From Candidatus Magnetocorallium paracelense (GTDB lineage: Bacteria > Nitrospirota > Thermodesulfovibrionia > Thermodesulfovibrionales > Magnetobacteriaceae): DNA of 64,000 nucleotides. Positions 1-64,000 of this stretch are shown one piece after another. The position numbers and the translations under genes were made by a program. The notes beneath the pieces were generated by a model. The model made no database searches, was not told the DNA's origin, and saw only the letters and a list, made by a program, of their open reading frames with translations. How positions within the stretch are numbered: position 1 is the first letter of the stretch; each line of letters starts with the position of its first letter. The stretch spans positions 1 through 64,000 of the forward strand of contig JAREWP010000083.1 in assembly GCA_029001845.1 (NCBI GenBank), given 5' to 3'.

Positions 1-2
1 AG

Positions 3-203
3 CAGGCGATAGTAATGGTGGGAGCGATAGGTGGACATTTGGGGCGTAAAAGAGACGGCATGCCGGGTACGGAATGTATCTGGCGAGGATTGCAGCGACT
101 GGACACCGCAGTGGATATGTATGCCATTTTTAAACATTTACCATTACCTCAAATACGTAAGTCTTATCCTCATGCCCTTCTTCCGCCCAAGGGAGACCCT
201 TGA
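3..203 (+). pseudogene. 3' end of an IS4-type transposase gene (cut by window edge)
   Basis: The reading frame is open to the left edge and ends at TGA 201-203. It contains the stretch G-H-L-G-R-K-R-D-G followed by W-R-G-L-Q-R-L, which I recognise as the C-terminal signature of IS4-family DDE transposases (usually Gly-rich, GRKxDGxPG then LWxGLQRL). The catalytic residues would lie outside the window, so I cannot tell whether the element is intact or only a fragment. A terminal hairpin follows at 224-274. Recognition is by motif only. Confidence 0.7.
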
Positions 204-223
204 CACCCACGGCGTTAAGGGTG

Positions 224-274
224 GGTAAAGCTCATCCCCTCAAGGGGAGAGGAGACTAAGCGTTGAGCTTTACC
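224..274. repeat. Nested inverted repeat just after the transposase end
   Basis: Two perfect 11-bp arms, GGTAAAGCTCA (224-234) and its complement (264-274), enclose a second small palindrome CCCCT-CA-AGGGG (236-247). It lies 20 bp beyond the transposase stop, so it could be the inserted element's terminal structure or a transcription-stopping hairpin. There is no T-run, so I favour an element end. Confidence 0.4.
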
Positions 275-378
275 AACGGAGGAAGTAAGGATTATAATAG
301 AGTATCCGGAATGAATCAGTTTAGATATAAGCCGGGTGATTTACGGTTGAGCCATAAGTACTTAAGAGGATTAATACT

Positions 379-942
379 ATGCCATTTGCCTTTAAAAAAG
401 ATGATATATATTCTTTTAGCGATTATTTAACTTGGCCCGATGAGGAGAGATGGGAGATTATTGATGGTAGAGCATATAATATGAGCCCGGCTCCAAAGAT
501 CAGGCATCAGAGGATCGTTTCTCTTATAGACAGGAAACTCGGTGATACGATTGAAAGTATGGGATGCAGATTATTTATTGCCCCCGTTGATGTTGTACTC
601 GATGACTTCAATGTTGTACAGCCTGATATATTTGTTGTATGTGATAAGGATAGGATTACTGAAGATAACATTCAGGGAGCACCGGATTTAATCTTTGAGA
701 TTATCTCTCCAAGTACGGAGTTGATGGACAGAAGGGAAAAGAAAGACTTATATGAGAGATTTGGAATAAAGGAATATGTCATCGTATTTCCGGAAAAAGA
801 ATATATCGAAAGATATGCTTTGGTCGATAACAAATACTCTGCACCGGAAATTTTCAATTGGGATGATGAATTTATGCTGTATGCTTTCGAAATTAAGATG
901 AATATGTGGGAAATCTTTGAACGGGTTAAAAAAGCGGGATAA
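379..942 (+). CDS. Uma2 family (DUF820) putative endonuclease
   Basis: A 187-residue protein of the Uma2/DUF820 family, which has a PD-(D/E)XK restriction-endonuclease fold. Visible family features are the N-terminal F-x-D-Y-L-x-W-P-D-E-E-R-x-E-I-I-D-G block, the central Q-P-D-I-F-V-V pair of strands, P-D-L-I-F-E-I-I-S-P-S-T carrying the predicted metal-binding acids, and the C-terminal Y-E-R-F-G-I-K-E-Y-V-I-V. Length is normal for the family. The ATG is preceded by a weak AGAGGA. The biological role of Uma2 proteins is unknown; they are common in multiple copies in accessory regions. It stands alone between the transposase remnant and a convergent glycosyltransferase gene. Confidence 0.85.
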   Translation: MPFAFKKDDIYSFSDYLTWPDEERWEIIDGRAYNMSPAPKIRHQRIVSLIDRKLGDTIESMGCRLFIAPVDVVLDDFNVVQPDIFVVCDKDRITEDNIQGAPDLIFEIISPSTELMDRREKKDLYERFGIKEYVIVFPEKEYIERYALVDNKYSAPEIFNWDDEFMLYAFEIKMNMWEIFERVKKAG

Positions 943-1043
943 ATAAATATCTTCAATTGAGTTCTTTCCTGAGTCTATTTCAATTTTATCGTCGGTAAGC
1001 GCTTTAGTTTCTGAGTTTAAAAATTCTCTTGAAGATGTCAATT

Positions 1044-2150
1044 TCAGTTAACAAGGCTCTTTAGAAAGTTTTCGAATTCTATTGCGGCTTTTTCCCAGGT
1101 GAAACTACTCATCCATTCTCTTCCTTTTAAGCCCATTTCCAAACGTCTCTCATCCTTAAGCAGTTTTGTCATGGTGTCTGCCAACGATTTGGAGTCTTCT
1201 GACCTGAAATTATAGCCAAATCCCTTTTCACTTATAAATTTTAGCTCATTAATATTACTTCCTATGATCGATTTACCGCATGCCAGAGCTTCGAGCACTG
1301 TAATCGGTTGTGACTCATACCTGGATGGTTGTACGAAAAAGAGAGCGTCTCTGAGAAGTTTCAGTTTCGCTTCCCCTTTGACCCATCCCGTTAACTCAAT
1401 ACTCTCTTTCACTTCACGGGGCAGCGATTTCACTAACAGATCGAATTCTTCTCTGTTTCTGCCGTCGCCTGCTATTACAAGACGAATATGAGGACAGGAT
1501 TTGTGAAAAATTCTGTATCCCTCCAGCAGGATGTCCAGTCCTTTGTGGTGTACATCGATTCTGCTAAGATAGAGAATGTAATCAGAGGACTCTTTTGGTT
1601 TTTGAAAAAGGAGTTCCTCGGATATGCCGTTGGGTATAATTGTGATATTGCTCGAATTTTGTGTCCTGAATCTCTCGTTTGTTTCCTTTGAAACGTATAC
1701 GAAATTCCTGTAAAAATAAGGTCTGATTATTTCCAATATATATAGAGCCCAGGAATATAGAGAATTGTATTTACCTAAATATTTTTTCCCTGTATACCCC
1801 TGTATCTGCAATACTACCGGTTTTTTTTTGTAAAGATGCAGAAAGGCGGGAACAGCCGGTGAGAATTCCTCGATTATAACATCATAATGTTGGCCGAATT
1901 TTCTTACGAATTCGAAGGCGCTAAAGGCGTATGAAAGAAGAGTTATTGTGAAGTTTTTTGTCTCTATACCTGCAAAGATATGCTCGATGTCCTTTATCTT
2001 TCCGTTTGTTGCACCCTTATATTTTCTGCAAAGGAGGGTAATCTCGTGTCTCTCCTTGAGGTGATTGTATATCTCGTAGGCTCTCATTCCGACACCGCCT
2101 ATGCCGAAATAGTCGCCTTCGCTCTCATATAATACATGGAGGATCTTCAT
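1044..2150 (-). CDS. Glycosyltransferase family 4 (GT-B fold)
   Basis: A 368-residue GT4-type glycosyltransferase, expected to transfer a sugar from a nucleotide-sugar donor to a surface glycan or lipid. The N-terminal acceptor domain starts with a Rossmann strand (residues 1-8) and a Gly-rich G-I-G-G-V-G loop near residue 18. The C-terminal donor domain has D-Y-I-L-Y-L-S-R-I-D-x-x-x-K-G and the conserved P-S-R-Y-E-S-Q-P-I-T-V-L-E-A-L region with the E-x7-E pair. There is no signal peptide or membrane helix, so it is cytoplasmic or peripheral. Its ATG shares one base with the stop of the HisH-HisF gene (TAATG), so the two are translationally coupled. Donor and acceptor cannot be read from sequence. 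Confidence 0.9.
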   Translation of the reverse strand: MKILHVLYESEGDYFGIGGVGMRAYEIYNHLKERHEITLLCRKYKGATNGKIKDIEHIFAGIETKNFTITLLSYAFSAFEFVRKFGQHYDVIIEEFSPAVPAFLHLYKKKPVVLQIQGYTGKKYLGKYNSLYSWALYILEIIRPYFYRNFVYVSKETNERFRTQNSSNITIIPNGISEELLFQKPKESSDYILYLSRIDVHHKGLDILLEGYRIFHKSCPHIRLVIAGDGRNREEFDLLVKSLPREVKESIELTGWVKGEAKLKLLRDALFFVQPSRYESQPITVLEALACGKSIIGSNINELKFISEKGFGYNFRSEDSKSLADTMTKLLKDERRLEMGLKGREWMSSFTWEKAAIEFENFLKSLVN

Positions 2151-3742
2151 TAATCCCTTATTTCTATCTTTTTTTTTCTCAGGTATTCCTTGACTTCCGA
2201 TATGGGTACTTCTTTTCTGTGAAAGATGCCTGCTGCAAGGGCGGCTTCCACTTTTGTTTGAGTAAAAACGTCATGAAAGTGTTCCGCGTTGCCTGCTCCG
2301 CTTGAGGCGATTACGGGAATTCCCACGGAATTACGTATTAGATTCGTCAGCTCCAGGTCATATCCGGACTTTGTACCGTCTTTGTCCATGCAGTTCAGAA
2401 GTATTTCACCTGCTCCGAGCTTTTCGCATATGCGGGCAAGTGTCAGGGCATCAATGTCTCTCCCTTCTCTTCCTCCCTTCACTGTACACTGATACCAACA
2501 ATATTCCTCGCCATCAGGTCCGGGATAAAGGGTTTTTATGACATTGTGTTTTACATCATTCGGAGATTTTACATAGACTCTTCGGGGATCGATGGAAATC
2601 ACTACAGCCTGATTGCCGTAAACTCTTGAGATTGTTTCTATGGAAGCGGCTCCGCTCTCTCGTCCCCTCTTCAGATACTCTTCAACTACATATACGGCAT
2701 CACTTCCAATAGATATTTTATCGGCGCCGGAACGGAAATATTCCGAGGCCACATCAAGGGCCGAGTAGTGCTTTCCTTTGGAATCTGTATACTCCCTGAT
2801 TCCGCCTCCTATTGTGAGAGGCACAAAGACATTTTCCGAAGTACGGCGGAGCACCTCAATCATTGGCTGATCTTCAAGGGGAAAGTCCCTGAATCCGGTG
2901 ATATTTAGAAAAGTTATCTCGTCGGCGCCTTCCTCGAAATATCTCCTTGCCAGGTCCACAGGTTTACCGAGGTTTCGTACGACGCCTTCCTCTCTGACAT
3001 CGTATTGGTCCCCCTTCGTAACTACCAAATCTCCCTGGTCGTTGGCTCTCACATCAAGGCATGCGATAATCCTTTTGGCAAGTTTTGTTTCTTCCCCAGG
3101 GCGATAATTTTTTTTCCTGTCTTCGGAATTTATATTATTACTTTTAAGAAATTCTCCGAGGATTTTAAGACCGGCCTCTCCGCTTTTTTCAGGGTGAAAC
3201 TGAACTGCCATCACATTGCCTTTTTGTACTCCGCTGATAAACTCGCCGCCATAATCGGTAGTACTCAGTATCCACTCCATGTTTCCCTTCTCCGGGAGCG
3301 CTCTATAGGAATGGACAAAATACAGCTTTTCACCATTATAATCGGAAAAGAGGGAGAGCGGTTTCTTTATCCTGATTCCGTTCCAGCCTATTTGAGGAAC
3401 AGAGAGATTGCTGTCGTCGAATCTTTTTACAACTCCTTTAATAATGCCCAGTCCCTCTGTATCGGGTGACTCCTCACTTCCCTGAAAGAGTGTCTGCAAT
3501 CCAAGGCATATCCCGAGAAATGGTCTGCCGGCCTCTATGTATTGCTTCAGAGGTCCTAAATAGCCGTCTCTCTTTAGTCTGGATATGGCGCTTCCAAAAC
3601 TCCCGACACCGGGAAAAATCAGTTTATTTGCACTCTTAATATCGTTGGGAGTTCTTACGTCCTTTATTTTGTATCCCAGTTTTTTTATGGCGTTCCGAAC
3701 GCTCCTCACATTTCCGGCGCCATAATCGAGCAGTGTTATCAT
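2150..3742 (-). CDS. hisHF: Imidazole glycerol phosphate synthase, HisH-HisF fusion
   Basis: A 530-residue bifunctional enzyme. The N-terminal class I glutamine amidotransferase (about 1-205) has nucleophile Cys79 in G-I-C-L-G-L-Q and the partner pair His183/Glu185 in F-H-P-E. The C-terminal cyclase barrel (about 222-525) has the catalytic Asp in A-C-L-D-V and the second in S-I-D-P-R-R. Together they convert PRFAR and glutamine to imidazole glycerol phosphate and AICAR. Most bacteria encode the halves separately. Here the cyclase carries the extra segments typical of yeast HIS7 and plant HISN4, such as D-Y-T-D-S-K-G-K-H-Y-S-A-L and the long insert after S-I-D-P-R-R-V-Y-V-K-S-P. No other his gene is nearby; its partner is a glycosyltransferase. 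RBS AAGGTGAT precedes the ATG. Confidence 0.93.
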   Translation of the reverse strand: MITLLDYGAGNVRSVRNAIKKLGYKIKDVRTPNDIKSANKLIFPGVGSFGSAISRLKRDGYLGPLKQYIEAGRPFLGICLGLQTLFQGSEESPDTEGLGIIKGVVKRFDDSNLSVPQIGWNGIRIKKPLSLFSDYNGEKLYFVHSYRALPEKGNMEWILSTTDYGGEFISGVQKGNVMAVQFHPEKSGEAGLKILGEFLKSNNINSEDRKKNYRPGEETKLAKRIIACLDVRANDQGDLVVTKGDQYDVREEGVVRNLGKPVDLARRYFEEGADEITFLNITGFRDFPLEDQPMIEVLRRTSENVFVPLTIGGGIREYTDSKGKHYSALDVASEYFRSGADKISIGSDAVYVVEEYLKRGRESGAASIETISRVYGNQAVVISIDPRRVYVKSPNDVKHNVIKTLYPGPDGEEYCWYQCTVKGGREGRDIDALTLARICEKLGAGEILLNCMDKDGTKSGYDLELTNLIRNSVGIPVIASSGAGNAEHFHDVFTQTKVEAALAAGIFHRKEVPISEVKEYLRKKKIEIRD

Positions 3743-3912
3743 ATATCACCTTTTATATGTGTAAATTTTTCATACCTCATTCTTAATTACTCTTCTTATG
3801 AAAGAATCGTATGGAGCATGTTATACTAACAGAGTTGCCGCCGGTTACAAAAATAACATACTCATAGTGCTAATTGCTACTTTTTTCATACTCTCGGAAT
3901 AACTTCTTTATT

Positions 3913-4530
3913 ATGCATATAACCGATAAACAAAAAGACGTTTTCAAAGAGGTCATTAATATCAGGGTCGGAGAATCGGCCGGTATATTGAATGAACTCC
4001 TCAATACCCATATTTCACTACAGGTTCCCGACATAAAGATATTCTCTTATAACGATATGGAAAAAGAGATGGCCGGTTTGCTCGAGAAGAAGTTATCGGC
4101 TGTGTGGATGGAATTTAGCGGGCCCGTAACAGGTATTACCTCTCTTATCTTCCCTCCTGAAGATGCTTCGAAACTGATCGATCTCATTTTAAATAATGTT
4201 GGAGAAGCAGAAGACCCCGATTCGGTGAGAATCGGAATTTTAAGCGAAGTTGGCAATATTATTCTAAACAGCGTCGTCGGCTCGCTTGGTGATCTTTTTA
4301 ATGAAAGGATTCTTTTTACTCTCCCCGCCTATTTTGAGGATACATTAAGGAGATTTATCGCCTCTTCCAAGCTGGACAGAGATTTAATTATCCTTCTTGC
4401 CGATTCCCGCTTTTATATAAAAGAGCATATGATAGAGGGGGAAATAATCGTGCTTATCGGTATGGACGGATTCGAGTCGCTCATCGACGCCATGGAAACT
4501 TCATTCGGATTTTTGAATTTCAGAGGGTAA
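3913..4530 (+). CDS. CheC-like phosphatase-family protein
   Basis: I chose ATG 3913 over a TTG at 3874, giving 205 residues. The protein has the CheC/FliY/CheX-type pattern: two helices each holding an E-x-x-N motif, Glu13/Asn16 (K-E-V-I-N-I-x-x-G-E-S-A) and Glu112/Asn115 (S-E-V-G-N-I-I-L-N). In CheC these residues dephosphorylate CheY-P, so both active sites look preserved. It begins a plus-strand operon: 10 nt to a PAS-GAF histidine kinase, then 15 nt to a 1057-residue protein. No chemotaxis gene is present, so it may act on a response regulator other than CheY. It diverges from hisHF, with a 170-bp shared spacer. Confidence 0.72.
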   Translation: MHITDKQKDVFKEVINIRVGESAGILNELLNTHISLQVPDIKIFSYNDMEKEMAGLLEKKLSAVWMEFSGPVTGITSLIFPPEDASKLIDLILNNVGEAEDPDSVRIGILSEVGNIILNSVVGSLGDLFNERILFTLPAYFEDTLRRFIASSKLDRDLIILLADSRFYIKEHMIEGEIIVLIGMDGFESLIDAMETSFGFLNFRG

Positions 4531-4539
4531 GTTTTAACG

Positions 4540-6315
4540 ATGGGCTATTTTACCGAAGGATTCGATGTTTTGGACAATGTGCCTTTAGGCGTGTTTATTC
4601 TCAACAGCGATTATACCGTGCTTTTTTGGAACAAATGCATCGAGGAGTGGACCAATATATCTGCTTCCGGTATTACGGGAAGTAAAATTTTCGACTTCTA
4701 CCCTCATCTTAAGGAGCCGGGATACAAAAGCAGAATAGACTCTGTCTTCGAGAGCGGTGCGCCGACAATCTTTTCCTCTCAATTACATAAACATTTTGTT
4801 CCTTCTGTCATGTGGAACGGAGAGCTTCGCATTCAACATACGATTGTTAAGGCCCTGGAAACGAAGGGCGGGGACTGCCTTGCCTTTTTCACGATTCAGG
4901 ACGTTACGGACCTTACCGAGAGGTTGCATGATTACAGATTAATGAGAGACAAAGCTTTCAATGAGATAAAAGAGAGAGAGAGGGTCGAGGAAGAGCTGAA
5001 GTTGAATGAGGCCAGGCTGGAAGCACTTTTGGAACTGAATTCCCTCAATTATAAATCCCTCCGTGAGATCGCCGATTTTTCTCTTGATAAGTGTGTCGTC
5101 CTTACCGGCAGCCATATCGGTTTTCTGGGCTTTATGACAAAGGACGAGAGTGAATTTACAATACATGCCTGGTCAAAAGATGTCATGAAAGAATGCGCAG
5201 TTATAGATAAACCGATTCATTACTCCATTAAGGATGCAGGTCTTTGGGGAGATGCGGTCAGGCAGAGAAAAACGATTGTTGTAAACGATTACGATGACAG
5301 GGTTTATGAAAAAAGGGGAATCCCCGAGGGCCATGTAAATTTGACACGTCTTTTGGTGATACCTGTGATGTCAAAGGGGAAGATTGTTTCCGTAGGGGCG
5401 GTAGGTAATAAAGAATCCGATTATAATAACTCCGATCTCAGGCAGATGAGGCTTCTGCTGGACGGCATGTGGCGTATGATCGAACGGAAAGGGGCGGAAG
5501 ATGAGTTGAGCAGAAAAACAGGTGAACTGGAGAAACTGAACTTTACTCTTGAATTAAAGGTCAGAGAAGAGGTGGAAAAGAGGAGACAAAAGGAACAGAT
5601 GCTCATTCAACAATCGAAAATGGCGGCAATGGGCGAGATGATCGGAGCTATTGCCCATCAATGGCGTCAGCCTCTGACAGCTATTGCACTTCTGGTGCAG
5701 GATATTCAGGACGCCAGGGAGCATAACGAGCTTGACGACGACTATCTGAACCGGATTGTTATAAAGGCTATGTCGCAAATTGATTTTATGTCAAAGACAA
5801 TAGATAATTTCAGAAATTTTTTTAAAGCTTCAAAGGGGAAAAATGAATTCGACATTGCCGGTTCCATAAATGAGGTAATTAAATTAATTTCAGGACAGCT
5901 CAACAATTGTAATATCTCCGTGGAGATAAAGAATAACCTGGAAACTCCTGTTCTAATGAACAGCTATTCTAACGAGTTTATGCAAGTTGTGTTGAATCTG
6001 GTGAACAACGCCAAGGACGCGATAATCGAGGCCATAGAACAGGGAATCCTCGATAAATATGATGGCTTGATTTCGATAGTAATTTCTTCCGTTAATCGTA
6101 CAGTTACAATAGGGATAAGCGACAATGGTATCGGCATTCCCGCGGAAATTGAGAACAGGATTTTCGAACCCTACTTTTCGACAAAAGAAGAGGGCCGGGG
6201 AACGGGAATCGGCCTCTATATGTCAAAGGTAATAATAGAAACGAATATGGGGGGGAAACTCTACTCCCATAATGTAGTTGGAGGCGCCGGGTTTATGATA
6301 GAGTTGAGTTTATAA
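4540..6315 (+). CDS. PAS-GAF sensor histidine kinase
   Basis: A 591-residue cytoplasmic kinase without membrane helices. Order: PAS domain (about 5-130), short coil, GAF domain (about 160-310), coiled coil (about 315-360), HisKA dimerisation helix with phospho-accepting His373 in A-H-Q-W-R-Q-P-L, and a HATPase domain (about 470-590) with N-N-A-K-D-A-I (N box), D-N-G-I-G-I-P (G1) and G-R-G-T-G-I-G-L-Y (G2). All ATP-binding motifs are intact. The catalytic half closely resembles the kinase at 28874-30535, so the two are paralogues. It sits between the CheC-like gene and the 1057-residue protein and is probably co-transcribed with both; no response regulator is in the operon. Confidence 0.93.
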   Translation: MGYFTEGFDVLDNVPLGVFILNSDYTVLFWNKCIEEWTNISASGITGSKIFDFYPHLKEPGYKSRIDSVFESGAPTIFSSQLHKHFVPSVMWNGELRIQHTIVKALETKGGDCLAFFTIQDVTDLTERLHDYRLMRDKAFNEIKERERVEEELKLNEARLEALLELNSLNYKSLREIADFSLDKCVVLTGSHIGFLGFMTKDESEFTIHAWSKDVMKECAVIDKPIHYSIKDAGLWGDAVRQRKTIVVNDYDDRVYEKRGIPEGHVNLTRLLVIPVMSKGKIVSVGAVGNKESDYNNSDLRQMRLLLDGMWRMIERKGAEDELSRKTGELEKLNFTLELKVREEVEKRRQKEQMLIQQSKMAAMGEMIGAIAHQWRQPLTAIALLVQDIQDAREHNELDDDYLNRIVIKAMSQIDFMSKTIDNFRNFFKASKGKNEFDIAGSINEVIKLISGQLNNCNISVEIKNNLETPVLMNSYSNEFMQVVLNLVNNAKDAIIEAIEQGILDKYDGLISIVISSVNRTVTIGISDNGIGIPAEIENRIFEPYFSTKEEGRGTGIGLYMSKVIIETNMGGKLYSHNVVGGAGFMIELSL

Positions 6316-6330
6316 AATAAGGAGCGATTC

Positions 6331-9300
6331 ATGAAAAACAGTTTTCCCGACAGAATAAAAAGATTCGACGGAGCCGACAGACTGCTTAATGTCGTGCGAA
6401 CGGCTCCCATGTATAGCGAGAAAAAGAAAAATTTCGCAGAACTTATTCCCCGCTCTCTGCTTCCCCAGGTATCGATTATGTGGGCCTTTCTGGAAAGCTA
6501 TCTTAAAAAGACAGCCGATGTATTCAGGGTGTACCCCGAGACTTCCACGATCCTTGAACAGCGTGTTGCAGATTTGAAAGACTCTTTTAAACTCCAGTCA
6601 GAGGGCAAGACAGTTGACGCCGAAATGGCCGGCACTCACCATATACTGGTTAATTATCTTGTTCGTTACTCTCTGGTCGGTAATGAACTGACTCAGGATC
6701 AGAGAGAAGAGCTCTTTTTCAATCTCCAAAAAGTCAGGGCGCAGCTTTCAAACGCCTATGGAACGACTCCCGCTGTTATTGCAGTGGATAAGATAGACAG
6801 ATATGTCGTTGACCTTATGTTCATGCTCGCCGAAAGCGTGACAAAAGCTGTTTCCGATATGTCTGATAAGTCCTGGCTGGAGTGCAACATGGTGCTTGTG
6901 GCAGTGCTTAATGTCTATCGCAACAGACTGAATAAGTTGCTCGAGGGTTTTCATGTATTTATTAATTCAGCGGAACTGGGAGGCGCCACCACACCGTCGT
7001 TCCATGCACATGCCATGTCGCGACGTAAAAATGAGGGGATTTCCCTTTTGCCCATTGAAAACAGAGAGGATACGACTATTTTAACAAAGGGACACTTTGA
7101 ACGTCTCGGGCCGAGGACTCTGGACGGGCGTTATCTTGTCGAGACGATTCAGGAAACAGCCCTTGAGAACTTTCTTCTTCTTTCTGAAGAGATCGGTAAA
7201 AAAGCCGATCTTTCGACAGATCACGGCCTTTCCGACAATTCCATTCATGAAGAAGGCCGCTTTAAGGCCTTTAGCCATGAAGATCAAATGGAACTGAAAG
7301 GTTTTATGGAATCCCTGTTTAACATAAGCGCAATGATTACAGGCAGTGCTCCTTACGAATTCTATGAATTTCTCAAGGCAGTTAAGGACAACAATATTAT
7401 CGAGCTTATTGAAAAATATCGCTCGGTTTTTGACGATACATCGAAACCGAAGCAGCTGTCGCCTGCAAGAAGGGCCGGTGAATTTATCTCTTTAATGTCT
7501 AACATCGGGGTGAAACTGAGATATTGGCGCAGATTTTCAAACAATGTCTTTATCTCGCCCGTTTCCGAGATATTCGCGGCTTCGCTGATGAAAAAAATAA
7601 AAACCCAAGGTGTAGAGGAGAAACTGAGGGCAGTTATAAGGGAGCTGGTGCCTGAAGGAATGAACATAGATTTCAGTGTGACGGACCATTTTTATTTTTC
7701 CGATGAAGACCATACGGTTCCTGCTTTTACGTTTATTGCAGAGCCGAAAGTGTGGTCTCTCTATGGAAAGCCTGTCGCTGCGATTGCCGAGGAGAGCCTG
7801 AATTCCCATTGGGAAAAGATTTATTACATAACCGAAGCATATCTCCGTTCTATTGGCGACGAAAACGCTGAAGAGGAGATATTGCAAAAATTAGACGAAC
7901 TGATAGGAGTATCTGTGATTTTGCAGGAGATGGCCAGGTCGGATGCTCTTTTTGAATTGTCACCGAACAGTCTTTTATATGCTTCCGCAGTATCGGGCAG
8001 GGAAAATATAGCAAAAACCACTCTCAATTATCTCAAATATTTCGCCAGATGCTTCGCCTTTGCCAGGAAAAAGAAGATATTGCTGTTGCCGGGTCTCTGC
8101 CCCAGAACGACTGTCATAGAGCCTGAAGAAAAGGATGGTGTGCTGAAGCAGATTGTTCGTATTTCTCCCATAAATGTGTATACCCCTGTAATGGAATTGC
8201 ATGAATTCGAACGACGTTTCGGCCCGTTCAGTCTCTTAAAAGAGGCGAATGCGCGATTTGAGCTTATAGGCGAAGGCGATGACCGCTTTGTGATTCAAAA
8301 GACAGGTGGTGAGTGCCGCACAAAGGGGCGTCCCGTTTTCCACAGAGATAAGCGGGAAAAGTTAATGAGTCGTCCCAGAATTGACGAGGAACCTCTTGTA
8401 GAAGCAATCAGCGAGACCATCAAACAGTACGTATTTACAAAGGAAAACCTTGGAGATATCGATCCTCTCTATTTTCACTTCTATATGAAGGAGTATATAG
8501 ATCGTGAGTATGGAAAGGACTCGGATTTTACATGGAAAAAGGTGGCTGAAATACTTCTGTTCTGCCCCATGGAGATATATAATATCCATAAAGAGGTGAA
8601 TATCGATATGGCCTTACAGGAGGGGTTCGCCAAGAGTCGCCATTCCGGTATGGAGATCGGAAAGGCCTACAGGCTCATAAAAATTATTAAGGAAGCAAGA
8701 GAGGAAGCCATTAAGAAGATGACTCTGGTCGAGCAGAGGAGCAGTAAATTGAAAAGGCAAATTATGGAAGGCGACTTCATGGCGACCTATGAGCTTGTAA
8801 TGAATACAATCCGCAGGTGTAAGGAAGACAACCGTTTTCTTCCTCTTGTTAACTCTATCGGGCTTCCCAGAAACGAGCATATACAGGAGCATATACTCTA
8901 TATCCTGGGTATCAGGCAGGTAGAGCGCAGCGAAATATTGAAGGGGCCCTTTTCGAAGGTGGCCCGCAATGACCTTTTAAGGGATAATTTAAATACGATT
9001 TCCTTTTCAAAACTGGCGGAACTTATTGTCGAAGAGGCCTTCAGGAACGTGAAATCGAAAAGAGCTGAAGAGTCTTTAAGTATTGACGAACAGAGGGACC
9101 TCAAAAACTCGGAATATCTGCTCGAAGAGCTGATATCGAGGATTATTTATAAGTATATAAGTGAGTCGCCCAAACGCAGGCATGAGTATTACAGCGCCGT
9201 AAAGTATTACTATGAAGATCATCCCTTTTTTATCGAGCTTCAGCGTCATATCGCAGAGGAGTTAAGACGCAAGAGTTTTCAGACAGAGGAGCATTGGAAG

Positions 9301-9504
9301 GCCCTGGGATCGAGTCCTGTTGAAGGGCATGTCGGTCTTATAGAAAAGTGCATTGTTCCGACTACAAAAATCGGTCAATGCGTAATCAACTGTGAAGTGT
9401 ACGGTGACGCCATGGACGAAGTGATAACCATCATAGAAAGCAATCTGGTCTCGCAAGGTGAGCCGGCGGAACTTACTTCCGGTGCGAACAGGTGCAGTTT
9501 GTAA
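6331..9504 (+). CDS. Large protein of unknown function (1057 residues), third gene of CheC-kinase operon
   Basis: I do not recognise this protein. It is 1057 residues, soluble, without signal peptide or membrane helices, and appears mostly alpha-helical with many charged heptad-like stretches (for example about 790-850, rich in Lys/Glu/Arg). A more beta-like portion lies around 480-520 and 610-660. Cysteines are few, and near the C-terminus two sit in E-K-C-I-V-P and C-V-I-N-C. No Walker, kinase or protease motif is evident. The ATG follows GGAGCG at a good distance, 15 nt after the kinase stop. The context (CheC-like phosphatase, PAS-GAF kinase) suggests a role in a phosphorelay output or scaffold, which is inference from position only. 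Confidence 0.85.
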   Translation: MKNSFPDRIKRFDGADRLLNVVRTAPMYSEKKKNFAELIPRSLLPQVSIMWAFLESYLKKTADVFRVYPETSTILEQRVADLKDSFKLQSEGKTVDAEMAGTHHILVNYLVRYSLVGNELTQDQREELFFNLQKVRAQLSNAYGTTPAVIAVDKIDRYVVDLMFMLAESVTKAVSDMSDKSWLECNMVLVAVLNVYRNRLNKLLEGFHVFINSAELGGATTPSFHAHAMSRRKNEGISLLPIENREDTTILTKGHFERLGPRTLDGRYLVETIQETALENFLLLSEEIGKKADLSTDHGLSDNSIHEEGRFKAFSHEDQMELKGFMESLFNISAMITGSAPYEFYEFLKAVKDNNIIELIEKYRSVFDDTSKPKQLSPARRAGEFISLMSNIGVKLRYWRRFSNNVFISPVSEIFAASLMKKIKTQGVEEKLRAVIRELVPEGMNIDFSVTDHFYFSDEDHTVPAFTFIAEPKVWSLYGKPVAAIAEESLNSHWEKIYYITEAYLRSIGDENAEEEILQKLDELIGVSVILQEMARSDALFELSPNSLLYASAVSGRENIAKTTLNYLKYFARCFAFARKKKILLLPGLCPRTTVIEPEEKDGVLKQIVRISPINVYTPVMELHEFERRFGPFSLLKEANARFELIGEGDDRFVIQKTGGECRTKGRPVFHRDKREKLMSRPRIDEEPLVEAISETIKQYVFTKENLGDIDPLYFHFYMKEYIDREYGKDSDFTWKKVAEILLFCPMEIYNIHKEVNIDMALQEGFAKSRHSGMEIGKAYRLIKIIKEAREEAIKKMTLVEQRSSKLKRQIMEGDFMATYELVMNTIRRCKEDNRFLPLVNSIGLPRNEHIQEHILYILGIRQVERSEILKGPFSKVARNDLLRDNLNTISFSKLAELIVEEAFRNVKSKRAEESLSIDEQRDLKNSEYLLEELISRIIYKYISESPKRRHEYYSAVKYYYEDHPFFIELQRHIAEELRRKSFQTEEHWKALGSSPVEGHVGLIEKCIVPTTKIGQCVINCEVYGDAMDEVITIIESNLVSQGEPAELTSGANRCSL

Positions 9505-9553
9505 TTATTTGGCCCAAGCTTAATATCAGCATGCATATTTATCTCCGTGGTAT

Positions 9554-10725
9554 TTACATAACCTGGGGTCTATTAAATCCTACAGGAATCTCTTTTAATC
9601 GATTTCTGCTTAGATCAAGAACGTTAATATTACGCAGTAAAGCAGAAGAAATATTTGAAAGTGGGTAGACAAGATGTCTCCTGATATCGTTTTCAATAAA
9701 ATTTTTAATTTTTTCTTTTGGCAATGAGAGCTCTTTACCGATTTTTTCTACTATATCTGTATTACGTCAGAATATATTGCAGTTAACTCCTGGCACCGTA
9801 ATAAAGTCGCTCTCAGTCTATGCAAATACATTTTGTTTTGGTAATCGAATTTTTCAGACCATCTTATCAGCTCTGACTCAATCGATAAGCACTCTTTTTC
9901 TTCAAACAGACTAAAGCGAATGTTTTTAATTGCAAGACTTAATGATCTAAACTTTAAATCCCATAAACTTGAAATGTCCGCCTCATCGACTATGCTTGAT
10001 AATTTAGACAGTAAGACAAAAAGATAATTTTCCAGACCAATATCGGTTAAAATGAGGTTTTGGGTATTGCTTTCTTTCTTTAAGACGTGCCTAAGGTCAG
10101 AAAGTGTGTATAGTAGTTTTAAGTAAGAATCATAACACTCTGTGAGATTATATTTTTCTTCAAGAAACAGATTAATTTTGTCTTGTGCTTCAATATTGAG
10201 GCTACTCCTTATCTTTATTAAGCGCTCTTCTATTGTTAATGCATTCAGGTAATCTTTTAACTCTCTGTGAAAGCGCTCAAACTGTTGAATAAAATCATCA
10301 GAAAGATTATGTTGTGAGGACATTATTTCCCCTAGTATTCTTTCTGATGTCTGGATATCCTCCGGGCCTATACAGCGGTGTGTTTTATTTTGAAGCTCAT
10401 GCTTTATTGTATTTTTAAGTTCATTTGGTATGTCATTTCTGTGAGCTATCTCTCTTATTAGACTTAAAGGATCTGGATTAAGAAAGGCATCGTCATATGA
10501 AGGAAGGGAAGGATATATTTTCCTTAAAATATAGTAATTGTCCGATGTTGTTAGATAGAATAGTTTGTCATGTATCTTTTGTGATAACTCCGAATGTACG
10601 CTTGGCCGAAAATGGTTGCCGTCCTCAACGCAAGTTACAGTACAGTTTTTTATCAAACTTAGATAAACTGCGAGCGAGATAAGTTTGTCATTCTCGTTTT
10701 TAGTTATCTCACCGTGACTCTTCAA
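9554..10725 (-). pseudogene. Frameshifted, truncated relic of a PEP-synthase-like (PPDK/GWD-related) protein
   Basis: A 324-codon frame (10725 to 9751, TTG start, no good ATG) stops at TAG 9751-9753. A second minus-strand frame continues directly, reading D-I-V-E-K-I-G-K-E-L-S then D-I-R-R-H-L-V-Y-P-L-S-N-I-S-S-A-L-L-R, and ends at TAA 9554-9556. The switch lies near 9755-9768, consistent with one indel. Blocks such as I-A-H-R-N-D-I-P, H-E-L-Q-N-K-T-H-R-x-x-G-P-E-D, L-E-N-Y-L-F-V-L-L-S and R-L-R-A-T-L resemble, from memory, the N-terminal region of bacterial PEP/pyruvate-binding dikinase-like proteins. The ATP-grasp and phosphohistidine domains that should follow are absent: the frame ends 50 bp from the convergent 1057-residue gene. 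AT-rich relative to its neighbours. Confidence 0.6.
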
Positions 10726-11002
10726 GCAATAAAAAATATATATTATGGTAGAGTAAATCTCAATAAAAACAGTAAGTTGGCTGTTAAGGTTGAGTCATGT
10801 GCATACCCCAAAAAAACAATTGTGACTTTTTTGTTGTGCACGATTAAACTTATAAGCGGATAAAAAGGAAGATTTCTGCTGGGACCATGATGTCATGGAG
10901 GGTATAAGTTTTATTAAAAGAAGCGAGCAAGGCACAGCTAATAGTAACATTCAGATATTACTTTTTTGATTTTCCAATGTATTTTGGGTTTTAACGGTGA
11001 AG

Positions 11003-11060
11003 TGAGATATCTGCTTCTTGACGTTGTATCTCAGTAGTGCTACAATAAATGACAAGGAGG
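11003..11060 (+). promoter_or_regulatory. Promoter, operator-like dyad and RBS of the toxin-antitoxin operon
   Basis: TTGACG (11018-11023) and TACAAT (11041-11046) are separated by 17 bp, a near-consensus sigma-70 promoter. The arms TGAGATA (11003-11009) and TATCTCA (11027-11033) form an inverted repeat that straddles the -35 box, a plausible autoregulatory site for the ribbon-helix-helix antitoxin. A strong AAGGAGG (11054-11060) follows within a few bases of the predicted start, so the leader would be very short. Confidence 0.6.
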
Positions 11061-11068
11061 GCTGGATT

Positions 11069-11326
11069 ATGGTAAAAAGTGCTATGATTAGAGCCAGGAT
11101 AGAGCCTGGTTTAAAGACAGAGGTGGAAATAATTTTTAAGGATTTAGGATTGTCCGTCAGTGAGGCTATTAACCTTTTCTACAATCAAGTTAGGCTCAGG
11201 AATGGTTTACCCTTTGAGGTAAGGATTCCGAATGAGACGACTTTGAATACTTTTGAGAAAACCGACGCCGGTAATGAGCTTAACACTTATAAAAGTGTAA
11301 GTGAGTTTTTTGAGAAATTGGATTAA
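11069..11326 (+). CDS. RelB/DinJ family antitoxin
   Basis: Starting at ATG 11069, 8 nt after AAGGAGG, this is an 85-residue RelB/DinJ-type antitoxin. The N-terminal ribbon-helix-helix reads I-R-A-R-I-E-P-G-L-K followed by D-L-G-L-S-V-S-E-A-I-N-L-F-Y-N-Q-V, the standard family layout, and then the G-L-P-F-E-V segment that leads into the toxin-binding tail. It should neutralise the YafQ-type toxin encoded next and repress the operon from the dyad upstream. A longer TTG-started frame from 11018 overlaps the promoter and is not credible. Its stop overlaps the toxin start (TAATG). Confidence 0.9.
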   Translation: MVKSAMIRARIEPGLKTEVEIIFKDLGLSVSEAINLFYNQVRLRNGLPFEVRIPNETTLNTFEKTDAGNELNTYKSVSEFFEKLD

Positions 11327-11595
11327 TGCTCAAACTTAAAACAACCAACCGCTTCGAAAAGGATATACGAAGAATGCTGAGTCGTGGCAAGAGTAAAAAC
11401 AAAATAATGACTTTGATGAACATGCTTGTTGCTGAGAAGCCCTTAGAAAAGAGATATAAAAATCATAAGTTAACTGGAGAGTATATGCATCGCCATGAAT
11501 GCCATATCGAACCGGATTGGTTGTTGATTTACAAAGTACAGGGAGGTGAAATAGTCTTTGAGAGAACAGGAACACATGCTGATTTATTTAGATAG
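11326..11595 (+). CDS. YafQ family mRNA interferase toxin
   Basis: An 89-residue RelE-superfamily toxin of the YafQ branch. Family landmarks are F-E-K-D-I near the N-terminus, Y-K-N-H-K-L-T-G, then E-C-H-I-E-P-D-W-L-L-I-Y-K and the C-terminal R-T-G-T-H-A-D-L-F. The histidines and Asp-Trp pair that form the ribosome-dependent mRNA cleavage site in E. coli YafQ are all present, so it looks active. It overlaps the antitoxin gene by one base, so translation is coupled. Full length for the family. Confidence 0.92.
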   Translation: MLKLKTTNRFEKDIRRMLSRGKSKNKIMTLMNMLVAEKPLEKRYKNHKLTGEYMHRHECHIEPDWLLIYKVQGGEIVFERTGTHADLFR

Positions 11596-11645
11596 TATGA
11601 TGTCGAATATATTTACTTGTTGTTTAAAAATATGGGTTAACATAA

Positions 11646-11668
11646 GGTTCAGGTTGCAAACCTGAACC
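11646..11668. terminator. Perfect 10-bp hairpin after the toxin-antitoxin pair
   Basis: GGTTCAGGTT and its exact complement flank a GCA loop. It lies 50 bp beyond the toxin stop and 108 bp beyond the 3' end of the convergent transporter gene. The nearest T-run is about 15 nt away, so it is not a classical intrinsic terminator; a bidirectional stop between convergent genes is possible. Confidence 0.35.
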
Positions 11669-11776
11669 AGAGCATGTAAGCTTTTTTTAAGGTAACGCTT
11701 TGATTTCTTATCTGATTGCTTTTGGGGGATCAGTTTATTGTTAAAATCCGCGTAAATCTGCGGCTGAAAAAGTACT

Positions 11777-12721
11777 TTAATAAATAGTATCAAAAAAAGT
11801 GACAAAGAGAGGAATGCTAATCAGAGAGAAGAGGAAGCCGGCGACTATAAACTGATTTACTATCGCCCTGTCGCCTCCATTTCTTTCGACCATTACAGGT
11901 ACTGCCACAATCGGGGGGACTGCCGACTGGATCAGAAGAATGAAGGCGATTTCTTTTACAGGGCGAACAAGTACTATAAAAGAGAGTACGATCATCGGGA
12001 ATATTATGTTTTTAATTGTTACGAATTTTACGATCTCCCATATGTGGAGCTTTCCCTTCTCCTGAAAATCGGTATATAGATTTCCGCCTATTATAAATAA
12101 CAATATCGGTACTGTTATCGCTCCTATACCGGTGAGCATGGATATAATAAAATCCGGTATATATTCGCCCGTTCCCGTTGTTCTGACTAAGACAGCCGTT
12201 ATCGTTGCGATAAGCGGGGCATTAATAAATCGTTTTAGTCTGAATCGTTTTATGTCTCCCTTAAAGAAGGCCGGAAAAGTGCAAAAAAAGAATCCCGGAT
12301 AAAACATCGTAAATATCAGCAGATAGAGGAGATAATCCGAATTGTAGCCAAAAATACCATTGATTATGGAAATTGGGAAAAATACTGCATTTTGGTAAAA
12401 GAGGCTCGCTGAAAATTCTCTCGGGTAATTTTTCTCGAAAATAAACACGGCCCCTAAGGAGAGCATCAGCATCAGAGCCGTATATCCGACCCACCAGAGA
12501 GGTATTGTCAATAGAGAAGTGTAGTGATAGGGACTCACTTCGTATGTGATGGTAACAAAGATGAGGCAGGGCAGGGCGATATCGGTTGCGAGAGGTGTCA
12601 ACGTTCCCAATGCTTTCCCGGGGACCACTTTCCTGCTGATAATCCAAAATCCGAGTATTCCCGTTCCTATCGTAGCGGCGACCGGTTCGAAGGCGTTAAT
12701 GAAAAGAGCTATATATGACAT
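11777..12721 (-). CDS. AEC (auxin efflux carrier) family transporter
   Basis: From ATG 12721 (M-S-Y-I-A-L-F) the protein has 314 residues and about ten hydrophobic segments, as in the AEC family of organic anion or malonate/malate-type permeases (PF03547). Landmarks are the T-P-L-A-T-D-I-A-L-P-C-L-I-F kink in the second helix of the first half, G-I-G-A-I-T-V-P-I-L-L-F-I-I-G-G in the second half, and Q-S-A-V-P-P-I-V-A-V-P-V-M near the C-terminus. The frame could be extended to 12784, but those 21 codons come from a heptanucleotide tandem repeat and encode N-R-Q-S-S-I-type peptide, so I reject them. Inner membrane; substrate unknown. Monocistronic. Confidence 0.88.
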   Translation of the reverse strand: MSYIALFINAFEPVAATIGTGILGFWIISRKVVPGKALGTLTPLATDIALPCLIFVTITYEVSPYHYTSLLTIPLWWVGYTALMLMLSLGAVFIFEKNYPREFSASLFYQNAVFFPISIINGIFGYNSDYLLYLLIFTMFYPGFFFCTFPAFFKGDIKRFRLKRFINAPLIATITAVLVRTTGTGEYIPDFIISMLTGIGAITVPILLFIIGGNLYTDFQEKGKLHIWEIVKFVTIKNIIFPMIVLSFIVLVRPVKEIAFILLIQSAVPPIVAVPVMVERNGGDRAIVNQFIVAGFLFSLISIPLFVTFFDTIY

Positions 12722-12723
12722 TT

Positions 12724-12776
12724 TTGATTGACGATTTTCGATTGACGATTGACGATTGACGATTGACGATTTATGG
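12724..12776. repeat. Heptanucleotide tandem repeat (CGATTGA)n
   Basis: Four full copies of CGATTGA run from 12739 to 12766 with partial and diverged units on both sides. A related diverged copy lies at 14737-14763 (GATTTTCGATTGATGATTT). Because 7 is not a multiple of 3, the repeat creates an open frame with a 7-residue peptide period that falsely extends the transporter gene. Confidence 0.85.
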
Positions 12777-12793
12777 ATTGTCAAATATTAACC

Positions 12794-12910
12794 CAAAAAC
12801 AGCAGCCTGCTATCAGCGGTCAGCTTTTAGCTTAGGAAAGTATTGATTTTTATGACAATAATCCTAAAAAAAGCATTTAGCTGATAGCTGATAGCTGACC
12901 GCTTTTTAAA
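12794..12910. repeat. Dispersed palindromic repeat, family A (copy lacking the core)
   Basis: Ends are AAAACAGCAG...CTATCAGCGGTCAGC and AAAGCATTTAGCTGATAGCTGA...GACCGC, with GGAAAGTATTGAT between. The other copies (17361-17507, 20991-21147, 59664-59818) carry an additional 40-60 bp core around AAGCTTCACCTTACGGGTGAAT, which is missing here. The 215-bp spacer around it has no gene. Confidence 0.75.
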
Positions 12911-12995
12911 GGATTAATTGCAGATGCTTCCGGTTTTTTTAGCGCTTCTGTGTTTTGCAATCCAAGATCGACAAAAAATTGTCAATACAGGTTCC

Positions 12996-13853
12996 CTATG
13001 GGAGTATGCTTTTTACAATCATAACAGGGCACTGAGAGAGGGCGACTACTCTTTCGGCGACGCTGCCCATTAAAAACTTTGTAAGGCCCGTTCTTCCGTG
13101 GGTGCCCATCATTATTAAGCTTACCTTCATCATGCCTGCCGTTCTGATAATCTCTTCATAAGGCGATCCCACTGCAGCAATTGTCTCCATCTTAAGTTCC
13201 TCTTTTTCTGCGTTGATCTTTACTCTCTTCAGTACCTCTTCGGCATTGTAAAGTCCGCTTTGCGACGAGGCTACAGAGATGGCTGTCAGGCTTTTTACGA
13301 CAGGGCACCTTTTGCCGGCGCTTATGATTTCATGTTCCGCTTCTTTACTGAATTTCGAGCCGTCTGTGGCAAGAAGCAGATGTTCGCCCGTTATCTCGCT
13401 TTCCTTAGGAACAATTAGAATTTTGCACGGCGCAAGGGCGATTACTTTAGCTGTGGTACTCCCCATAAAGAGTTTTGATAAACCGGTGCGGCCGTGTTTG
13501 CCCATTATGATCATATCTGCTTTTAGTCTATATGCTTCGTCAATGATGGCTTCATAGGGATAGAGTGATCTCCTTAAAATTGTATTACATTCGGTATTCA
13601 CTTCTGCTCCCATCTCTCTTATCTTTGAGAAATGATCTTCGGCAGCCCGTTCCATCTCCTCGATATATTTGAGATCTACTGTTGCAAGTTCAGGGTTGTA
13701 TTCAAGTACTTTTAGTACAGTAAGCGCCGTATTGCAGGCCCCGGCCAGGGCCAATCCCTCCTTTATTGCACTGTAGCTGTATTCGGACCCGTCAGTGGCG
13801 AGGATGATGGATTTTGACTCTCCCAACAGGTTCATTTTATATTTATTATCCAT
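12996..13853 (-). CDS. Universal stress protein with two UspA domains
   Basis: A 285-residue tandem UspA protein. Each half (about 12-148 and 155-284) starts with a beta strand ending I-L-A-T-D-G-S or L-L-A-T-D-G-S and ends with the ATP-binding signature: G-K-H-G-R-T-G-L-S-K-L-F-M-G-S in the first and G-T-H-G-R-T-G-L-T-K-F-L-M-G-S in the second. Both match the G-x2-G-x9-G-S/T pattern of ATP-binding Usps. GGAGG (13864-13868) fits ATG 13853, although a TTG one codon upstream is also possible. Cytoplasmic; acts in stress survival. Monocistronic, with the upstream 200 bp carrying no gene. Confidence 0.93.
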   Translation of the reverse strand: MDNKYKMNLLGESKSIILATDGSEYSYSAIKEGLALAGACNTALTVLKVLEYNPELATVDLKYIEEMERAAEDHFSKIREMGAEVNTECNTILRRSLYPYEAIIDEAYRLKADMIIMGKHGRTGLSKLFMGSTTAKVIALAPCKILIVPKESEITGEHLLLATDGSKFSKEAEHEIISAGKRCPVVKSLTAISVASSQSGLYNAEEVLKRVKINAEKEELKMETIAAVGSPYEEIIRTAGMMKVSLIMMGTHGRTGLTKFLMGSVAERVVALSQCPVMIVKSILP

Positions 13854-14114
13854 CAAACTAAAACCTCCGTTATTTTTTCCTCATTTGTTTTCTCTGTTAT
13901 TGACACTTCTAATTTTTTTTTTTTAAGATAGTTTTCCGTCTGCTCAGAGAGGGGGCCGAAATCCGAAGACTTTTAGATTTTAGTTTTTGTATCGACAGAA
14001 TAACTGGTCGATTAACGGAAAAAGCCTTTTGAGACGTCAGCCCATATACTTTAGAAAACCATGCCATGCAAATCCAAAATAATACAGTATAACGTAAATT
14101 ATCGTTTATTCTCC

Positions 14115-14726
14115 ATGAATTTTAGGAAAAATAACCTGATTCACCTATTGCTCGGCTTTTTAATTCTTCTTAATACCTCATGTACTTTTAAAAGTCACGG
14201 AGAAACGAAGTTGTCAATAAAATCGCCGGGAGACGCCAACGTTTTGCTACGATCCGTCCCTGCGAATTTATCTGAAAGTGATATTGAGAGGATTGTGAAA
14301 AAGTATGATTTTTTCGATAAAGTCAAAAATAAAAACGGTGATTTTAAAAACGATCTGGTCGACAATAACAATGGTACAATTACAGACAGGTCAACCGGTC
14401 TTATGTGGCAGAAAGCAGGAACTGACTGGTTTCTAAGACATTATGAGGCACTTGAGTATATTGACTCCCTGAATAACGGAAGGTTTGCAGGTTATAATAA
14501 CTGGCGTCTTCCGACCCTTGAGGAACTGCTTTCTCTTCTTGAGAATAAAGAATGGATCAGCCTCTACCTGGATGGTGTATTTGACAGGCTTGTGAACAAG
14601 TGTCGCAGTGCCGATACAAGAGGCAATGGTTTTTACTGGTATGTGAATTTCGATCATGGCAGCATAGAGGCCGGCGGAGCTTATAGCGGGTATAATGTAA
14701 AAGCAGTAAGAAGTGTAACGAATTAA
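14115..14726 (+). CDS. DUF1566 (Lcl C-terminal) domain lipoprotein or exported protein
   Basis: Taking ATG 14115, the protein starts with M-N-F-R-K-N-N, a hydrophobic stretch and L-N-T-S-C, an imperfect lipobox that suggests an exported lipoprotein. The mature part carries the DUF1566 repeat: V-D-N-N-N-G-T-I-T-D-R-S-T-G-L-M-W-Q-K, then A-L-E-Y-I-D-S-L-N-N, G-Y-N-N-W-R-L-P-T-L-E-E-L-L-S-L, and the closing Y-S-G-Y-N-V-K-A-V-R. DUF1566 is a carbohydrate-binding-lectin-like fold of unknown function, common in Deltaproteobacteria. An ATG at 14061 is in frame but would bury the signal peptide. 203 residues; single gene. Confidence 0.82.
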   Translation: MNFRKNNLIHLLLGFLILLNTSCTFKSHGETKLSIKSPGDANVLLRSVPANLSESDIERIVKKYDFFDKVKNKNGDFKNDLVDNNNGTITDRSTGLMWQKAGTDWFLRHYEALEYIDSLNNGRFAGYNNWRLPTLEELLSLLENKEWISLYLDGVFDRLVNKCRSADTRGNGFYWYVNFDHGSIEAGGAYSGYNVKAVRSVTN

Positions 14727-15082
14727 CTGTAGATACGATTGATGATTTTCGATTGATGATTTCTTGCCGGTGTCAAATTAAAGTCCCGACTCATCTTTTC
14801 TTCTAAAGCAACTACTTGCATGCATGGAGTCAGGTGTTCTGAAATTGCAGTAGTGTCTTTTTCTTCTTCATGCTCCTTTCCGAGTATTGGTCAGATGATT
14901 TCTTTTGTGTGTACTTCTTGAAAATCTTTATCCTTCCTTTTCTCTGCCTGAACAGCATGTGATTTATTTGATGGAATCCTCCCTGAAAATGTGCTTTGTT
15001 ATTGACACCGGCACAAACTTTCTGTATAATTGATGCCTGTCTTAATCGGGTAAACATAATTAAACTAAAAAATAAATAATAA

Positions 15083-15099
15083 TGTCATCAGTGATGACA
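15083..15099. promoter_or_regulatory. 17-bp perfect dyad in the 612-bp spacer before the AAA ATPase gene
   Basis: TGTCATCA-G-TGATGACA is a perfect palindrome of operator size in the AT-rich spacer between 14727 and 15344. A further TGTCATAA-like half-site follows around 15146. I see no gene in this spacer: the 75-codon minus-strand frame at 14830-15057 lacks any recognisable domain. The site may serve the ATPase gene 250 bp downstream, but the distance makes this uncertain. Confidence 0.35.
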
Positions 15100-15344
15100 T
15101 AACAAGTTTACTTTTGTTGAAAATATTGTATCAAAAGTGAGTTTGTCATAATTCGTCATAAGCATGAATGTACACGTATAAAGTGTGTATTGTTTTTTGG
15201 CAGCTTTAGTTTGCCGGTTCTGGAGGTTTTTGTCCTCCCTCTCATTTTTGCTTTGGACATTATTATGCACTCATAGCAATGTATAGTAATGTGCCTTGAT
15301 TTTTGATGAAAGAGCTTTATTAGAGAAAATCCGAAGCCTTGGTT

Positions 15345-16652
15345 ATGAATATTGTTCGCGATATTATTAAAAAGATCGGTAAGAAAATAAAGACTTCGAA
15401 AGTTATATTGATTGTAGGCCAGGACAGGAGCGGTAAAAGCGAATTGCTGAATGACTTGCGTTTGTATTTGCTTAAAAAAATGAATATAAATGAAAAGGCT
15501 GTGTATACCCTCTCTTTTGAAAACAGTGCTGCTCTTGATGACTATGAGCAGGACCCGTCAGGGTTTGTCGAAAAGTATGTGTTAATGAAGGGGCGGCAGA
15601 ATAGGCTCTACCTGATCTTCGACGATTATCAGTTTGTTGAAAAGGGATTCGAAAAGTTGCAAGTTATATGCCGTAGTTTTCCTGATGTTCAATTGATAGT
15701 GGCCACTACTGTATTAACTCAAAGCGAAAGTGAATCTTCTTTTATGAGAAAAAGAGGCGTTGCCTCTTATTTTCTAATGCCTTTTAGCTTTGGAGAGTGC
15801 CTCAAAGCCAAATCAAAGGGGTTAAGCGATATATTTGATCATTATAACAAGTTTCTTACCGGTTTAATTTGCAATGGGAAGGAATTCAGGATTTTCAGGA
15901 GACAGGATGTTCATTGTGTTGATTATCACAAGAGATACGAGGAATATTGTATATGGGGAGGGTTTCCGGAAGTTGTGCTGGCCGGCAATACAGATAATCG
16001 CAAAAAAATGCTCAGGGGTATTTATAAAGAGTATTTGGCGAGAACGGCTTTGCCGTTGATAAGGTCGGTAGATGAGAGAGCTCTTTTTTCTCTTACTCAT
16101 CTCTTCTCAAAAGAGATTAACGGCTCTCTGGTTTATCGTAATGCATGCAGAATAACAGGTCATGATTTTAGAAAAGTAAAGAGCATTATAGAGGTTTTGT
16201 GTGACTCGGTTTTTTGTTTCAGAGCGCTGCCTGTGTTTCAGGACAGAATTAAAGAGATTACAAAAAATCCGAAGATTTTTTTATCCGACCTTGGGATAAG
16301 AAATTTTTTGATAGATAATTTCAGAAGCTTTTCCACCCGTAAAGACGAGGTCAATATTATTAAAAATGGTGTTTTTCTCAATCTCCTGCATATGTGTTCC
16401 GATATTGCCGAAATAAAGTGCTGGAGAACAAAGGCCGGCGGCAGTGTTGATTTTGTTGTTCAGCGAGGGAATAAGCTTATTCCGATAGATGTTAAAAACG
16501 AGTGGTTTATTTCAGAGAAGATATCGAGAAGTCTGAGGAGTTTTATTGAGGATTATTCTCCTTCAACTGCTCTTGTTTTAACCAGAGATTATCACGGATA
16601 CATGACTGTCAAAGATACAAAGGTCATTTTTATTCCGCTGTATTATGTGTAA
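15345..16652 (+). CDS. AAA_14/DUF4143 family ATPase
   Basis: A 435-residue protein of the AAA_14-DUF4143 family (archaeal-type ATPase fused to a PD-(D/E)XK-like domain). The ATPase part has Walker A G-Q-D-R-S-G-K-S-E near residue 25 and Walker B L-Y-L-I-F-D-D-Y. The linker has the family motif Y-E-E-Y-C-I-W-G-G-F-P-E-V-V. The C-terminal DUF4143 has K-I-F-L-S-D-L-G-I-R-N-F, K-N-G-V-F-L-N-L-L and W-R-T-K-A-G-G-S-V-D-F-V-V followed by P-I-D-V-K, the nuclease-fold acids and lysine. ATG 15345 is preferred over TTG 15339. Role unknown. It converges on the SdhD/SdhC-like pair, in the place where sdhA and sdhB might be expected. Confidence 0.88.
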   Translation: MNIVRDIIKKIGKKIKTSKVILIVGQDRSGKSELLNDLRLYLLKKMNINEKAVYTLSFENSAALDDYEQDPSGFVEKYVLMKGRQNRLYLIFDDYQFVEKGFEKLQVICRSFPDVQLIVATTVLTQSESESSFMRKRGVASYFLMPFSFGECLKAKSKGLSDIFDHYNKFLTGLICNGKEFRIFRRQDVHCVDYHKRYEEYCIWGGFPEVVLAGNTDNRKKMLRGIYKEYLARTALPLIRSVDERALFSLTHLFSKEINGSLVYRNACRITGHDFRKVKSIIEVLCDSVFCFRALPVFQDRIKEITKNPKIFLSDLGIRNFLIDNFRSFSTRKDEVNIIKNGVFLNLLHMCSDIAEIKCWRTKAGGSVDFVVQRGNKLIPIDVKNEWFISEKISRSLRSFIEDYSPSTALVLTRDYHGYMTVKDTKVIFIPLYYV

Positions 16653-16704
16653 GGTGAGATATTCTTCAGTATTATAGAGATTTGAGATAATCCGTTTGAA
16701 TTGC

Positions 16705-16959
16705 TTATGGTCGGAGAAATCCGGCGAAAAGTGTTATTACCGTTAATAGTAATATCGTTACGTCAGTTAGTTTCAAAAGAGTTTTTTTCCTGATATAGTC
16801 GTGCAGCAGTATTCTTATACCGTTGTGTGCGTGCAGTACAGCAGTAATAATCAGGGTGTAACGTAACATGCTGTCAGACGATTCTCCAATAAAGAGGTGT
16901 ATCGGAATTAAGAACATTAGAATCGGTCCTGATATTTTCTGAAAAAGCCATCCTGCCAT
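16705..16959 (-). CDS. sdhD: Succinate dehydrogenase/fumarate reductase membrane anchor, SdhD-like
   Basis: An 84-residue protein with three hydrophobic helices. The heme-ligand type histidine sits in I-P-I-H-L-F in helix 1, and helix 2 has L-H-A-H-N-G-I-R-I-L-L-H-D-Y, the H-x-x-x-G-x-R motif of SdhD-type anchors. It should anchor a succinate dehydrogenase or fumarate reductase to the inner membrane and carry the quinone site. Slightly short for the family. It follows the SdhC-like gene by 98 nt. No flavoprotein or iron-sulfur subunit gene is adjacent on either side, so either those subunits are encoded elsewhere or the operon has been broken. Confidence 0.75.
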   Translation of the reverse strand: MAGWLFQKISGPILMFLIPIHLFIGESSDSMLRYTLIITAVLHAHNGIRILLHDYIRKKTLLKLTDVTILLLTVITLFAGFLRP

Positions 16960-17057
16960 TTTTTATTATTCTTTGTTTTTATGCCATTCCATGGGTTAGT
17001 TAACTTATTCTTTAAGTTTTACAACTTTTTTCTGACTCGATCCTTAAAATTCGAATG

Positions 17058-17357
17058 TTAAACCCATTGTAAGGATAGTGCAAAAAGCGCTATCCCGGTT
17101 ATGGTAAGTCCAAAAAAAAGCTTTTTGTGACTCTTCGAAAACCAGCCCATCTCTATTATTATGATTCTGACACCGTTAACCAGGTGGATTATTAACAGAG
17201 CCAATAACACTGTTTTTGTTATTGTCCCTGTGATATATCCCATCATAACAGGACTGTTTGTGGAAAAGAGATGGATTATCAGAAAGAGGTAGAGTGCAAC
17301 CCCTGTCATCCTTAAAAGCAGCCAACCCATTGCTCCTGTTTTTAATTTATAATTCAT
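17058..17357 (-). CDS. sdhC: Succinate dehydrogenase cytochrome b-type anchor, SdhC-like
   Basis: Taking ATG 17357 (M-N-Y-K-L-K-T-G-A), 99 residues with three transmembrane helices. Helix 1 has R-M-T-G-V-A-L-Y-L-F-L-I-I-H-L-F and helix 2 has L-L-I-I-H-L-V-N-G-V-R-I-I-I-I-E, matching the R-x-T-G and H-x-x-x-G-x-R signatures of SdhC anchors. The five codons upstream to 17372 come from the terminal repeat of family A and are not real coding sequence. Pairs with the SdhD-like gene downstream. The gene's own promoter must lie in or beyond the repeat at 17361-17507. Confidence 0.75.
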   Translation of the reverse strand: MNYKLKTGAMGWLLLRMTGVALYLFLIIHLFSTNSPVMMGYITGTITKTVLLALLIIHLVNGVRIIIIEMGWFSKSHKKLFFGLTITGIALFALSLQWV

Positions 17358-17360
17358 TCT

Positions 17361-17507
17361 AAAAAAAAGCATTTAGCAGTCAGCCATCAACTTTTAAATT
17401 GCAACACTTTATGTTTCAAAGCACCTTCGCTCGTAAGGTGAAGCTTATTATTGGCATCACATCAATACTTTCCATGGCTGAAGGCTGACCGCTGACTGCT
17501 GTTTTAG
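17361..17507. repeat. Dispersed palindromic repeat, family A (full copy)
   Basis: Begins AAAAAGCATTTAGCAGTCAG and ends GACCGCTGACTGCTGTTTTA, with the core TTGCAACACTTTATGTTTC, a short hairpin CCTTCGCTCGTAAGG next to GTGAAGCTTATTATTGGCAT, and ATCAATACTTTCC. The same order of blocks recurs at 59664-59818 and inverted at 20991-21147. It directly abuts the SdhC-like start. The rest of the spacer to 17666 holds no gene. Confidence 0.85.
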
Positions 17508-17666
17508 TTCATAAGTATATTATTTTAAAAGGGCAGTCAGTTCTCAGCGAAGAGCCTACAGTCGGATAAAATCATGGCATTATGCTAAAATAAAGCATAG
17601 AGAATGCTTATGACTATTATATTATAAATGCAAAGAATTTGTAACAGTTTTTCGGAGTAAGCATAT

Positions 17667-18485
17667 ATGGCTTTGGGACTTGGAGATTTAAGACCAAACA
17701 GAGGGCTCGATGATTTTTTGGTTAAAGAGGGCTATGAAAGAAAAGCCAGGCTTTATCATGATGTCCTGTCCTGCTGGTGCGGAAGTCCATCTCTGGGAGG
17801 TATTGGAAACAACAATGATATCTACAGTCAATATCTCTTATGTCGAAGTTGCGGATGTCTAATTTTAAAACACTTACTTCCTCAGAGCGATCTTTCCGAA
17901 CTCTACGGTTCTGTCTATTTTAATGAACATCAAAAAGCCATAGGTCTGCCTCCTTTTTATAAGAGGTATGAAACAGATGCTTTGGACAGGATTCCCCTTT
18001 GGATAGCTATCCTAAAAAAATATATAACCAAGGGGAGAATTCTTGAAGTCGGTTCATCTCACGGACGTTTTATTAAAGAGCTTTGTAACAGTGGTTTTGA
18101 TGCCGTCGGCCTGGAACTTGATGCTCAGATGTGCGCCTGGGCTGCAAAAACAACGGGATGCGATATAAGGCAGGCTGTTATTAAAGAACTAAAGGGCGAG
18201 TTTTTTGATATAATATTTGCTAACGATGTAATGGAACATCTTTATGACCCCTTGGGATTTGTAGATGACGCCCTGTCTCTTCTCAAACCGGGAGGCAGAA
18301 CTTTTTTTCAGACTGTTGTGTTCGATTCATGGGAAGAGTGTTCTGTTAGCATGTTGCGACCACTCTTTCACACGGTTTTATACAGCAGAACGTCGCTGAA
18401 ACATATGTCCGGCGACTCATACAGATTTCTACATGACGAACAAGGAGCCTTCGGCTCTTCATTTGTCGTTTTTGAGAGATTATAA
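17667..18485 (+). CDS. Class I SAM-dependent methyltransferase with N-terminal zinc-ribbon-like motif
   Basis: A 272-residue protein. The N-terminal part has C-W-C-G and C-R-S-C-G-C, spaced like a zinc ribbon of the kind found at the start of sugar C-methyltransferases and related enzymes, followed by L-Y-G-S-V-Y-F. The Rossmann methyltransferase domain runs from about 125: R-I-L-E-V-G-S-S-H-G-R-F (motif I), V-G-L-E-L-D (acidic end of strand 2), D-I-I-F-A-N-D-V-M-E-H-L (motif post-I/II) and L-K-P-G-G. ATG 17667 follows CGGAG. The stop overlaps the next start (TAATG), so the two genes are coupled. Substrate unknown; a role in surface glycan or small-molecule modification is inference. Confidence 0.85.
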   Translation: MALGLGDLRPNRGLDDFLVKEGYERKARLYHDVLSCWCGSPSLGGIGNNNDIYSQYLLCRSCGCLILKHLLPQSDLSELYGSVYFNEHQKAIGLPPFYKRYETDALDRIPLWIAILKKYITKGRILEVGSSHGRFIKELCNSGFDAVGLELDAQMCAWAAKTTGCDIRQAVIKELKGEFFDIIFANDVMEHLYDPLGFVDDALSLLKPGGRTFFQTVVFDSWEECSVSMLRPLFHTVLYSRTSLKHMSGDSYRFLHDEQGAFGSSFVVFERL

Positions 18486-19219
18486 TGATTATGAAAAAGA
18501 CTGTTGCCAAAAGAATCCGAGTTGCCGGAGATATTGAGAGTGACCATGACCTGATGAGTGTTTACAGGGAGTCAGGTTTTGCTGATAACATTCGTGAAGT
18601 CATAAAAATAAACCGTCCTCTAAAAATTATAGAGACAGGTACCTATTTGGGCATGGGCACGACAACGGTAATTGCATCTTCATTAAAAGAATTCAATATA
18701 GAGGAAGCACTATTTTATTCCATAGAGATAAATCCTGATTTCTACAAACAGGCAACGCACAATCTCTCTGAAAATGGTCTTATCGAGTATGTACAGCTCT
18801 TAAGAGGTGTGTCGGTTCCGAGAAAATTACTCCCGGGACGGGAGGAGATCGAGAAAATGTGTGTAACAGATATCGAATTTAACGATATTTTTATTGACCA
18901 TAAAGAGGACGAACGGGTTGAGCTCTACTACAGAGAGACAAATTTCAGTGACGCCCCTGACGATCTTTTGCTGAGATGTTTGAAGGAATTCGATTTCAAA
19001 CCCGACTTCGTTCTTTTGGACAGCGCCGGACATATGGGGTGTATAGAGTTCGATTATCTTATAAAACACCTAAAGGGAGACTGCTTCATTGCTTTGGACG
19101 ATATATACCACATTAAACACCATAGAAGCTTTCTGAAAATTAAGGAAGATCCCCGATTTACAATTCTTGCTGCCTCAAAAGAGAAATTCGGCTTTTGCAT
19201 AGCCGGGTTTACTTTTTAA
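18485..19219 (+). CDS. Methyltransferase-fold protein (O-methyltransferase-like)
   Basis: A 244-residue protein coupled to the preceding methyltransferase. It has a degenerate but recognisable class I fold: I-I-E-T-G-T-Y-L-G-M-G-T-T-T-V (motif I), Y-S-I-E-I-N-P (strand 2 acid), and P-D-F-V-L-L-D-S-A-G-H-M-G near the C-terminus, with F-I-A-L-D-D-I-Y-H-I-K-H-H, a metal-binding-like stretch as in Methyltransf_24 or cephalosporin hydroxylase-type proteins. ATG 18485 and 18491 are both possible. Because it is translated with gene 17667-18485, the two may act on the same molecule. Confidence 0.72.
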   Translation: MIMKKTVAKRIRVAGDIESDHDLMSVYRESGFADNIREVIKINRPLKIIETGTYLGMGTTTVIASSLKEFNIEEALFYSIEINPDFYKQATHNLSENGLIEYVQLLRGVSVPRKLLPGREEIEKMCVTDIEFNDIFIDHKEDERVELYYRETNFSDAPDDLLLRCLKEFDFKPDFVLLDSAGHMGCIEFDYLIKHLKGDCFIALDDIYHIKHHRSFLKIKEDPRFTILAASKEKFGFCIAGFTF

Positions 19220-19257
19220 GCTTGACCCGACGTCGCCGGAATCAAAGAAGTTTTTAG

Positions 19258-19325
19258 CCACAAAAAAGCATTTAACTGTCAGCCATCAGCCTTTTAACCT
19301 AAATTCGGCAGTTAAGCCGTAAAGA
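19258..19325. repeat. Partial family A repeat joined to a second repeat (family E)
   Basis: CAAAAAAGCATTTAACTGTC...CATCAGCC resembles the left end of family A. It runs into CCTAAATTCGGCAGTTAAGC, which recurs at 24983-25010 with one base difference in the continuation (GCCGTAAA versus GCTGTAAA). The spacer 19220-19731 holds only repeats and I see no gene. Confidence 0.65.
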
Positions 19326-19431
19326 GTTAATTCCACTGAGTTCCGCTGATGCTTCTGTTTTCCCTGCCGATCTGTGCCTTCATACATTTGCCAAGCAAAT
19401 CGAATTGAATAAAAAATAGTGAGCATTCAGT

Positions 19432-19500
19432 AAAGAGCGTCCAAAATTCAGCATGGGTGGCATGGACAAACTTGTTTGTCCATGCCACCCATGCTATTTA
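19432..19500. repeat. Family D hairpin, 21-bp perfect arms
   Basis: The arms 19451-19471 and 19474-19494 are exact complements around a 2-nt TT centre, beginning GCATGGGTGGCATGGAC. The flank AGAGCGTCCAAAATTCA is shared with the second copy at 24852-24912. Such a near-loopless stem would form a cruciform or a long RNA hairpin. Confidence 0.9.
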
Positions 19501-19731
19501 GCGACAAATTGAATAGTTACAAATATTTTTTCTGTCAATTCATTAAAAAAAAGCAAATATGTCAAGCTTTAAAATTTATTACGTGCTACAATGATGAAAA
19601 AAATAATTATCAAAGAAAAACAATATAATTTCTAAACATGTTTTAAATAATATTGTCTGTTTTTTTTTGGATGTAGATGAAAGATTCATTTTATACCTTA
19701 ATCTTATTGAGATAAAAAGGAAGGAGGTGAA

Positions 19732-19776
19732 ATGTCTGAGGCCGGTAAAGAGATTATCATTGAAAATTTTATTTAG
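19732..19776 (+). CDS. Possible 14-residue leader or small ORF with a strong RBS
   Basis: ATG 19732 is preceded by AAGGAGGTGA at 19721-19730, the best Shine-Dalgarno in this region. The frame encodes 14 residues starting M-S-E-A-G-K-E-I and stops at TAG 19774-19776. It lies 88 bp before the DUF6765 gene. It could be a translated small ORF, a leader peptide, or the remains of a longer gene whose body was replaced. No homology can be judged at this size. Confidence 0.3.
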   Translation: MSEAGKEIIIENFI

Positions 19777-19807
19777 ATTTCTATACTTCAACAAACGGAT
19801 ATCTGTG

Positions 19808-19843
19808 ATGTTTAGACACAAATGAATGGCAGGTATCATTTTA
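19808..19843 (+). repeat. Duplicated start of the GH31 gene
   Basis: These 36 bases match the start of the GH31 gene (21207-21242) at 33 positions, including ATG, TTAGACACAAA and AATGGCAGGTATCATTTT. Here the sixth codon is TGA where the GH31 gene has TTA, so the copy is dead. It appears to be the left-over beginning of a second secreted protein gene upstream of the DUF6765 gene. Confidence 0.8.
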
Positions 19844-19863
19844 TTATTACTCAGGAGGTAATT

Positions 19864-20967
19864 ATGCAAATCGATTTTCATCACACTGTAACGTATGTTG
19901 TTGCACGTCTTGCCGGGTTTACAAAGCAGGAAGCAGAGATTGTCGCTCACTCGTCTCAATATGTTGATGATGCTGTGAACTCGGGGTATATTACATTTAG
20001 AAACGGCGCCATATATTCCAGGATCAGCTCTGCTCATAAGATGCTGGACTATAGAAATTTCGAAGAATTGGCTAATCATAAAGTCTGGATACCTTTCCAC
20101 TTCCTTCCGGGAAATGAGGGCAAAAAGGCGGGAGATAACCTGAATGGGGAGTTTATAAAAAAAATCATTTGCCGCCCTGACAGCTATGTTGCAAAAGATA
20201 TCGTAAAGGCCTGCATTCTGGACAAAAAGAAGCCCTATTCACTCCACCGCCTGGGTATTACAATGCACGCATATGCAGATACCTGGGCCCATCAGGGGTT
20301 TGCAGGAGTCAACGATGAGATAAACATTGTAGACGGATTGAATGATGGACTTAATGATAATGACGAAGGGCTCGCCGGGTATGTTAAGGATTATTTTGGA
20401 AAAGTGGCGGACTATGTAACAGGGAAAGTCATCGGTGATGTGTTGCCTCTGGGGCACGGAGCTGCCCTCTCCTATCCTGATCTGCCATATATTACGAAAC
20501 TGACATATACAAACGGACAGAAAGAGAAGATTAGCAGAAATAATCATCAGGAGTTTCAGGATGCAGTACAGGCAATGTACAGGGCAATGGTGAGTTATAG
20601 AAAGGACGATCCGAAGTTTACTACTAAAGACAGTATAGATGACAAGGATTTTGACATGATAAGTAACAACCTGAAGAACTTCAATGACAGTAACCCTGAA
20701 AAGAGGCATTTGATGTGGATGAATTCAATAAAAAGGGGAGACTTTTCTTTTGGAAAAGAAAAAATATCGTACACAGACAAGGGGAGTAACTCATGGAAAG
20801 ATCAGGCCCTTGATACTAAAAAGGCTATAGAAAACGGGTATGAGAGGTACATCTTTAAAAACGATTTTTTCAAAAGCAACTGGAAGCTTTTTCATGACGC
20901 TTTAATGGCCTACTCCTTTGAGTTGTTGCACGATATTCTGCCTGAGTATCACATTCAGGCGGCATAA
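19864..20967 (+). CDS. DUF6765 family protein
   Basis: ATG 19864 is set 5 nt after AGGAGG (19853-19858 region), giving 367 residues. It starts with the family hallmark M-Q-I-D-F-H-H-T-V-T-Y-V-V-A-R-L-A-G-F. Conserved His and Asp clusters follow: A-H-S-S-Q-Y-V-D-D-A, and later I-T-M-H-A-Y-A-D-T-W-A-H-Q-G-F. Spacing of these residues resembles the zinc ligands of the phospholipase C/P1 nuclease fold, so a metal-dependent hydrolase is plausible but unproven. No signal peptide. A frame extension to ATG 19822 runs into the duplicated leader of another gene and is not real. Confidence 0.82.
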   Translation: MQIDFHHTVTYVVARLAGFTKQEAEIVAHSSQYVDDAVNSGYITFRNGAIYSRISSAHKMLDYRNFEELANHKVWIPFHFLPGNEGKKAGDNLNGEFIKKIICRPDSYVAKDIVKACILDKKKPYSLHRLGITMHAYADTWAHQGFAGVNDEINIVDGLNDGLNDNDEGLAGYVKDYFGKVADYVTGKVIGDVLPLGHGAALSYPDLPYITKLTYTNGQKEKISRNNHQEFQDAVQAMYRAMVSYRKDDPKFTTKDSIDDKDFDMISNNLKNFNDSNPEKRHLMWMNSIKRGDFSFGKEKISYTDKGSNSWKDQALDTKKAIENGYERYIFKNDFFKSNWKLFHDALMAYSFELLHDILPEYHIQAA

Positions 20968-20990
20968 TCTTAAATTGCACAATATATAAC

Positions 20991-21147
20991 TAAAAACAGC
21001 TGTCAGCTATCAGAGGTCAGCCTTCAGTTTAGGAAAGAATTGATGTTATGCCAATAAAATAAGCTTCACCTTGCGGGTGAATCTGTTTTGAACCATAAAG
21101 TGTTGCAATTAAAGAGCTGATGGCTGACAGCTGAATGCTGTTTTTAG
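20991..21147. repeat. Dispersed palindromic repeat, family A (full copy, inverted)
   Basis: Starts TAAAAACAGCTGTCAGCTAT and ends GCTGACAGCTGAATGCTGTT. It contains GGAAAGAATTGATGTTATGCC, AAGCTTCACCTTGCGGGTGA and AAAGTGTTGCAATTAAAG, which are the complements of the blocks in the copies at 17361 and 59664. It fills the spacer before the GH31 gene. Confidence 0.85.
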
Positions 21148-21206
21148 GAGATTATCGCTGACAATTTTTTAGATGCTTTTAAATCTTTAATAAAAGGAGG
21201 TCTGCA

Positions 21207-24200
21207 ATGATTAGACACAAATTAATGGCAGGTATCATTTTCGTTTTTGTTTTATTCATCTCATTTACTCTTCATGCCGAGGTGCAACGGGAAAAATTTC
21301 AAAGTAATGGTAATTATCTGATTGTTGAAATTTTAGATGACGATTTGGCTCACTTTGAGTATGGAGTCGGTGCAGGGCCTGATGTCAATGATCCTGTCGT
21401 GACGACTGATATGGTTTGTAAAATGTCGGATCAGGTTCCTTCCGAAGTATGTAGTGATTATGACGGTCCTGAGGAGTATTCTAAAACTAACAACGAGATT
21501 ACAACAGAAGAACTCATGATTGTAGTCAACTCCGGAAGCCTGGAGGTATCTGTATTCGATAAAACGAAAAATAATATTAAACTGATAAAAGTCAATCCTT
21601 TGAATCTGAATAATGACTTGAAGGGTTTAATATTACGGGATGACAGCGATAACATGGACTATGATATTTATGGTCTCGGGCAAAAATTTGTAGAACCCGG
21701 TAACAGTGATATCGATTGGGACAGCAGAACTCGTGAAGGCGGAGATTACGGGAATGTTATGGAGGGATTTAACGGCGGTATGAACGGAAATACTCAGATA
21801 CCGGTTATGTACGCCGTAAAAGCAAATGACCCGAACATTAACTATGCTCTTTTTCTTGACAATAAATATCGACATAAATGGGACTTTACCGGTCAGGACA
21901 ATTGGAAGGTTGAGATGTACGGCGACCGGATCCGGTTTTATGTTCTGTCAGGTCCCGATCTGCTGGATTTACGAAAGGACTATATGGAACTGGTCGGACG
22001 ACCTCTGGTGCCCCCGAAAAAAATGTTTGGTCTCTGGATGTCAGAGTATGGTTATGATGAATGGAATGAAGTGGATGAGACGCTGGGAGTGCTGGATCAT
22101 AATAGATTTCCTTTAGACGGATTTGTTTTGGACCTTCAGTGGTTTGGCGGTATACCGGAGATTACCGGACAGTGTAGGATGGGCTCTCTTTCATTTGATG
22201 AGAATAAATTTTCAAATCCCGACGGAAAGATTGGAGAGTATAAAAGTAGAGGCATTGGCATTATGTTAATTGAAGAGGCCTATGTATGTGAGGGACTTCC
22301 TGAATATGATTGGCTTAAATCCAGAGATTATCTGGTCAAGAGACCTGATTGTAATAACCCCTGTGACCTGGAATGTACAGGAAATATGTGGTGGTGTGGT
22401 GATAACAGCCAGTGTGGCGGAATGATAGATTATATAAATGACGATGCAAGCCGGCAGTGGCATGATCTGAAAAGACAACCCCTTGTAAATAAAAACATAA
22501 TAGGGCACTGGACCGACCTTGGTGAGCCGGAGTTGTATTGCGCTGACTGTCGTTATAGCGATAGTCGGGCATGTGACTTCACACAGGCAGATGCTCATAA
22601 CATTTTCAATTTCAGATGGCTCAGGGGAATTTATCAGGGATATCAACGGAACAATGAACAAAAGAGACCCTTTATGATGTCTCGATCCGGAGCTGCCGGT
22701 ATTCAGCGCTTTGGTGCTGCCATGTGGTCCGGTGATATAGCGTCCAAATTGAGTAGTCTTGCTTCTCACAGTGGCAGCCAAATGCATATGTCATTTTCCG
22801 GAATTGACTACTATGGTGCGGATATCGGAGGTTTTCGCAGAGAGCAGTTGGATGGAGATGTCAATTCGATGTATACACAATGGTTTGCAAACGGACTGAT
22901 GTTCGATATTCCCGCCAGACCGCATACCGATAATCACAACTGTAAGTATCCGTCCTGTACGACTTCTTCTCAATATGAGACATCGCCGGCCAAAGTCGGT
23001 GATTTACAAAGCAATCTGGAAAATGCTCGTCTTCGGTACAGGCTTATTCCTTATCTCTATTCTCTGGCCTATAATGCATATAAGAGTGGTGAACCTGTTA
23101 TGCCGCCATTAATAGTCTACTATCAAAATGATAATAATGTGCGAAATATGGGGCACGAAAAAATGTTGGGCAAGGACCTGATTGCCGGTATTGTCGCGGC
23201 TTACGGAGAAACTCATCGAGATGTATACCTTCCGGCCGGAACCTGGATAAATTGGCATACAAAGGAGAGAATATACAGTCAGGGGATATGGGTAAGTGAT
23301 GTTCCGGAATATTATGACGGGCAGTTCAAACTCCCTCTCTTCGCCAGAGAAGGCGCCATTATTCCTGTCATGCACGTTGATGAAAATACGGTGGATGCCT
23401 TAGGTACGCGGAGAGACAGGTCAGTGCGTAATGAGTTGATAGCAAAGGTCTTTGCTTTTGACAGGGAGGATGAAGAGTATGGGTTTACTCTCTTTGAAGA
23501 TGACGGAAAGACAGTTGCTTACCTGCAGGGAGAATATCGGAAAACAGAGATCAGGCAAAAAAGAACAGACAACTCGACTTTAACGGTAACGGTTTCTCCT
23601 TCTTTGGGAACTTATGTGAATGCACCTGATTTCAGGAATAATATTATTGAACTGGTAACGGATGAAACCATCTCTGAAGTTGAGGTAAATGGCGATTCTT
23701 TACATAAGTGTCAATCGCGTCAGGCTTTTGATGAGAGTGATTCCTGCTGGTTTGAAAAGGACAGCCAAACAGTTTTGGCCAAGTCCGGTGTTATGAATGT
23801 GAATGAGGAAAAGGAGTATCGCTTTTCAGTGGATTCACGCCCCTGCAGATATACATCCGCGGCTGTTCCCGGGGCCGGCAACGGCTGGAATACATGTGAC
23901 AGAATGCTAAACTGTACAGGTGACGGTGTGTGGACCGGCCGTGTACAACTGTGCAATGAAGAGTTTAAGTTCGCTGCGAATTGTTCATGGGATGTGAATT
24001 GGGGGAGCGATTGTCAACAGGGCGGACCAAACTATGGGCCAATGTCAGGAGTATATGACGTTGTTTTTGATGAAAATTCCGGTTGCGCTACACTTAATCA
24101 GGTGGCTGTTGGTGACGACTGTTCGGAAAGTGTTGAATTCGAATGTAAAAATTGCACGACAATTGATGGTATTGGCTGTTATGTTTTGGGAAATGTGGAG

Positions 24201-24728
24201 CAATTAGGCGAATGGAACAGTTGCCTGGCAGAGAAATTGGACTCGACTTCCTATCCGGACTGGAGTGGTGTAATCGACGGCCTTCCTCTAGGTGTGACTA
24301 TTGAATGGAAGTGTATAAAACGGGTGGAAGATAACTGCGACATTATTGAATGGGAACCGGGTGAAAATAACCGTTTCACGACTCCTACAGATACAATAGA
24401 GACAGGTGAATTCCCTTTGCAAAATATTCCTGTGAAATTTGTTGCAAATAATGGAATAACAACCTCCGGTATCAGTATCTATGTAATAGGAAATGTTAAA
24501 GAACTGGGAGAATGGAAGCCCTGTGACGCCGTCAAACTTGATCCTGTTAACTATCCCCGATGGGAGAAGGTTGTTCAAAATTTGCCTGCCAATAATGCAA
24601 TTGAGTGGAAGTGTATAAAACGGGAAGAGCATAATTGTGGAAATGTTATTGAATGGGAACCGGGTGAAAATAATAATTTCACAACACCCTCTTCAGGCCA
24701 TGCGCCTGATCAGTTTTGTGACTTTTGA
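21207..24728 (+). CDS. Secreted GH31 alpha-glucosidase with three C-terminal starch-binding modules
   Basis: A 1173-residue exported enzyme. A signal peptide (about 1-24, ending L-H-A) precedes a mutarotase-like N-domain. The GH31 barrel (about 265-640) has nucleophile Asp437 in H-W-T-D-L-G-E-P-E and acid/base Asp510 in M-W-S-G-D-I-A-S-K-L. Beta domains follow to about 880. Then comes a SusE/F-like or CBM26-like module (about 880-965, F-K-F-A-A-N-C-S-W-D-V-N-W-G) and two CBM20-like modules (about 977-1062 and 1073-1162), each with Y-V-I-G-N-V-x-x-L-G-E-W and W-E-P-G-E-N-N-x-F-T-T-P. The two modules are internal duplicates. It should release glucose from starch or maltodextrins outside the cell. 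AAGGAGG precedes the ATG. Unusually Cys-rich, suggesting disulfides. Confidence 0.92.
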   Translation: MIRHKLMAGIIFVFVLFISFTLHAEVQREKFQSNGNYLIVEILDDDLAHFEYGVGAGPDVNDPVVTTDMVCKMSDQVPSEVCSDYDGPEEYSKTNNEITTEELMIVVNSGSLEVSVFDKTKNNIKLIKVNPLNLNNDLKGLILRDDSDNMDYDIYGLGQKFVEPGNSDIDWDSRTREGGDYGNVMEGFNGGMNGNTQIPVMYAVKANDPNINYALFLDNKYRHKWDFTGQDNWKVEMYGDRIRFYVLSGPDLLDLRKDYMELVGRPLVPPKKMFGLWMSEYGYDEWNEVDETLGVLDHNRFPLDGFVLDLQWFGGIPEITGQCRMGSLSFDENKFSNPDGKIGEYKSRGIGIMLIEEAYVCEGLPEYDWLKSRDYLVKRPDCNNPCDLECTGNMWWCGDNSQCGGMIDYINDDASRQWHDLKRQPLVNKNIIGHWTDLGEPELYCADCRYSDSRACDFTQADAHNIFNFRWLRGIYQGYQRNNEQKRPFMMSRSGAAGIQRFGAAMWSGDIASKLSSLASHSGSQMHMSFSGIDYYGADIGGFRREQLDGDVNSMYTQWFANGLMFDIPARPHTDNHNCKYPSCTTSSQYETSPAKVGDLQSNLENARLRYRLIPYLYSLAYNAYKSGEPVMPPLIVYYQNDNNVRNMGHEKMLGKDLIAGIVAAYGETHRDVYLPAGTWINWHTKERIYSQGIWVSDVPEYYDGQFKLPLFAREGAIIPVMHVDENTVDALGTRRDRSVRNELIAKVFAFDREDEEYGFTLFEDDGKTVAYLQGEYRKTEIRQKRTDNSTLTVTVSPSLGTYVNAPDFRNNIIELVTDETISEVEVNGDSLHKCQSRQAFDESDSCWFEKDSQTVLAKSGVMNVNEEKEYRFSVDSRPCRYTSAAVPGAGNGWNTCDRMLNCTGDGVWTGRVQLCNEEFKFAANCSWDVNWGSDCQQGGPNYGPMSGVYDVVFDENSGCATLNQVAVGDDCSESVEFECKNCTTIDGIGCYVLGNVEQLGEWNSCLAEKLDSTSYPDWSGVIDGLPLGVTIEWKCIKRVEDNCDIIEWEPGENNRFTTPTDTIETGEFPLQNIPVKFVANNGITTSGISIYVIGNVKELGEWKPCDAVKLDPVNYPRWEKVVQNLPANNAIEWKCIKREEHNCGNVIEWEPGENNNFTTPSSGHAPDQFCDF

Positions 24729-24851
24729 TTTGTTTAACAGGTAGGTTCTGTAAGTTTTTAAGTCTTATTCCTACAATTCTATAAAAATTATTTCAAGAAT
24801 TTGAAAATTCTTATTAACACTGCCAGAAACTCAGTTTGCCACATCATACTT

Positions 24852-24912
24852 AAAAGAGCGTCCAAAATTCAGCATGAGTGGCATGGACAAACTTGTTTGT
24901 CCATGCCACCCT
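24852..24912. repeat. Family D hairpin, second copy
   Basis: Shares AGAGCGTCCAAAATTCAGCATG and the central GTGGCATGGACAAACTTG with the copy at 19432-19500. The right arm is broken after CCATGCCACCC, so the outer 4 bp of the stem no longer pair. Confidence 0.88.
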
Positions 24913-25007
24913 CTTGATACAAAAATTTAAGAAAACAACGCCCTTAACTGAATACTCATGAATCTCCTATTCTAATAAATGAGCCTAAATTCGGCAGTTA
25001 AGCTGTA

Positions 25008-25144
25008 AAAGGTTTGACAGAAACAGGCTTTCACTCATTCTCGACAGGCATCCGGCCTGTCTCCGAGGGATCATTGCGACTCACCATCCCGGTGAATCTT
25101 ATGCAATGATCAAAGCCGTTCAATCCCGTTTCTGTCAAACCTTT
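25008..25144. mobile_element. 137-bp MITE-like element with 17-bp perfect terminal inverted repeats
   Basis: AAAGGTTTGACAGAAAC (25008-25024) is exactly complementary to 25128-25144. Inside are two further hairpins, GACAGGC...GCCTGTC (about 25041-25059) and GATCATTGC...GCAATGATC (about 25068-25110, enclosing CACC...GGTG). The nested palindromes and clean ends suggest a non-autonomous element or a structured RNA. Family E repeat (24983-25010) touches its left end. No second copy is in this window. Confidence 0.6.
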
Positions 25145-25329
25145 CGAACAGATTGCTTCTTTTCATCCGCCGTTTTTAGGGTGAGATGTCTTTAAATCGG
25201 TATCTTTTTTAGTCTTTTCTTATAGAAAAATTCCTGTTATTTCACGCATCCAGTAATGGGATAATCCCTTTCCTTGTCTCCAAATTGTTTAAAGTAGTAC
25301 AATTGTGAATGCTTTTTATTCTATCCTGA

Positions 25330-25439
25330 TTAATTCTACTTTGTCACATTATGATTGGGAAGCGACCGTGGACAGGCGAGACGCCTGTCCTTATATTGAT
25401 AAATTTTGCTTTTTGAGTAATGTGACAAAGTAGAATTAA
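25330..25439. mobile_element. 110-bp MITE-like element with 22-bp perfect terminal inverted repeats
   Basis: Arms 25330-25351 and 25418-25439 are exact complements (left arm starts TTAATTCTACTTTGTC). The centre holds a 9-bp perfect hairpin GGACAGGCG-AGA-CGCCTGTCC. Only one copy is visible here. The spacer 24729-25571 contains this, the element at 25008 and the family D copy, and no gene that I can support. Confidence 0.65.
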
Positions 25440-25571
25440 CAGAGGATAGGTATTAAAATGAGGGCTATAACTTCCATGAATTCCAAGAAAGAGGTTTTGA
25501 GAATTTTTTTGAGGCTCTCTCCTCAAATATCGAATCTTTATTAATTTTGAAACTCAGCGAAAAAAGATATC

Positions 25572-26441
25572 ATGGGAATAATTCAACCTGTTATACGACC
25601 GCCTGCTGAAGGAGGAAGTTTTTTATTGCAGGTCACAACCGGATGCTCTGGCAATAAATGTAATTTTTGTGGTGCATATCTTGGAAAATCTTTTCGTATA
25701 AAAGATATTAAAGAGATATTCGACGATATAGAGAGAGGAAGTATTACATCTAAAGACAGGAAAAGAGTCTTTCTTTTGGATGGCGATGCTCTGGTTATTA
25801 AAAACGATGTTCTGATTCCCATACTGGAAAGGCTTGCCGATTCTTTTCCTAAATTATCAAGAGTTTCCAGTTATGCAAACGGGTATAATATAACAAAGAG
25901 GAGTGATAATGAGTTAAAAAATCTGTTTCTCCATAAATTAACTCTGATTTATATGGGGTTGGAGAGTGGCAGTCAGTATATATTGGACAAATGCGGGAAA
26001 GTTTCAAGAGTTGAAGAAATGGAGGAAGCCGTTGCTCGCACCTCTAAGATAGGAATTAAATCTTCTGTTATAGTTATTTTAGGTTTAGGCGGTAAAAAAT
26101 ATTCGGATATTCATGTAAGAGACACAATTGCCGCTTTAAACCGTATGCAACCGAGATATCTCTCATTTTTGTCACTGATGCCTGTACATGGAACAGGTCT
26201 GTACAATGAAATTAAAAAGGGAGATTTTGAGGAGTTGGATAGCAAAGGTTTTCTTAGAGAATCATATGAGATTATAAAGGGACTTCATCTTAATAAAACA
26301 ATTTTCAGAGCGAATCACGCTTCAAATTATTTGCCATTGGAAGGACGCTTTCCACAGGATAAAGAAAAGTTGTTAGATGTGCTTGATATGGGGCTTCGTG
26401 AGGAAATAATGTTAAAACCGGAGTTTTTACGTATTTTATAG
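25572..26441 (+). CDS. Radical SAM protein with CX4CX2C cluster motif
   Basis: A 289-residue radical SAM enzyme. The cluster ligands are Cys25, Cys30 and Cys33 in G-C-S-G-N-K-C-N-F-C; the four-residue first spacing is typical of a subfamily annotated as coproporphyrinogen oxidase-like or uncharacterised radical SAM. The motif is followed by G-A-Y-L-G-K-S-F-R-I-K, then V-F-L-L-D-G-D-A-L-V (strand 2), R-V-S-S-Y-A-N-G and L-I-Y-M-G-L-E-S-G-S (the G-x-E motif contacting SAM). It has no extra cluster-binding cysteines and no B12 domain. Substrate unknown. Isolated between repeat-rich spacers. Confidence 0.87.
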   Translation: MGIIQPVIRPPAEGGSFLLQVTTGCSGNKCNFCGAYLGKSFRIKDIKEIFDDIERGSITSKDRKRVFLLDGDALVIKNDVLIPILERLADSFPKLSRVSSYANGYNITKRSDNELKNLFLHKLTLIYMGLESGSQYILDKCGKVSRVEEMEEAVARTSKIGIKSSVIVILGLGGKKYSDIHVRDTIAALNRMQPRYLSFLSLMPVHGTGLYNEIKKGDFEELDSKGFLRESYEIIKGLHLNKTIFRANHASNYLPLEGRFPQDKEKLLDVLDMGLREEIMLKPEFLRIL

Positions 26442-26495
26442 TAAAAATAATGCACAACTGTCATATTACAAAGAGATTTGATATACTTTATGAAT

Positions 26496-26602
26496 CAATG
26501 GTATTAACTTAAAGAGCAAAGCATCATCCGCCTTCATCAGCTAAACTCGAAGGCTCCGCTTCCGTCGGAAGGTGCTTCACCCCTTAATTTAATGGTATTG
26601 CT
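26496..26602. repeat. Family C palindromic repeat, copy directly before a glycosyltransferase gene
   Basis: Contains AAGAGCAAAGCATCATCCGC, CTAAACTCGAAGGCTCCGCT and CGGAAGGTGCTTCACCCCTT, matching 39434-39571 block for block, and ends AATGGTATTG. It stops 2 bp before the glycosyltransferase ATG at 26605, so it supplies that gene's whole 5' context and replaces any normal RBS. Confidence 0.85.
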
Positions 26603-26604
26603 TT

Positions 26605-27732
26605 ATGAATAGTAAAAAGACGTCTCCTGTGCTGATTGTCAATTTGGCGACTCAATTCGGAGGAGCGGAAATTCGTGTTATTGAGCTTGCCGGTGCTTTA
26701 AAGAGCAGAATTCCATTTTCAATTGCTGTTTTAAAAAGTTCGCCTTTACACCACAGATTGGTAAGCAATCATATCCCTGTTATTCCTTTCTCTTATAAAA
26801 GAGCCGATCCTCGTTTGCTTATCGCTTTGATTCGGACGATTGTAAGAGGAGGGTATGAAGTCGTTGATGCTCACAACCCCCAGTCGCAGTTGTGGGGGCT
26901 TTTAGCCGGTAAATTAGCAGGAGCGCAGTTATTGGTTTCTACTGTACACAGCTCATACAAAGATACGGAAAGAGGAATTAAGAGATTTCTTTATGAGAGA
27001 GTACTTATAGTAAATAAATTTTTTCATTGTCATTTTATCACTGTCTCGGTGTCGGTTACTTCATATTTAAGAAACCTGGGTATTAAGAATGAGTTTATAC
27101 ATCTTATTCATAATGCGATCCATTTAAAGAATAATACGACCGATCAAAATTCCTTAGAATTATTAAGAGATACATTTGGATGGAATAAATCCTGCTTTGT
27201 CGTAATCGTCGTAGCTCGCCTGGAGCCTGTGAAGGGAATCGATTTTTTAATAGAAGCAATCAAAATCGTTTCAAAGAATAAGCCGTGGATTCGTTGTTTG
27301 ATTGTAGGAACTGGCAGATTAAAGAAAAGTCTTGAATTACAGGTGAACTCCCGTGATCTCAATGAATATGTTAGATTCGCCGGCTTTCGCAGCGATATTT
27401 TACACTTATTAAGTGCAAGCGACGCCTTTTGTCTGCCTTCTCTTTCGGAAGGCCTACCTTATGCTCTTCTGGAAGCATGTAGTTGTAAACTCCCTGTACT
27501 TGCAACCAAAGTCGGGGGCATGGCAGAATGCTTAACACATAACGAAACAGCGATTTTGACACCTCCCGGTGATCCCTATGCGCTTGCAGCAGGGCTGGCG
27601 GAGTTGATGGATAATCCCGATAAAGCCAAAAAACTGGGAGAGAGTGCATACAGATTTGTGGCGGATCGTTTTTCATTCGATATGATGGTGCAAAAGACTT
27701 TGGATGTTTACAATATTCATGCAATGGATTGA
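26605..27732 (+). CDS. Glycosyltransferase family 4
   Basis: A 375-residue GT-B glycosyltransferase. The N-terminal domain begins with strand I-V-N-L-A-T-Q-F-G-G-A-E-I-R-V, the glycine-rich loop and acceptor helix of GT4 enzymes, and has D-A-H-N-P-Q-S-Q-L-W-G-L. The donor domain has V-V-A-R-L-E-P-V-K-G-I-D-F-L, R-C-L-I-V-G-T-G-R-L, and L-P-S-L-S-E-G-L-P-Y-A-L-L-E-A with the E-x7-E pair. Probably cytoplasmic, acting in surface polysaccharide synthesis. It has no visible Shine-Dalgarno because a repeat abuts the start. Not adjacent to other glycan genes. Confidence 0.9.
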   Translation: MNSKKTSPVLIVNLATQFGGAEIRVIELAGALKSRIPFSIAVLKSSPLHHRLVSNHIPVIPFSYKRADPRLLIALIRTIVRGGYEVVDAHNPQSQLWGLLAGKLAGAQLLVSTVHSSYKDTERGIKRFLYERVLIVNKFFHCHFITVSVSVTSYLRNLGIKNEFIHLIHNAIHLKNNTTDQNSLELLRDTFGWNKSCFVVIVVARLEPVKGIDFLIEAIKIVSKNKPWIRCLIVGTGRLKKSLELQVNSRDLNEYVRFAGFRSDILHLLSASDAFCLPSLSEGLPYALLEACSCKLPVLATKVGGMAECLTHNETAILTPPGDPYALAAGLAELMDNPDKAKKLGESAYRFVADRFSFDMMVQKTLDVYNIHAMD

Positions 27733-27736
27733 ATTT

Positions 27737-27885
27737 GTTCCGAAAATAAACTGATGCGTACCGGAAGGAGCAGCAATGTCCTGCCAAAACAAGCTGAAAC
27801 TCGCAGATTCAAACACCATCTTGTTTTAGCAGGACATCACTGCTATTTCTGATAATTTTTATGTTTTGTAGTGATCCGGACGAGG
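27737..27885. repeat. Family B hairpin element, copy 1
   Basis: Left arm 27769-27793 and right arm 27820-27844 pair over 25 bp (AGCAGCAATGTCCTGCC...GGCAGG region) with two or three mismatches, around a 26-nt loop. Flanks CCGAAAATAA and TTTTATGTTTTGTAGTGATC match the copies at 37926 and 43142. The spacer 27733-27995 has no gene. Confidence 0.88.
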
Positions 27886-27995
27886 TAGGGGCGTTCACTT
27901 TTAAATGGTATATACATATTGATTCCCTTTGCGTGGGTATTTTTATCTTTAACTCGACCAATTGTCTATAAGAGCAACGTTTTTGAAAATTTACT

Positions 27996-28871
27996 ATGTC
28001 AAAATCTCGATTTAATCACTTCCTTTTAACTGCTTCTATAATTATAAAACTCCTTCTCATCCCTTTCGTTTCTTTCGCTGAGGAACACTCCTCAGTGTCG
28101 AATTTTTCACAGCTTATAACGACTCCCGGCCTTGTTTCAAAGGCTTGGGAGGAGCAACCTGTACGACTGTTGAGTTCCTATGAGGTTAGCGTCCGGGATC
28201 TAAAGGCATCTCTTGCGGAATTGCCGGTTCTGGCCGAGACCCCGACACAGGGCTTACTGGTGGATCTTGTGAAATCCATGGACAAAGCATACAAAAAGGG
28301 GAATATCAATATCCAGGTACTGCCTTTCCGGAGATCGATTCGGGATGTCGTTCAAGGACGCGCTGATTTCCATCTCCCCATTTTAAAAAATCCGGATGTT
28401 TCAAAGAATTCATTACCCTACATACATTCTACAGTAACAATTTTTCATGTTATTTTTGCCCTATATACACATCGTGATCATCCTGTAGAATTAGATGATT
28501 TGGGAAAACCTGATATTTGGATTGAAACGGACAGCGCTCATACGGAACTGTTCACTTTCCCGATTCATCCATCACCCAGTTTAGAAAACAGTTTGCGGAA
28601 ATTGGAAGTTCGAAGAATAGATGGATTTATATTTGCTGCAAAGGAGAGTGACGCCCTGATTCAACGGCTGAAACTAAAAAACGTAGAAAGTCGATTGTAT
28701 AAAAAATTTGAAGTCAAAATAGCGCTTGCTCGTGGTAATAAAAGTATTCTAATCGATTCTGTTCTTACGAAGATTTTTCAAGCGATCCATAACTCCGGGG
28801 ATTATCGGCGAATCATGGGAAATCTGAATCGCTTTTATGAAACATGGACACCCACAAAGACGGATTTTTAA
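27996..28871 (+). CDS. Periplasmic substrate-binding protein (family 3-like), partner of a histidine kinase
   Basis: A 291-residue exported protein with a signal peptide (about 1-29, ending F-V-S-F-A). The mature part has the two-lobe pattern of SBP_bac_3-type proteins: T-P-T-Q-G-L-L-V-D-L-V-K-S-M, then R-R-S-I-R-D-V-V-Q-G-R-A-D-F, a domain crossover, and R-R-I-D-G-F-I-F-A-A-K-E-S-D before I-A-L-A-R-G-N-K. The gene ends 2 nt before the kinase start, so rather than feeding a transporter it probably senses a ligand for the kinase. No permease or ATPase gene is nearby. Confidence 0.8.
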   Translation: MSKSRFNHFLLTASIIIKLLLIPFVSFAEEHSSVSNFSQLITTPGLVSKAWEEQPVRLLSSYEVSVRDLKASLAELPVLAETPTQGLLVDLVKSMDKAYKKGNINIQVLPFRRSIRDVVQGRADFHLPILKNPDVSKNSLPYIHSTVTIFHVIFALYTHRDHPVELDDLGKPDIWIETDSAHTELFTFPIHPSPSLENSLRKLEVRRIDGFIFAAKESDALIQRLKLKNVESRLYKKFEVKIALARGNKSILIDSVLTKIFQAIHNSGDYRRIMGNLNRFYETWTPTKTDF

Positions 28872-28873
28872 AA

Positions 28874-30535
28874 ATGACTATAAAACGCCAGGACCGTATT
28901 TCCTACCGGCAGGCTCGAAGTACACTTATCCTTGCCGTAATTCTGGGACTGATCATGAGTGGCGTACAAATCGTTTTCGATTTTATCAGAGAGGAAAAGA
29001 GTATTGATGAAACGGTAGCTCAGGTTGTAGGCGTTATGCGAAGCGCCGCATCTCAGGCAGCATGGAATCTCAGTGAAAAGGATGCCGCCAACAGCGTGCG
29101 AGGACTCTTTCAATACGCACCTATAACTGAGGTAAGTATCAATGATGAATTTGGCAAGGAACTTGTGCTTCAATCCAGAGAACCTGCCGATGTTCCAACT
29201 TCCTCCAGGTTTTTTGGATTCTTCGAGAGAGAAAAAAAATACCGATTCGATCTTCACCATCCACGGGCGAGACAGAGTGTCGGCGTCATCCATGTCACTA
29301 TAGACAAACAGCTTGTGGCAATGAATTTTGTTCATCGCGCCCAACTAGTCATTATCAGTGGTTTAATACGCAACATTTTACTATCAATGGGCTTGTTGTT
29401 TCTTTTTTTTCATACCCTGACACGCCCTCTTCAGAAAATCGCCGACCGGCTAAGAGTGGTGGACTTTCATCATCCGGAACCAATCGACCCGCTGAAGCTT
29501 AAAGGTCATGAGAAAGATGAATTGGGAGAAATCTCCCGTGAAATAGAAGTACTCATCAAAGACGTCAGGATCAATCTGCAGAAGCGTGAACTCGTTGAAA
29601 AAAAGCTTCAAAAGGCGTACGACAAATTAGAAGTCAGAGTTGAGGAACGGACAAAAGAACTGGCATTGGCGAATCAGGAATTAAAACAGGAGATAGGAGT
29701 GCGAAAAAGATTGGAAGATGAACTCAGAGAAAAGACAAAACAGCTGGAGCACATTAATGTTACTCTTGAACAACGTGTAAGAGATGAGATAAGCGAACGG
29801 CGGCAAAAGGAACAACTCCTGATCCAGCAATCCAAGCTTGCTGCAATGGGGGAGATGATAGGAGCCATCGCCCATCAGTGGCGGCAGCCCTTAAACGCCC
29901 TTGGAATCATGATTCAGGACATATTGGATGCTTATGATTATAAAGAATTAGACAAAAAGTATCTTGTTAACACAGTTAGGGAGTCCATGGATCAGATACA
30001 ATTTATGTCAAGGACAATAGATGATTTCAGAAATTTTTACAGAATTTCTAAAAACAAGGAAAACTTTAGTACAATTAAAGAGATCAGGTCGGTTATCTCT
30101 CTTCAAGAGGCTCAACTGAATTATAGCAGGATCGATGTTAGTATTACTCCGGATCTGTTTGATAGTTTTACGGTTAACGGTTATCCTAATGAATTTAAAC
30201 AGGTAATTCTGAATATAATCAATAATGCTCAAAGCGCAATCCTGGGAGCAAGGAAGGAAGGATTATTAGGTAATGAAGAGGGTGAGATTTTAATTGCTGT
30301 CTCACAGAGAGAAGAGATTGTTATAATAACGTTGAGTAATAACGGAGGATGTATCCCTGATAAAATTATTGACAGGATATTTGAGCCTTATTTTACAACA
30401 AAAGAGACAGGAGAAGGCACCGGAATAGGTCTGTATATGTCAAAGACAATTATTGAAAAGAACATGGACGGGAAACTTTACGCCGGCAATATTGAAGACG
30501 GGGTAACTTTCACAATTGAGTTGTCCGTAAATTGA
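28874..30535 (+). CDS. Membrane sensor histidine kinase with altered G1 box
   Basis: From ATG 28874 the kinase has 553 residues. Two transmembrane helices (about 15-33 and 158-180) enclose a periplasmic sensor of about 120 residues. A HAMP-like segment (R-P-L-Q-K-I-A-D-R-L) and long coiled coil (about 235-320) lead to HisKA with His334 in A-H-Q-W-R-Q-P-L and a HATPase domain. The N box (N-N-A-Q-S-A-I) and G2 box (G-E-G-T-G-I-G-L-Y) are intact, but the G1 box reads S-N-N-G-G-C-I-P instead of S-D-N-G-x-G-I-P: the adenine-binding Asp is Asn489 and a Gly is Cys493. The paralogue at 4540-6315 keeps both. Likely receives signal from the preceding binding protein. Confidence 0.9.
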   Translation: MTIKRQDRISYRQARSTLILAVILGLIMSGVQIVFDFIREEKSIDETVAQVVGVMRSAASQAAWNLSEKDAANSVRGLFQYAPITEVSINDEFGKELVLQSREPADVPTSSRFFGFFEREKKYRFDLHHPRARQSVGVIHVTIDKQLVAMNFVHRAQLVIISGLIRNILLSMGLLFLFFHTLTRPLQKIADRLRVVDFHHPEPIDPLKLKGHEKDELGEISREIEVLIKDVRINLQKRELVEKKLQKAYDKLEVRVEERTKELALANQELKQEIGVRKRLEDELREKTKQLEHINVTLEQRVRDEISERRQKEQLLIQQSKLAAMGEMIGAIAHQWRQPLNALGIMIQDILDAYDYKELDKKYLVNTVRESMDQIQFMSRTIDDFRNFYRISKNKENFSTIKEIRSVISLQEAQLNYSRIDVSITPDLFDSFTVNGYPNEFKQVILNIINNAQSAILGARKEGLLGNEEGEILIAVSQREEIVIITLSNNGGCIPDKIIDRIFEPYFTTKETGEGTGIGLYMSKTIIEKNMDGKLYAGNIEDGVTFTIELSVN

Positions 30536-30586
30536 ATTTTTTTATCTTAAGTCATTAAAATCGCTGACAGTTTAAAATTTGAATGA

Positions 30587-31156
30587 TCACAAAACTAATT
30601 TCCTGCCTGCTTCATAAGCCTCTTTGAGAGCCGTGGGATGCTTTTTTATATCACCTTCTGCATCGATCTTCTTGAAGTAGAGTGTCTCATGGCTGCTTAC
30701 ATTGATCGTCCTGAAAAATGCTTTCGCCACCAGTTCTCCTCCTTGAAATTGCTTTTCGCTTTTCATTCCTCCAGCCATGAGAAGGAGACCTTTTCTCCCG
30801 TCGGCCCCTTCGGGAATAGGTTTTTCCAGCAAATACTTTGCACTCCAGATCGCCTGGCACCTGTCGATGACTGTCTTTATCTGGGCAGTTAAACTTGCAA
30901 AATACAACGGAGTAGAAATGATAAACCTGTGGCCTTCATATATCGCCTTATACACGTCATCCATTTCATCCGTTATGATACACTCTCCTGTCCCTTCACA
31001 GGCGCCGCAACTTTCGCATGGTCCTATGTTCATTCTTGCAGGTCGAAAGATTGTGACCTCATGCCCCTGTTCCTCTATTGCTTTAACCGCCTCTGCAAGA
31101 AGCAACTCCGTATTACCGTTAACTCTGGGACTCCCGAGAAAAGATATTACTTTCAT
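30587..31156 (-). CDS. Iron-sulfur flavoprotein / NADPH-dependent FMN reductase family
   Basis: A 189-residue flavodoxin-fold protein. The phosphate-binding loop G-S-P-R-V-N-G-N-T sits at residues 8-16. The C-x2-C-x2-C-x5-C motif (C-E-S-C-G-A-C-E-G-T-G-E-C, about 47-59) is that of archaeal/anaerobe iron-sulfur flavoproteins, which hold a 4Fe-4S cluster next to FMN. S-T-P-L-Y-F-A-S-L-T-A-Q-I-K-T-V-I-D-R is the conserved flavin-contacting segment. Probably a two-electron to one-electron redox switch in oxidative defence or anaerobic electron transfer. Cytoplasmic, single gene. Confidence 0.9.
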   Translation of the reverse strand: MKVISFLGSPRVNGNTELLLAEAVKAIEEQGHEVTIFRPARMNIGPCESCGACEGTGECIITDEMDDVYKAIYEGHRFIISTPLYFASLTAQIKTVIDRCQAIWSAKYLLEKPIPEGADGRKGLLLMAGGMKSEKQFQGGELVAKAFFRTINVSSHETLYFKKIDAEGDIKKHPTALKEAYEAGRKLVL

Positions 31157-31234
31157 AAAATTTACCGTTTATCCTGTATTTTTATACAATGCCCTTTTCG
31201 AATGAAGGATATAATTTGTCCGATCACCCTCCCC

Positions 31235-31332
31235 GGGCTACGCTGTGAACTTCATAAATGAAGCGCAGGCTTAAGCCTACGCCCGCGTTCGGCTAACCAA
31301 CGTTTCGCGCAGGCTTAAGCCTGCGGCTACAT
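31235..31332. repeat. Short repeat with two AGGCTTAAGCCT palindromes
   Basis: GCGCAGGCTTAAGCCTACGC and GCGCAGGCTTAAGCCTGCGG lie about 48 bp apart, each centred on the palindrome AGGCTTAAGCCT. The rest of the spacer (31157-31483) has an imperfect hairpin near 31396-31428 (AACCCTCTCTCCT...AGGAAAGGGT) that may end the metV transcript. No gene seen. Confidence 0.6.
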
Positions 31333-31483
31333 TTTTTGCTTATGGATTGAAAAAATAATGAAAAAACCTATCCACTCTAAGGTAAGATAAAAAACCCTCT
31401 CTCCTATGATGTAAAAGGTTAGGAAAGGGTGATATAGAACAATCCTCTTTGTTACCGCTTCTTCTAAATACGACAAAGCAGAA

Positions 31484-32152
31484 TTATTTAGTTTCCTCCT
31501 TTTTCTTTCTAAGGTTTAAAAAACCCGGTTTTTGACCGGCAGACCAATCTTTTGCGTCAAGAGTTTCTTTCATCTCATCCAGACTATCCAGCTTTTTATG
31601 CCTTGTATAGATACGAACCCAGGCGCATTCCAACTCGGAGCTTACCTCACACTTCCCCTCTGTCATGCCGCCGCAGGGGCCGTTCAAAATGCCTTTAGGG
31701 CAGTTTGTAACCGGACAGATTCCTCCGGTATGCCCTATAACGCATTCGCCACATAAAGAGCACCTTTCGTCGAACATTTGATATCTTGTCATATTACCTA
31801 AACATAATGAATCATTTGCAGGGCACACAGGTTTGTCCTGAAAAATTTCAGTAGCTGACTGCGTGCCTGCGCCACATGACATGGAAATCACAGCGTCAGC
31901 TTTATCGCATGCCTCTTTATCCGATTTTAATTCGATCTTTGTGCCTAATGTCTGACAGCCTGTTTTGGGAACCAAAGTACCTGTCACCTCTTTGCCGTGT
32001 TCTTTTAAAAACTTCGCCATGTCGGAAAGAGCTTCTTCACTGCCTGTACCGCACAACGATGCGCACTCGGAGCAGCCAAGTAAAAAGAGACTTTTATATT
32101 TTTTTACATGTCCAAGTATTTTATGTCGGTCCTTTTGTTTGGTGATAATCAT
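31484..32152 (-). CDS. metV: Methylenetetrahydrofolate reductase C-terminal domain protein (MetV-like)
   Basis: A 222-residue protein of the MTHFR_C (PF12225) family, known as MetV. It is the iron-sulfur/zinc partner that works with the MetF subunit in C1 metabolism and the Wood-Ljungdahl pathway of anaerobes. Cysteines are abundant and patterned: L-L-G-C-S-E-C-A-S-L-C near the N-terminus, S-M-S-C-G-A-G, then C-S-L-C-G-E-C and C-P-V-T-N-C-P-K-G-I-L-N-G-P-C-G-G, a family signature. TAAGGAGG precedes the ATG. It lies 14 nt after the three-PAS kinase gene, so the two are co-transcribed. No metF gene is visible next to it. Confidence 0.9.
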   Translation of the reverse strand: MIITKQKDRHKILGHVKKYKSLFLLGCSECASLCGTGSEEALSDMAKFLKEHGKEVTGTLVPKTGCQTLGTKIELKSDKEACDKADAVISMSCGAGTQSATEIFQDKPVCPANDSLCLGNMTRYQMFDERCSLCGECVIGHTGGICPVTNCPKGILNGPCGGMTEGKCEVSSELECAWVRIYTRHKKLDSLDEMKETLDAKDWSAGQKPGFLNLRKKKEETK

Positions 32153-32166
32153 ATGTATCTACCTCC

Positions 32167-34272
32167 TTATAGTTCCTTCTGATTCCGCCCTTCCTTATCG
32201 ACTCCGCCCTTAAACTCAACAGGCAGTTTTATTGTAAATGTCGTACCTTTTCCCAAATCGCTTTTTACATTTAGCCTGCCCTTATGCTCGAAAACAATTT
32301 TATGGCTTATGGAAAGACCGAGGCCGGTGCCTTCGCCAACAGGTTTGGTCGTAAAAAAGGGATCGAATATCTTTTTGAGGTTCTCTTCTTCTATTCCTTT
32401 ACCATTGTCGCTGATCTCTATACTTATCATGTCGCCTTCAGAAACGGTTTTTATTACTATCTCTCCCTTTTCATCAACAGCCTGACATGCATTCACCAGT
32501 ATGTTCATAAAAACCTGGTTCAGCTTAGAGAGATAACATTTTATCAGGGGAATCTCTCCATACTCTTTTTTTATCTCTATCCTTCCTTTGTGCTCATGGG
32601 TCAGCAGGCTCAATGTCACGTCAATCGCCTCATTTATGTCAGCGTCACACACCTCTGCAGCGTCGAGCCTTGAAAAGGTTTTTAAATCGAGAACAATCTT
32701 TTTCATTCTCTCAATTCCTATTGCAGACCTCTCCAGTATTGTTTCTACTCTCATTTTTACATAATCGTAGTTAATGTCTTCTTTTTTCTCATTAAAAGCC
32801 AGACGGACCTCGTGCGATAGGGAAAGCTCATTTACATGCTCAATAAATTCAGTAATTTTATTAATGAACTTTTTCAAATTCGTCAAATTGGAATTAACAA
32901 AACCGAGGGGATTGTTTATCTCATGTGCAACACCGGCAACCAATTGGCCCAAGGAGGCCATCTTTTCCGATTGAATTAGTTGATCCTGGCTGTGCTGCAG
33001 TTCATTTAAGAGCTCTTCAAGTTTCTTCTCTGCCTGTTTTCTTTCGACAACTTCCTGATTGAGGTTCAGATTCGCTTCTTCCAACTGCGATGTGCGTTTC
33101 AATACCAATTCATTAAGATGTTCGCTATATTCCTTCAGCTCTTGCTGCATATGCTTTTTCTCTGTAATATCCTCACAACTGGTCACGATGGCAATAGGCT
33201 CTCCTTTATCGTTTTTTATCACGTCGGACATCAGATATACCGGAAAGGTACTGCCGTCTTTACGGACATTTATGCTCTCACGTTTCCAGACTTTCGTGCT
33301 GTCTAAATCAAGTATTTTCCGCAAAGTCATTGGCGACCATGTATTTTCAGGCGCAAACAACCTCACATTCAGACCGCTTAACTCTTTCACGGTATATCCG
33401 TGCATCTCGGCGTCAGAGGGATTTGTATAGATAATATTGCCTTCTATATCGGTAACGGTTATACCTATCTGCATTGTTTCAGCCGCCCTTGTTAAAAGCC
33501 TTCTGTATTTGTCGGCTTCTTTGATCTCTGTCATATCTCTGATTATTTCCATATAACCGTCAATATCATCGCCGTCACTCCGTAATGCAGAGGCTGAAGC
33601 CATGGCGGGAAAAAGCTTTTGCTGCTTATCGATAGCTATAAACTCATCTCTGTATTCATTGAATTTCTTTACTGTATCCATTATCTTTTCTACATCGTCG
33701 TGGTTGTAATGTAAAAATTTAACATCCCGGCCCATAACTTCCTCGATACTGAATCCGTATCTTCTTTGCGCGGCCTTGTTAAATTCCGTTATCTTCCCCT
33801 CATCGTTTGTCGCAACTATCATATCCATAGATGAATCGATGATGCTTTGTGCATAGGACATCGCTTTTTTCAACTCATGCTCCATGCTTTTATGTTGTGC
33901 AATATTTCTGGCCAATAATAGTATCGCCTTTATCTCCTTATCATCGTTATATAATGTGGAACTCGATAAAAGCACAGGGATGACAATGCCTTTTTTTGTC
34001 AGATAGTTCATTTCTACATTTTTTTGGATGCCCGATTCTATAAGAAATTCTATCCATTCGTCCTCAAAAGGAAATTCGTCGAGACTGACTATAGTATTTA
34101 TCGGTTTGCCGATAAGGTCATGTTCTTCATATCCCAGCATTTGGTAAGTGTTGTCATTTGCATTAAGTACATACCCCTCTGACGAAACGATAATAAGACT
34201 GTCCGCCATGGCGACTATGCCTGTTGTGACACAGTCATCGGTTAAGCGTAGGGTTATATTGTCCTTCTCCAT
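32167..34272 (-). CDS. Sensor histidine kinase with three PAS domains
   Basis: A 701-residue soluble kinase without membrane helices. Three PAS domains occupy about 10-130, 140-255 and 262-380. A coiled coil leads to HisKA with the phospho-accepting His in G-V-A-H-E-I-N-N-P-L-G (about 460). The HATPase domain has N-A-C-Q-A-V-D (N box), D-N-G-K-G-I (G1) and G-E-G-T-G-L-G-L-S (G2), all intact. The second PAS keeps the N-x-A-A-x-x-R-Y-G-F and the third P-S-D-A-E-M-H-G-Y-T pattern; a heme or flavin ligand cannot be assigned. Co-transcribed with metV and probably with the HDOD gene 176 nt upstream. No response regulator adjacent. Confidence 0.93.
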   Translation of the reverse strand: MEKDNITLRLTDDCVTTGIVAMADSLIIVSSEGYVLNANDNTYQMLGYEEHDLIGKPINTIVSLDEFPFEDEWIEFLIESGIQKNVEMNYLTKKGIVIPVLLSSSTLYNDDKEIKAILLLARNIAQHKSMEHELKKAMSYAQSIIDSSMDMIVATNDEGKITEFNKAAQRRYGFSIEEVMGRDVKFLHYNHDDVEKIMDTVKKFNEYRDEFIAIDKQQKLFPAMASASALRSDGDDIDGYMEIIRDMTEIKEADKYRRLLTRAAETMQIGITVTDIEGNIIYTNPSDAEMHGYTVKELSGLNVRLFAPENTWSPMTLRKILDLDSTKVWKRESINVRKDGSTFPVYLMSDVIKNDKGEPIAIVTSCEDITEKKHMQQELKEYSEHLNELVLKRTSQLEEANLNLNQEVVERKQAEKKLEELLNELQHSQDQLIQSEKMASLGQLVAGVAHEINNPLGFVNSNLTNLKKFINKITEFIEHVNELSLSHEVRLAFNEKKEDINYDYVKMRVETILERSAIGIERMKKIVLDLKTFSRLDAAEVCDADINEAIDVTLSLLTHEHKGRIEIKKEYGEIPLIKCYLSKLNQVFMNILVNACQAVDEKGEIVIKTVSEGDMISIEISDNGKGIEEENLKKIFDPFFTTKPVGEGTGLGLSISHKIVFEHKGRLNVKSDLGKGTTFTIKLPVEFKGGVDKEGRNQKEL

Positions 34273-34329
34273 AGTTTTCGATTAAGCTGTCCTTTTAACA
34301 ATATAACGTGAGTGAATATGAGTATTTCT

Positions 34330-34363
34330 TTAAGGTGCTTCACCCCTTAAGTTAATCGTATTG
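34330..34363. repeat. Family C repeat, half copy
   Basis: TAAGGTGCTTCACCCCTTAA followed by GTTAATCGTATTG is the right-hand terminus of the repeat found whole at 39434-39571. The left half is missing. It lies upstream of the three-PAS kinase start, together with a G8 tract at about 34399. Confidence 0.75.
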
Positions 34364-34448
34364 TGTCTTATGTAACGATTTAGAAAAGCCTCATTGGCAG
34401 GGGGGGGCCGGATAGTTTCATTTTAGTTAAAGTCACCGTTTGAACTGT

Positions 34449-35294
34449 TTAACTTGAAAAGGCCATTTTTTCCTGGAGAAAACTTTTTTTAAACTCTTTT
34501 ATAATCTCAGCCAAAATGTCGGGTGTAATCCCCAATTTCTCTAATATCTTAGCTTCGTTGATGCATTGGTCGGAGGAGGGTTTCAGATAACCGATTCCTA
34601 ATTTTCTGCATATACAATTGGCAAGCATTATAATCGTGCATATACTGAATACATTCTCGTCACTCTCCGTTAGCTCTCTGTTATGATGATTTCTTACTAT
34701 TTCTATCGTTTCTACTGGAAATTCCCAATGTTCAAAAAGAAGAGCTCCTATTTCATCGTGGGAAAAACCGAATTCTTCTTTTTCCGCCTCATAATAAGGT
34801 ATCCCCTGCTCGTTCACTTTCTTGAATACTTTCGAGAATTGATCGGGATAATTAAGATTGATAACCGATTTGCCTATATCGTGTAAAAGGCCGACTACTA
34901 CACATAATTCAGGATTGACTTTATAGAGCTTTTGAGTCTTGCCGATAATATTTGAAGCGATGGAAACGCCGATGGAATGTTCCCATAATTTCTTTTCGAT
35001 AACTCCGTTTTTTTTATAAAGCTCCTTTGTGGATATGGCGATTGCGAGATTTTTTACAGTATTCAGACCCAACGTCATCACTGCATCGGCAATCGAAGTG
35101 ACACTCCTTCTGCCGGCATAGAGAGAGGAGTTGGAAAGCTTAATGAGCCTTGATGTAAGCGCCTGATCGGCGCTCATCGTTTTGACTATGTCATCTACAC
35201 TTGAAAGAGGATCGTTAACGAGTCCTAAAATTTTAGACGCCACCTGCGGCATTGGAGGTAATGAACATTGCTTTAAAATTTCTTCGGGGTTCAT
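34449..35294 (-). CDS. HDOD domain signalling protein
   Basis: A 281-residue HDOD protein, related to HD-GYP phosphodiesterases. The N-terminal L-P-P-M-P-Q-V-A-S-K-I-L and D-I-V-K-T-M-S-A-D-Q-A-L-T-S-R-L-I-K-L-S-N-S are the HDOD signature. The later L-L-H-D-I-G-K-S-V shows that the HD metal pair is kept, while a GYP motif is absent. HDOD proteins act in signal transduction, often with kinases and c-di-GMP pathways; enzymatic activity is usually lacking. Its position upstream of the three-PAS kinase and metV suggests a shared signalling unit. Confidence 0.9.
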   Translation of the reverse strand: MNPEEILKQCSLPPMPQVASKILGLVNDPLSSVDDIVKTMSADQALTSRLIKLSNSSLYAGRRSVTSIADAVMTLGLNTVKNLAIAISTKELYKKNGVIEKKLWEHSIGVSIASNIIGKTQKLYKVNPELCVVVGLLHDIGKSVINLNYPDQFSKVFKKVNEQGIPYYEAEKEEFGFSHDEIGALLFEHWEFPVETIEIVRNHHNRELTESDENVFSICTIIMLANCICRKLGIGYLKPSSDQCINEAKILEKLGITPDILAEIIKEFKKSFLQEKMAFSS

Positions 35295-35503
35295 GATTCT
35301 CTATTCCCTTTCACCTTTCGGATTGTTAACTGTTCAGAAGGGTCGATTTGAACAGGTACAGTTTTCTTTCTGAGGCGGGGTCTTTTCTAATCTACTCAAA
35401 TACTGCTTTTAAAGTCAATAGCAGCTTAATCTTATCAGGCCCTCAGGGGAACCTGATATCGACAATTTTTGTTTAAAACGTACCTTCTATGTGAATGCAT
35501 TTT

Positions 35504-37615
35504 TTAACGAACCGGCGCTAAAAAAATCTCCCTGTTACCGATATCGACTTCCCTGACTCTCACTGTTATTTCGTCGGCAATAAAGAATCTCTTCTTTTTT
35601 TTCCTGCCTCCCAGGGAAAATGTTTTTTTGTCAAAAACATAATAGTCGTCCTTGAGATCGGACATTCTTAAAAGTCCATCTACAAAGTGTTCTTCTAACC
35701 TTACTCTGAGACCTCTTTCGCTTATATCGGTAACTCTGCCTTTAAAAGTTTTCCCGATCATCCCCTTCATGAACCAGGCTTTCAGCGCCTTTACAGATTC
35801 CCTCTCCGCCTCGTCTGCGTTTCTCTCCCTCTTTGAGGATATCACCGATATCTCGGAGAGCAGAGACTTGAACTCGGTTTTTTTTCCACCGGGTATCGAT
35901 TTCTTGCCAATTAACTCCTTTAATATTCGATGCACAACAAGATCGGGGTACCTTCTGATAGGTGAAGTAAAGTGGACATAACAGTCAGAGGCAAGGCCGA
36001 AATGGCCGATGTTGTCAGGCGAATATTTTGCCTGTTTAAGGCTTCTGAGAATAAAACTACTTACTGTTTCTTCATAAGGGGTCGAGATAGAGCTTTTTAA
36101 TATTTTATGAATATTAGAGGTAACAATCCTCTTTTTCTTTGTCTTAAGCACTGACATTAATACTTTCGATACCTCTTCTATCTTGCTTTTTTCCGGTTTT
36201 TCATGGATCCTGAAAATACCGGGCATTCCAATTTTTTCAATTCTGTCAGCTACTGCCTCATTGGCTGCAATCATAAACTCCTCTATCATCCTGTGGCCGA
36301 TATTACTCTCGCTTTTAATTATGTTTACAGGATTTCCTTTGTTATCGGAAATAATCTCTGTATCGGGCAGGCATAAATCGAGACTTCCTCTCTGAAGTCG
36401 TTTTTTCCGCAAAAGCAATGCGAGTTTCTTCATAAGCTCCAGATCATCAACAAGAGAGGAATACCTCTTTCTCAGAGCAGCGTCTTTGTCTTCAAGTATT
36501 TTTTTTACGACTGTATATGTAAGTCTGGCCTTGCTGCTTATAACACTGGGGTAAAAAAGCGCTCCTGTCATTTCACCGACAGTATTGAAATCCATTTCGG
36601 CAGTAAGTGTTAATCTCTCTACTTTGGGTTTCAGGCTGCAAAGACCTTCAGATAGTTTTGGGGGGAGCATGGGCACGACTCTGTCATGGAAATAAACGCT
36701 TGTTCCTCTTTGTCGCGCTTCTTTATCTGTTTCAGAATTCCAGGGCACAAAAAAGGATACGTCTGCAATGTGAACATAGAGCCTGTACCCCGCTGCCGTA
36801 GCCTTGAGCGACACTGCGTCGTCAAAATCTTTTGCTTTCTCTCCGTCGATTGTCATCGTATTTGTCTGTCGCATATCAATTCTCGATTTCATCATATCCG
36901 GTGGTATCTTAGCAGGGATTTTTTCTATTTCCTCTTTCACTTTTGCAGAAAACTTGCGTGACAATCCATATTCCTCAATAATAAAAGTTATATCTGACTT
37001 GGGATTGTCGGGGGGAAGTACCTTCTTAATAATTTCTCCGCTCAAAGGGGAAGTTTTATCAGGTTGTTCTTTTATCTCCACAACCACGATGTCCCCTTCT
37101 TCCATAGAAGAACGGTCGATTCTCTCCACTACTATATCAGGAGAGAGAGACAAGTTTAAAGGTTTTACATAATACATCTTTTTACTGTGGAGCAAAGTAC
37201 CTGTAATATGCTTGCAGGCCCGTTCTTCTATTCTTATAACCCTTCCCCGCCTTACTCCTCTTTTGCCTGTACTTACTGAGACAGTCACCATATCTCCGTC
37301 CAGCGCCCCGAAAGTCCTTCGCTGATGAATTCGTACCGGCCCGTGTTCGATATTATCGGTTATAACAAAGCCATGCCCCTCTTTGTGAAACTCAAAATGC
37401 CCGGTAACCAAAACCTCTTTTCGGGCCGGGCCGTATAATCCTTTCTTGTGACGTATAAGCTTTCCCTCTTTAACCATCTCCTTAAGCTGATTTTTCATCA
37501 GCTTCATCTCTTTGTCAGTAAGTTGTAAGGTAGTTTCTATTTCTTTGATGGAAATAGTTTTTTTATTACTCTTAAAAAAATTCAATATATCAGAAGATTC
37601 AAACATTGTAGTCAT
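35504..37615 (-). CDS. rnr: Ribonuclease R
   Basis: A 703-residue RNase R, a processive 3'-5' exoribonuclease that degrades structured RNA. Order: N-terminal winged helix (about 1-65), cold-shock OB domains (about 68-225, with F-H-K-E-G-H-G-F-V), RNB catalytic domain (about 250-575) with D-G-E-K-A-K-D-F-D-D-A-V-S-L near residue 262 holding the metal-binding acids and H-F-T-S-P-I-R-R-Y-P-D-L-V-V-H-R-I, and a C-terminal S1 domain (about 618-703) beginning G-K-T-F-K-G-R-V-T-D-I-S-E-R-G. Length is near that of the E. coli enzyme minus its basic tail, though a Lys-rich run G-R-K-K-K-K-R-F lies within S1. ATG at 37615 or 37606. Confidence 0.95.
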   Translation of the reverse strand: MTTMFESSDILNFFKSNKKTISIKEIETTLQLTDKEMKLMKNQLKEMVKEGKLIRHKKGLYGPARKEVLVTGHFEFHKEGHGFVITDNIEHGPVRIHQRRTFGALDGDMVTVSVSTGKRGVRRGRVIRIEERACKHITGTLLHSKKMYYVKPLNLSLSPDIVVERIDRSSMEEGDIVVVEIKEQPDKTSPLSGEIIKKVLPPDNPKSDITFIIEEYGLSRKFSAKVKEEIEKIPAKIPPDMMKSRIDMRQTNTMTIDGEKAKDFDDAVSLKATAAGYRLYVHIADVSFFVPWNSETDKEARQRGTSVYFHDRVVPMLPPKLSEGLCSLKPKVERLTLTAEMDFNTVGEMTGALFYPSVISSKARLTYTVVKKILEDKDAALRKRYSSLVDDLELMKKLALLLRKKRLQRGSLDLCLPDTEIISDNKGNPVNIIKSESNIGHRMIEEFMIAANEAVADRIEKIGMPGIFRIHEKPEKSKIEEVSKVLMSVLKTKKKRIVTSNIHKILKSSISTPYEETVSSFILRSLKQAKYSPDNIGHFGLASDCYVHFTSPIRRYPDLVVHRILKELIGKKSIPGGKKTEFKSLLSEISVISSKRERNADEAERESVKALKAWFMKGMIGKTFKGRVTDISERGLRVRLEEHFVDGLLRMSDLKDDYYVFDKKTFSLGGRKKKKRFFIADEITVRVREVDIGNREIFLAPVR

Positions 37616-37925
37616 TAAATTTAAATATTAATAATATTATAAAAAAATTATATTTTACTTTTTGCACTAAAACACTTTGCATGTCATATCATTTAAATGA
37701 AATTTTTTTACAAGCATGCTATATTCACCACATTTGTATTTTACCATAAAACACGTTATTTTTTTCCACCCACCTTTTATAATTCTTTCCTTGATTTTCA
37801 GGTAACAGGTCAACGGGGATTCGTATTATCGCTACATAAGCCGTAGGCAAGAAGAGATTTCCAGGTGTAGAAATATTGACAGTCAAAAACTATCGACAAT
37901 CATTAGGGATTTCCGAAATCTTTAT

Positions 37926-38092
37926 TTATCCCGAAAATAATCGGCATCGTGCCGGAAGGAGCAGCAATGTCCTGCCAAAACAAGCTGAAACTCGCAGACT
38001 CAAACACCACCTTGTTTTGGCAGGACATCACTGCTCCTTCTTAACCATTTTCATGCTTTGTGGTGACCCGGTGGATCATGGACGTTTGTCCC
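37926..38092. repeat. Family B hairpin element, copy 2
   Basis: Arms 37955-37984 and 38011-38040 pair at 28 of 30 positions around a 26-nt loop beginning CTGAAACTCGCAGACTCAAA. Flanks are CCGAAAATAA on the left and TTTTCATGCTTTGTGGTGAC, CCCGAAGATAGACA on the right. A second module related to the one at 60663 (AGGGGCTGATCTGTGTGTCT) follows at 38117-38137. The 596-bp spacer up to msrA holds no gene. Confidence 0.9.
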
Positions 38093-38295
38093 GAAGATAG
38101 ACAACCACAAAGAATATAGGGGCTGATCTGTGTGTCTGCCACGGCGGTGGCGAAGGAATAAACGCACTGGAGTACGGCACACCGACCGGAGTAAAACATA
38201 AGTCTGCCCTGTTGAACAGCCATGCTGTTTCTATAATCTTGCCATATCCGTTGTCTGTTGTCAAAAACTCTTTAAAAGATGTTAAAATATCTTCT

Positions 38296-38895
38296 GTGCT
38301 AAAAAAACATTTCATTCTCATAATCGGATTTTTTATATCCTTAGTCTTACCTACAGGTATGGAAGCAATGGAAAAATTTGAAAAAGCCACTTTTGCGGGG
38401 GGGTGTTTCTGGTGTATGGAACATCCCTTCGAAAAACTTGACGGAGTTTCTGAAGTTGTATCCGGGTATACCGGTGGTCACAAGGCAAACCCGACTTACG
38501 AGGAAGTCTCATTAGGCATTACAGGCCACACAGAAGCTGTCCAAATCCTATACGATCCGGTGAAAATTACATATAAAGAACTTCTCAATGTGTTTTGGAA
38601 GCAAATTGATCCGACTGACAGAGGAGGCCAGTTTGTAGACAGAGGCGGGCAGTACAGAAGTGCTGTCTTTTACCATAATGAAGAGCAGAAGCTTCAGGCC
38701 CTGGAGTCCATGAAAGCGTTGGAGGAATCCGGCAGGTTCGATAAACCTCTTGTTACAGAGATTACAGAGGCGTCGAATTTTTACAAAGCCGAGGATTACC
38801 ATCAGGACTATTACAAAAAGAACCCTGTGAGATACAATTTTTACAGACTCAATTCAGGCAGAGACAGTTTTCTGAGGAAAAAGTGGTCAAAGTAG
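38296..38895 (+). CDS. msrA: Peptide-methionine (S)-S-oxide reductase, probably exported
   Basis: MsrA reduces methionine-S-sulfoxide in proteins. The catalytic Cys is in A-G-G-C-F-W-C-M-E-H, followed by G-V-x-x-V-x-S-G-Y-T-G-G and later Q-Y-R-S-A-V-F-Y, Y-H-Q-D-Y-Y-K-K-N-P, all canonical. Starting at GTG 38296 gives 199 residues with a hydrophobic leader (V-L-K-K-H-F-I-L-I-I-G-F-F-I-S-L) that looks like a signal peptide, so a periplasmic enzyme is likely; an internal ATG near 38356 would give a cytoplasmic form. No clear RBS for either, so the start is uncertain. TTG 38212 is a poor alternative. Preceded by a repeat. Confidence 0.88.
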   Translation: MLKKHFILIIGFFISLVLPTGMEAMEKFEKATFAGGCFWCMEHPFEKLDGVSEVVSGYTGGHKANPTYEEVSLGITGHTEAVQILYDPVKITYKELLNVFWKQIDPTDRGGQFVDRGGQYRSAVFYHNEEQKLQALESMKALEESGRFDKPLVTEITEASNFYKAEDYHQDYYKKNPVRYNFYRLNSGRDSFLRKKWSK

Positions 38896-38988
38896 TTACT
38901 GTAAATTCAATATTCCTTCGACTAAGGGGATAAGCATATCGTAAATTAACCGCTCCGGCGGCGCCGGAGCAGGAAAGGAGAGATATTT

Positions 38989-39375
38989 ATGCAACCTACC
39001 AATGAGTACGCCCAGGAACTTGACAAGCTGAAGCAGCGAATAATCGAGTTAAAAAACCCCGAAGAGGGGGGAGGCAGTATTGCCAAGGGAAGACAGAGCG
39101 ATCAAATAGAGAAAGTTACAGTCAGGCTGGAAGCGATCGAAGCTTCTGTTGCAGAGACCAATGCCGCAGCAAAGCAGATATCGTCAGAGGGAGTAAACAT
39201 CCTCTCCGAAAAACTGGATTCCCTTAATGAGAATATTTCCGGCTTAACAACGGAAATCAAGAGTTTAATCGAAAATCAACAGGCCGATTTCGACAATAAG
39301 TTAGCAGCCGAATCGAATTCGTTAAAAGAGGGTCTCACCGTCATTATTCAGTATCTCCTCAGCACTGCCGATTAG
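38989..39375 (+). CDS. Small coiled-coil protein related to the VWA protein's tail
   Basis: A 128-residue, highly charged and helical protein with heptads from about 35 to 115 and a Gly-rich break (E-E-G-G-G-S) near 28. AGGAAAGGAGAG precedes the ATG. It resembles the C-terminal coil of the VWA protein at 39774-41753: L-E-A-I-E-A-S-V-A-E versus L-K-E-M-E-A-A-V-A-E, and the endings S-L-K-E-G-L-T-V-I-I-Q-Y-L-L versus S-I-R-D-G-M-T-S-L-I-R-F-L-L. No known domain. It may bind or regulate the VWA protein, which is inference from the shared tail. Confidence 0.7.
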   Translation: MQPTNEYAQELDKLKQRIIELKNPEEGGGSIAKGRQSDQIEKVTVRLEAIEASVAETNAAAKQISSEGVNILSEKLDSLNENISGLTTEIKSLIENQQADFDNKLAAESNSLKEGLTVIIQYLLSTAD

Positions 39376-39433
39376 TGCAGAGGCGCTATAATTAAACAAT
39401 AGAGACATACTGCCGATATTATAATTATTCATT

Positions 39434-39571
39434 ACTAATGTCATTCACTTAAGGAGCAAAGCACCTTCCGCCTTCAGCGGCTAAACTCGAAGGCTCCGCT
39501 CCGCTGCGCCTTCTCAAACATGACCCGCTTACGTCGGAAGGTGCTTCACCCCTTAAGTGAATGGTATTGAT
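39434..39571. repeat. Family C palindromic repeat, full copy
   Basis: Imperfect 33-bp terminal arms, CATTCACTTAAGGAGCAAAG...CACCTTCCG on the left and CGGAAGGTGCTTCACCCCTT...AAGTGAATG on the right. The centre holds CTAAACTCGAAGGCTCCGCT and a GC-rich loop. Copies: 26496-26602, partial at 34330-34363. Confidence 0.88.
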
Positions 39572-39773
39572 TATTCATTTATATTTCTCACAGGAAGGCG
39601 CAAAGAAAAATATATTATTAATTAGGTGGATTATCGGATAAATAACAGCAAAATTAAATAAGTACTTTGTGTCTTTGTGTGAGTTATCGCTTAGAGATTG
39701 TCCGAGTTTATTTCAGCATTGTGATCACTATACTGCGATTTCTATCCAAGATTATCCAATATAACTAAAGAAT

Positions 39774-41753
39774 ATGTGTTTTTTTTTGAAACCGATAATT
39801 ACTCCGGCCATTTTAGTGTTTTGCCTTCTCTGCATTGTGTCTGTCTCATGGTGTGCAAATGTTCCATCCATAGATATTATAAAAATTGAGACAAGTAAAA
39901 ACGGCGGCATTCTGGCGGATTTCTCTTTGCTTGGAAAAAACGGCAGGCCGCCTCAGGACTCAACAAAAGAGCATTTCACCTTTAAAATAGATGACACCCC
40001 AATAGACGATTTCAATTTCACATCTGTAAACGAACCTCTCTCTCTTTTGCTGGCAGTGGATACGAGCGGCAGTATGGTCGGCAAACCGCTTCAGAAGATT
40101 AAAGAGGGCTGCTCCATTATTTTGAATCTTCTTGACGATAATGATTATGTGGCCCTTATGGCTTTTGGCAGTCAGGTACGACTGGTATTGGATTTTACTC
40201 GTGACAGAGAGCTTTTATTGGAAAAGCTCTTTGGACTTCAAGCCCTTGAACAGGAGACATTGCTTTATGAGGCAATTAATAGAAGTATCGAAATCTCTTC
40301 AGAGGCGCCTGATTTAAAAACGGCTGTCGTTATGTTTTCCGATGGTGTGGATGAAGGCAGTACTCTGAGGATGAAAGATGTCATCGAGAAGTTTGGAGAT
40401 GTGAAAACGCCATTTTATTTTTTTTACTTCGAGAAAAATCCTGAGTTCAAGTTTATAAAAAACATGGCGATCAAAAGCGGCGGGCAACTTCTTACATCAC
40501 CATACTATAAAGATTTTATGGAATTAAACAAAATGCTCTCTGCCATACCGGACAGCAGATATTCTGTAGAACTTCCTAAACCGGGAAAAGAAGGCGAACA
40601 CAGGCTCGATGTTTTATATAACGGTAAGGATGGAAAAGTTTTTACGTCAAGTCGTTTTATTAGTGTAAAGCCTGATTCCACAGAATCTCAGGCAAGAGTC
40701 TACAACAAAAGCAACATAGAGCTGCCCCGGGCTGAAGAGTTGAATGCCGCTGAGATTACTTCCGCCTCCCTCGAAGAGAAATCGACACAGAACATCCTGC
40801 CTGACAGAGAAACACCCGCCTCCAATACTGCCGAAATGGAAGAAGCCCTGGAAAAGGCGATTGTAGAGACCCTGGCTTTCACTACCAAAGAGTTAAAGAC
40901 CTCAAATGACGAATCTTTCGAAGTTATTCAAAACGATGTGGTAACTCTAAAGGAAATGATGCAGTCGATAAATGAAAAAATGGCCTCATTAATGAATGTC
41001 AAAGATCGGCCAATAGAGATTACCCCCTCTCAGGAACAGTGGGTTCAAAATTCTCTTATATGGATAATTATTTTTTTTATAGCCGCCAATATCTCACTGA
41101 TTTTGATAATCCTTTTAAAGGGCAGTAAATTCGACAGGCTCTTGGAGGCAAGATTGGAGGCTGACCACCGGCGTAATGAAGATGACAGACGTTTGGGCGA
41201 TGAACCCCCAGGCGCTCAACCTCTTAAACATAACCAAGATCAGACATTGGAAACTTTTGCTCCGGACAGGGCCGCAATAAGTGACCTTCAGGAGAGGATT
41301 AGTGCAATGGCGCTGGAATTCAGAGAAGCGATAAATGAGGTCGTTGAAAACGCTCTGGGAAATTATAAAAGCGAACTCTCGCAATTAAGGCAGGATATGT
41401 CTGTGCAGGAGAACTTAAAAAATGCAATCGAACACATTTTCCAACGATTGAAGGAAATGGAAGCCGCTGTTGCCGAGTCAGGGATCTCGGTGAAAGAGGG
41501 AATTGATAGTAGTATTAAAGAACTAAACGAGAGACTCGATAAGAGGGAGGAAGATGTGGAAGGACGTTTAGGTCATATGACAGACTCTCTCAAGTCTTTC
41601 AATGACAGCATAGATACCTTTGATGATACAATGAAAAAAACCCTTGTTAGCTGGGATAAATATTTAAGAACGGAATTTCATAAAGAGGTGGATTCTATCA
41701 GAGATGGTATGACTTCATTAATAAGATTTCTCCTTGAGGTGACCAAGAAGTAA
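39774..41753 (+). CDS. Membrane-anchored VWA domain protein with cytoplasmic coiled coil
   Basis: A 659-residue protein. Signal peptide (about 1-28, ending W-C-A). The von Willebrand A domain (about 88-270) has MIDAS residues Asp96-x-Ser98-x-Ser100 in D-T-S-G-S and V-M-F-S-D-G-V-D-E-G, so metal binding looks intact. A linker of about 150 residues is followed by one transmembrane helix (about 427-447, L-I-W-I-I-I-F-F-I-A-A-N-I). The rest (about 450-659) is a cytoplasmic coiled coil. The ordering would link a periplasmic binding domain to a cytoplasmic coil. The next gene, a DNA methyltransferase, starts 5 nt later. Not a familiar MoxR- or BatA-type operon. Confidence 0.83.
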   Translation: MCFFLKPIITPAILVFCLLCIVSVSWCANVPSIDIIKIETSKNGGILADFSLLGKNGRPPQDSTKEHFTFKIDDTPIDDFNFTSVNEPLSLLLAVDTSGSMVGKPLQKIKEGCSIILNLLDDNDYVALMAFGSQVRLVLDFTRDRELLLEKLFGLQALEQETLLYEAINRSIEISSEAPDLKTAVVMFSDGVDEGSTLRMKDVIEKFGDVKTPFYFFYFEKNPEFKFIKNMAIKSGGQLLTSPYYKDFMELNKMLSAIPDSRYSVELPKPGKEGEHRLDVLYNGKDGKVFTSSRFISVKPDSTESQARVYNKSNIELPRAEELNAAEITSASLEEKSTQNILPDRETPASNTAEMEEALEKAIVETLAFTTKELKTSNDESFEVIQNDVVTLKEMMQSINEKMASLMNVKDRPIEITPSQEQWVQNSLIWIIIFFIAANISLILIILLKGSKFDRLLEARLEADHRRNEDDRRLGDEPPGAQPLKHNQDQTLETFAPDRAAISDLQERISAMALEFREAINEVVENALGNYKSELSQLRQDMSVQENLKNAIEHIFQRLKEMEAAVAESGISVKEGIDSSIKELNERLDKREEDVEGRLGHMTDSLKSFNDSIDTFDDTMKKTLVSWDKYLRTEFHKEVDSIRDGMTSLIRFLLEVTKK

Positions 41754-41758
41754 AGATT

Positions 41759-43075
41759 GTGAGCACGCTGCATAAAATCATTATCGACGATTCGCGCGAT
41801 ATGAGCATGGTTCAGAATAATTCGATTCAACTGGTTGTTACATCACCTCCCTATTGGCAGTTGAAGGACTACGGCGGAGTCGAACAAATCGGCTTTAACG
41901 ACTCCTATGAAGACTACATTAACAACCTCAATCTTGTATGGAAGGAGTGTTATCGAGTTCTGGAAAACGGCTGCCGTCTGTGCGTCAATATCGGTGATCA
42001 GTTTGCAAGAGCCGCCTATTACGGCAGATATAAGATAATACCGATCAGAACGGAGATCATTAAATTCTGCGAAACTATAGGATTCGATTACATGGGCGCC
42101 ATTATCTGGCAAAAAGTAACTACTACCAATACTTCGGGAGGCGCTTCAATCATGGGTTCTTATCCATATCCAAGAAACGGCATTCTTAAGCTCGATTATG
42201 AGTTCATATTGTTATTTAAAAAAGGTGGCAAAGAGAGAAAAACGGAGAGGCAATTAAGAGAGCTTTCGGCCCTTACAAAAGAGGAGTGGAACGAATATTT
42301 TTACGGCCACTGGAATTTTCCCGGAGAAAAGCAGAGGAAACATCTCGCAATGTTCCCAATTGAATTGCCGAACAGGTTGATCAAGATGTTTACTTTTGTC
42401 GGAGAGACAGTGCTTGATCCCTTTCTTGGAAGCGGTACGACTTCTTTAAGTGCATCGAATCTGAAAAGAAATTCCATCGGTATTGAAATCAACAAAGAAT
42501 TTCTTCCTCTTATCAAAGAAAGGCTTAGTAAAGAGAGCTCGAATCATGATGGAGAGATCGAAACGGAGATAAAAGTACAGGGAAGGAAAACAATCGATTT
42601 TAAGGCGGAAATTAAAAAATTGCCTTACATATTCAAAGACCCTGTCAGAATCGATAAAAAAACGGACCCTAAAAAGAGTAACTTCGGTTCGAAAATCGAT
42701 AAGAATTCAAAAGAGGAGATTACGTATTTCAACGTCAAAAGAGTTATTGCTCCAGACATGGTGGAGCTGAAAAACAATATGTATGTAAAGTTGCTTGGTG
42801 TAGCAGTAAAAGAGGAGAAGAGGGAAGAGGCTGTCGATTTCCTGATTTCCAAAACAAAAGGACAGAAGGTATTCCTCAAATATGATAAATACAAAACAGA
42901 TGAGTCGGGAAATACTTATTCCTATCTTTTCCTAAAAAATAAAACCTTTTTAAATGCACAATTAATTAAGGCGGGTTTGGCCATAGCAGACAGAAAAAAA
43001 AACTACAGACATAGTCGAAGGTTTATTGAGTACGAGGAGAGTTGTGAGAAAACCAGAATGAGCAAACTAAAATAA
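41759..43075 (+). CDS. DNA methyltransferase (N4C/N6A class) fused to a staphylococcal-nuclease-like domain
   Basis: A 438-residue protein starting at GTG 41759. The methyltransferase part (about 1-265) has motif IV T-S-P-P-Y-W near residue 28 before motif I D-P-F-L-G-S-G-T-T near 222, the beta-class order; S-P-P-Y favours N4-cytosine but does not exclude N6-adenine. The tail (about 315-430) aligns by eye with staphylococcal nuclease: V-I-A-P-D-M-V-E-L, Y-V-K-L-L-G-V, K-G-Q-K-V-F-L-K-Y-D, L-N-A-Q-L-I-K-A-G-L-A. The three catalytic residues of that enzyme (Arg35, Glu43, Arg87) are replaced or missing, so the domain is probably binding-only. No restriction enzyme gene is adjacent. Coupled to the VWA gene. 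Confidence 0.87.
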   Translation: MSTLHKIIIDDSRDMSMVQNNSIQLVVTSPPYWQLKDYGGVEQIGFNDSYEDYINNLNLVWKECYRVLENGCRLCVNIGDQFARAAYYGRYKIIPIRTEIIKFCETIGFDYMGAIIWQKVTTTNTSGGASIMGSYPYPRNGILKLDYEFILLFKKGGKERKTERQLRELSALTKEEWNEYFYGHWNFPGEKQRKHLAMFPIELPNRLIKMFTFVGETVLDPFLGSGTTSLSASNLKRNSIGIEINKEFLPLIKERLSKESSNHDGEIETEIKVQGRKTIDFKAEIKKLPYIFKDPVRIDKKTDPKKSNFGSKIDKNSKEEITYFNVKRVIAPDMVELKNNMYVKLLGVAVKEEKREEAVDFLISKTKGQKVFLKYDKYKTDESGNTYSYLFLKNKTFLNAQLIKAGLAIADRKKNYRHSRRFIEYEESCEKTRMSKLK

Positions 43076-43141
43076 TATAACTACCTGAAAAAGTCTCTCC
43101 CCTTTGATTGGTGAGGCTATGAGAGAGTGTTATAAAAATTT

Positions 43142-43326
43142 GCTCCGTAAATAAACTAATGCGAACCGGAAGCAGCAGTGATGTCCAGCCAAAACAAGCT
43201 GAAACTAGTAAACTCAAACACCACCTTGTTTTGGCTGGACATCACTGCTGCTTCTAACGATTTTCATGCTTTGTGGTGAACCGGAGGTTCATGGACTTTT
43301 ATCCCGAAAATGGACAGCCACAAGAA
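43142..43326. repeat. Family B hairpin element, copy 3 (perfect 30-bp stem)
   Basis: Arms 43169-43198 and 43225-43254 are exact complements, around the loop CTGAAACTAGTAAACTCAAA plus CACCAC. Compared with copy 2, two base pairs differ on both sides of the stem (GAAGG/CCTTC to GAAGC/GCTTC and CCTGCC/GGCAGG to CCAGCC/GGCTGG). Right flank ATTTTCATGCTTTGTGGTGA and CCCGAAAATGGACA match copy 2. Confidence 0.92.
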
Positions 43327-43349
43327 TTACTAATTAAGAGAAAATTATT

Positions 43350-44285
43350 ATGAAAGAATTAACCATACTGCTGTGTACTCCCGATATGCATCGACCTGTT
43401 GCAAGAAGGTGCATAGAGTTCGTGAAAAAAACCGACCTTTCCCGCGCCGAGCTTATTATTGCCGACAATGCGTATGACTCGGAGTTTAATCACGCCAAAG
43501 TTATGGACAGTTATATCGAGTATGCAGGCAAACGTCCAATGATTTTTATGGACGACGATATCGTAATCAACGATTACGACTGGATATCCAAGCTGCTCGA
43601 TACCTGCAGCAAAGCGCAGGCCTCTATAGCCGGCTCGATACATCGTTACGAAACAGGAGAGGTTAACCATCTCGGTATTATTATACATCTTGACGGAACT
43701 CCCGAGCTGATCAGAAATGAACCTTCCGGGGAGAATGGATTTCTATATGCACCTGCCGTAAGCAGCGCCCTGATGCTGATAATGAATCCATTGGAGCACA
43801 ACTTCGATACAGCGTATGTAAAGTATCAGCACGATGTGGACATCTGCATGGAAGCATGGAAGAGGGGAGAAAGAACGGCCTGCGCGCTCGATTTGACTAT
43901 AACGCACCATCTAACGGAATATACTTCTAAGCTCGGGAATTCAAAAAGGAATTTCGAAGAAGATACCATAAGATTTGGAAACAAATGGAAGGAATTCGTC
44001 AACAAGGGTCTGTATGACAGAGATGAACTGGCAGGCTACAGAGAGATCGCCGGACAGAGAAACTGGACTATCTTTTATAATAAGGGATCGAGGATCGAAG
44101 AGAATCATCCTGAAGAGGCAAAAGAGATATTTCGAACCGTAACAAAGGAGTGTCCCTTTAACTGGTTAAAGGCAGGGGCTTTTCTCCATCTCTACAATAT
44201 CGACGGAAACAGAGAGCATCTCAAAGAGTGCCTTACGTATAATCCAAGACATTTGAAGGCAAGGGAAATTCTGAACAATAGTTAA
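43350..44285 (+). CDS. Glycosyltransferase-like protein (GT-A/GT2 type) with C-terminal repeat region
   Basis: A 311-residue protein. The N-terminal half has a GT-A pattern: strand E-L-T-I-L-L-C-T-P-D, E-L-I-I-A-D-N-A, and M-I-F-M-D-D-D-I-V-I, the D-x-D metal/nucleotide-sugar motif, then Y-Q-H-D-V-D-I-C-M-E-A-W-K-R-G and a His pair near T-H-H-L-T-E-Y. The last 90 residues look TPR-like (Y-N-K-G-S-R-I-E-E-N-H-P-E-E-A-K-E-I-F). It precedes the three-part radical SAM gene by 13 nt, so the two form an operon. Cytoplasmic; sugar and acceptor unknown. RBS weak. Confidence 0.8.
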   Translation: MKELTILLCTPDMHRPVARRCIEFVKKTDLSRAELIIADNAYDSEFNHAKVMDSYIEYAGKRPMIFMDDDIVINDYDWISKLLDTCSKAQASIAGSIHRYETGEVNHLGIIIHLDGTPELIRNEPSGENGFLYAPAVSSALMLIMNPLEHNFDTAYVKYQHDVDICMEAWKRGERTACALDLTITHHLTEYTSKLGNSKRNFEEDTIRFGNKWKEFVNKGLYDRDELAGYREIAGQRNWTIFYNKGSRIEENHPEEAKEIFRTVTKECPFNWLKAGAFLHLYNIDGNREHLKECLTYNPRHLKAREILNNS

Positions 44286-44298
44286 CCGTCTTTTTTTA

Positions 44299-46389
44299 AT
44301 GAGAACATATAACGATATAAAAATTGCCGCTGCATTTATCTTTTCCCAAGAGATCACGCAACAGTCAAAAAACAGGGTGGAGAATTTATCCAGGGAAATT
44401 GCCGCTTTTTTTAACAGCCGCAGTACCTGTTTCATGTATTATAGCGAAGACCCTGTCAATTGCAGGAGAAGCCTGTTAAAGGCTGCACTCTTTGAGGATT
44501 ATCGTATCAGGGGGATCGATTATCTCCTGTGGATTAACTCCATTGACGATATTGATCTTTTCAGTATTAAAAAAATCGTAGACAGAGCGGAAAACGAGAG
44601 ACTCGATATAACGGCGTCAATAGGCAACGGACAATGTCTGACAGGTGAATCCCGACCTGAATACAGGTTTTTACTTATTCATATGGAGTGTATACGACAA
44701 TATAACGAGAAGTTTTCCGAAGAGGAGTGGTGTAATTCGAGCCTTTCTCCTGACGAGGCCTTTATCACTCAACTGGAAAGGATAGGTTATACCTTGGACT
44801 CTCTCTCTTTCAGACCCGCCGCTTTTGAAACAAATCCTATGGAGCCTTTCAGGCTGGCAGGAGGTGTGGATTTTGTCAATATTGCACCTTCCTTTTCCCC
44901 TTCACGGGAAAACAGGATTCTAAGGGTAATCGACTCCTTAAAAATGCTCCTTTCCTGCAAATCCGTTGCCCTCTATGGCGCCGGATCGGTCGCTCGCACT
45001 CTCCTGCCAATCATCGAGGATAAGGTGAGATATGTTATCGATATCGATCCGGAGCTTGATGGAAAGGAGTTTTGCGGTTTACCGGTAAAGAAACCGGAGC
45101 TTTTAAAGGACAATATGGAAGGAATAGATACGATCGTTATCACACCTATCGGAAGAGAGAGGGAAATCAGGAAAAGCCTTGAAGAGATATTGGGTGACAA
45201 TAGCGATAAGGTGCGTATCATTGCTTTAAATGAAGCTGTTGAAAAACCTCTTCCTTCTCAGAAAGAGAGAGAGACAGGCAATATCGAGATCGAAAATTCG
45301 GCCCTCCACAGAGAAAACCCCGAGCTTATAAAGAACACCACAAGGGAGCTTACGCAGCGGGGAGTGTTGTATGTGGGATTCCCCTGCAATATTAAATGTG
45401 TTTTCTGCTATTACTTGTCTGCTCCTTTTAAAAACGAGTGGCGTACACTGGAAGAGTGTAAAAGGGATGCCGGCCTTTATCGCAAAGAGTTCAAGAACAG
45501 GAGAGTGGATATAACAGGAGGAGAACCGACAATATATTCCCATATCATGGAACTTCTGGATTACTGCAACGAAATCGGTCTGGTCCCGTCGATGATAACG
45601 AATATGCAGGTTCTGGCGGACTCTGAAAAGGTTAAGGAATTTAAGAAGCACGGCGTTTATGATTTTCTCTGCTCAATACACGCTCTTGGAGACAGTTATG
45701 ACATAATAACAGGAAAACAGGGCGCCTGGAAGAATCTGATCGGGGCTGTAGAGAATCTGGGCGCATACGAGATAAAATGGCGAGTAAACTGTACAATGAC
45801 TTCAATTAACCGTACTCAATTAAAAAGAATCGCACAATTGGCTTATGAAAACGGCGCAAGGGTTATCAATTTTATCAATTTTAATCCCTTCAGGGAGTGG
45901 TCCGACAGAATGGATATTGATTTTCAGTCAAGGCATTCGGAAATCGCACCCTATTTAAAAGAGGCCCTTGATTACTGCGATGAAGTAGGGCTCGAGGCGA
46001 ATGTTCGTTTTTTCCCCTTTTGTAAAATGAAGGGTCATGAGGAGAAGTGCTACAACTACTCTCAGCTGAGTTATGACTCCCATGAATGGGATTTTTGCAG
46101 TTGGCTCTCTGACAAAACCAGAAATCCGACCAGAAAGTTTCCCTCCTCCCTCTTCCGCTTCGTTGAAAAAGAAGAGGATTTTCACCTCTTTATTGCCCAC
46201 AGAATAAGAAAACTGGGATTTATAAAAGGCCCTGCCTGCCGTTTTTGCGCAGTAAGTTATTTATGCGACGGTTTTCTTAAACAGTATGCCGGACGCTTCG
46301 GAATGGATGAGATGGAGCCCTATGAGGGAGAGGTCATTCGCGATCCTGTTGAATTTATCAAATCCCAGAAAAAAGTAGTCGATTTCTGA
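44299..46389 (+). CDS. Three-part protein: glycosyltransferase-like, Rossmann-like and radical SAM domains
   Basis: A 696-residue fusion. Residues 1-205 resemble a GT-A glycosyltransferase (Y-L-L-W-I-N-S-I-D-D-I-D, a D-x-D-type site). Residues about 215-310 form a Rossmann-like domain with V-A-L-Y-G-A-G-S-V-A-R-T-L-L and V-I-D-I-D-P-E, as in sugar-linked nucleotide-binding modules. Residues about 355-560 are a radical SAM domain with C-x3-C-x2-C (C-N-I-K-C-V-F-C, near 362-369), D-I-T-G-G-E-P-T and S-I-H-A-L-G. The C-terminus has C-R-F-C-A-V-S-Y-L-C-D-G, SPASM-like cysteines for a second cluster. It follows a glycosyltransferase gene in an operon. A role in peptide or sugar modification is likely, substrate unknown. 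Confidence 0.83.
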   Translation: MRTYNDIKIAAAFIFSQEITQQSKNRVENLSREIAAFFNSRSTCFMYYSEDPVNCRRSLLKAALFEDYRIRGIDYLLWINSIDDIDLFSIKKIVDRAENERLDITASIGNGQCLTGESRPEYRFLLIHMECIRQYNEKFSEEEWCNSSLSPDEAFITQLERIGYTLDSLSFRPAAFETNPMEPFRLAGGVDFVNIAPSFSPSRENRILRVIDSLKMLLSCKSVALYGAGSVARTLLPIIEDKVRYVIDIDPELDGKEFCGLPVKKPELLKDNMEGIDTIVITPIGREREIRKSLEEILGDNSDKVRIIALNEAVEKPLPSQKERETGNIEIENSALHRENPELIKNTTRELTQRGVLYVGFPCNIKCVFCYYLSAPFKNEWRTLEECKRDAGLYRKEFKNRRVDITGGEPTIYSHIMELLDYCNEIGLVPSMITNMQVLADSEKVKEFKKHGVYDFLCSIHALGDSYDIITGKQGAWKNLIGAVENLGAYEIKWRVNCTMTSINRTQLKRIAQLAYENGARVINFINFNPFREWSDRMDIDFQSRHSEIAPYLKEALDYCDEVGLEANVRFFPFCKMKGHEEKCYNYSQLSYDSHEWDFCSWLSDKTRNPTRKFPSSLFRFVEKEEDFHLFIAHRIRKLGFIKGPACRFCAVSYLCDGFLKQYAGRFGMDEMEPYEGEVIRDPVEFIKSQKKVVDF

Positions 46390-46429
46390 TCCGTTTTTGC
46401 CTGAACCAGAAAGATATCAACCACAGATT

Positions 46430-46932
46430 TCCCAGATCGTACAGATAAAAACAGAACTCCACAAATTTTTTAGAGAAAAAATAACACCTTTAAAGTGCGT
46501 TTTTGAATTACAACCTTCATGTCTTAAGCCGCTACTTACTCCGTTTTTGGAACTACTATTCTAAAATTTTGAAACTGTATTCTAAAAATAGAGTTTTATT
46601 TTATATTGACAATTCTTCATTTTTGTATTATAATTCTAGTCAATACTGCAGCGACATTTTTTGATAAACATTTTAATTATCGCCAGCTTAAACTGCCTCC
46701 AGCCCGGAACGAAAGAAGGTTCAGAGTTATGAAAGAGGGAGGAACCTGTGTGCAAACTGTCACGGGTGAAAACAAAACCCGGAGTAGCCAGAATCAAAAA
46801 AAAGACAGAACACAAATTATATGGATTTATAAGATTGCACAGATTAAGAAAAATAAAAAATCTATGTAATCCCTTATAGATCAGTGCAATCTGAGTTCTG
46901 TCTTTAAATATTAGTACTTTTTTGCACACAAT
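46430..46932. other. Spacer with decayed inverted repeats, no gene
   Basis: The 843-bp gap between the radical SAM gene and the CHAT gene holds no credible coding region. It has ACCACAGATT and ACAGATAAAAACAGAA-like repeat debris, and an imperfect inverted repeat whose arms contain AAAGACAGAAC and AAGATTGCAC (46801-46845) pairing with GTGCAATCT and GTTCTGTCTTT (46884-46906). Confidence 0.6.
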
Positions 46933-46969
46933 TTCACTTATAAGCGACTATGGTTATAAGTGAGGATAA

Positions 46970-47156
46970 CGTCATTCCCGCAATCTTTTAAGCAGAAATC
47001 CAGTGTTTTGAAAAAAGAAATCATCTAATGAACAATATTCGAGACTGCCGGATTCCCGCTGAAGAGATTGCGGGAATGATGTTAAACCTTTAAATTCAAA
47101 GTATTTAAAAGCACAATCCCCCCCCCCTGTGGCTGGTAAAAATGTAGGTAAAGATA
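46970..47156. repeat. Composite repeat: CATTCCCGC palindrome plus C10 tract plus conserved tail
   Basis: Arms GTCATTCCCGCAATCTTTT (46971 on) and GAGATTGCGGGAATGATG (ending about 47086) form an imperfect inverted repeat. AAACCTTTAAA, a run of ten C (47118-47127) and GTGGCTGGTAAAAATGTAGG (47129-47148) with TAAAGATA follow. The same modules occur in inverted order at 62755-62880. It lies directly upstream of the CHAT operon. Confidence 0.75.
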
Positions 47157-47180
47157 AGTCAAAAAAGGGGCAAAAGTGGT

Positions 47181-47226
47181 TATAATTTCAACTTAATTAG
47201 GAACTTACAGCAAAATTAAGAAGGAG
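47181..47226 (+). promoter_or_regulatory. Possible -10 box and RBS of the CHAT operon
   Basis: TATAAT at 47181-47186, preceded by TGGT, could be a promoter -10 element; no good -35 is seen at the usual distance. AAGGAG (47220-47225) lies 7 nt before the CHAT ATG. The C10 tract is 54 bp upstream of the box. Confidence 0.35.
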
Positions 47227-47232
47227 ACCGAA

Positions 47233-50200
47233 ATGAAAAATTACTCGATATTGCAACATAAAATTTCATTTGTATTCGTATTCTTTCTAGTTTTTATATT
47301 CTCTTGTTTTCCTATCCATAACAGCGCATATGCAATAAACGGGAAATCGGTAGGCCGCATACACGTTCCGAATGGAGAAAAACCCGAGAATTTTTACAAG
47401 CTTTTCAGGAACGAGAAGGAAATAAAAGAGCTGTCTCACTCCATGGAAGTAAGAGCTGGTGATATTGTCGCCCCAATTAATAATAAAACAGTATGGATTA
47501 ATCTCGACAATAGATGTAACTCAGAAATAGGAAATACGAAGCAGCCGGTTGTCGTAAGCTGTAAGTTCACGGAAATGAAGGAGAGTGAAAATATTTTCGC
47601 ATTACCCTTCATTCACTTCTACGAAACCTTTTTAAAACTAAAAGCAAAGGAGACCATAGACGCAACTATCTTAGCCCTTATTTACGGTAGCGCAGCTTTT
47701 TCCGCCGTTACAACTAAAGGCGGAGGAAGCTGCGAATGTCTGCCAGATGAGGAATTTAGATTCAGCCGCATACCTCAAGATAATTCCACCCATCTGCACG
47801 GCGAGGAGATGCTCTTTAGTTATAAAGACAAGGACAACGAGTGCTGCGAAGAGGCGGAGTTGGTTCTGATGGACAGTAAAGGCATTGAAGTTCATCGCGA
47901 ATCTCTTCTTCTTGGCGAGATTATGTCGACAACCGATATATCCGGTAAACTCAAAGGAGGAGAGGTCTATCGATGGCATATAAATTTGAAAGGAAAGAAG
48001 ATATCAGGTGAATACAGGCTTAAAGTTCTGGATAAAAAAAGAACGACATATATTAAGAGCATGTTGAAAAGCATTGAGGATCATGCCGGGGAAAACGACC
48101 CTATACTGATGCAAGCCTTTTTTTTACAAATATTGAGTAATGGAAGAGAAGATATCAATCTTTACGAAAAGAGTCTGAGAATGCTCCTTGAATCCGACCT
48201 TGACCTTGACGATAACCATTATGTATATGTCCTTGAAAATCTCGCCAACTCTATCCATGCCTATAACGAAACCTCTGACGACAATACTCACATAGATCCA
48301 AAAACAGCGGAGGTTAAGATTGAAAAGAATGAAGTCGATGCCGACTTCATTAAACGACTCATAGGGCAAACCCGACGCTCACTAAGTGACTCCTTTATCT
48401 ATGAAGAGCATAAAGGCAATTTCAAGGAGGCTCTTCAGTACGTCGAACTTACTGAAAAGGCGCTGGAAGTTTACGATGAGGATGAAGACCTTCTATGGGA
48501 ATCGTGTTACTTAAAGGCAAAAGTTCTTGATTTGATGAATAGACACTCCGAGGCCATCAAAATATACGATGTACTCCTTAAGGATAGCAATGACGACAAA
48601 GAAAAAGTGGCGCTTATTCATGCCTCAAGGTGGCTATCGACAGTCAGTCAATACGTTTCACCTGAAGGCATTCTCTATATGATGACAACAGCCCAGTATA
48701 TGCCAGATATTTCCAAGAAAATGGGAGACAATCAAAAACTTCTTAAAAATATGATGAAAGAGATCAATGACACTTCAATAAAAAGTCGATTAAGGAGACT
48801 GATGTTTATTATTCACAAGATGACCATAAACGGCGCCATGTACTCGGCAAAGGACAATCTTGGCAAGGATAAAATAAAAGGGAGCAAAGCGATCTCGTCG
48901 ATCGAAAACGTATTTAATAACTATTTAAAGGAGTTTCGGGAATGGGGGGGCAAAGAAGCGGAAGCGTATGTGGAATATTCATTGACTGATTTTTTCTTCT
49001 TGGTCGGTGAGGAAGAGGCGGCTATTATAAGTAGCAAAAGGGCAATTGAGATTTACAGAGAGCTAGATGATGAAATCGGTGAAGCCAATGTTCATATGCG
49101 TAAGGGAGACTATTTTATAGGCCCGAACAACAGCCCCGATGTGTTTAACCTTTCCACTGTAAATAAAGGACTAAGTATTACCATGACAAAGGACTTCGGC
49201 AGTCAATATGTTGAACTCTCTCAAAAAGAAGTGATCGATAATTTAGATAAAACCAAAAATTATTACAGTGTGGCCTTGAAGCTTTATGAAAGAGAGGGGT
49301 CTGTCCGGGGAAGGGCTGAGATAATGTTGAGAAAAGGATATATAGCCTTCATCGAGAACAAAGCTGCTGATGCTTACACCTATTACGAAAGGGCGGCCAA
49401 ATTGTTTGAAAGTGTGGGTGATTTTAGAGGTAAAAACAGAACCCTACTCCATCTTGCAAACCTCAATATTTCAAAACAACAATTTAATGAAGCCAAAACG
49501 AATATAGACGAAATTATAAATCTCTTTAAATATAACAAAAACTACGGGATACTTGAAGGCGTAGGCGCAACTCTCGAAAGCTTGGGAATCAACTATTATT
49601 ATGCAAATGTAGATCATGAAAGAGCTCTTTTCTGCTTCGAAACGGCCATAACGTGCTATGAAAATCTCGAAGCCCCAATAACACAGGCATTCAGACTTAA
49701 CGAAATAATAACCCTGTACAGAAAGATAGGCCAGTATAATAAGTCTTTGAACTTGGTGGACAAAGCACTTGGTTATATCAAAAAATATGCTGAGAAACCT
49801 ACGCTTCCAAAGAGTTTTCCTTATCTTAATCTTAAAATGAACCTAATGCTGGAAAAAGCGATTAATAGTTATGAGATTGGGCACTACAAAAAGTCGGTAG
49901 AGTTTCTTAATGAAATGAGAACACTCGGAAAGACATCGGATAATCCTGAAGTCTGGGAAGGTGCCTTTAATTTCTATATGACATACGTCAATATTTTACA
50001 AGAGAATTTTAGTGAAGCTCTCAAATATGCAAAACAGGGAGAAGAGAATGTCTTACTATCGGGAATATATACAAAAAAGAAGGAATTCGACAAATCTATA
50101 GATGTGTTATTAAAGGAACTTGCCGATACCGATAAGAAGATTGAGGAAGAAAAGCAAAAGAAATCGTTTGAAGGCGTGATTATAATCCATAAAAACCACA

Positions 50201-51975
50201 AAGCGACAGTTTTATATAATCTGATACATGTATATAGAAAAAGCGGTCAATGCGATAAATCATTTAAGATGTTGAATGAGTGGAATGATCTGGATGTAAC
50301 CTGGAGCGACAGGTTACATAAACCATGGGATTTTGACGATATGGTGGGTCGGATATTTGAGTGCAAAAAAGAATACCAAAAAGCTTATGAGCACTACGAT
50401 AAAGCAGTCAATTCTCTTGAAACAAACAGGGAGCAGTTTAATGTAAAAGAGTTCAGGGAAAGCTTTGTCGAGGGTAAACAGGATGTTTATGAGCATACGA
50501 TAAAGGTGCTTCTGAAAATGCACGAATCAGCACTTGAGAAAGAGGGATCGGACAATAATAACTACGATGAAATGGCCTTCGGCTATATGGAACGGGCGAA
50601 GTCCAGAACCCTTCTTGAGATTCTGCAGTCTGTCAAAAGAGATTTAGCAGGTTATATTTCCGACGAGGAGAGAAAAGCTGAAAGCCTCTTAAATTCAAAG
50701 ATTAAGAAATTAAATTTAGCAATAGCTTTAGAGGGATCTAAGAAATTAAAGAATAATAAAAAGCTTACACAGCTCAGGAGCGACTTAAGGAAGGCCAGAG
50801 AGACCTATAACAGATTTATGACAAACCTGTACATCAAATACCCCGGTTTAGCACTTAAGCACGGCCAAAGCAAAGTTCTGAAAGGCAGGGAAGCAGTTAA
50901 ATTAGCAGGAGACAACAACATAAAGATTGTAGAGTACTATGTAGGTAAAGAGACTCTTTTTGTTTTTGTTGTGACTGAAGATGGTCTGAAGAGTTACAGT
51001 ATGAATATGGAGAAAAGCGCTTTAAAGAAAAAAATAGCAGCTCTGAGAAGCCCCTTACAGGAGATAAAAAAGAAAGGAAAATATACTCCAGGCAAGTACA
51101 AATATAATAGAGAGTTAGCAGGCAAAATTTATAATTTAATAGTCAAGCCCTTTGAGAGTGAGTTAAATGAGGGTGATACAATAAGCATTGTGCCTGATAA
51201 ATTTTTGTTTGCACTGCCATTTCAGGCCCTTATCGATAACAACGGAAAATACTTAGTCCAAAACTATAAAATCTTTTATGCCCCTTCTACAACTGTTCTA
51301 TATCAATTGATGAAGACCGGAACAGAAACAAAAAAGGCGGCGGCCTTAATGGTTTTCGGTGATCCTGTTTTAGGAAAAAGAGGGGTTTCATGGATGGAAG
51401 GGAGAAGCTATAAAGAGCTTCTCCAGGCAGGCAAAGAGATAGATAAATTGAAGGAGATATTTACGGCCAATATCGATGTCTACCAAAGAGAGCGCATGCT
51501 TGAGGATACATTTAAAAAAGAAGCGCCCAATGCCCGTTCACTCCATCTCTCAACCCACGGCTTACTGGACTCAAAGAGCCCCATGTTCTCAGGTCTGCTC
51601 TTTTCCCAAGGCATATCAAAAAAAGAAGACGGATTTCTCGAAGCAAGAGAGATTATGGACCTTAACCTCTCTAACGTAAACCTTGCAGTCACCTCGGCTT
51701 GTGAAACACGGCTCGGCAGGGTAACTGACGGAGAGGGAATAATCGGGCTGACGAGAGCCTTCTTTACAGCAGGAGTAAATTCGGTGCTCGTAAGTCTCTG
51801 GAGCGTAGCTGATGCGGAACCTACAACTTTGTTAATGGAGCGGTTTTATAGAGAAATTCGGGCAGGGAAAAGTAAAACAGAAGCTTTACAAAGAGCACAA
51901 GTGAAATTAATAGAAGAATCCGAATACACATCCCCCTTCTACTGGGCACCTTTTGTGCTTGCAGGGGGAATGTAA
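47233..51975 (+). CDS. Exported TPR-CHAT (caspase-like) protein
   Basis: A 1580-residue protein. The N-terminus is a strong export signal (hydrophobic 11-27, S-A-Y-A end near 34; the I-F-S-C at 22-25 could instead be a lipobox). Residues about 50-100 look FecR-like (R-A-G-D-I-V). About 380-1130 are TPR-type helical repeats such as A-L-E-V-Y-D-E-D and Y-E-R-A-A-K-L-F. The C-terminal CHAT domain (about 1270-1580) has catalytic His1442 in L-H-L-S-T-H-G and Cys1490 in T-S-A-C-E-T, followed by S-V-L-V-S-L-W-S-V, so the protease is intact. It is the first gene of a three-gene operon with SIR2-like/TIR and nSTAND1 proteins. CHAT proteases execute programmed responses when activated by partners; TPRs probably gate it. 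Where it acts, given the signal, is unclear. Confidence 0.9.
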   Translation: MKNYSILQHKISFVFVFFLVFIFSCFPIHNSAYAINGKSVGRIHVPNGEKPENFYKLFRNEKEIKELSHSMEVRAGDIVAPINNKTVWINLDNRCNSEIGNTKQPVVVSCKFTEMKESENIFALPFIHFYETFLKLKAKETIDATILALIYGSAAFSAVTTKGGGSCECLPDEEFRFSRIPQDNSTHLHGEEMLFSYKDKDNECCEEAELVLMDSKGIEVHRESLLLGEIMSTTDISGKLKGGEVYRWHINLKGKKISGEYRLKVLDKKRTTYIKSMLKSIEDHAGENDPILMQAFFLQILSNGREDINLYEKSLRMLLESDLDLDDNHYVYVLENLANSIHAYNETSDDNTHIDPKTAEVKIEKNEVDADFIKRLIGQTRRSLSDSFIYEEHKGNFKEALQYVELTEKALEVYDEDEDLLWESCYLKAKVLDLMNRHSEAIKIYDVLLKDSNDDKEKVALIHASRWLSTVSQYVSPEGILYMMTTAQYMPDISKKMGDNQKLLKNMMKEINDTSIKSRLRRLMFIIHKMTINGAMYSAKDNLGKDKIKGSKAISSIENVFNNYLKEFREWGGKEAEAYVEYSLTDFFFLVGEEEAAIISSKRAIEIYRELDDEIGEANVHMRKGDYFIGPNNSPDVFNLSTVNKGLSITMTKDFGSQYVELSQKEVIDNLDKTKNYYSVALKLYEREGSVRGRAEIMLRKGYIAFIENKAADAYTYYERAAKLFESVGDFRGKNRTLLHLANLNISKQQFNEAKTNIDEIINLFKYNKNYGILEGVGATLESLGINYYYANVDHERALFCFETAITCYENLEAPITQAFRLNEIITLYRKIGQYNKSLNLVDKALGYIKKYAEKPTLPKSFPYLNLKMNLMLEKAINSYEIGHYKKSVEFLNEMRTLGKTSDNPEVWEGAFNFYMTYVNILQENFSEALKYAKQGEENVLLSGIYTKKKEFDKSIDVLLKELADTDKKIEEEKQKKSFEGVIIIHKNHKATVLYNLIHVYRKSGQCDKSFKMLNEWNDLDVTWSDRLHKPWDFDDMVGRIFECKKEYQKAYEHYDKAVNSLETNREQFNVKEFRESFVEGKQDVYEHTIKVLLKMHESALEKEGSDNNNYDEMAFGYMERAKSRTLLEILQSVKRDLAGYISDEERKAESLLNSKIKKLNLAIALEGSKKLKNNKKLTQLRSDLRKARETYNRFMTNLYIKYPGLALKHGQSKVLKGREAVKLAGDNNIKIVEYYVGKETLFVFVVTEDGLKSYSMNMEKSALKKKIAALRSPLQEIKKKGKYTPGKYKYNRELAGKIYNLIVKPFESELNEGDTISIVPDKFLFALPFQALIDNNGKYLVQNYKIFYAPSTTVLYQLMKTGTETKKAAALMVFGDPVLGKRGVSWMEGRSYKELLQAGKEIDKLKEIFTANIDVYQRERMLEDTFKKEAPNARSLHLSTHGLLDSKSPMFSGLLFSQGISKKEDGFLEAREIMDLNLSNVNLAVTSACETRLGRVTDGEGIIGLTRAFFTAGVNSVLVSLWSVADAEPTTLLMERFYREIRAGKSKTEALQRAQVKLIEESEYTSPFYWAPFVLAGGM

Positions 51976-51993
51976 AAATTGAAGGAGACAAAT

Positions 51994-53334
51994 ATGGCTG
52001 AATGTGTTTGGGACGATGAGAACTGGTCTGCCCTTATTCATGCAATTCATCAAAGAAGATGTATCCTTTTTCTGGGACCTGAGGCTTCACAGGAAATGCA
52101 TTCTGGCAGGAGCATTCCATGTACAGAAGTACTGGCGATGGAACTTTCAGAAAAAATCAAAGACAATATAGATTCATGGAATATTCATCTCGACACTTTG
52201 AATTTGGCGCAGGTTTCACAGTATTTCACTATGATTAAGGATAGATTCGTATTAGAGGCAAAGGTTTCTGAATTTTATGCAAGCCGTCATGATAGTATAA
52301 GCGAGTTGCATAATAATCTCTCTGAACTGCCTTTCCCCCTTACAATCCTTACGACTCCGGATCTCATGTTTTTTAATTCACTTAAAGCCGTTAACAAGAC
52401 ACCTATGATCAGGCGTCATCATTTTAGAGATACAAATGAAAAACTGATTTCAGAGGGAACTGTTGATAAGCCGCTTATTTACTACTTGTATGGAACAGTA
52501 GACGAACCGAACTCTCTGGTACTTACTGAGGATGATATTCTGGATCTCTTTGTTAAAGTACTTATGCAAGAATCTCTTCCAATTAACATTAAAGACATGC
52601 TGCGGGAGAAAAACAGAAGTCTGCTGTTTATAGGTTTTGGTTTTAAATACTGGTACTTACGTGTACTTCTTCATATTTTAAAGATAAGGAGCAGGGGGAA
52701 CCGATCCTTTGCACTTGAGCATGAAATGCCTCAAAATATATCTGAATTTGAACGAACTGTAATTTTTTTCAAGGAGAGTGACTACCAAATTCACCTGTTT
52801 AAGGAAGATATTATTCAGTTTACAAAGGAGCTTCGAAAAAAGTATGAGAAATACAAGACATGTACAATAGATACGGTAGCGGATACAGAGAGAAGGGAGT
52901 ATGATCGGATGCCTACAATCTTTTTGTGTTATACAAATGAAGACAAAGTCAAGGCTGAGGACTTATATAAAGCACTAAAATTAAATGGTAACAACCCATG
53001 GATAGACAGTCATGGTCTCAGAGGAGGCGATGACTGGGATAAGCATATTCAGCGTACGATTAAAGAGATCGACTATTTCCTTGTTCTTAACAGCAAGTCT
53101 CTTATAAATAAGAATGAAGGGTATGTGTATGATGAGATATTTTCTGCCATGAAAAGACATCGTAGTTTTAAACGTGGTCTCAGATTTATTATTCCTCTCA
53201 AAATAGATGAATGCGATGTACTTGAGGAGTTGGAATATTTACATTGCATTGATCTTAAGTCGGACCATAATATCAATGCGCTGATAAAGACAATTGAAAA
53301 AGATTGGGAGCGCAGGAATAGAGAGGTAAGATGA
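51994..53334 (+). CDS. SIR2-like and TIR domain protein
   Basis: Starting at ATG 51994 (GAAGGAG 5 nt upstream, 18 nt after the CHAT stop), 446 residues. The N-terminal SIR2-like domain (about 12-290) has the glycine loop F-L-G-P-E-A-S at 26-32, L-V-L-T-E-D-D-I-L-D-L and the closing L-L-F-I-G-F-G-F-K-Y-W-Y-L. The catalytic His of the H-G motif is Tyr166 (Y-L-Y-G), so it may be inactive for NAD cleavage. The TIR domain (about 306-440) has F-L-C-Y-T-N-E-D, W-I-D-S-x-G-L-R-G-G-D-D-W and the NADase Glu381 in Y-V-Y-D-E-I. Its stop overlaps the next ATG (ATGA). It is a likely NAD-depleting or signalling effector in a cell-death type system. Confidence 0.85.
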   Translation: MAECVWDDENWSALIHAIHQRRCILFLGPEASQEMHSGRSIPCTEVLAMELSEKIKDNIDSWNIHLDTLNLAQVSQYFTMIKDRFVLEAKVSEFYASRHDSISELHNNLSELPFPLTILTTPDLMFFNSLKAVNKTPMIRRHHFRDTNEKLISEGTVDKPLIYYLYGTVDEPNSLVLTEDDILDLFVKVLMQESLPINIKDMLREKNRSLLFIGFGFKYWYLRVLLHILKIRSRGNRSFALEHEMPQNISEFERTVIFFKESDYQIHLFKEDIIQFTKELRKKYEKYKTCTIDTVADTERREYDRMPTIFLCYTNEDKVKAEDLYKALKLNGNNPWIDSHGLRGGDDWDKHIQRTIKEIDYFLVLNSKSLINKNEGYVYDEIFSAMKRHRSFKRGLRFIIPLKIDECDVLEELEYLHCIDLKSDHNINALIKTIEKDWERRNREVR

Positions 53335-55283
53335 ATATCACTGAAAGTTACAGGTACCCTGGATCTGCTCCTTTTCAAGATACAGTCCATGATCGTCTTA
53401 TATTTTTTGGAAGAGAAGAAGAGGGCAAGCTCCTTTTTCATATGATTTCAAGCGAGCGGCTGCTTGTGCTTTTTGCGCGTTCAGGTATTGGTAAGACTTC
53501 TTTAGTGAACGCGGGCTTAATGAAACCATTGAGAGATAACAATTTCATTCCAATCTCCGTTCGCTTTAATAATACGGATGAGTCTCCGATAGAATCGATT
53601 TATTCGGCGATGGATTCTTTAAAAATAGAGGGTAAAGGTTTTTATTTTAAAGGTAATAAAACCAGTTTCTGGCATTTTTTTAAGACATCTGAATTCTGGT
53701 CCCAAGATGATAAATTAATGACACCACTTATTATACTTGATCAATTCGAGGATTTTTTTATCTTCCACTCAAAAGAGAAACGTGGAGATTTTATAGAGCA
53801 GCTTGCTGGTCTTTTAGGAGACAAGCCACCAAAAGAGGTAACGGAGTTGCTGAAAACAGGTAAATCTTCTCTTAATACCGATAGTCCTGAAGTAAAAGTA
53901 TTAATTGCTATTAGGGAAGACTATCTTGCATCCATGGATGAAATGTCCATTAAAATTCCGCTCATTCTCCATAGTCGATTTAGGTTATTACCCTTAAGTC
54001 GTGAACAGGCGGAGATATCCATTATTAACCCTGGAGAGCTGGAAGATTCACAAATTAAATCAAATCCGCTTATTTTTGATCAAAAAGCAACAACATCTAT
54101 CCTGGATTTTTTATGCAAACGTCATGAGAGGGGCCAAACATATATAGGCGATGAAGTAGAGCCATTTCAATTACAATTACTGTGTAATTATATTGATAAA
54201 AAAACAGAAAGTGACAGAGAAAAACGTGAGGTTGATTCGGAAAGTCTTGTTGGCGAAAATGGAGAAAAGAGGATGGAGAAGATTTTGGAAGGGTTTTACG
54301 AAAGACAATTGAAAAGTAGGGGAGGGATATGGAAGAGAAGAAGGCTAAGCAGATTATGCGAAAAGGGTTTAATAAATACGACTAACCAAAGGTTAAGCCT
54401 TGAGGTTGGTGAGATTAGCAGGATATATGGTATTCAGAAAAAGGAACTTGAGGAGCTTGTTAATGCCCGTCTCTTGCGTGCTGATCACCGTGTGGGAAGC
54501 GTGTATTATGAATTATCTCATGACACAATTGTAAAACCTATAAAGGCCCATCAAAACAAGCATTTTATACAAAATTTTAAGTACGGCTCAGTGATGGCAC
54601 TCGTAATAATTATAATTCTAACAGGAGTATTATTTAAATATAATAAAAGTTATGACTCTCTATTATCAGATAATTTAATTAGTCTTGGTGATAAGAATTT
54701 AGAAAGAGGTGAATTTAAAGAAGCAGAGGAGAATTATTTAAAAGCTTTTAACCTTTATAGTAACAAGCGCGAAATTTACAATAAATTGATTACTTTATAT
54801 GAGTTAGAGGAAAAAGAAGATAGAGCATTTGGAATTTATATGAAATTGGAAGCTGCACTAAGAGAAGAAGTACAAAACGCCCCTAATAACATTGATATTT
54901 ATTATCAATTAGGGACTGTATTGTTTAAATTAAGGAAATATACAGATGCTATAGATGTATACGATAAAATAATAGAATTTGATTCTGACAATGAGAACGC
55001 TTACTTGGAAAAAGGAATAATTTACTTCACCTTGGAAAAATATGATGAGGCGATAAGGGAGTATAGTAAAGCAATAGAAATTAATCCTAACAATGAAATT
55101 GCTTATAGTAAGTTAAGCGATAGCTTCTTTCTCTTAGGTAACATTGAGGACGGCTTGGAGCAGGCACTAAAAGTATCTGAGTTTGAATCTCAGCGTAATG
55201 TTCTTAGTGATGCTGCATATGAGATGGGACGTCTCGCAGATGAGCTTGAATATAGCTTAAACTCAAAGTCAACAACTCGGTAG
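53331..55283 (+). CDS. nSTAND1-type ATPase with membrane segment and TPR repeats
   Basis: A 650-residue protein. P-Y-P-G-type start (Y-R-Y-P-G-S-A-P-F), then F-F-G-R-E-E-E, is the entry motif of nSTAND1 NTPases. Walker A is A-R-S-G-I-G-K-T-S (49-57), Walker B is L-I-I-L-D-Q-F-E-D-F-F, and V-L-I-A-I-R-E-D-Y is the sensor strand. A winged-helix part ends L-S-H-D-T-I-V-K-P-I. One hydrophobic helix (about 420-441) is followed by TPR repeats (about 450-620; A-Y-L-E-K-G-I-I-Y-F-T-L-E-K-Y-D-E-A). STAND ATPases act as sensors that oligomerise on a trigger. The ATGA overlap with the SIR2/TIR gene means coupled translation. Probable sensor/switch of the operon. Confidence 0.87.
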   Translation: MNITESYRYPGSAPFQDTVHDRLIFFGREEEGKLLFHMISSERLLVLFARSGIGKTSLVNAGLMKPLRDNNFIPISVRFNNTDESPIESIYSAMDSLKIEGKGFYFKGNKTSFWHFFKTSEFWSQDDKLMTPLIILDQFEDFFIFHSKEKRGDFIEQLAGLLGDKPPKEVTELLKTGKSSLNTDSPEVKVLIAIREDYLASMDEMSIKIPLILHSRFRLLPLSREQAEISIINPGELEDSQIKSNPLIFDQKATTSILDFLCKRHERGQTYIGDEVEPFQLQLLCNYIDKKTESDREKREVDSESLVGENGEKRMEKILEGFYERQLKSRGGIWKRRRLSRLCEKGLINTTNQRLSLEVGEISRIYGIQKKELEELVNARLLRADHRVGSVYYELSHDTIVKPIKAHQNKHFIQNFKYGSVMALVIIIILTGVLFKYNKSYDSLLSDNLISLGDKNLERGEFKEAEENYLKAFNLYSNKREIYNKLITLYELEEKEDRAFGIYMKLEAALREEVQNAPNNIDIYYQLGTVLFKLRKYTDAIDVYDKIIEFDSDNENAYLEKGIIYFTLEKYDEAIREYSKAIEINPNNEIAYSKLSDSFFLLGNIEDGLEQALKVSEFESQRNVLSDAAYEMGRLADELEYSLNSKSTTR

Positions 55284-55331
55284 AGATTTCCATGCTTTAA
55301 GTAAGTGCTGAGTAAAATAATACTTAATACT

Positions 55332-56554
55332 ATGATTGAATCCATAACAGTAAAATCAGTAGCAAGCTTTGATGAGCATACCGGAATCAAATTGGATGAG
55401 CTAAAGAAGGTCAACTTTATTTATGGCTCGAATGGCAGTGGCAAGACAACAATCTCTAACTTTCTCGCAGATGAGAACAATTCACTTTTCAACAAATGTG
55501 TACTACAGTGGAAAGGATATCTCCCTCTAAAACGTTTAGTTTACAATAAAATGTTCCGGGAAAAAAATTTTCGGAAAAGGCGCAATTGACGGCGTGTTTA
55601 CTCTTGGGCATGCTACAAAAGAGGTTTTAGATTTAATAAAGAGCAATCAAAAGAAGCTATCTGAGTTTAAAAGCGAGGCTCAGGAAAGGAAGGCAGCCTT
55701 AGAGTCACTAAAGGAACAGAAAACACAAGAAGATAAAGCCTTCAAGGAACTTGCCTGGACAAGTATATACAAAAAGTATGAAGTAGATTTTAAAGAGGGT
55801 TTGAGAGGATGTCTGCAAAAGGAAAGCTTTAGTCAAAACCTCATTAACGAGTTCGAAGTCAATACATCCGAGACTTTAGATATTGAGGTATTAAGAGAAA
55901 AAGCCAAAACGATTTTTCACGAAAAACCTATAGAGTTACCTACTATTCCAAACATTAACGCAGACATTCTTTTTCCCATCGAAGACGATGAAATCTGGGC
56001 TAAGAATATTGTAGGAAAATCTGATGTAGATATCTCTAAGCTAATTCAGGAATTGAACATCGATGACTGGGTTAATCAAGGTCGTAACTATATTCATGAA
56101 AATGACATATGCCCTTTTTGTCAGAAAAAAACTATTTCTGACGAATTCAAAATACAACTTGAAAACTACTTTGATAACTCATACGCAAAATCAATTGATA
56201 GGCTAAAGAAGCAAACTTCTGCTCATGAATCCATCATTAATAAGGTCAGTAGGGAGCTACAGCGACACAAATTATTGGATTCTGAGAAAAGTCAACAAGC
56301 AATCTTCCATACAGGCATATGGTATGGACAATCCAATTCAGACATCATATGATCTGCTGTGGAAAGAGATTAGAGACTGGGATAAATCCTCCGCTGTCTC
56401 AATTCAAAATACAATGAGGAGAATCATTGAGAATTACTTCAAGATTCTTGGGAGATATGGAGACGATGATCTGGTTAATCATTTCTCAACAAAAGAAGAA
56501 AAAGATATATGCCAATCAATAACCGCGGTCTGTATCTTAAAAAACAGAAAATAA
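55332..56554 (+). pseudogene. Decayed AAA_13 (PrrC/RloC-like) ATPase gene
   Basis: Starts at ATG 55332: V-K-S-V-A-S-F then Y-G-S-N-G-S-G-K-T-T-I-S, a Walker A of AAA_13/RloC-type ATPases. A one-base excess in the AATTTTC run near 55567-55571 shifts the frame: the other frame resumes F-G-K-G-A-I-D-G-V-F-T-L-G-H-A and continues to a zinc-like I-C-P-F-C-Q motif. Near 56265 it jumps to another frame reading N-Y-W-I-L-R-K-V-N-K-Q-S-S-I and S-I-Q-N-T-M-R-R-I-I-E-N-Y-F-K-I-L-G, a C-terminal family block. The part with the ABC signature and Walker B is deleted, and the end is truncated. So it cannot make an active ATPase. It sits 48 bp after the nSTAND1 gene. Confidence 0.78.
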
Positions 56555-56731
56555 GGGACTCCACACCCTTTGATTTTGCGGATTGCTTGTGATACACTTA
56601 TTAGGAAACTATATGAGACTGAAATATAAGTAACTTTTAGGTGAATAGACTGAAGATAACGACACGTGTTAACAAGAAAAAATGTTCGTCCTTAATTTAA
56701 GTTTATCGAAAATTATTATATGATGGCATAA

Positions 56732-58252
56732 ATGGCAAAGAGATACTTTAATACATCAGGGCCGAATAATCCTGAAAAACACTATACCTGTATGAGAGAA
56801 GGGTTAATCGAAAAAGGGCTGAATTTTGTAAAAGACGAACGTTACTTTACGATCTGGTCACCGAGGCAGAGCGGGAAGAGTACCTATTTCAGGCTTCTTG
56901 CCAAGAAACTGGAGTGCGAGGGGTATAAGGTTACTCATATCAATGTTGAGAATTTCCAGGATGCAACAAAAGATATATTCTTGAGACATCTGGGGAAGGA
57001 GCTAAAAAATGGATACGGACTGGATCTGAAATTCGATGCCTTTTCTGATTTATTCGACAAAATAAAAGACGTAAGCGGAGTTAACTGCGTATTCATTATA
57101 GATGAGATAGAAGGGTTAAATGAGGAGATATTTAATCAATTTCTTCATACTATCAGGAACCTTTACCATTCAAGGGAAGAACATTGCATGAAGAGTGTGA
57201 TCCTTGTGGGAGTAAGTAATATCACAGGGATTGCAGAGGACAGCGCCTCACCATTTAACATCGCAGATACACTTGAGGTGCCCTATTTTACAAAAGAGGA
57301 GGTATATGAGCTTCTTGACAGGCATGAGGAGGAGACAGGGCAGCGGTTTGAGGAGAGAGTACAGGAGAAGATATACAGTATAACCTCCGGCCAGCCCGGA
57401 CTTGTGAATGGATTTAGTTACAAACTTGTTGAGATGTGCGTGGGAAGGGAAGAGATTCTCTATGATGATTATCTTATAATTGAAGATTGGTATTTAAAGG
57501 TAGTGATTGATAAAAATATAGCCAATGTAATAAGTAAGGCAAAGAAGTACAGAGATTTTGTTGAGAGGTTGCTCTTCAGGGAAGAGAGTATAGAGTTTGA
57601 TATAGAGAGGGAATCAATAAAGTTTTTACACGCCAATGGAGTCATAAACAGGGATAAGGACGGATATGTGGAATTTAGGGCGCCTTTATATAAAAAGAAG
57701 CTTTATAGAGCCTTTTATCCTCATGTAAACGGGGACATGGAGAGAGAAAAATTTTTTATTAAGGGATTATTGCTCTATATCAGAGAAGACGGCGCTATAG
57801 ACTTCGATAGGTTAATAGATAATTTTAAAGAGTATGTAAAAAGGAGGAGCTTCAGATACTTCAGGGAAAAGGATGAAGAGACGGGAAAGTTTAAACAGAT
57901 AAAGGAGGCGACTTTAGTTTATACCTTTGAGACCTATATCCAGAGTTTTATCCAGAGTCTTGGAGGTAAAAGCTATCTTGAAGCGCATACGGGTTTAGGA
58001 AGGAGCGATCTGATAATCAATGTAAACAACCGAGAATATGTGGTAGAGGCAAAAATTTACAGGGATGAGATAAGGTTTGAAAAGGGGAAAAAGCAGCTTG
58101 CCTATTACTGTGACAATATTAATATAAAAGAAGGGATATATCTTGTATTTGTTCCGAGTGAAGTGGAGATAGTAAAAGAGGGAAAAGATGAGATAAAGGG
58201 TGTTTTAGTCAGAACATATATTGTGAGATATGATGAGGAGAAGGATTTCTGA
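56732..58252 (+). CDS. AAA ATPase with C-terminal PD-(D/E)XK-like motif
   Basis: A 506-residue protein. Residues 1-30 (F-N-T-S-G-P-N-N-P-E-K-H-Y-T-C) and Walker A W-S-P-R-Q-S-G-K-S-T-Y-F match the AAA-like family (PF14516-type), with Walker B C-V-F-I-I-D-E-I-E-G-L. The C-terminus has G-R-S-D-L-I-I-N-V-N-N-R-E-Y-V-V-E-A-K-I (Asp428, Glu439-x-Lys441 by my count), which fits a PD-(D/E)XK nuclease core. A winged-helix-like middle part carries Y-K-K-K-L-Y-R-A-F-Y-P. Role unknown; ATPase-nuclease pairs are common in defence regions. Start ATG 56732 has no good RBS. 177 bp after the AAA_13 relic. Confidence 0.8.
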   Translation: MAKRYFNTSGPNNPEKHYTCMREGLIEKGLNFVKDERYFTIWSPRQSGKSTYFRLLAKKLECEGYKVTHINVENFQDATKDIFLRHLGKELKNGYGLDLKFDAFSDLFDKIKDVSGVNCVFIIDEIEGLNEEIFNQFLHTIRNLYHSREEHCMKSVILVGVSNITGIAEDSASPFNIADTLEVPYFTKEEVYELLDRHEEETGQRFEERVQEKIYSITSGQPGLVNGFSYKLVEMCVGREEILYDDYLIIEDWYLKVVIDKNIANVISKAKKYRDFVERLLFREESIEFDIERESIKFLHANGVINRDKDGYVEFRAPLYKKKLYRAFYPHVNGDMEREKFFIKGLLLYIREDGAIDFDRLIDNFKEYVKRRSFRYFREKDEETGKFKQIKEATLVYTFETYIQSFIQSLGGKSYLEAHTGLGRSDLIINVNNREYVVEAKIYRDEIRFEKGKKQLAYYCDNINIKEGIYLVFVPSEVEIVKEGKDEIKGVLVRTYIVRYDEEKDF

Positions 58253-58313
58253 TTGTTGGTTAAAATACGAAGGGGTATGTCGGCTGGGTTGAGGAACGAA
58301 ATCAAACAACACA

Positions 58314-59483
58314 ATGAATTCCGAAGTAACCGTATTGATTGCAGCAAGAAACTCCGAAACTACCATTGCCAGGGCTGTTGCGTCTGCAATGAAGGAGTCT
58401 CCCGCTGAAATTCTTCTTATCGACGATTTCTCTGAGGACAATACAGTAAGAGAGGCCAAATCCGTCTCCGATGGCAGACTCAGGGTCGTCTCACCTCCTA
58501 AACACGGAACTCTGGGGTTTACAAGGCAGTTCGGATTGAATGAGGTTAGGACTACTTTTGGAATATTATTGGATTCCGACGATGAGTTTATAGAGGGACG
58601 TGTAAATAATATGGTTAATCGCCTTAAAGAAGATGGGACAGACTTTGTCAGCGACGGCGCTGAACTTATCGACGGTGCAACCGGCAGGAAAATCGGACTT
58701 TTGCATATCCCCTCTTTTCTCTTTCCTTACAAACTCCAGGCTCGCCTCTTTGAGAGAAATTATCTGCCCGGAAGCGGTTTTGTCGGATTCAGAACCAAAA
58801 GCGCGCTGAAAGCGGGCTACGATACTGAACTCCACGGCCCTGAGGACTTTGGCTTTCTTTTAAGAGCAGTCGCAAGAAGAGCAGGTTTCAGTCTCATGGA
58901 AGATATCGGATACCGTTATTACGAATATCCCGGAAGTATTTCAAGAAAGATCGGAAAACAGCGGGAGATGTACAAAAAAGCTCTCTTAAAGCACGACTAC
59001 GAGAATGTTCGGGTTCTCTATAAAGAGGCAGGACACACAGAATGGGTCACATCATGGGGGCTTGTGTTTATGGCTACGTACAGGCAGGAGTATGCCATGG
59101 CTTTGGGATTTTTAAATGAAGCAGTGGCCATAACAAATAATACCACTAAAGTAGTCGAACCGGATGGACCATACCCTTTCAGAGAAGACTGGCGCATAGC
59201 CTTTCACGAAGGCACGCTCAATTTACTCCTTGGAAATATCGAAAAAGCGACAGCGTCTCTTGAAAAAGCTATTGAGATTTCCCACAGGCCCGAAGCCGCA
59301 AACAATCTCGGTGTTGCAGAGGCTAAATCGGGAAATTTAAGAAAAGCTCAAACACTCTTTAACAGGGCGGCGGAACTCTCTCCCTCGTATTTGGACGCAA
59401 GGCGTAATATAGAGAATGAAGGAAGTTTCAATATTACAACTCAGCCGATAAGACATCATCCCACAAGAGACAGGTATCGATGA
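58314..59483 (+). CDS. Glycosyltransferase family 2 with C-terminal TPR
   Basis: A 389-residue protein. The GT2 domain (about 1-220) starts V-T-V-L-I-A-A-R-N-S-E-T-T-I, then I-L-L-I-D-D-F-S-E-D-N-T, and I-L-L-D-S-D-D-E-F as the D-x-D metal site; G-P-E-D-F-G-F-L-L-R is the catalytic E-D-x motif near the end. The rest has TPR-like repeats: A-L-G-F-L-N-E-A-V-A, A-T-A-S-L-E-K-A-I-E-I-S-H-R-P-E-A-A-N-N-L-G and A-Q-T-L-F-N-R-A-A-E-L-S-P-S-Y. Similar domain pairing to the gene at 43350-44285. Probably cytoplasmic, possibly modifying a protein. Single gene. Confidence 0.87.
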   Translation: MNSEVTVLIAARNSETTIARAVASAMKESPAEILLIDDFSEDNTVREAKSVSDGRLRVVSPPKHGTLGFTRQFGLNEVRTTFGILLDSDDEFIEGRVNNMVNRLKEDGTDFVSDGAELIDGATGRKIGLLHIPSFLFPYKLQARLFERNYLPGSGFVGFRTKSALKAGYDTELHGPEDFGFLLRAVARRAGFSLMEDIGYRYYEYPGSISRKIGKQREMYKKALLKHDYENVRVLYKEAGHTEWVTSWGLVFMATYRQEYAMALGFLNEAVAITNNTTKVVEPDGPYPFREDWRIAFHEGTLNLLLGNIEKATASLEKAIEISHRPEAANNLGVAEAKSGNLRKAQTLFNRAAELSPSYLDARRNIENEGSFNITTQPIRHHPTRDRYR

Positions 59484-59663
59484 GAGAAAACAGTTTTTTA
59501 GTTAATAAGCTATTTTCCTGAACCCACAGCCGGACTGTTTGGGAAACAACCCCTACATTAGGCGCTTCTTTGAATTTCCAATACATTAAATCGGCGGCCT
59601 CTCCGGCTACATCTTCTGTAAACCTGCATAAAAGAAAATTCCTTATAAATTTAGTATTTGAAC

Positions 59664-59818
59664 CTAAAAAAAGCATTTAGCCATCAGCTATCAGCTTTTT
59701 AATTGCAACACTTACGGTTCTAAATACATTCACCCGTAAGGTGAAGCTTATTATTGGCATAGGATCAATACTTTCTTTTGCTGAAGGCTGATCGCTGATA
59801 GCTGACTGCTGTTTTTTT
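59664..59818. repeat. Dispersed palindromic repeat, family A (full copy)
   Basis: Same orientation as 17361-17507. Starts CTAAAAAAAGCATTTAGCCA, contains ATTGCAACACTT, CACCCGTAAGGTGAAGCTTA and ATCAATACTTTC, and ends GATAGCTGACTGCTGTTTTT. The spacer 59484-60041 has no gene. Confidence 0.88.
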
Positions 59819-60041
59819 ATCTTTTTATCAAAAACAAGAGCTAGCCCTAAATAGAAATATAAATACAAAAATTATTTGTAGCTGCTCAAGTAGACAGACA
59901 GAATGTGATCGATAAAAAATCTAAAGTGTCATCTATGTGACAGAAGAAAATTTTTTTTGGAGTTATAATAAAACATTCATAAAGGACGAATACTACCAGG
60001 ACACTTAAATTTCAAGTTATTACTCAAAAGGAGGGAGCGCT

Positions 60042-60608
60042 ATGAGAAATTTCTTAAATTTAATTTTTTCCGTTTCATTTTTGTCCGTTTTTGTCGTTTC
60101 AGATATCAATGCAAATACTATGCAACATAATTACGAAGGCAAAGGAAAGATAGTGCAGGCGATGTATGGCGACAAAAAGATGACTTACAGGTACGACGGT
60201 AGCGGCAATTTGCTTTTAATCACCAGAGACAGTATGCAACAACCTGCACTCGATATCACGGCAAACAACTCCAGCGACCCGATTACCGTTACATATAATG
60301 ATACAATAACTCTTCTCCTGTCGCTTGCTCCGGGAGCATTTTACGGAGAATTTGTCGATTGGTGGCTTGTTGCAAAGTACAGAAACAGCAAACTCTACTA
60401 TAATGTGGAAAAAGACTCCTGGATAACCGGCGAAACCGTTGCCTTTCAGGGTATGATGCTCAACAATGCGCCCTTTAATCTGCTGAAAATTACAGGATTA
60501 CCGCCGGGCCGGTACAATTTTGATTTTTCGATCGATACAAACATGAACGGTAAGATGGATGAAGGCCGCATATATTCGGATACAGTTGTTGTAAATATTA
60601 CGGAATAA
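60042..60608 (+). CDS. Secreted protein of unknown function
   Basis: A 188-residue exported protein with a signal peptide (about 1-25, ending I-N-A). It has one RHS/YD-like stretch, M-T-Y-R-Y-D-G-S-G-N-L-L, and a region F-V-D-W-W-L-V-A-K-Y that I remember from Deltaproteobacterial secreted proteins. D-T-N-M-N-G-K-M-D-E-G resembles a dockerin/EF-hand calcium loop. AAAGGAGG precedes the ATG. No enzymatic motif. Possibly a surface or matrix component. A single gene between repeats. Confidence 0.7.
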   Translation: MRNFLNLIFSVSFLSVFVVSDINANTMQHNYEGKGKIVQAMYGDKKMTYRYDGSGNLLLITRDSMQQPALDITANNSSDPITVTYNDTITLLLSLAPGAFYGEFVDWWLVAKYRNSKLYYNVEKDSWITGETVAFQGMMLNNAPFNLLKITGLPPGRYNFDFSIDTNMNGKMDEGRIYSDTVVVNITE

Positions 60609-60662
60609 ACAACCATAATCCTCTGTATCACCACAAAGCATGAAAATCATTCAAAATAATTC

Positions 60663-60762
60663 GTAGGGGCGAATCTGTGTGTTCGCCCCGGCCGGCGTGC
60701 GATTGGTCCGATGCGTTTGAACGTTTGCTACCGCCGGGGCAGACACACAGGTTTGCCCCTAC
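60663..60762. repeat. Palindromic repeat with GTAGGGGC arms
   Basis: GTAGGGGCGAATCTGTGTGT (60663 on) and ACACACAGGTTTGCCCCTAC (ending 60762) are about 30-bp imperfect arms (25 of 30 pair) around a GC-rich loop. A diverged single arm lies at 38117-38150 after family B copy 2. Just upstream, at 60630-60650, is a small inverted fragment of family B (ACCACAAAGCATGAAAATC). Confidence 0.8.
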
Positions 60763-60975
60763 ATTTTTTTGTTTATTTTCGGTGTAAAACATCCCCCTAT
60801 ACTATTTCTCTTCTTTGTTTTTTTAGTATTATAAGAGTAGGATTCCTTTTTTCAATCACAATTTTTTAGACATGACTCATGAATGACTTACAGTCGTCAT
60901 TCCGGAGACGCTTGTCTCGGACTCTGATCAGTAAGCCGGTTAAATCTGTCAAACGAATACGAGCCAAACAGTAAC

Positions 60976-62679
60976 ATGAAAAGCAAAATATTGATAATAG
61001 ACGACGAAGAGGTTGTTATAAAGGCAGTTAAAAAGCATCTCGATGATCGGGAGTATGAGATTTTGTCTGCCGGGAACAGCAAAGAAGGACTGGAACTCTT
61101 TAAAAAAGAACATCCCATCTTGATTATCCTTGATCTGAAGATGCCTGCCATGGATGGTGTCACCTTTCTAAGGAAGATCAAACTCACTCTGTCCGCTTCA
61201 TGCGCGGTAATTGTGTTGACAGGGCGCGGAAGTGACGAAGAGATGGAAGAATGTTTCAAAATGGGGATAAGTTCTTTCCTTAAAAAACCATTTAATGCCG
61301 TAGAATTAAAAGGCGTTGTGAGAAGCGCTATCGCTCTTAAGCGAACGGAAGAAAAATTTCGATCTACTCTTGAAGCTATACTGAAAGGCATAAAGGACGG
61401 CATTGTAACCATAGACAAAGATTTAAATGTCATAGAAATAAATGAGGCCTTTTGCACGATTTGGAACTGTACACGCGAGGATGTGCTTAATAAACCTTTT
61501 TCCTTTTTAACAAAGCGGTTGGCCATATCGGATTGTTTTGACACTATCGAAGTAACAATTAAAGAAAAACAGTCAGTAGAAATGCATAACATTAAATGCA
61601 GACTTCAAAACAATATTAATAAAATTGTTTCTATTATTACTTTTCCCCTTATAAATCAGTTTGGCGGCTTTGACGGTTGTGTTCTTGTCATAAAAGATGA
61701 AACACATATTGCTGCAATGGAAAAAGTATTGAAAGAAAGGCATGGTTTTTATAAAATTATCGGCAAAAGTAAGCGTATGCAGGAGGTTTACTCTCTTATA
61801 GAAAACTTGTCAAATGTAAAAACCTCTGTTCTTATAACAGGTGAAAGCGGCACCGGCAAAGAGTTGGTTGCCGAAGCCATACATTACGGAGGAGAGCGTG
61901 GCAGGCGCGCCATCGTCAAAGTAAATTGTTCGGCCCTTTCCGAGCATCTCCTTGAGAGCGAATTATTCGGACATGTGAAAGGCGCTTTTACAGGCGCCTT
62001 AACAAACAAAGAAGGCAGATTTCGAAAGGCTGACGGCGGCACGATTTTCCTTGATGAAATCGGAGATATCTCTCCTAAAATTCAATTGAAGCTCCTACGT
62101 GTTTTACAGGAGAAGGAATTTGAACCTGTTGGTGATACAACACCTGTGAAGGTGGATATACGCATTATAGCAGCGACAAATAAAGAGTTAAAGAAAAAAG
62201 TTCAGGCAGGAGAGTTTAGAGACGATCTGTTTTACAGGTTAAAAGTCGTTGAGTTGGTGCTGCCCCCCCTGAGAGAAAGAAGAGAAGATATACCTCTTTT
62301 AACGGAGCATTTTATAAGGAGATTCGATCATACCCTTGGAAAAAGAATAACAGGCATATCCGACGATGTGCTAAAAATATTTATGGATTACTCCTGGCCC
62401 GGAAATGTAAGAGAGTTCGCTCATACAATAGAGCATGCCTTTGTCGTTTGTAATAATGAAGTCATTACTATCGATGATCTTCCTTTGGACCTCAGGGAAT
62501 TTTATCATTCCAATGTCTATCACCGTAATGATAATAAAAAGCTTGAAAAAGGTAAAATAATAGAGGCGCTAAAAGAGACAGGCTGGAACAAAGCCGGAGC
62601 TGCAAGACTTCTGGGCGTTACGAGAAGAACGTTATATAAAAAAATGGAGCAATACAATATAGAAGCAAACAATGAATGA
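60976..62679 (+). CDS. Sigma-54-dependent response regulator (REC-PAS-AAA-Fis)
   Basis: A 567-residue NtrC-type activator. REC domain (about 4-118) with phospho-accepting Asp53 in I-L-D-L-K-M-P, Asp9/Asp10 and the Lys in L-K-K-P-F. PAS domain (about 128-245). AAA+ domain (about 262-480) with Walker A G-E-S-G-T-G-K-E and the sigma-54-contacting G-A-F-T-G-A, plus I-F-L-D-E-I-G-D (Walker B). C-terminal Fis-type HTH (A-A-R-L-L-G-V-T-R-R-T-L-Y-K). When phosphorylated it should activate RNA polymerase with sigma-54. No kinase is adjacent; the orphan kinases in this window are candidates. No sigma-54 promoter was convincingly found nearby. Confidence 0.93.
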   Translation: MKSKILIIDDEEVVIKAVKKHLDDREYEILSAGNSKEGLELFKKEHPILIILDLKMPAMDGVTFLRKIKLTLSASCAVIVLTGRGSDEEMEECFKMGISSFLKKPFNAVELKGVVRSAIALKRTEEKFRSTLEAILKGIKDGIVTIDKDLNVIEINEAFCTIWNCTREDVLNKPFSFLTKRLAISDCFDTIEVTIKEKQSVEMHNIKCRLQNNINKIVSIITFPLINQFGGFDGCVLVIKDETHIAAMEKVLKERHGFYKIIGKSKRMQEVYSLIENLSNVKTSVLITGESGTGKELVAEAIHYGGERGRRAIVKVNCSALSEHLLESELFGHVKGAFTGALTNKEGRFRKADGGTIFLDEIGDISPKIQLKLLRVLQEKEFEPVGDTTPVKVDIRIIAATNKELKKKVQAGEFRDDLFYRLKVVELVLPPLRERREDIPLLTEHFIRRFDHTLGKRITGISDDVLKIFMDYSWPGNVREFAHTIEHAFVVCNNEVITIDDLPLDLREFYHSNVYHRNDNKKLEKGKIIEALKETGWNKAGAARLLGVTRRTLYKKMEQYNIEANNE

Positions 62680-62754
62680 TTGAGCAAAACCGCAGACTTA
62701 GGATCGAGTCAGGTTAATGCAATTCCTTTTAAATCTCCTATCCCCTTTCAAATT

Positions 62755-62880
62755 TATCTTTACCCACATTTTTTACCAGCCACCGGGGGTAAGGGCTGAT
62801 GGTCTCAAATACCTTGGTCTTAAAGGTTTAACGTTATTCCCGTGATCCCTTTAGCGGGAATCCGGCGTTCTTGAACACCT
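62755..62880. repeat. Inverted second copy of the composite repeat
   Basis: TATCTTTACCCACATTTTTT and ACCAGCCAC (62755-62783) mirror 47129-47156 with one substitution and one extra base. AAAGGTTTAACGTTATTCCCG (62834-62854), with a small hairpin TTAGCGGGAATCC after it, mirrors 47074-47094. The 592-bp spacer up to napG has no gene. Confidence 0.7.
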
Positions 62881-63271
62881 TCCATAACACGTTTTCTTCT
62901 TTACAAACTCCCTGTGCTTTCGGTAAGGGTGTTTGGCAAATCTGATTGCATCTGAACTATACAGGTAATTGAAAATGCATTACTTTACGATGTCTGCTTC
63001 TTGCGCCGGATTATCAAAATTCAGTGCAGTTTCACTCTGGTGTGTGACATAAATCACTGAAAATCGACAGGGCATATGTTAAAGTGTCTTTACTAATCTC
63101 CTAAAGAGGCAGTCAGGTCATAATCTCATTATTTCTGTTATTTTTTCACTCCTTGCGGATAAGCATTTTTTTATGCTCACGTTTTTCAGCAAAATTAAGA
63201 TATGACAGTGAGCTGTTTTTTTAGAGATTTTATATCACCCCGATAATCGATTATAAGGAGAAAACAGTTAT

Positions 63272-63988
63272 TTGACTTCCAGGCGACTGTTTTTAAACAA
63301 ATTATTGACCGGTGTTGGTTTTGCGTTGCCCTTTTTTGGGGCGCACAAATTGTTAAATGGCGAGAAGAGCGGATACCCCGTTAATACAATCCAAAAGGAA
63401 CCTGCCGGTACAAGGATCATACGTCCTCCAGGTGCTGTTAAAGAGGAACTTTTTCTTGCCGGCTGCATCAGATGTTACCGATGTCAGGATGCCTGCGAAG
63501 ACGGGGCTATACAATTTTTTACAGAATCCTCCGGCCGTCATTATCACACGCCATATATCGATCCCTCGATAAAGGCTTGCACCCTTTGTATGAAATGCAC
63601 GAAGGTTTGCCCTACCAATGTATTGCAGCCACTTGAGGAAGAGGATCTTCAAAAGGTCAGAATGGGCTCGATCGCTTTATACAGAGATCGTTGTCTTGCC
63701 CATAAAGCCAAATATATTCGTAATGAACAGCGAATGCTGATGAATCTGGGAAGGTCTTATAAGGAGACAGGCGTTATTTATGAGCGTCGCGGCCCCTGTG
63801 GCGAGTGTCATATGTTTTGCCCTGTCAGGGAAAAAGCGATTACCCTTGAACCTGGTTCTCTTTTGGCGCCTGTTATTCATGAAAAGCACTGTGTCGGATG
63901 CGGTTTATGCGAGGAGATATGCAGGCAAGTGGTGAGGGGGACACCGGCGATCGTGGTTGTGGCTTTAAGGGATAGGGGAGCATTGTGA
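63272..63988 (+). CDS. NapG/MauM-type ferredoxin protein with Tat signal
   Basis: A 238-residue 4Fe-4S protein. AAGGAG (63254-63259) supports the TTG start at 63272. S-R-R-L-F-L-N-K is a twin-arginine signal, so it is exported folded. Four Cys-rich cluster regions follow: C-I-R-C-Y-R-C-Q-D-A-C, C-T-L-C-M-K-C-T-K-V-C-P, C-G-E-C-H-M-F-C-P and C-V-G-C-G-L-C-E-E-I-C, as in NapG. It would pass electrons from quinol, with a NapH-type membrane partner, to a periplasmic reductase. The reductase itself is not in this window. The stop overlaps a GTG start (GTGA). Confidence 0.87.
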   Translation: MTSRRLFLNKLLTGVGFALPFFGAHKLLNGEKSGYPVNTIQKEPAGTRIIRPPGAVKEELFLAGCIRCYRCQDACEDGAIQFFTESSGRHYHTPYIDPSIKACTLCMKCTKVCPTNVLQPLEEEDLQKVRMGSIALYRDRCLAHKAKYIRNEQRMLMNLGRSYKETGVIYERRGPCGECHMFCPVREKAITLEPGSLLAPVIHEKHCVGCGLCEEICRQVVRGTPAIVVVALRDRGAL

Positions 63989-64000
63989 GAGTTCAATTTC
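63985..64000 (+). CDS. Start of the next gene, probably NapH-like (cut by window edge)
   Basis: GTG 63985 overlaps the napG-like stop in the form GTGA and encodes V-R-V-Q-F. A coupled NapH-type quinol dehydrogenase gene is expected from context. Only five codons are visible, so this is inference. Confidence 0.35.

Follow-up and report, generated by a model that had tools for sequence, protein, structure and literature searches.

A conserved gene pair of a glycosyltransferase and a radical SAM protein in Candidatus Magnetocorallium paracelense, with a possible role in glycan tailoring

The DNA that we analysed, here called the window, is a stretch of 64,000 nt from Candidatus Magnetocorallium paracelense (assembly GCA_029001845.1, contig JAREWP010000083.1, positions 1-64,000, forward strand). 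It carries two genes, A and B, on the same strand with 13 nt between them (Table 1), and both open reading frames lie where the first-pass annotation had placed them. Genes A and B are both real and conserved; for B this follows from ten other full-length copies, which can be aligned at 46-49% identity over the length of B. Downstream of the pair lie CHAT, SIR2/TIR and STAND genes, which are defence-like. A search of 42900-47300 for Rfam families found none, and a promoter and terminator scan of the locus stayed near chance level.

Table 1. Features of the A/B gene pair, in window coordinates.
Feature	Coordinates	Strand	Assignment	Basis
Gene A	43350..44285	+	GT-A (GT2-like) glycosyltransferase, 311 aa	ORF, PF00535, family profile
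A, DDD (DxD-type) motif MDDDI	43548..43562	+	predicted catalytic motif	DDD or EDD in 17/17 long A-family members
A, acidic motif HDVDIC	43830..43847	+	predicted xED-type motif	[HQ]DxD in 17/17 long A-family members
A, C-terminal tail, about residues 226-311				
Gene B	44299..46389	+	696-aa three-module radical SAM protein	ORF, Pfam, alignment with 10 other full-length copies
B, N-terminal domain, residues 1-205	44299..44913	+	unassigned; candidate degenerate GT-A	nothing significant in Pfam, the PDB or profile-profile comparison
B, Rossmann domain, residues 206-312	44914..45234	+	predicted Rossmann domain	structure model, fold matches, related module in family
B, radical SAM domain and C-terminal auxiliary-cluster region, residues 345-696	45331..46386	+	radical SAM domain with putative auxiliary cluster	PF04055, structure model, PHROG 27238
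B, CX3CX2C motif C363-C367-C370	45385..45408	+	predicted SAM-cleaving [4Fe-4S] cluster	28/28 subfamily rows
B, C575	46021..46023	+	first ligand candidate of auxiliary cluster	28/28 rows
B, C647-x2-C650-x5-C656	46237..46266	+	other auxiliary-cluster ligand candidates	28/28 rows

Glycosyltransferases of the GT-A/GT2 kind are defined by a DxD-type motif and an acidic catalytic motif. By our analysis gene A encodes such an enzyme: while the match of A alone to PF00535 is weak (E 0.002, under the cut-off), the assignment is clear by profile-profile comparison, where the A-family profile aligns with 18 other GT2 domains at 98.1% probability locally and 99.1% globally (hhalign, E 8.4e-14 and 1.4e-17), and the catalytic motifs (DDD at D68-D70, HDxD and a His) are intact. 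The glycosyltransferase call of the first-pass annotation is thus borne out. PF00535 is found in 14 of the 25 A-family members at E 0.1, and the family forms a subfamily of its own, in which all eight short upstream paralogues lack the first Asp of DDD. Most long members (16/17) end in a cysteine tail of the form C-x(3-8)-C-x2-C, but the gene A of the window does not. The TPR-like tail that had been proposed for A did not hold up, as no TPR model in Pfam matches at E up to 1 and the A-family profile matches a designed TPR protein at no better than E 0.84.

Gene B had been read as a GT-A part, a nucleotide-binding part and a radical SAM/SPASM-like part joined in 696 residues. The last two are confirmed, apart from the SPASM label, and the first is not. 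B belongs to the radical SAM superfamily, as indicated by PF04055 (E 1.5e-16, and present in all 11 family rows), by the CX3CX2C motif and by the fold of the model (pLDDT 75.8, pTM 0.80 for this domain). A canonical SPASM domain has seven cysteines and two auxiliary clusters; in the B subfamily the invariant cysteines beyond CX3CX2C number four rather than seven (28 rows), and PF13186 matches none of 11 members at E 0.1. The B-type signature can be written VRYxPxC ... C-x2-C-x5-C. Phages carry this radical SAM subfamily too, as PHROG 27238, whose members, of the Campylobacter phage CPt10 type, are annotated as radical SAM domain-containing proteins. The radical SAM domain of B aligns with this family over almost its entire length (13-350 to 22-334 of 338, E 2e-25), and the two have the invariant cysteines, D593 and W597 in common. 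The phage proteins that we examined (337-361 aa), however, consist of the radical SAM domain alone, and the functional label in PHROGs is the name of the domain.

The nucleotide-binding part is supported at about residues 206-312 by the structure model (block mean pLDDT 56-78 across residues 211-310) and by fold matches, with Pfam remaining sub-threshold. Foldseek relates this module to Rex, 3nkl, TcaB9, KijD1, MtmC and VioB, in a search whose model also included the poorly predicted N-terminal part of B. Among these, 3nkl, VioB and the methyltransferases TcaB9, KijD1 and MtmC are sugar-nucleotide enzymes (E 4e-4 to 0.06; where a row had a local alignment, rmsd 2.9-5.4 over 86-115 columns), and 3nkl also matches weakly by sequence (E 0.01). 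They have only the Rossmann module in common with B, and their E-values rank behind the NADH-binding Rex repressors, which counts against a role of B in glycan tailoring. Four genomes of the family carry a module 30-39% identical to the Rossmann domain of B, and in three of these it forms the C-terminus of a GT2-type protein (L058-L060).

For residues 1-205, the first-pass annotation had itself named the lack of a glycosyltransferase profile match as what would speak against a GT-A part, and no profile search found such a match. We have accordingly replaced its label of a glycosyltransferase/Rossmann/radical SAM protein, leaving the first part without an assigned family. Pfam matches nothing in this part of the window copy or of an 11-member set, and a profile search of the PDB gave nothing significant. 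Comparison with GT2 and the A-family by hhalign gave probabilities of 0.4-0.5, where reversed controls scored higher (1.1-2.0), and an hmmsearch over 362 proteins returned a best non-member at E 0.04 with a poor alignment. The best local alignment to the GT2 profile (columns 48-99) falls, by eye, near the DxD region, but we rejected it as evidence for GT-A, its score of 16.3 comparing with 19.4 for the reversed control and with at most 15.7 for 12 column-shuffled controls. A single-sequence structure model gave pLDDT <50 for residues 1-211. One may speculate that this part is a GT-A domain stripped of its catalytic motifs and kept for binding.

How specific is the association of A and B? In the genomes that we searched, full-length B is confined to the family of the organism itself, where nine of the 18 other genomes have it, and it adjoins at least one A-type glycosyltransferase in nine of ten other full-length loci. 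When 395 genomes of the phylum were searched, A-type glycosyltransferases (E 1e-15) turned up in the eight genomes that have full-length B and in one more; since at most two candidates per genome were scored in one search and five in the other, relatives in other genomes may have been missed. A scan of public genomes for close relatives of B gave one weak match, in Bacilli, and a plasmid search gave four weak matches. Long branches spoilt a tree that included four outgroup radical SAM proteins (support for full-length B only 57/99), and it was rebuilt without these outgroups.

The link extends beyond full-length B to the radical SAM subfamily as a whole. A GT-A gene lies within 1.5 kb of, or is fused to, the B-type radical SAM gene in 20 of 31 subfamily loci, as against one of 27 control radical SAM loci, the control stretches being somewhat shorter and many of the rows related. 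Near copies of kept viral rows (L092, L093, L099, L100, L104-L110) and loci that did not align as subfamily members (L011, L085-L087) were dropped from this count. One subfamily positive (L102, E 5e-4) equals the sole control positive (L006, E 5e-4) in strength. Since the A-family profile holds rows of the f1 loci, the calls there are circular, and the glycosyltransferase identity at these loci rests instead on the PF00535 matches and the hhalign comparison given above. By our in-house profiles 11 of the 31 loci are without GT-A, although Pfam finds GT2 in three of them (L044, L084, L096). In two genomes a GT-A domain with DDD is fused to a B-type radical SAM domain (36% identity over 338 aa for L080, where the fusion protein has 605 aa), and on three viral contigs (L095, L096, L103) a GT2 gene overlaps the radical SAM gene. 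The viral record L084 gave nothing in an A-family search, and a large ORF in it, considered as a possible terminase, has no match in the PDB, so that its viral status rests on the IMG/VR label. Such an association is no proof of function.

It could still be that A and B are ordinary neighbours, each in general surface-polysaccharide metabolism and sharing no step. The genome itself provides two cases in point, a second copy of B (L043, C74), which is the one exception above, with no glycosyltransferase within 1.5 kb, and an A relative (C56) with no B beside it; the former also counts against glycan tailoring. However, the operon order is conserved in related genomes, A and B co-occur in the same genomes of the phylum, and the fusions and the viral gene pairs join the two activities elsewhere. 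We therefore regard independent roles as improbable.

What, then, would the radical SAM domain act on? By VIA-align its model is closest to SkfB (Z 19.7), BlsE (19.6) and anSME (19.5), and with the top rows within Z 1 of each other the fold does not separate a peptide from a sugar substrate. BlsE (cytosylglucuronate decarboxylase, 7vob; 264 residues aligned) and DesII (8hzv; Z 16.2, 256 residues) are radical SAM enzymes with sugar nucleosides or nucleotides as substrates. Yet identity stands at 15%, there is a tie with peptide maturases, and the 25 best NCBIfam matches listed for B do not include the BlsE model.

One alternative is that B is a maturase of a polypeptide, for instance of the cysteine-rich tails of partner glycosyltransferases or of a glycoprotein, with the glycosyltransferases acting on the same protein. 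SkfB, anSME and SuiB are among the closest folds, and the cysteine tails of the A-type enzymes would offer a target, which gene A of the window does not possess. Moreover, CNCNY-repeat proteins are encoded on some of the viral contigs that have this radical SAM subfamily, and in Campylobacter phage CPt10 a gene for a cysteine-repeat protein lies three genes upstream. B also matches the His-Xaa-Ser maturase model HxsC4 along the whole of that model (350-674 to 11-334 of 335, E 2.5e-9), and the relatives L044 and L082 reach 135.6 and 150.6 bits for HxsC4. We nevertheless reject an assignment to HxsC or HxsC4, as B scores 47.1 of 267.9 bits (HxsC, TIGR03977) and 36.8 of 500 bits (HxsC4, NF038332), far under the curated cut-offs, and none of the 410 genes called in the window and in 24 fetched neighbourhoods encodes a His-Xaa-Ser repeat protein, (HxS)3. 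As the first-pass annotation had noted, no precursor peptide is seen by eye among the small ORFs of the window flanks; nor do the operon gaps of nine loci (-19 to 159 nt), which leave little space, hold a candidate. The three longest (82, 117 and 159 nt) contain open reading frames of 16-53 aa, which by eye have only a short palindromic DNA stretch in common, not a peptide. This search covered operon gaps and window flanks, and more distant precursors are possible. The direct fusion to a glycosyltransferase with an intact DDD points to glycans instead, and we consider a maturase unlikely, if the least so of the alternatives.

Alternatively, B could act on an envelope lipid or a lipid-linked carrier rather than on a sugar or a protein. 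Its top sequence-profile match in the PDB is tetraether lipid synthase (E 1.4e-14), although peptide and nucleotide enzymes rank closely in the same list. Near relatives of B lie a TMEM260-like O-mannosyltransferase (L080) and a flippase together with a TPR protein (L079), and flippases and TMEM260-like enzymes would use lipid-linked sugars. A gene that by eye is MurJ-like lies upstream of the second copy of B in the genome. The Rossmann module, however, shows no link to lipids, and this reading seems to us slightly less probable still than that of unlinked neighbours. Finally, B might be a prokaryotic viperin, a nucleotide-modifying defence enzyme, given a PADLOC pVip match (E 5.7e-15, residues 362-527), viperins among its fold matches and the defence-like genes downstream. 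We reject this assignment and hold it to be very improbable: B scores 45.1 bits against a curated cut-off of 180 (NF038283), its relatives are located in glycosyltransferase operons, and viperins are not known to have the C-terminal four-cysteine region, the Rossmann domain or the N-terminal domain of B.

We thus favour glycan tailoring, at roughly even odds (about 0.5): A and B would form a pair in which the radical SAM enzyme alters a sugar or glycan transferred by its partner glycosyltransferases, perhaps onto appendages. Of the earlier suggestion of a sugar or peptide maturation pathway not obviously described, the sugar side stands because the radical SAM subfamily is tied to GT-A by operon, by fusion and by overlapping genes, whereas nothing in the window speaks positively for the peptide side. 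We found no description of this subfamily together with GT-A in the open-access literature. Judging from its family and motifs, A would transfer a sugar from a nucleotide-sugar donor to an acceptor. The Rossmann domain of B, of a kind known in sugar-nucleotide enzymes, probably grips an activated sugar by its nucleotide end. The cluster at C363/C367/C370 may cleave SAM so that a hydrogen atom is taken off the sugar, and a putative second [4Fe-4S] cluster on C575, C647, C650 and C656 may relay or take up an electron. The resulting sugar, altered by epimerisation, oxidation or deoxygenation, would be built by A and its relatives into a cell-surface glycan, which flagellin, type IV pilin or other appendage proteins might carry.

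The appendage part of this proposal comes from neighbours in relatives. A type IV pilin gene lies about 4.5 kb upstream of the radical SAM gene in L079 and L080, alongside the TMEM260-like enzyme of L080 and the TPR protein and flippase of L079, and a second A-type pair lies within about 3 kb of flagellin (L122) or 1.5 kb of FlgE (L123). These flagellar neighbours belong to A-type genes without B, which weighs against the proposal, and in the genome of the organism no flagellin match lies on a contig carrying A, B or their paralogues. Also against glycan tailoring, no nucleotide-sugar biosynthesis genes were recognised in the A/B operons.

More tentatively, and with clearly less confidence than in glycan tailoring as such, we propose that GT-A and radical SAM domains make up one "write and edit" device, at times a single polypeptide, in which the glycosyltransferase sets a sugar in place or keeps hold of it, and the radical SAM enzyme changes it at a C-H bond, for flagella, pili and possibly phage surface structures; the family of the window would have added a Rossmann module and a catalytically dead GT-A-like module for substrate capture. 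Most known radical SAM enzymes acting on sugars come from antibiotic pathways. If our proposal is true, radical chemistry would reach surface glycans through this conserved pairing and fusion with GT-A, which occurs close to appendage genes of some bacteria and on viral contigs, and the uncharacterised phage family PHROG 27238 would gain a concrete, testable role.

Genes A and B lie on the same strand with 13 nt between them. We observe their domains, a conserved operon, a recurrent link to GT-A enzymes and cysteine cluster motifs. Our preferred reading of the pair is a glycosyltransferase together with a radical SAM enzyme, the latter tailoring a sugar or glycan, with the type of chemistry being a point that we infer. 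Our search of the open-access literature turned up no description of a pairing or fusion of this kind.

Taken alone, A reaches the GT2 family of Pfam only at E 0.002, below the cut-off, and by sequence it has no significant match in the PDB. Once the whole family is considered, profiles make it clear that A is a glycosyltransferase, as the first-pass annotation had proposed, and that it is GT2-type: PF00535 is found in 14 of 25 A-family members (E 0.1), the best of them at E 2.5e-6. Aligned with a profile of 18 other GT2 domains, taken from the fetched loci, that of the A-family scores 98.1% locally (E 8.4e-14) and 99.1% globally (E 1.4e-17). DDD or EDD, [HQ]DxD and a histidine are present in all 17 long A-type members, window A counted, while the first Asp is gone in all eight short upstream members. 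Window A occupies the short gene's position in the operon, yet its motifs (MDDDI, HDVDIC and the histidine motif) are intact; it is also the sole exception among the 17 long members to a C-terminal C-x(3-8)-C-x2-C tail.

The radical SAM domain that had been assigned to B is certain from its sequence (PF04055, E 1.5e-16). Among 28 aligned bacterial and viral members of its subfamily the invariant residues include C363, C367, C370, H461, N497, R570, P573, C575, D593, W597, C647, C650, C656 and G658, and we therefore predict that B binds a SAM-cleaving cluster plus a single auxiliary cluster on four cysteines, where the canonical SPASM domain has more. None of the best 25 of 47 matched NCBIfam models attains its cut-off for B, the top one by E-value giving 57.6 of 525 bits. 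In a tree of the 28 rows, full-length B proteins form a single clade (100/99) with the viral L084 protein as sister (98/98), and nine other viral proteins form another (100/100). A structure model of the domain, predicted from its window sequence together with those of ten viral homologues (pLDDT 75.8, pTM 0.80), resembles SkfB (Z 19.7, 3.2 A, 259), BlsE (Z 19.6, 3.3 A, 264) and anSME (Z 19.5, 4.1 A, 299), with SuiB (18.9), viperin-like enzymes (18.4) and DesII (16.2) at lower Z; since the top rows are tied, the fold cannot decide between a peptide and a sugar substrate.

Residues 206-312 of B have sub-threshold Pfam matches only (CoA_binding 0.036, Methyltransf_14 0.15). A separate, single-sequence structure model is fair over residues 211-310 (block means 56-78), and its first fold matches are Rex NADH-binding domains (E 4.7e-5), followed by 3nkl, a UDP-D-quinovosamine 4-dehydrogenase whose likeness to B lies in the Rossmann fold (E 3.8e-4, TM 0.58 of target), and by the sugar-nucleotide enzymes KijD1, MtmC, VioB and TcaB9 (E 0.005-0.06). 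This domain may bind a nucleotide-sugar. Residues 1-205 had been taken for a third, glycosyltransferase part of B. Since they match nothing in Pfam or the PDB, and profile-profile comparison gives a probability of 0.5 against the A-family and 0.4 against the 18 GT2 domains (a reversed control scored higher, 1.1), we drop that assignment, this being the outcome that the first-pass annotation had itself named as refuting it. To the eye, strands and helices follow one another in an order that a GT-A fold without DxD might also show, which we do not count as evidence.

Full-length B is encoded by 9 of the 18 other genomes from the same family and by none of 41 more from the order. A scan of 395 genomes of the phylum (E 1e-30, two candidates scored per genome) found matches in 13, eight of them full length and all from the same family, and five with the radical SAM part only. 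The A-family (E 1e-15) is present in nine of the 395, namely the eight with full-length B and one in which the domain lies inside a 1215-aa GT-GT-methyltransferase protein. The organism's own genome holds a second full-length B (48%, contig C74), with no glycosyltransferase within 1.5 kb, and a relative with the radical SAM domain only (36%, C18); it has 93 radical SAM matches overall. The window's radical SAM domain also matches PHROG 27238 almost end to end, and 15 of 50,697 phage records match B, all from Campylobacter phages. For phages CP220 and CPt10, 11 and 12 radical SAM proteins are reported, the portion of the report consulted naming no glycan role for them (PMC2853527). Another account counts radical SAM among unusual features (PMC3322345). 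Pelagimyophages are described, in the part consulted, as having radical SAM cassettes and also glycosyltransferases in a host-recognition region (PMC7029224).

In relatives the operon runs from a short A-like gene (224-262 aa) through B to two long A-like genes. Next comes either, at L047-L049, a protein of 665-673 aa whose glycosyltransferase-type matches are weak or, farther along at L045, L050 and L051, a second radical SAM/SPASM gene and DUF354. L053 deviates: a single long copy follows B there, and the short copy lies farther upstream. Two genomes from a different family encode a fusion of a DDD-bearing GT-A domain with the radical SAM domain (605 aa; the L080 protein is 36% identical to B over 338 aa), and among 362 proteins these GT-A domains are the best non-members for the A-family profile (E 1.2e-5 and 5.9e-5). 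In three viral contigs (L095, L096, L103) the radical SAM gene overlaps at its end with a GT2 gene. Counting neighbours within 1.5 kb and fusions alike, GT-A accompanies the radical SAM gene at 20 of 31 loci of the subfamily, against 1 of 27 control loci with radical SAM genes, which were taken from the same and from related genomes, and Pfam adds GT2 in L044, L084 and L096; because the rows are mutually related, we regard this as a strong tendency and not as a probability.

Several observations concern these neighbourhoods. In three genomes that belong to one genus, the gaps separating B from the glycosyltransferase gene that follows it (L047 8949-9030, L048 7463-7621, L049 8473-8589) share, by eye, a short palindromic stretch, GGGGTCAAGGG...CTGG...CCC. 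On contig C56 of the own genome an A paralogue adjoins a 991-aa protein (L057 10172-13147) with several glycosyltransferase-like parts and, by eye, a Rossmann-like C-terminal part. Viral proteins at L095 (3-2486) and L103 (2610-3218) carry four CNCNY repeats near the C-terminus. Their genes have arrays of several radical SAM genes close by, and the proteins are possible substrates of one of these enzymes. In Campylobacter phage CPt10 a 141-aa cysteine-repeat protein (CPt10_1641, L089 6693-7118) lies three genes upstream of the radical SAM gene.

The window spans the first 64 kb of a contig that measures 99.9 kb, in a genome of 6.0 Mb. The 274-nt gap upstream of A contains a hairpin belonging to a genome-wide repeat family: its arm has 54 forward and 55 reverse matches in the own genome (at most 3 mismatches), and the pattern read backwards has none. 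Downstream of B, after 843 nt, come genes for a TPR-CHAT protein (whose N-terminus, by eye, is hydrophobic over a stretch), a SIR2/TIR protein and an nSTAND1-TPR protein, a probable operon that is defence- or signalling-like. The 252-aa ORF beyond looks truncated, aligning only to 87-321 of the 732 positions of PDC-S06 and to 85-319 of 713 in AAA_13.

Features of the locus and its flanks
Feature	Position	Strand	Remark
Second radical SAM gene (289 aa), then group-1/GT4-type glycosyltransferase gene	25572-27732		~16-17 kb upstream
N6/N4 DNA methyltransferase fused to Staphylococcal-nuclease-like domain	41759-43075		upstream of A
Hairpin, 33-nt arms	43169-43254		directly upstream of A; further copies at 27778-27835 and 37969-38026
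Gene A	43350-44285	+	311 aa ORF
Gene B	44299-46389	+	696 aa ORF
TPR-CHAT, SIR2/TIR and nSTAND1-TPR genes	47233-55283		spaced 3 nt or overlapping
ORF	55594-56352		252 aa
GT2 glycosyltransferase with TPR tail	58314-59483		tail matches TPRs of O-GlcNAc transferase and designed TPR proteins

As to the target, neighbourhoods in relatives hint at appendages. At L079 and L080 a type IV pilin gene (N_methyl, E 4.9e-7 and 6.6e-10) lies ~4.5 kb ahead of the start of the radical SAM genes; L079 also has a TPR protein and a polysaccharide flippase (E 3e-23), and L080 a TMEM260-like O-mannosyltransferase (E 1.6e-30). Three genomes of one genus have additional A-type genes, short and long, apart from B (in the relative G010 on two contig ends). 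Of the two whose neighbourhoods were examined, one has the pair within ~3 kb of flagellin, with FliS nearby (L122); in the other (L123) FlgE is 1.5 kb away and a FliI-type ATPase is nearby. In the own genome, contigs with A, B or their paralogues hold no flagellin match; the genome has sixteen, some cut by contig ends and six on contig C59. We propose that B, paired with the glycosyltransferase A, would tailor a sugar or glycan, and that an appendage may be the target.

What the first reader, a model, noticed from the sequence alone, without database searches (positions are those of the whole stretch)
47233..47340. The CHAT protein carries an export signal although its partners look cytoplasmic
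Residues 11-27 are strongly hydrophobic and end S-A-Y-A, a typical signal peptidase site; I-F-S-C could be a lipobox. The SIR2-TIR protein has no signal, and the nSTAND1 protein has one membrane helix with the ATPase before it and the TPRs after it. That helix could put the TPRs in the periplasm with the CHAT protein, linking the two compartments.
Basis: partly seen in the sequence, partly recalled or inferred. Interest (0 to 1): 0.6.

Follow-up and report, generated by a model that had tools for sequence, protein, structure and literature searches.

The report
Exported protease beside membrane-spanning immune-like switch
A three-gene bacterial operon appears to place a caspase-like protein and a TPR sensor outside the inner membrane while the ATPase switch and a TIR effector sit inside; the two-gene core recurs in many phyla with sensors that are exported when they are separate proteins, so it looks like an immune- or stress-type switch that listens outside and acts inside.

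Summary
The 1580-aa CHAT-TPR protein (47233-51975) has a strong N-terminal export signal (hydrophobic core 11-27, SAYA|IN site), a good RBS at that ATG and no usable start before codon 71. The lipobox reading is weaker.

The surprise is misplaced: 47 of 55 full-length CHAT proteins checked in this phylum are exported. The topology idea holds up better. A 19-residue membrane helix just after the nSTAND1 ATPase occurs in 74 of 80 relatives (4 of the 6 misses are contig-truncated), with more K/R on the N-side in 71 of 74, so the sensor faces outward. In Bacteroidota the sensor is often a separate next-door gene with its own signal peptide, and these exported WD40 and FGE proteins align with the post-helix tails of fused relatives.

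The conserved unit is SIR2(-TIR) + nSTAND1-TM-sensor, apparently undescribed as such in the papers searched. CHAT is an accessory seen only here in exported form; the one other CHAT neighbour (Methylomicrobium) has no signal. Its functional tie rests on operon position and shared compartment. The SIR2 lacks the catalytic Asn/His pair; the TIR glutamate is invariant, so TIR is the likely effector.

The parts
46606..46634 (+). perfect sigma-70-like promoter TTGACA-17-TATAAT, candidate operon promoter, ~600 bp before CHAT
   Evidence: 12/12 match; a consensus match only, not evidence of function
47233..47334 (+). CHAT signal peptide, residues 1-34 (h-region 11-27, cleavage after SAYA)
47335..51975 (+). 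mature exported CHAT-TPR protein, residues 35-1580
47515..47847 (+). cysteine-rich N-terminal stretch (Cys 95, 110, 167, 169, 204, 205), orphan in sequence; possible disulfides
   Evidence: 6 of the 11 non-catalytic Cys in residues 35-205, P=5e-4, post hoc
48415..50442 (+). TPR region of the CHAT protein, about residues 395-1070
   Evidence: TPR_12, SNAP, TPR_7, TPR_2
51112..51966 (+). CHAT caspase-like domain, residues 1294-1578, His1442 (HLSTHG) and Cys1490 (TSACET) intact
   Evidence: (PF12770 E=1.4e-64)
51994..53334 (+). SIR2-TIR protein, cytoplasmic; start at ATG 51994 with GAAGGAGA RBS, 18 bp after CHAT stop
52918..53265 (+). TIR domain, residues 309-424, invariant Glu381
53331..55283 (+). 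nSTAND1-TM-TPR protein; start overlaps SIR2-TIR stop by 4 bp (ATGA)
53355..54533 (+). nSTAND1 ATPase, residues 9-401, cytoplasmic
   Evidence: PF20703 E=1.1e-24
54585..54641 (+). single membrane helix GSVMALVIIIILTGVLFKY, residues 419-437, N-in/C-out
54642..55280 (+). TPR sensor, residues 438-650, predicted periplasmic

Best explanation
The operon is a transmembrane version of the STAND/NADase type of bacterial immune or cell-suicide switch. Inside: an nSTAND1 ATPase that would bind and oligomerise the SIR2-TIR protein. Outside: a TPR sensor joined to the ATPase through one membrane helix, plus an exported 1580-aa TPR-CHAT protein. Proposed working: a signal at the cell envelope (for example phage attachment or DNA/tail entry, or envelope damage) is felt by the TPR-CHAT protein and/or the TPR tail. 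CHAT proteolysis or a TPR-TPR contact changes the tail, the ATPase oligomerises on the inner face, and the TIR domains, held by the catalytically degenerate SIR2 scaffold, destroy or convert NAD. Well supported from sequence: CHAT export, N-in/C-out topology, extracytoplasmic sensors across the family, intact CHAT and TIR catalytic residues, lost SIR2 residues. Inferred: co-transcription, oligomerisation, NAD as target, immune role. Speculative: that CHAT is the upstream protease of this switch. My own step estimates: CHAT exported 0.92; TPR tail outside 0.88; one pathway 0.5; CHAT acts upstream on the tail 0.3.
For: Signal peptide and start. Tight operon: 18-bp gap with near-identical RBS before CHAT and SIR2-TIR, then a 4-bp ATGA overlap; 843 bp to the gene before and 310 bp to the next ORF. 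Helix after the ATPase in 74/80 relatives; K/R 6.2 on the N-side against 3.2 on the C-side, N>C in 71/74. All 7 single-helix relatives with a tail of 110 aa or less are followed by a gene with a signal peptide (5/7 by the strict rule against 6/60 others, Fisher p=8.5e-4; the other two by eye). The exported FGE protein of L167 aligns over 399 aa (33%) with the post-helix tail of L172 and over 372 aa (35%) with L116; exported WD40 of L129 over 526 aa (32%) with the tail of L132. A cultured strain, Haliscomenobacter hydrossis DSM 1100, has the split form. SIR2 fold as in ThsA, KomC, DSR2 and Avs5; TIR fold as in SPARTA. TIR Glu381 invariant in 25 sequences. ThsA TTNYD and MHG align with tttfD and LfG here.
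Against: No second case of an exported CHAT beside the cassette; the closest relatives (L099, L100, 45% identity over the ATPase) lack CHAT nearby, although L099 has only about 2 kb of upstream contig. The L178 CHAT has no signal peptide. CHAT-TPR proteins are common and mostly exported, so one may have landed here by chance. The short-tail cutoff was chosen after seeing the lengths, and those loci are all Bacteroidota, hence not independent. No function was tested.
Confidence: 0.5

Rival explanations
1. The SIR2-TIR/nSTAND1-TM-TPR pair is the whole system. The exported CHAT-TPR is an unrelated envelope protein of a common type that became the first gene of the operon by chance or for expression only.
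For: The pair is complete without CHAT in about 80 loci. CHAT-TPR proteins are abundant and exported in this phylum, and the own genome carries four CHAT genes. GC falls from 0.39 (CHAT) to 0.37 and 0.35 along the operon.
Against: 18-bp spacing with near-identical RBS and a 4-bp overlap downstream; CHAT ends on the same side of the membrane as the pair's sensor; exported third genes recur beside the pair in Bacteroidota.
Confidence: 0.35
2. The CHAT protein is a lipoprotein held at the membrane by Cys25 (IFSC) instead of a free periplasmic protein.
For: I-F-S-C at the end of the hydrophobic core; some CHAT-TPR relatives in the phylum are clear lipoproteins (4/55).
Against: Phe at -2 is atypical, and a strong SPase I site (SAYA|IN) lies 9 residues further with a proper c-region.
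Confidence: 0.15
3. The nSTAND1 hydrophobic segment is not a membrane helix; the TPR tail is cytoplasmic and the exported CHAT cannot meet it.
For: Two complete relatives (L111, L122) lack the segment, and a Nonomuraea homologue (L225) shows none at the threshold used.
Against: 74/80 keep it with mean hydropathy mostly 2-3; 71/74 obey positive-inside; some relatives have several helices there; split sensors carry signal peptides.
Confidence: 0.07

Closest known systems
Avs5 (AVAST type 5, SIR2-STAND) and DSR2
   Same: SIR2-fold effector coupled to a sensor, in Avs5 through a STAND ATPase; fold match of this SIR2 to EfAvs5 and DSR2
   Different: Here effector and ATPase are separate proteins, the effector adds a TIR, the SIR2 lacks the catalytic pair, and the sensor lies beyond a membrane helix; Avs5 and DSR2 sense phage proteins in the cytoplasm (own knowledge)
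Thoeris ThsA and SPARTA TIR-APAZ
   Same: SIR2 fold of ThsA and TIR fold of SPARTA (Z about 22 with rmsd 16.7 over 384 residues, and Z 18.6 with rmsd 1.7 over 129 residues)
   Different: No SLOG, no APAZ/Ago partner; a SIR2-TIR fusion paired with nSTAND1
nSTAND1 conflict systems (PMC8195603) and DGR-diversified STAND sensors (PMC10907252)
   Same: nSTAND1 ATPase with a variable C-terminal sensor (WD40, TPR, FGE); PMC10907252 already predicts some STAND sensors to be periplasmic and one DGR target to carry a signal peptide
   Different: Neither paper describes the SIR2(-TIR) + nSTAND1-TM pair or the split exported sensors in the passages read
Craspase TPR-CHAT / Csx29 (type III-E CRISPR, PMC9729208, PMC10028731)
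   Same: TPR repeats followed by a CHAT caspase-like protease with a His-Cys dyad
   Different: Cytoplasmic, RNA-activated, no signal peptide, no STAND/TIR partner (own knowledge plus abstracts)
Exported CHAT-TPR proteins of Nitrospirota-like bacteria, cyanobacteria and Burkholderiales
   Same: Signal peptide or lipobox, TPRs, C-terminal CHAT
   Different: Usually 750-1200 aa, without the orphan Cys-rich N-terminal region and without SIR2-TIR/nSTAND1 neighbours

Membership tests
CHAT peptidase family (PF12770) | CHAT domain with His-Cys dyad | tested here: met
   E=1.4e-64; His and Cys columns invariant in A1 and present as H1442/C1490
Sec-exported protein (SPase I) | n-region, hydrophobic core, small (-3,-1) residues | tested here: met
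   rule-based, SignalP not available
Lipoprotein (SPase II) | lipobox [LVI][ASTVI][GAS]C | tested here: inconclusive
   I-F-S-C, Phe at -2
nSTAND1 NTPase (PF20703) | match over curated cut-off, P-loop | tested here: met
   88 bits, cut-off 27.1; SGIGKTS
Active SIR2 NADase (ThsA/DSR2/KomC type) | catalytic Asn in TTNxD and His before Gly | tested here: not met
   ThsA TTNYD / MHG align with tttfD / LfG of the family profile; window LTTPD / YLYG; the SIR2 fold itself is met
Active TIR NADase | TIR fold and catalytic Glu | tested here: met
   Glu381 invariant in 25 sequences; SPARTA TIR Z 18.6, rmsd 1.7; activity not tested
Avs5 (SIR2-STAND) | SIR2 and STAND in one polypeptide | tested here: not met
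   Two separate overlapping genes
Thoeris | ThsA with SLOG plus ThsB | tested here: not met
   No SLOG or separate ThsB gene; PADLOC gives only partial ThsA/ThsB domain matches within one protein
Craspase TPR-CHAT | association with gRAMP/Cas7-11 and Csx30 | tested here: not met
   No CRISPR or gRAMP gene among the ORFs of 36-58 kb; further away not tested
Anti-phage defence system | protection from phage | not testable with these tools
   Needs plaque assays

The most novel reading that the evidence does not exclude
A widespread, apparently unnamed class of transmembrane STAND systems senses signals outside the inner membrane, through fused or separately exported WD40/TPR/LRR/FGE modules or an exported caspase-like CHAT protein, and fires a cytoplasmic TIR effector: a bacterial inside-out NLR with the input and output in different compartments.
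Probability: 0.5. Interest if true: 0.85.

Novelty: new variant of a known kind. Interest (0 to 1): 0.6.

Why it matters
Characterised bacterial STAND and SIR2/TIR defence proteins recognise phage parts in the cytoplasm (own knowledge). A family in which the ATPase is tied through a membrane helix to an extracytoplasmic sensor would let cells detect threats before or during entry, and would give a direct test of whether bacterial NLR-like proteins work as surface receptors. The split forms, including a cultured Haliscomenobacter strain, make the topology easy to test.

Tried and rejected
1) Relatives of the CHAT N-terminal region (residues 35-421): none in 295 genomes of the phylum or in plasmids; a single-sequence AlphaFold model was useless (pLDDT 35), so my guess of a FecR/Ig-like exported domain is untested and dropped from the claims. 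2) Viral contigs: no hit with SIR2-TIR. 4) Other trios with exported CHAT: none in 80 loci, the phylum, or the plasmid hits examined. 5) An intact SIR2 NADase as effector: rejected on the catalytic residues. 6) Thoeris or pAgo membership: partial PADLOC domain hits only. 7) My first signal-peptide rule called SPI in about 7 SIR2 proteins and was replaced by a stricter one with controls. In the CHAT survey alternative Met starts in the first 60 residues were allowed, whereas the E. coli controls used annotated starts, so the false-positive rate may be understated. The CHAT sample was drawn from the best domain scores, so it is not random. 8) Literature: open-access full texts only; absence there is not proof of novelty.

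Full report
Observation. The 1580-codon ORF at 47233 begins MKNYSILQHKISFVFVFFLVFIFSCFPIHNSAYA|INGKS. Hydropathy of its core exceeds all of 2000 shuffles. The ATG has a good ribosome site (aaGGAGAccgaaATG), and the next ATG is codon 71. The best cleavage site is SAYA|IN; the IFSC lipobox has an atypical Phe. Six of the 11 non-catalytic cysteines of the mature protein lie in residues 95-205 (P=5e-4, post hoc), as disulfides in an exported domain would allow.

How unusual is an exported CHAT? Pfam gives TPRs and a CHAT domain (1.4e-64), with His1442 and Cys1490 intact. In the same phylum 111 of 295 genomes have CHAT. I read the N-termini of 55 full-length CHAT proteins with a rule that called 0 of 62 cytoplasmic and 8 of 12 exported E. 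coli proteins. It called 47 of 55 exported (38 type I, 4 lipoprotein, 5 with no clear cut site); several of the rest show signals by eye, and one adenylate-cyclase-like CHAT is clearly cytoplasmic. Plasmid-borne CHATs of cyanobacteria, Paraburkholderia, Azospirillum and Emticicia are also exported.

The partners. SIR2-TIR starts at ATG 51994, 18 bp after the CHAT stop, with a near-identical ribosome site. Nearly all have a SIR2 or SIR2-TIR gene directly adjacent, so the conserved unit is a pair. The same pair occurs in two other genera of the window's phylum, without CHAT beside it. One of these is probably Nitrospira (match to L162), which suggests that the window comes from Nitrospirota, a diderm phylum; this is an inference.

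Topology. A helix just after the ATPase is present in 74 of 80 (4 of the 6 misses are cut contigs). Lys+Arg average 6.2 in the 20 residues before it and 3.2 after; 71 of 74 have more before. Because the ATPase must be cytoplasmic, the sensor should be outside. An independent test came from gene fission. Seven single-helix relatives end within 110 residues of the helix. Each is followed by a gene with a signal peptide (gap -13 to 7 bp in six, 258 bp in one), encoding TPR-like/coiled-coil sequence plus WD40, LRR, FGE or undefined modules. By the strict rule this is 5/7 against 6/60 elsewhere (p=8.5e-4); the cutoff was chosen afterwards and the seven are all Bacteroidota. The exported proteins align with the post-helix tails of fused relatives: FGE L167 to L172 (33% over 399 aa) and L116 (35% over 372 aa), WD40 L129 to L132 (32% over 526 aa). 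The same sensor thus occurs fused behind the helix or exported separately, which places the tail outside. Haliscomenobacter hydrossis DSM 1100 plasmid pHALHY02 carries the split form: SIR2, a 550-aa nSTAND1-TM, and two WD40 proteins, one with a signal by rule and one by eye. Some relatives carry several helices in place of a soluble sensor (L101-L106, L109, L137).

Effector. An AlphaFold model of SIR2-TIR (pLDDT 86.6) matches ThsA, KomC, DSR2 and Avs5 over the SIR2 part and SPARTA over the TIR. In profile alignment the ThsA catalytic motifs TTNYD and MHG fall on tttfD and LfG. Across the family the His is absent and the Asn almost always so. The TIR glutamate is invariant in 25 sequences. I conclude that TIR is the probable enzyme and the SIR2 a scaffold; no activity was tested.

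Is CHAT part of it? For: operon layout, same side of the membrane as the sensor, recurrent exported third genes beside the pair in other phyla. Against: no other exported CHAT in 80 cassettes, none near the two closest relatives (L099, L100; L099 has little upstream sequence), and the one CHAT neighbour, L178 Methylomicrobium, is a different 1817-aa protein with hydrolase-like sequence and no signal. I put it at about even odds.

Known and new. nSTAND1 was defined in PMC8195603. PMC10907252 already predicts some STAND sensors to be periplasmic and one diversified target to be secreted. Only those two open-access papers use the name nSTAND1, and neither describes the SIR2(-TIR)/nSTAND1-TM pair in the passages read. 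CHAT proteases are known from Craspase, in the cytoplasm. I rate this a new variant of a known kind. The exported CHAT alone is ordinary; the transmembrane two-compartment switch is the interesting part.

Noticed in passing
window 41759-43075: DNA N6/N4 methyltransferase (PF01555) with a C-terminal staphylococcal-nuclease-like domain (PF00565) in one ORF, an unusual pairing.
   Followed up: no
window 55594-56554: AAA_13 / PDC-S06-like candidate defence gene apparently broken: two overlapping ORFs matching profile positions 85-319 and 588-678 of 713.
   Followed up: no
window 46970-47085: Palindromic TTCCCGC...GCGGGAATGA repeat before the operon; 18 copies of a 27-bp core in the genome within 3 mismatches, against 0 for the reversed control.
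   Followed up: partly
L178 2996-14369: Methylomicrobium sp. wino1: cytoplasmic 1817-aa CHAT protein with hydrolase-like sequence, then SIR2-TIR, nSTAND1-TM and a patatin-like 866-aa protein with C-terminal helices.
   Followed up: partly
L101-L106, L109, L137: nSTAND1 relatives whose sensor is replaced by two to eight membrane helices, so the sensor may sit in the membrane.
   Followed up: no
L147 13472-15172 (- strand): Caspase-like protein with a possible signal peptide, convergent and 3 bp from an nSTAND1-TM-WD40 gene.
   Followed up: no
L223 732-7709: Haliscomenobacter hydrossis plasmid with SIR2, nSTAND1-TM and two exported WD40 genes in tandem: a cultured model for the split system.
   Followed up: partly
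L079-L082, L131, L162: In Nitrospira-like genomes and Synechococcus the pair is flanked by a 660-720-aa protein (KPHAFVAMPFG...) and often a patatin-like gene.
   Followed up: no
L021 3354-11795: Own-genome paralogue: 2813-aa exported protein ending in CHAT; ORFs of 2600-2650 aa with CHAT also occur in other genomes of the phylum.
   Followed up: no
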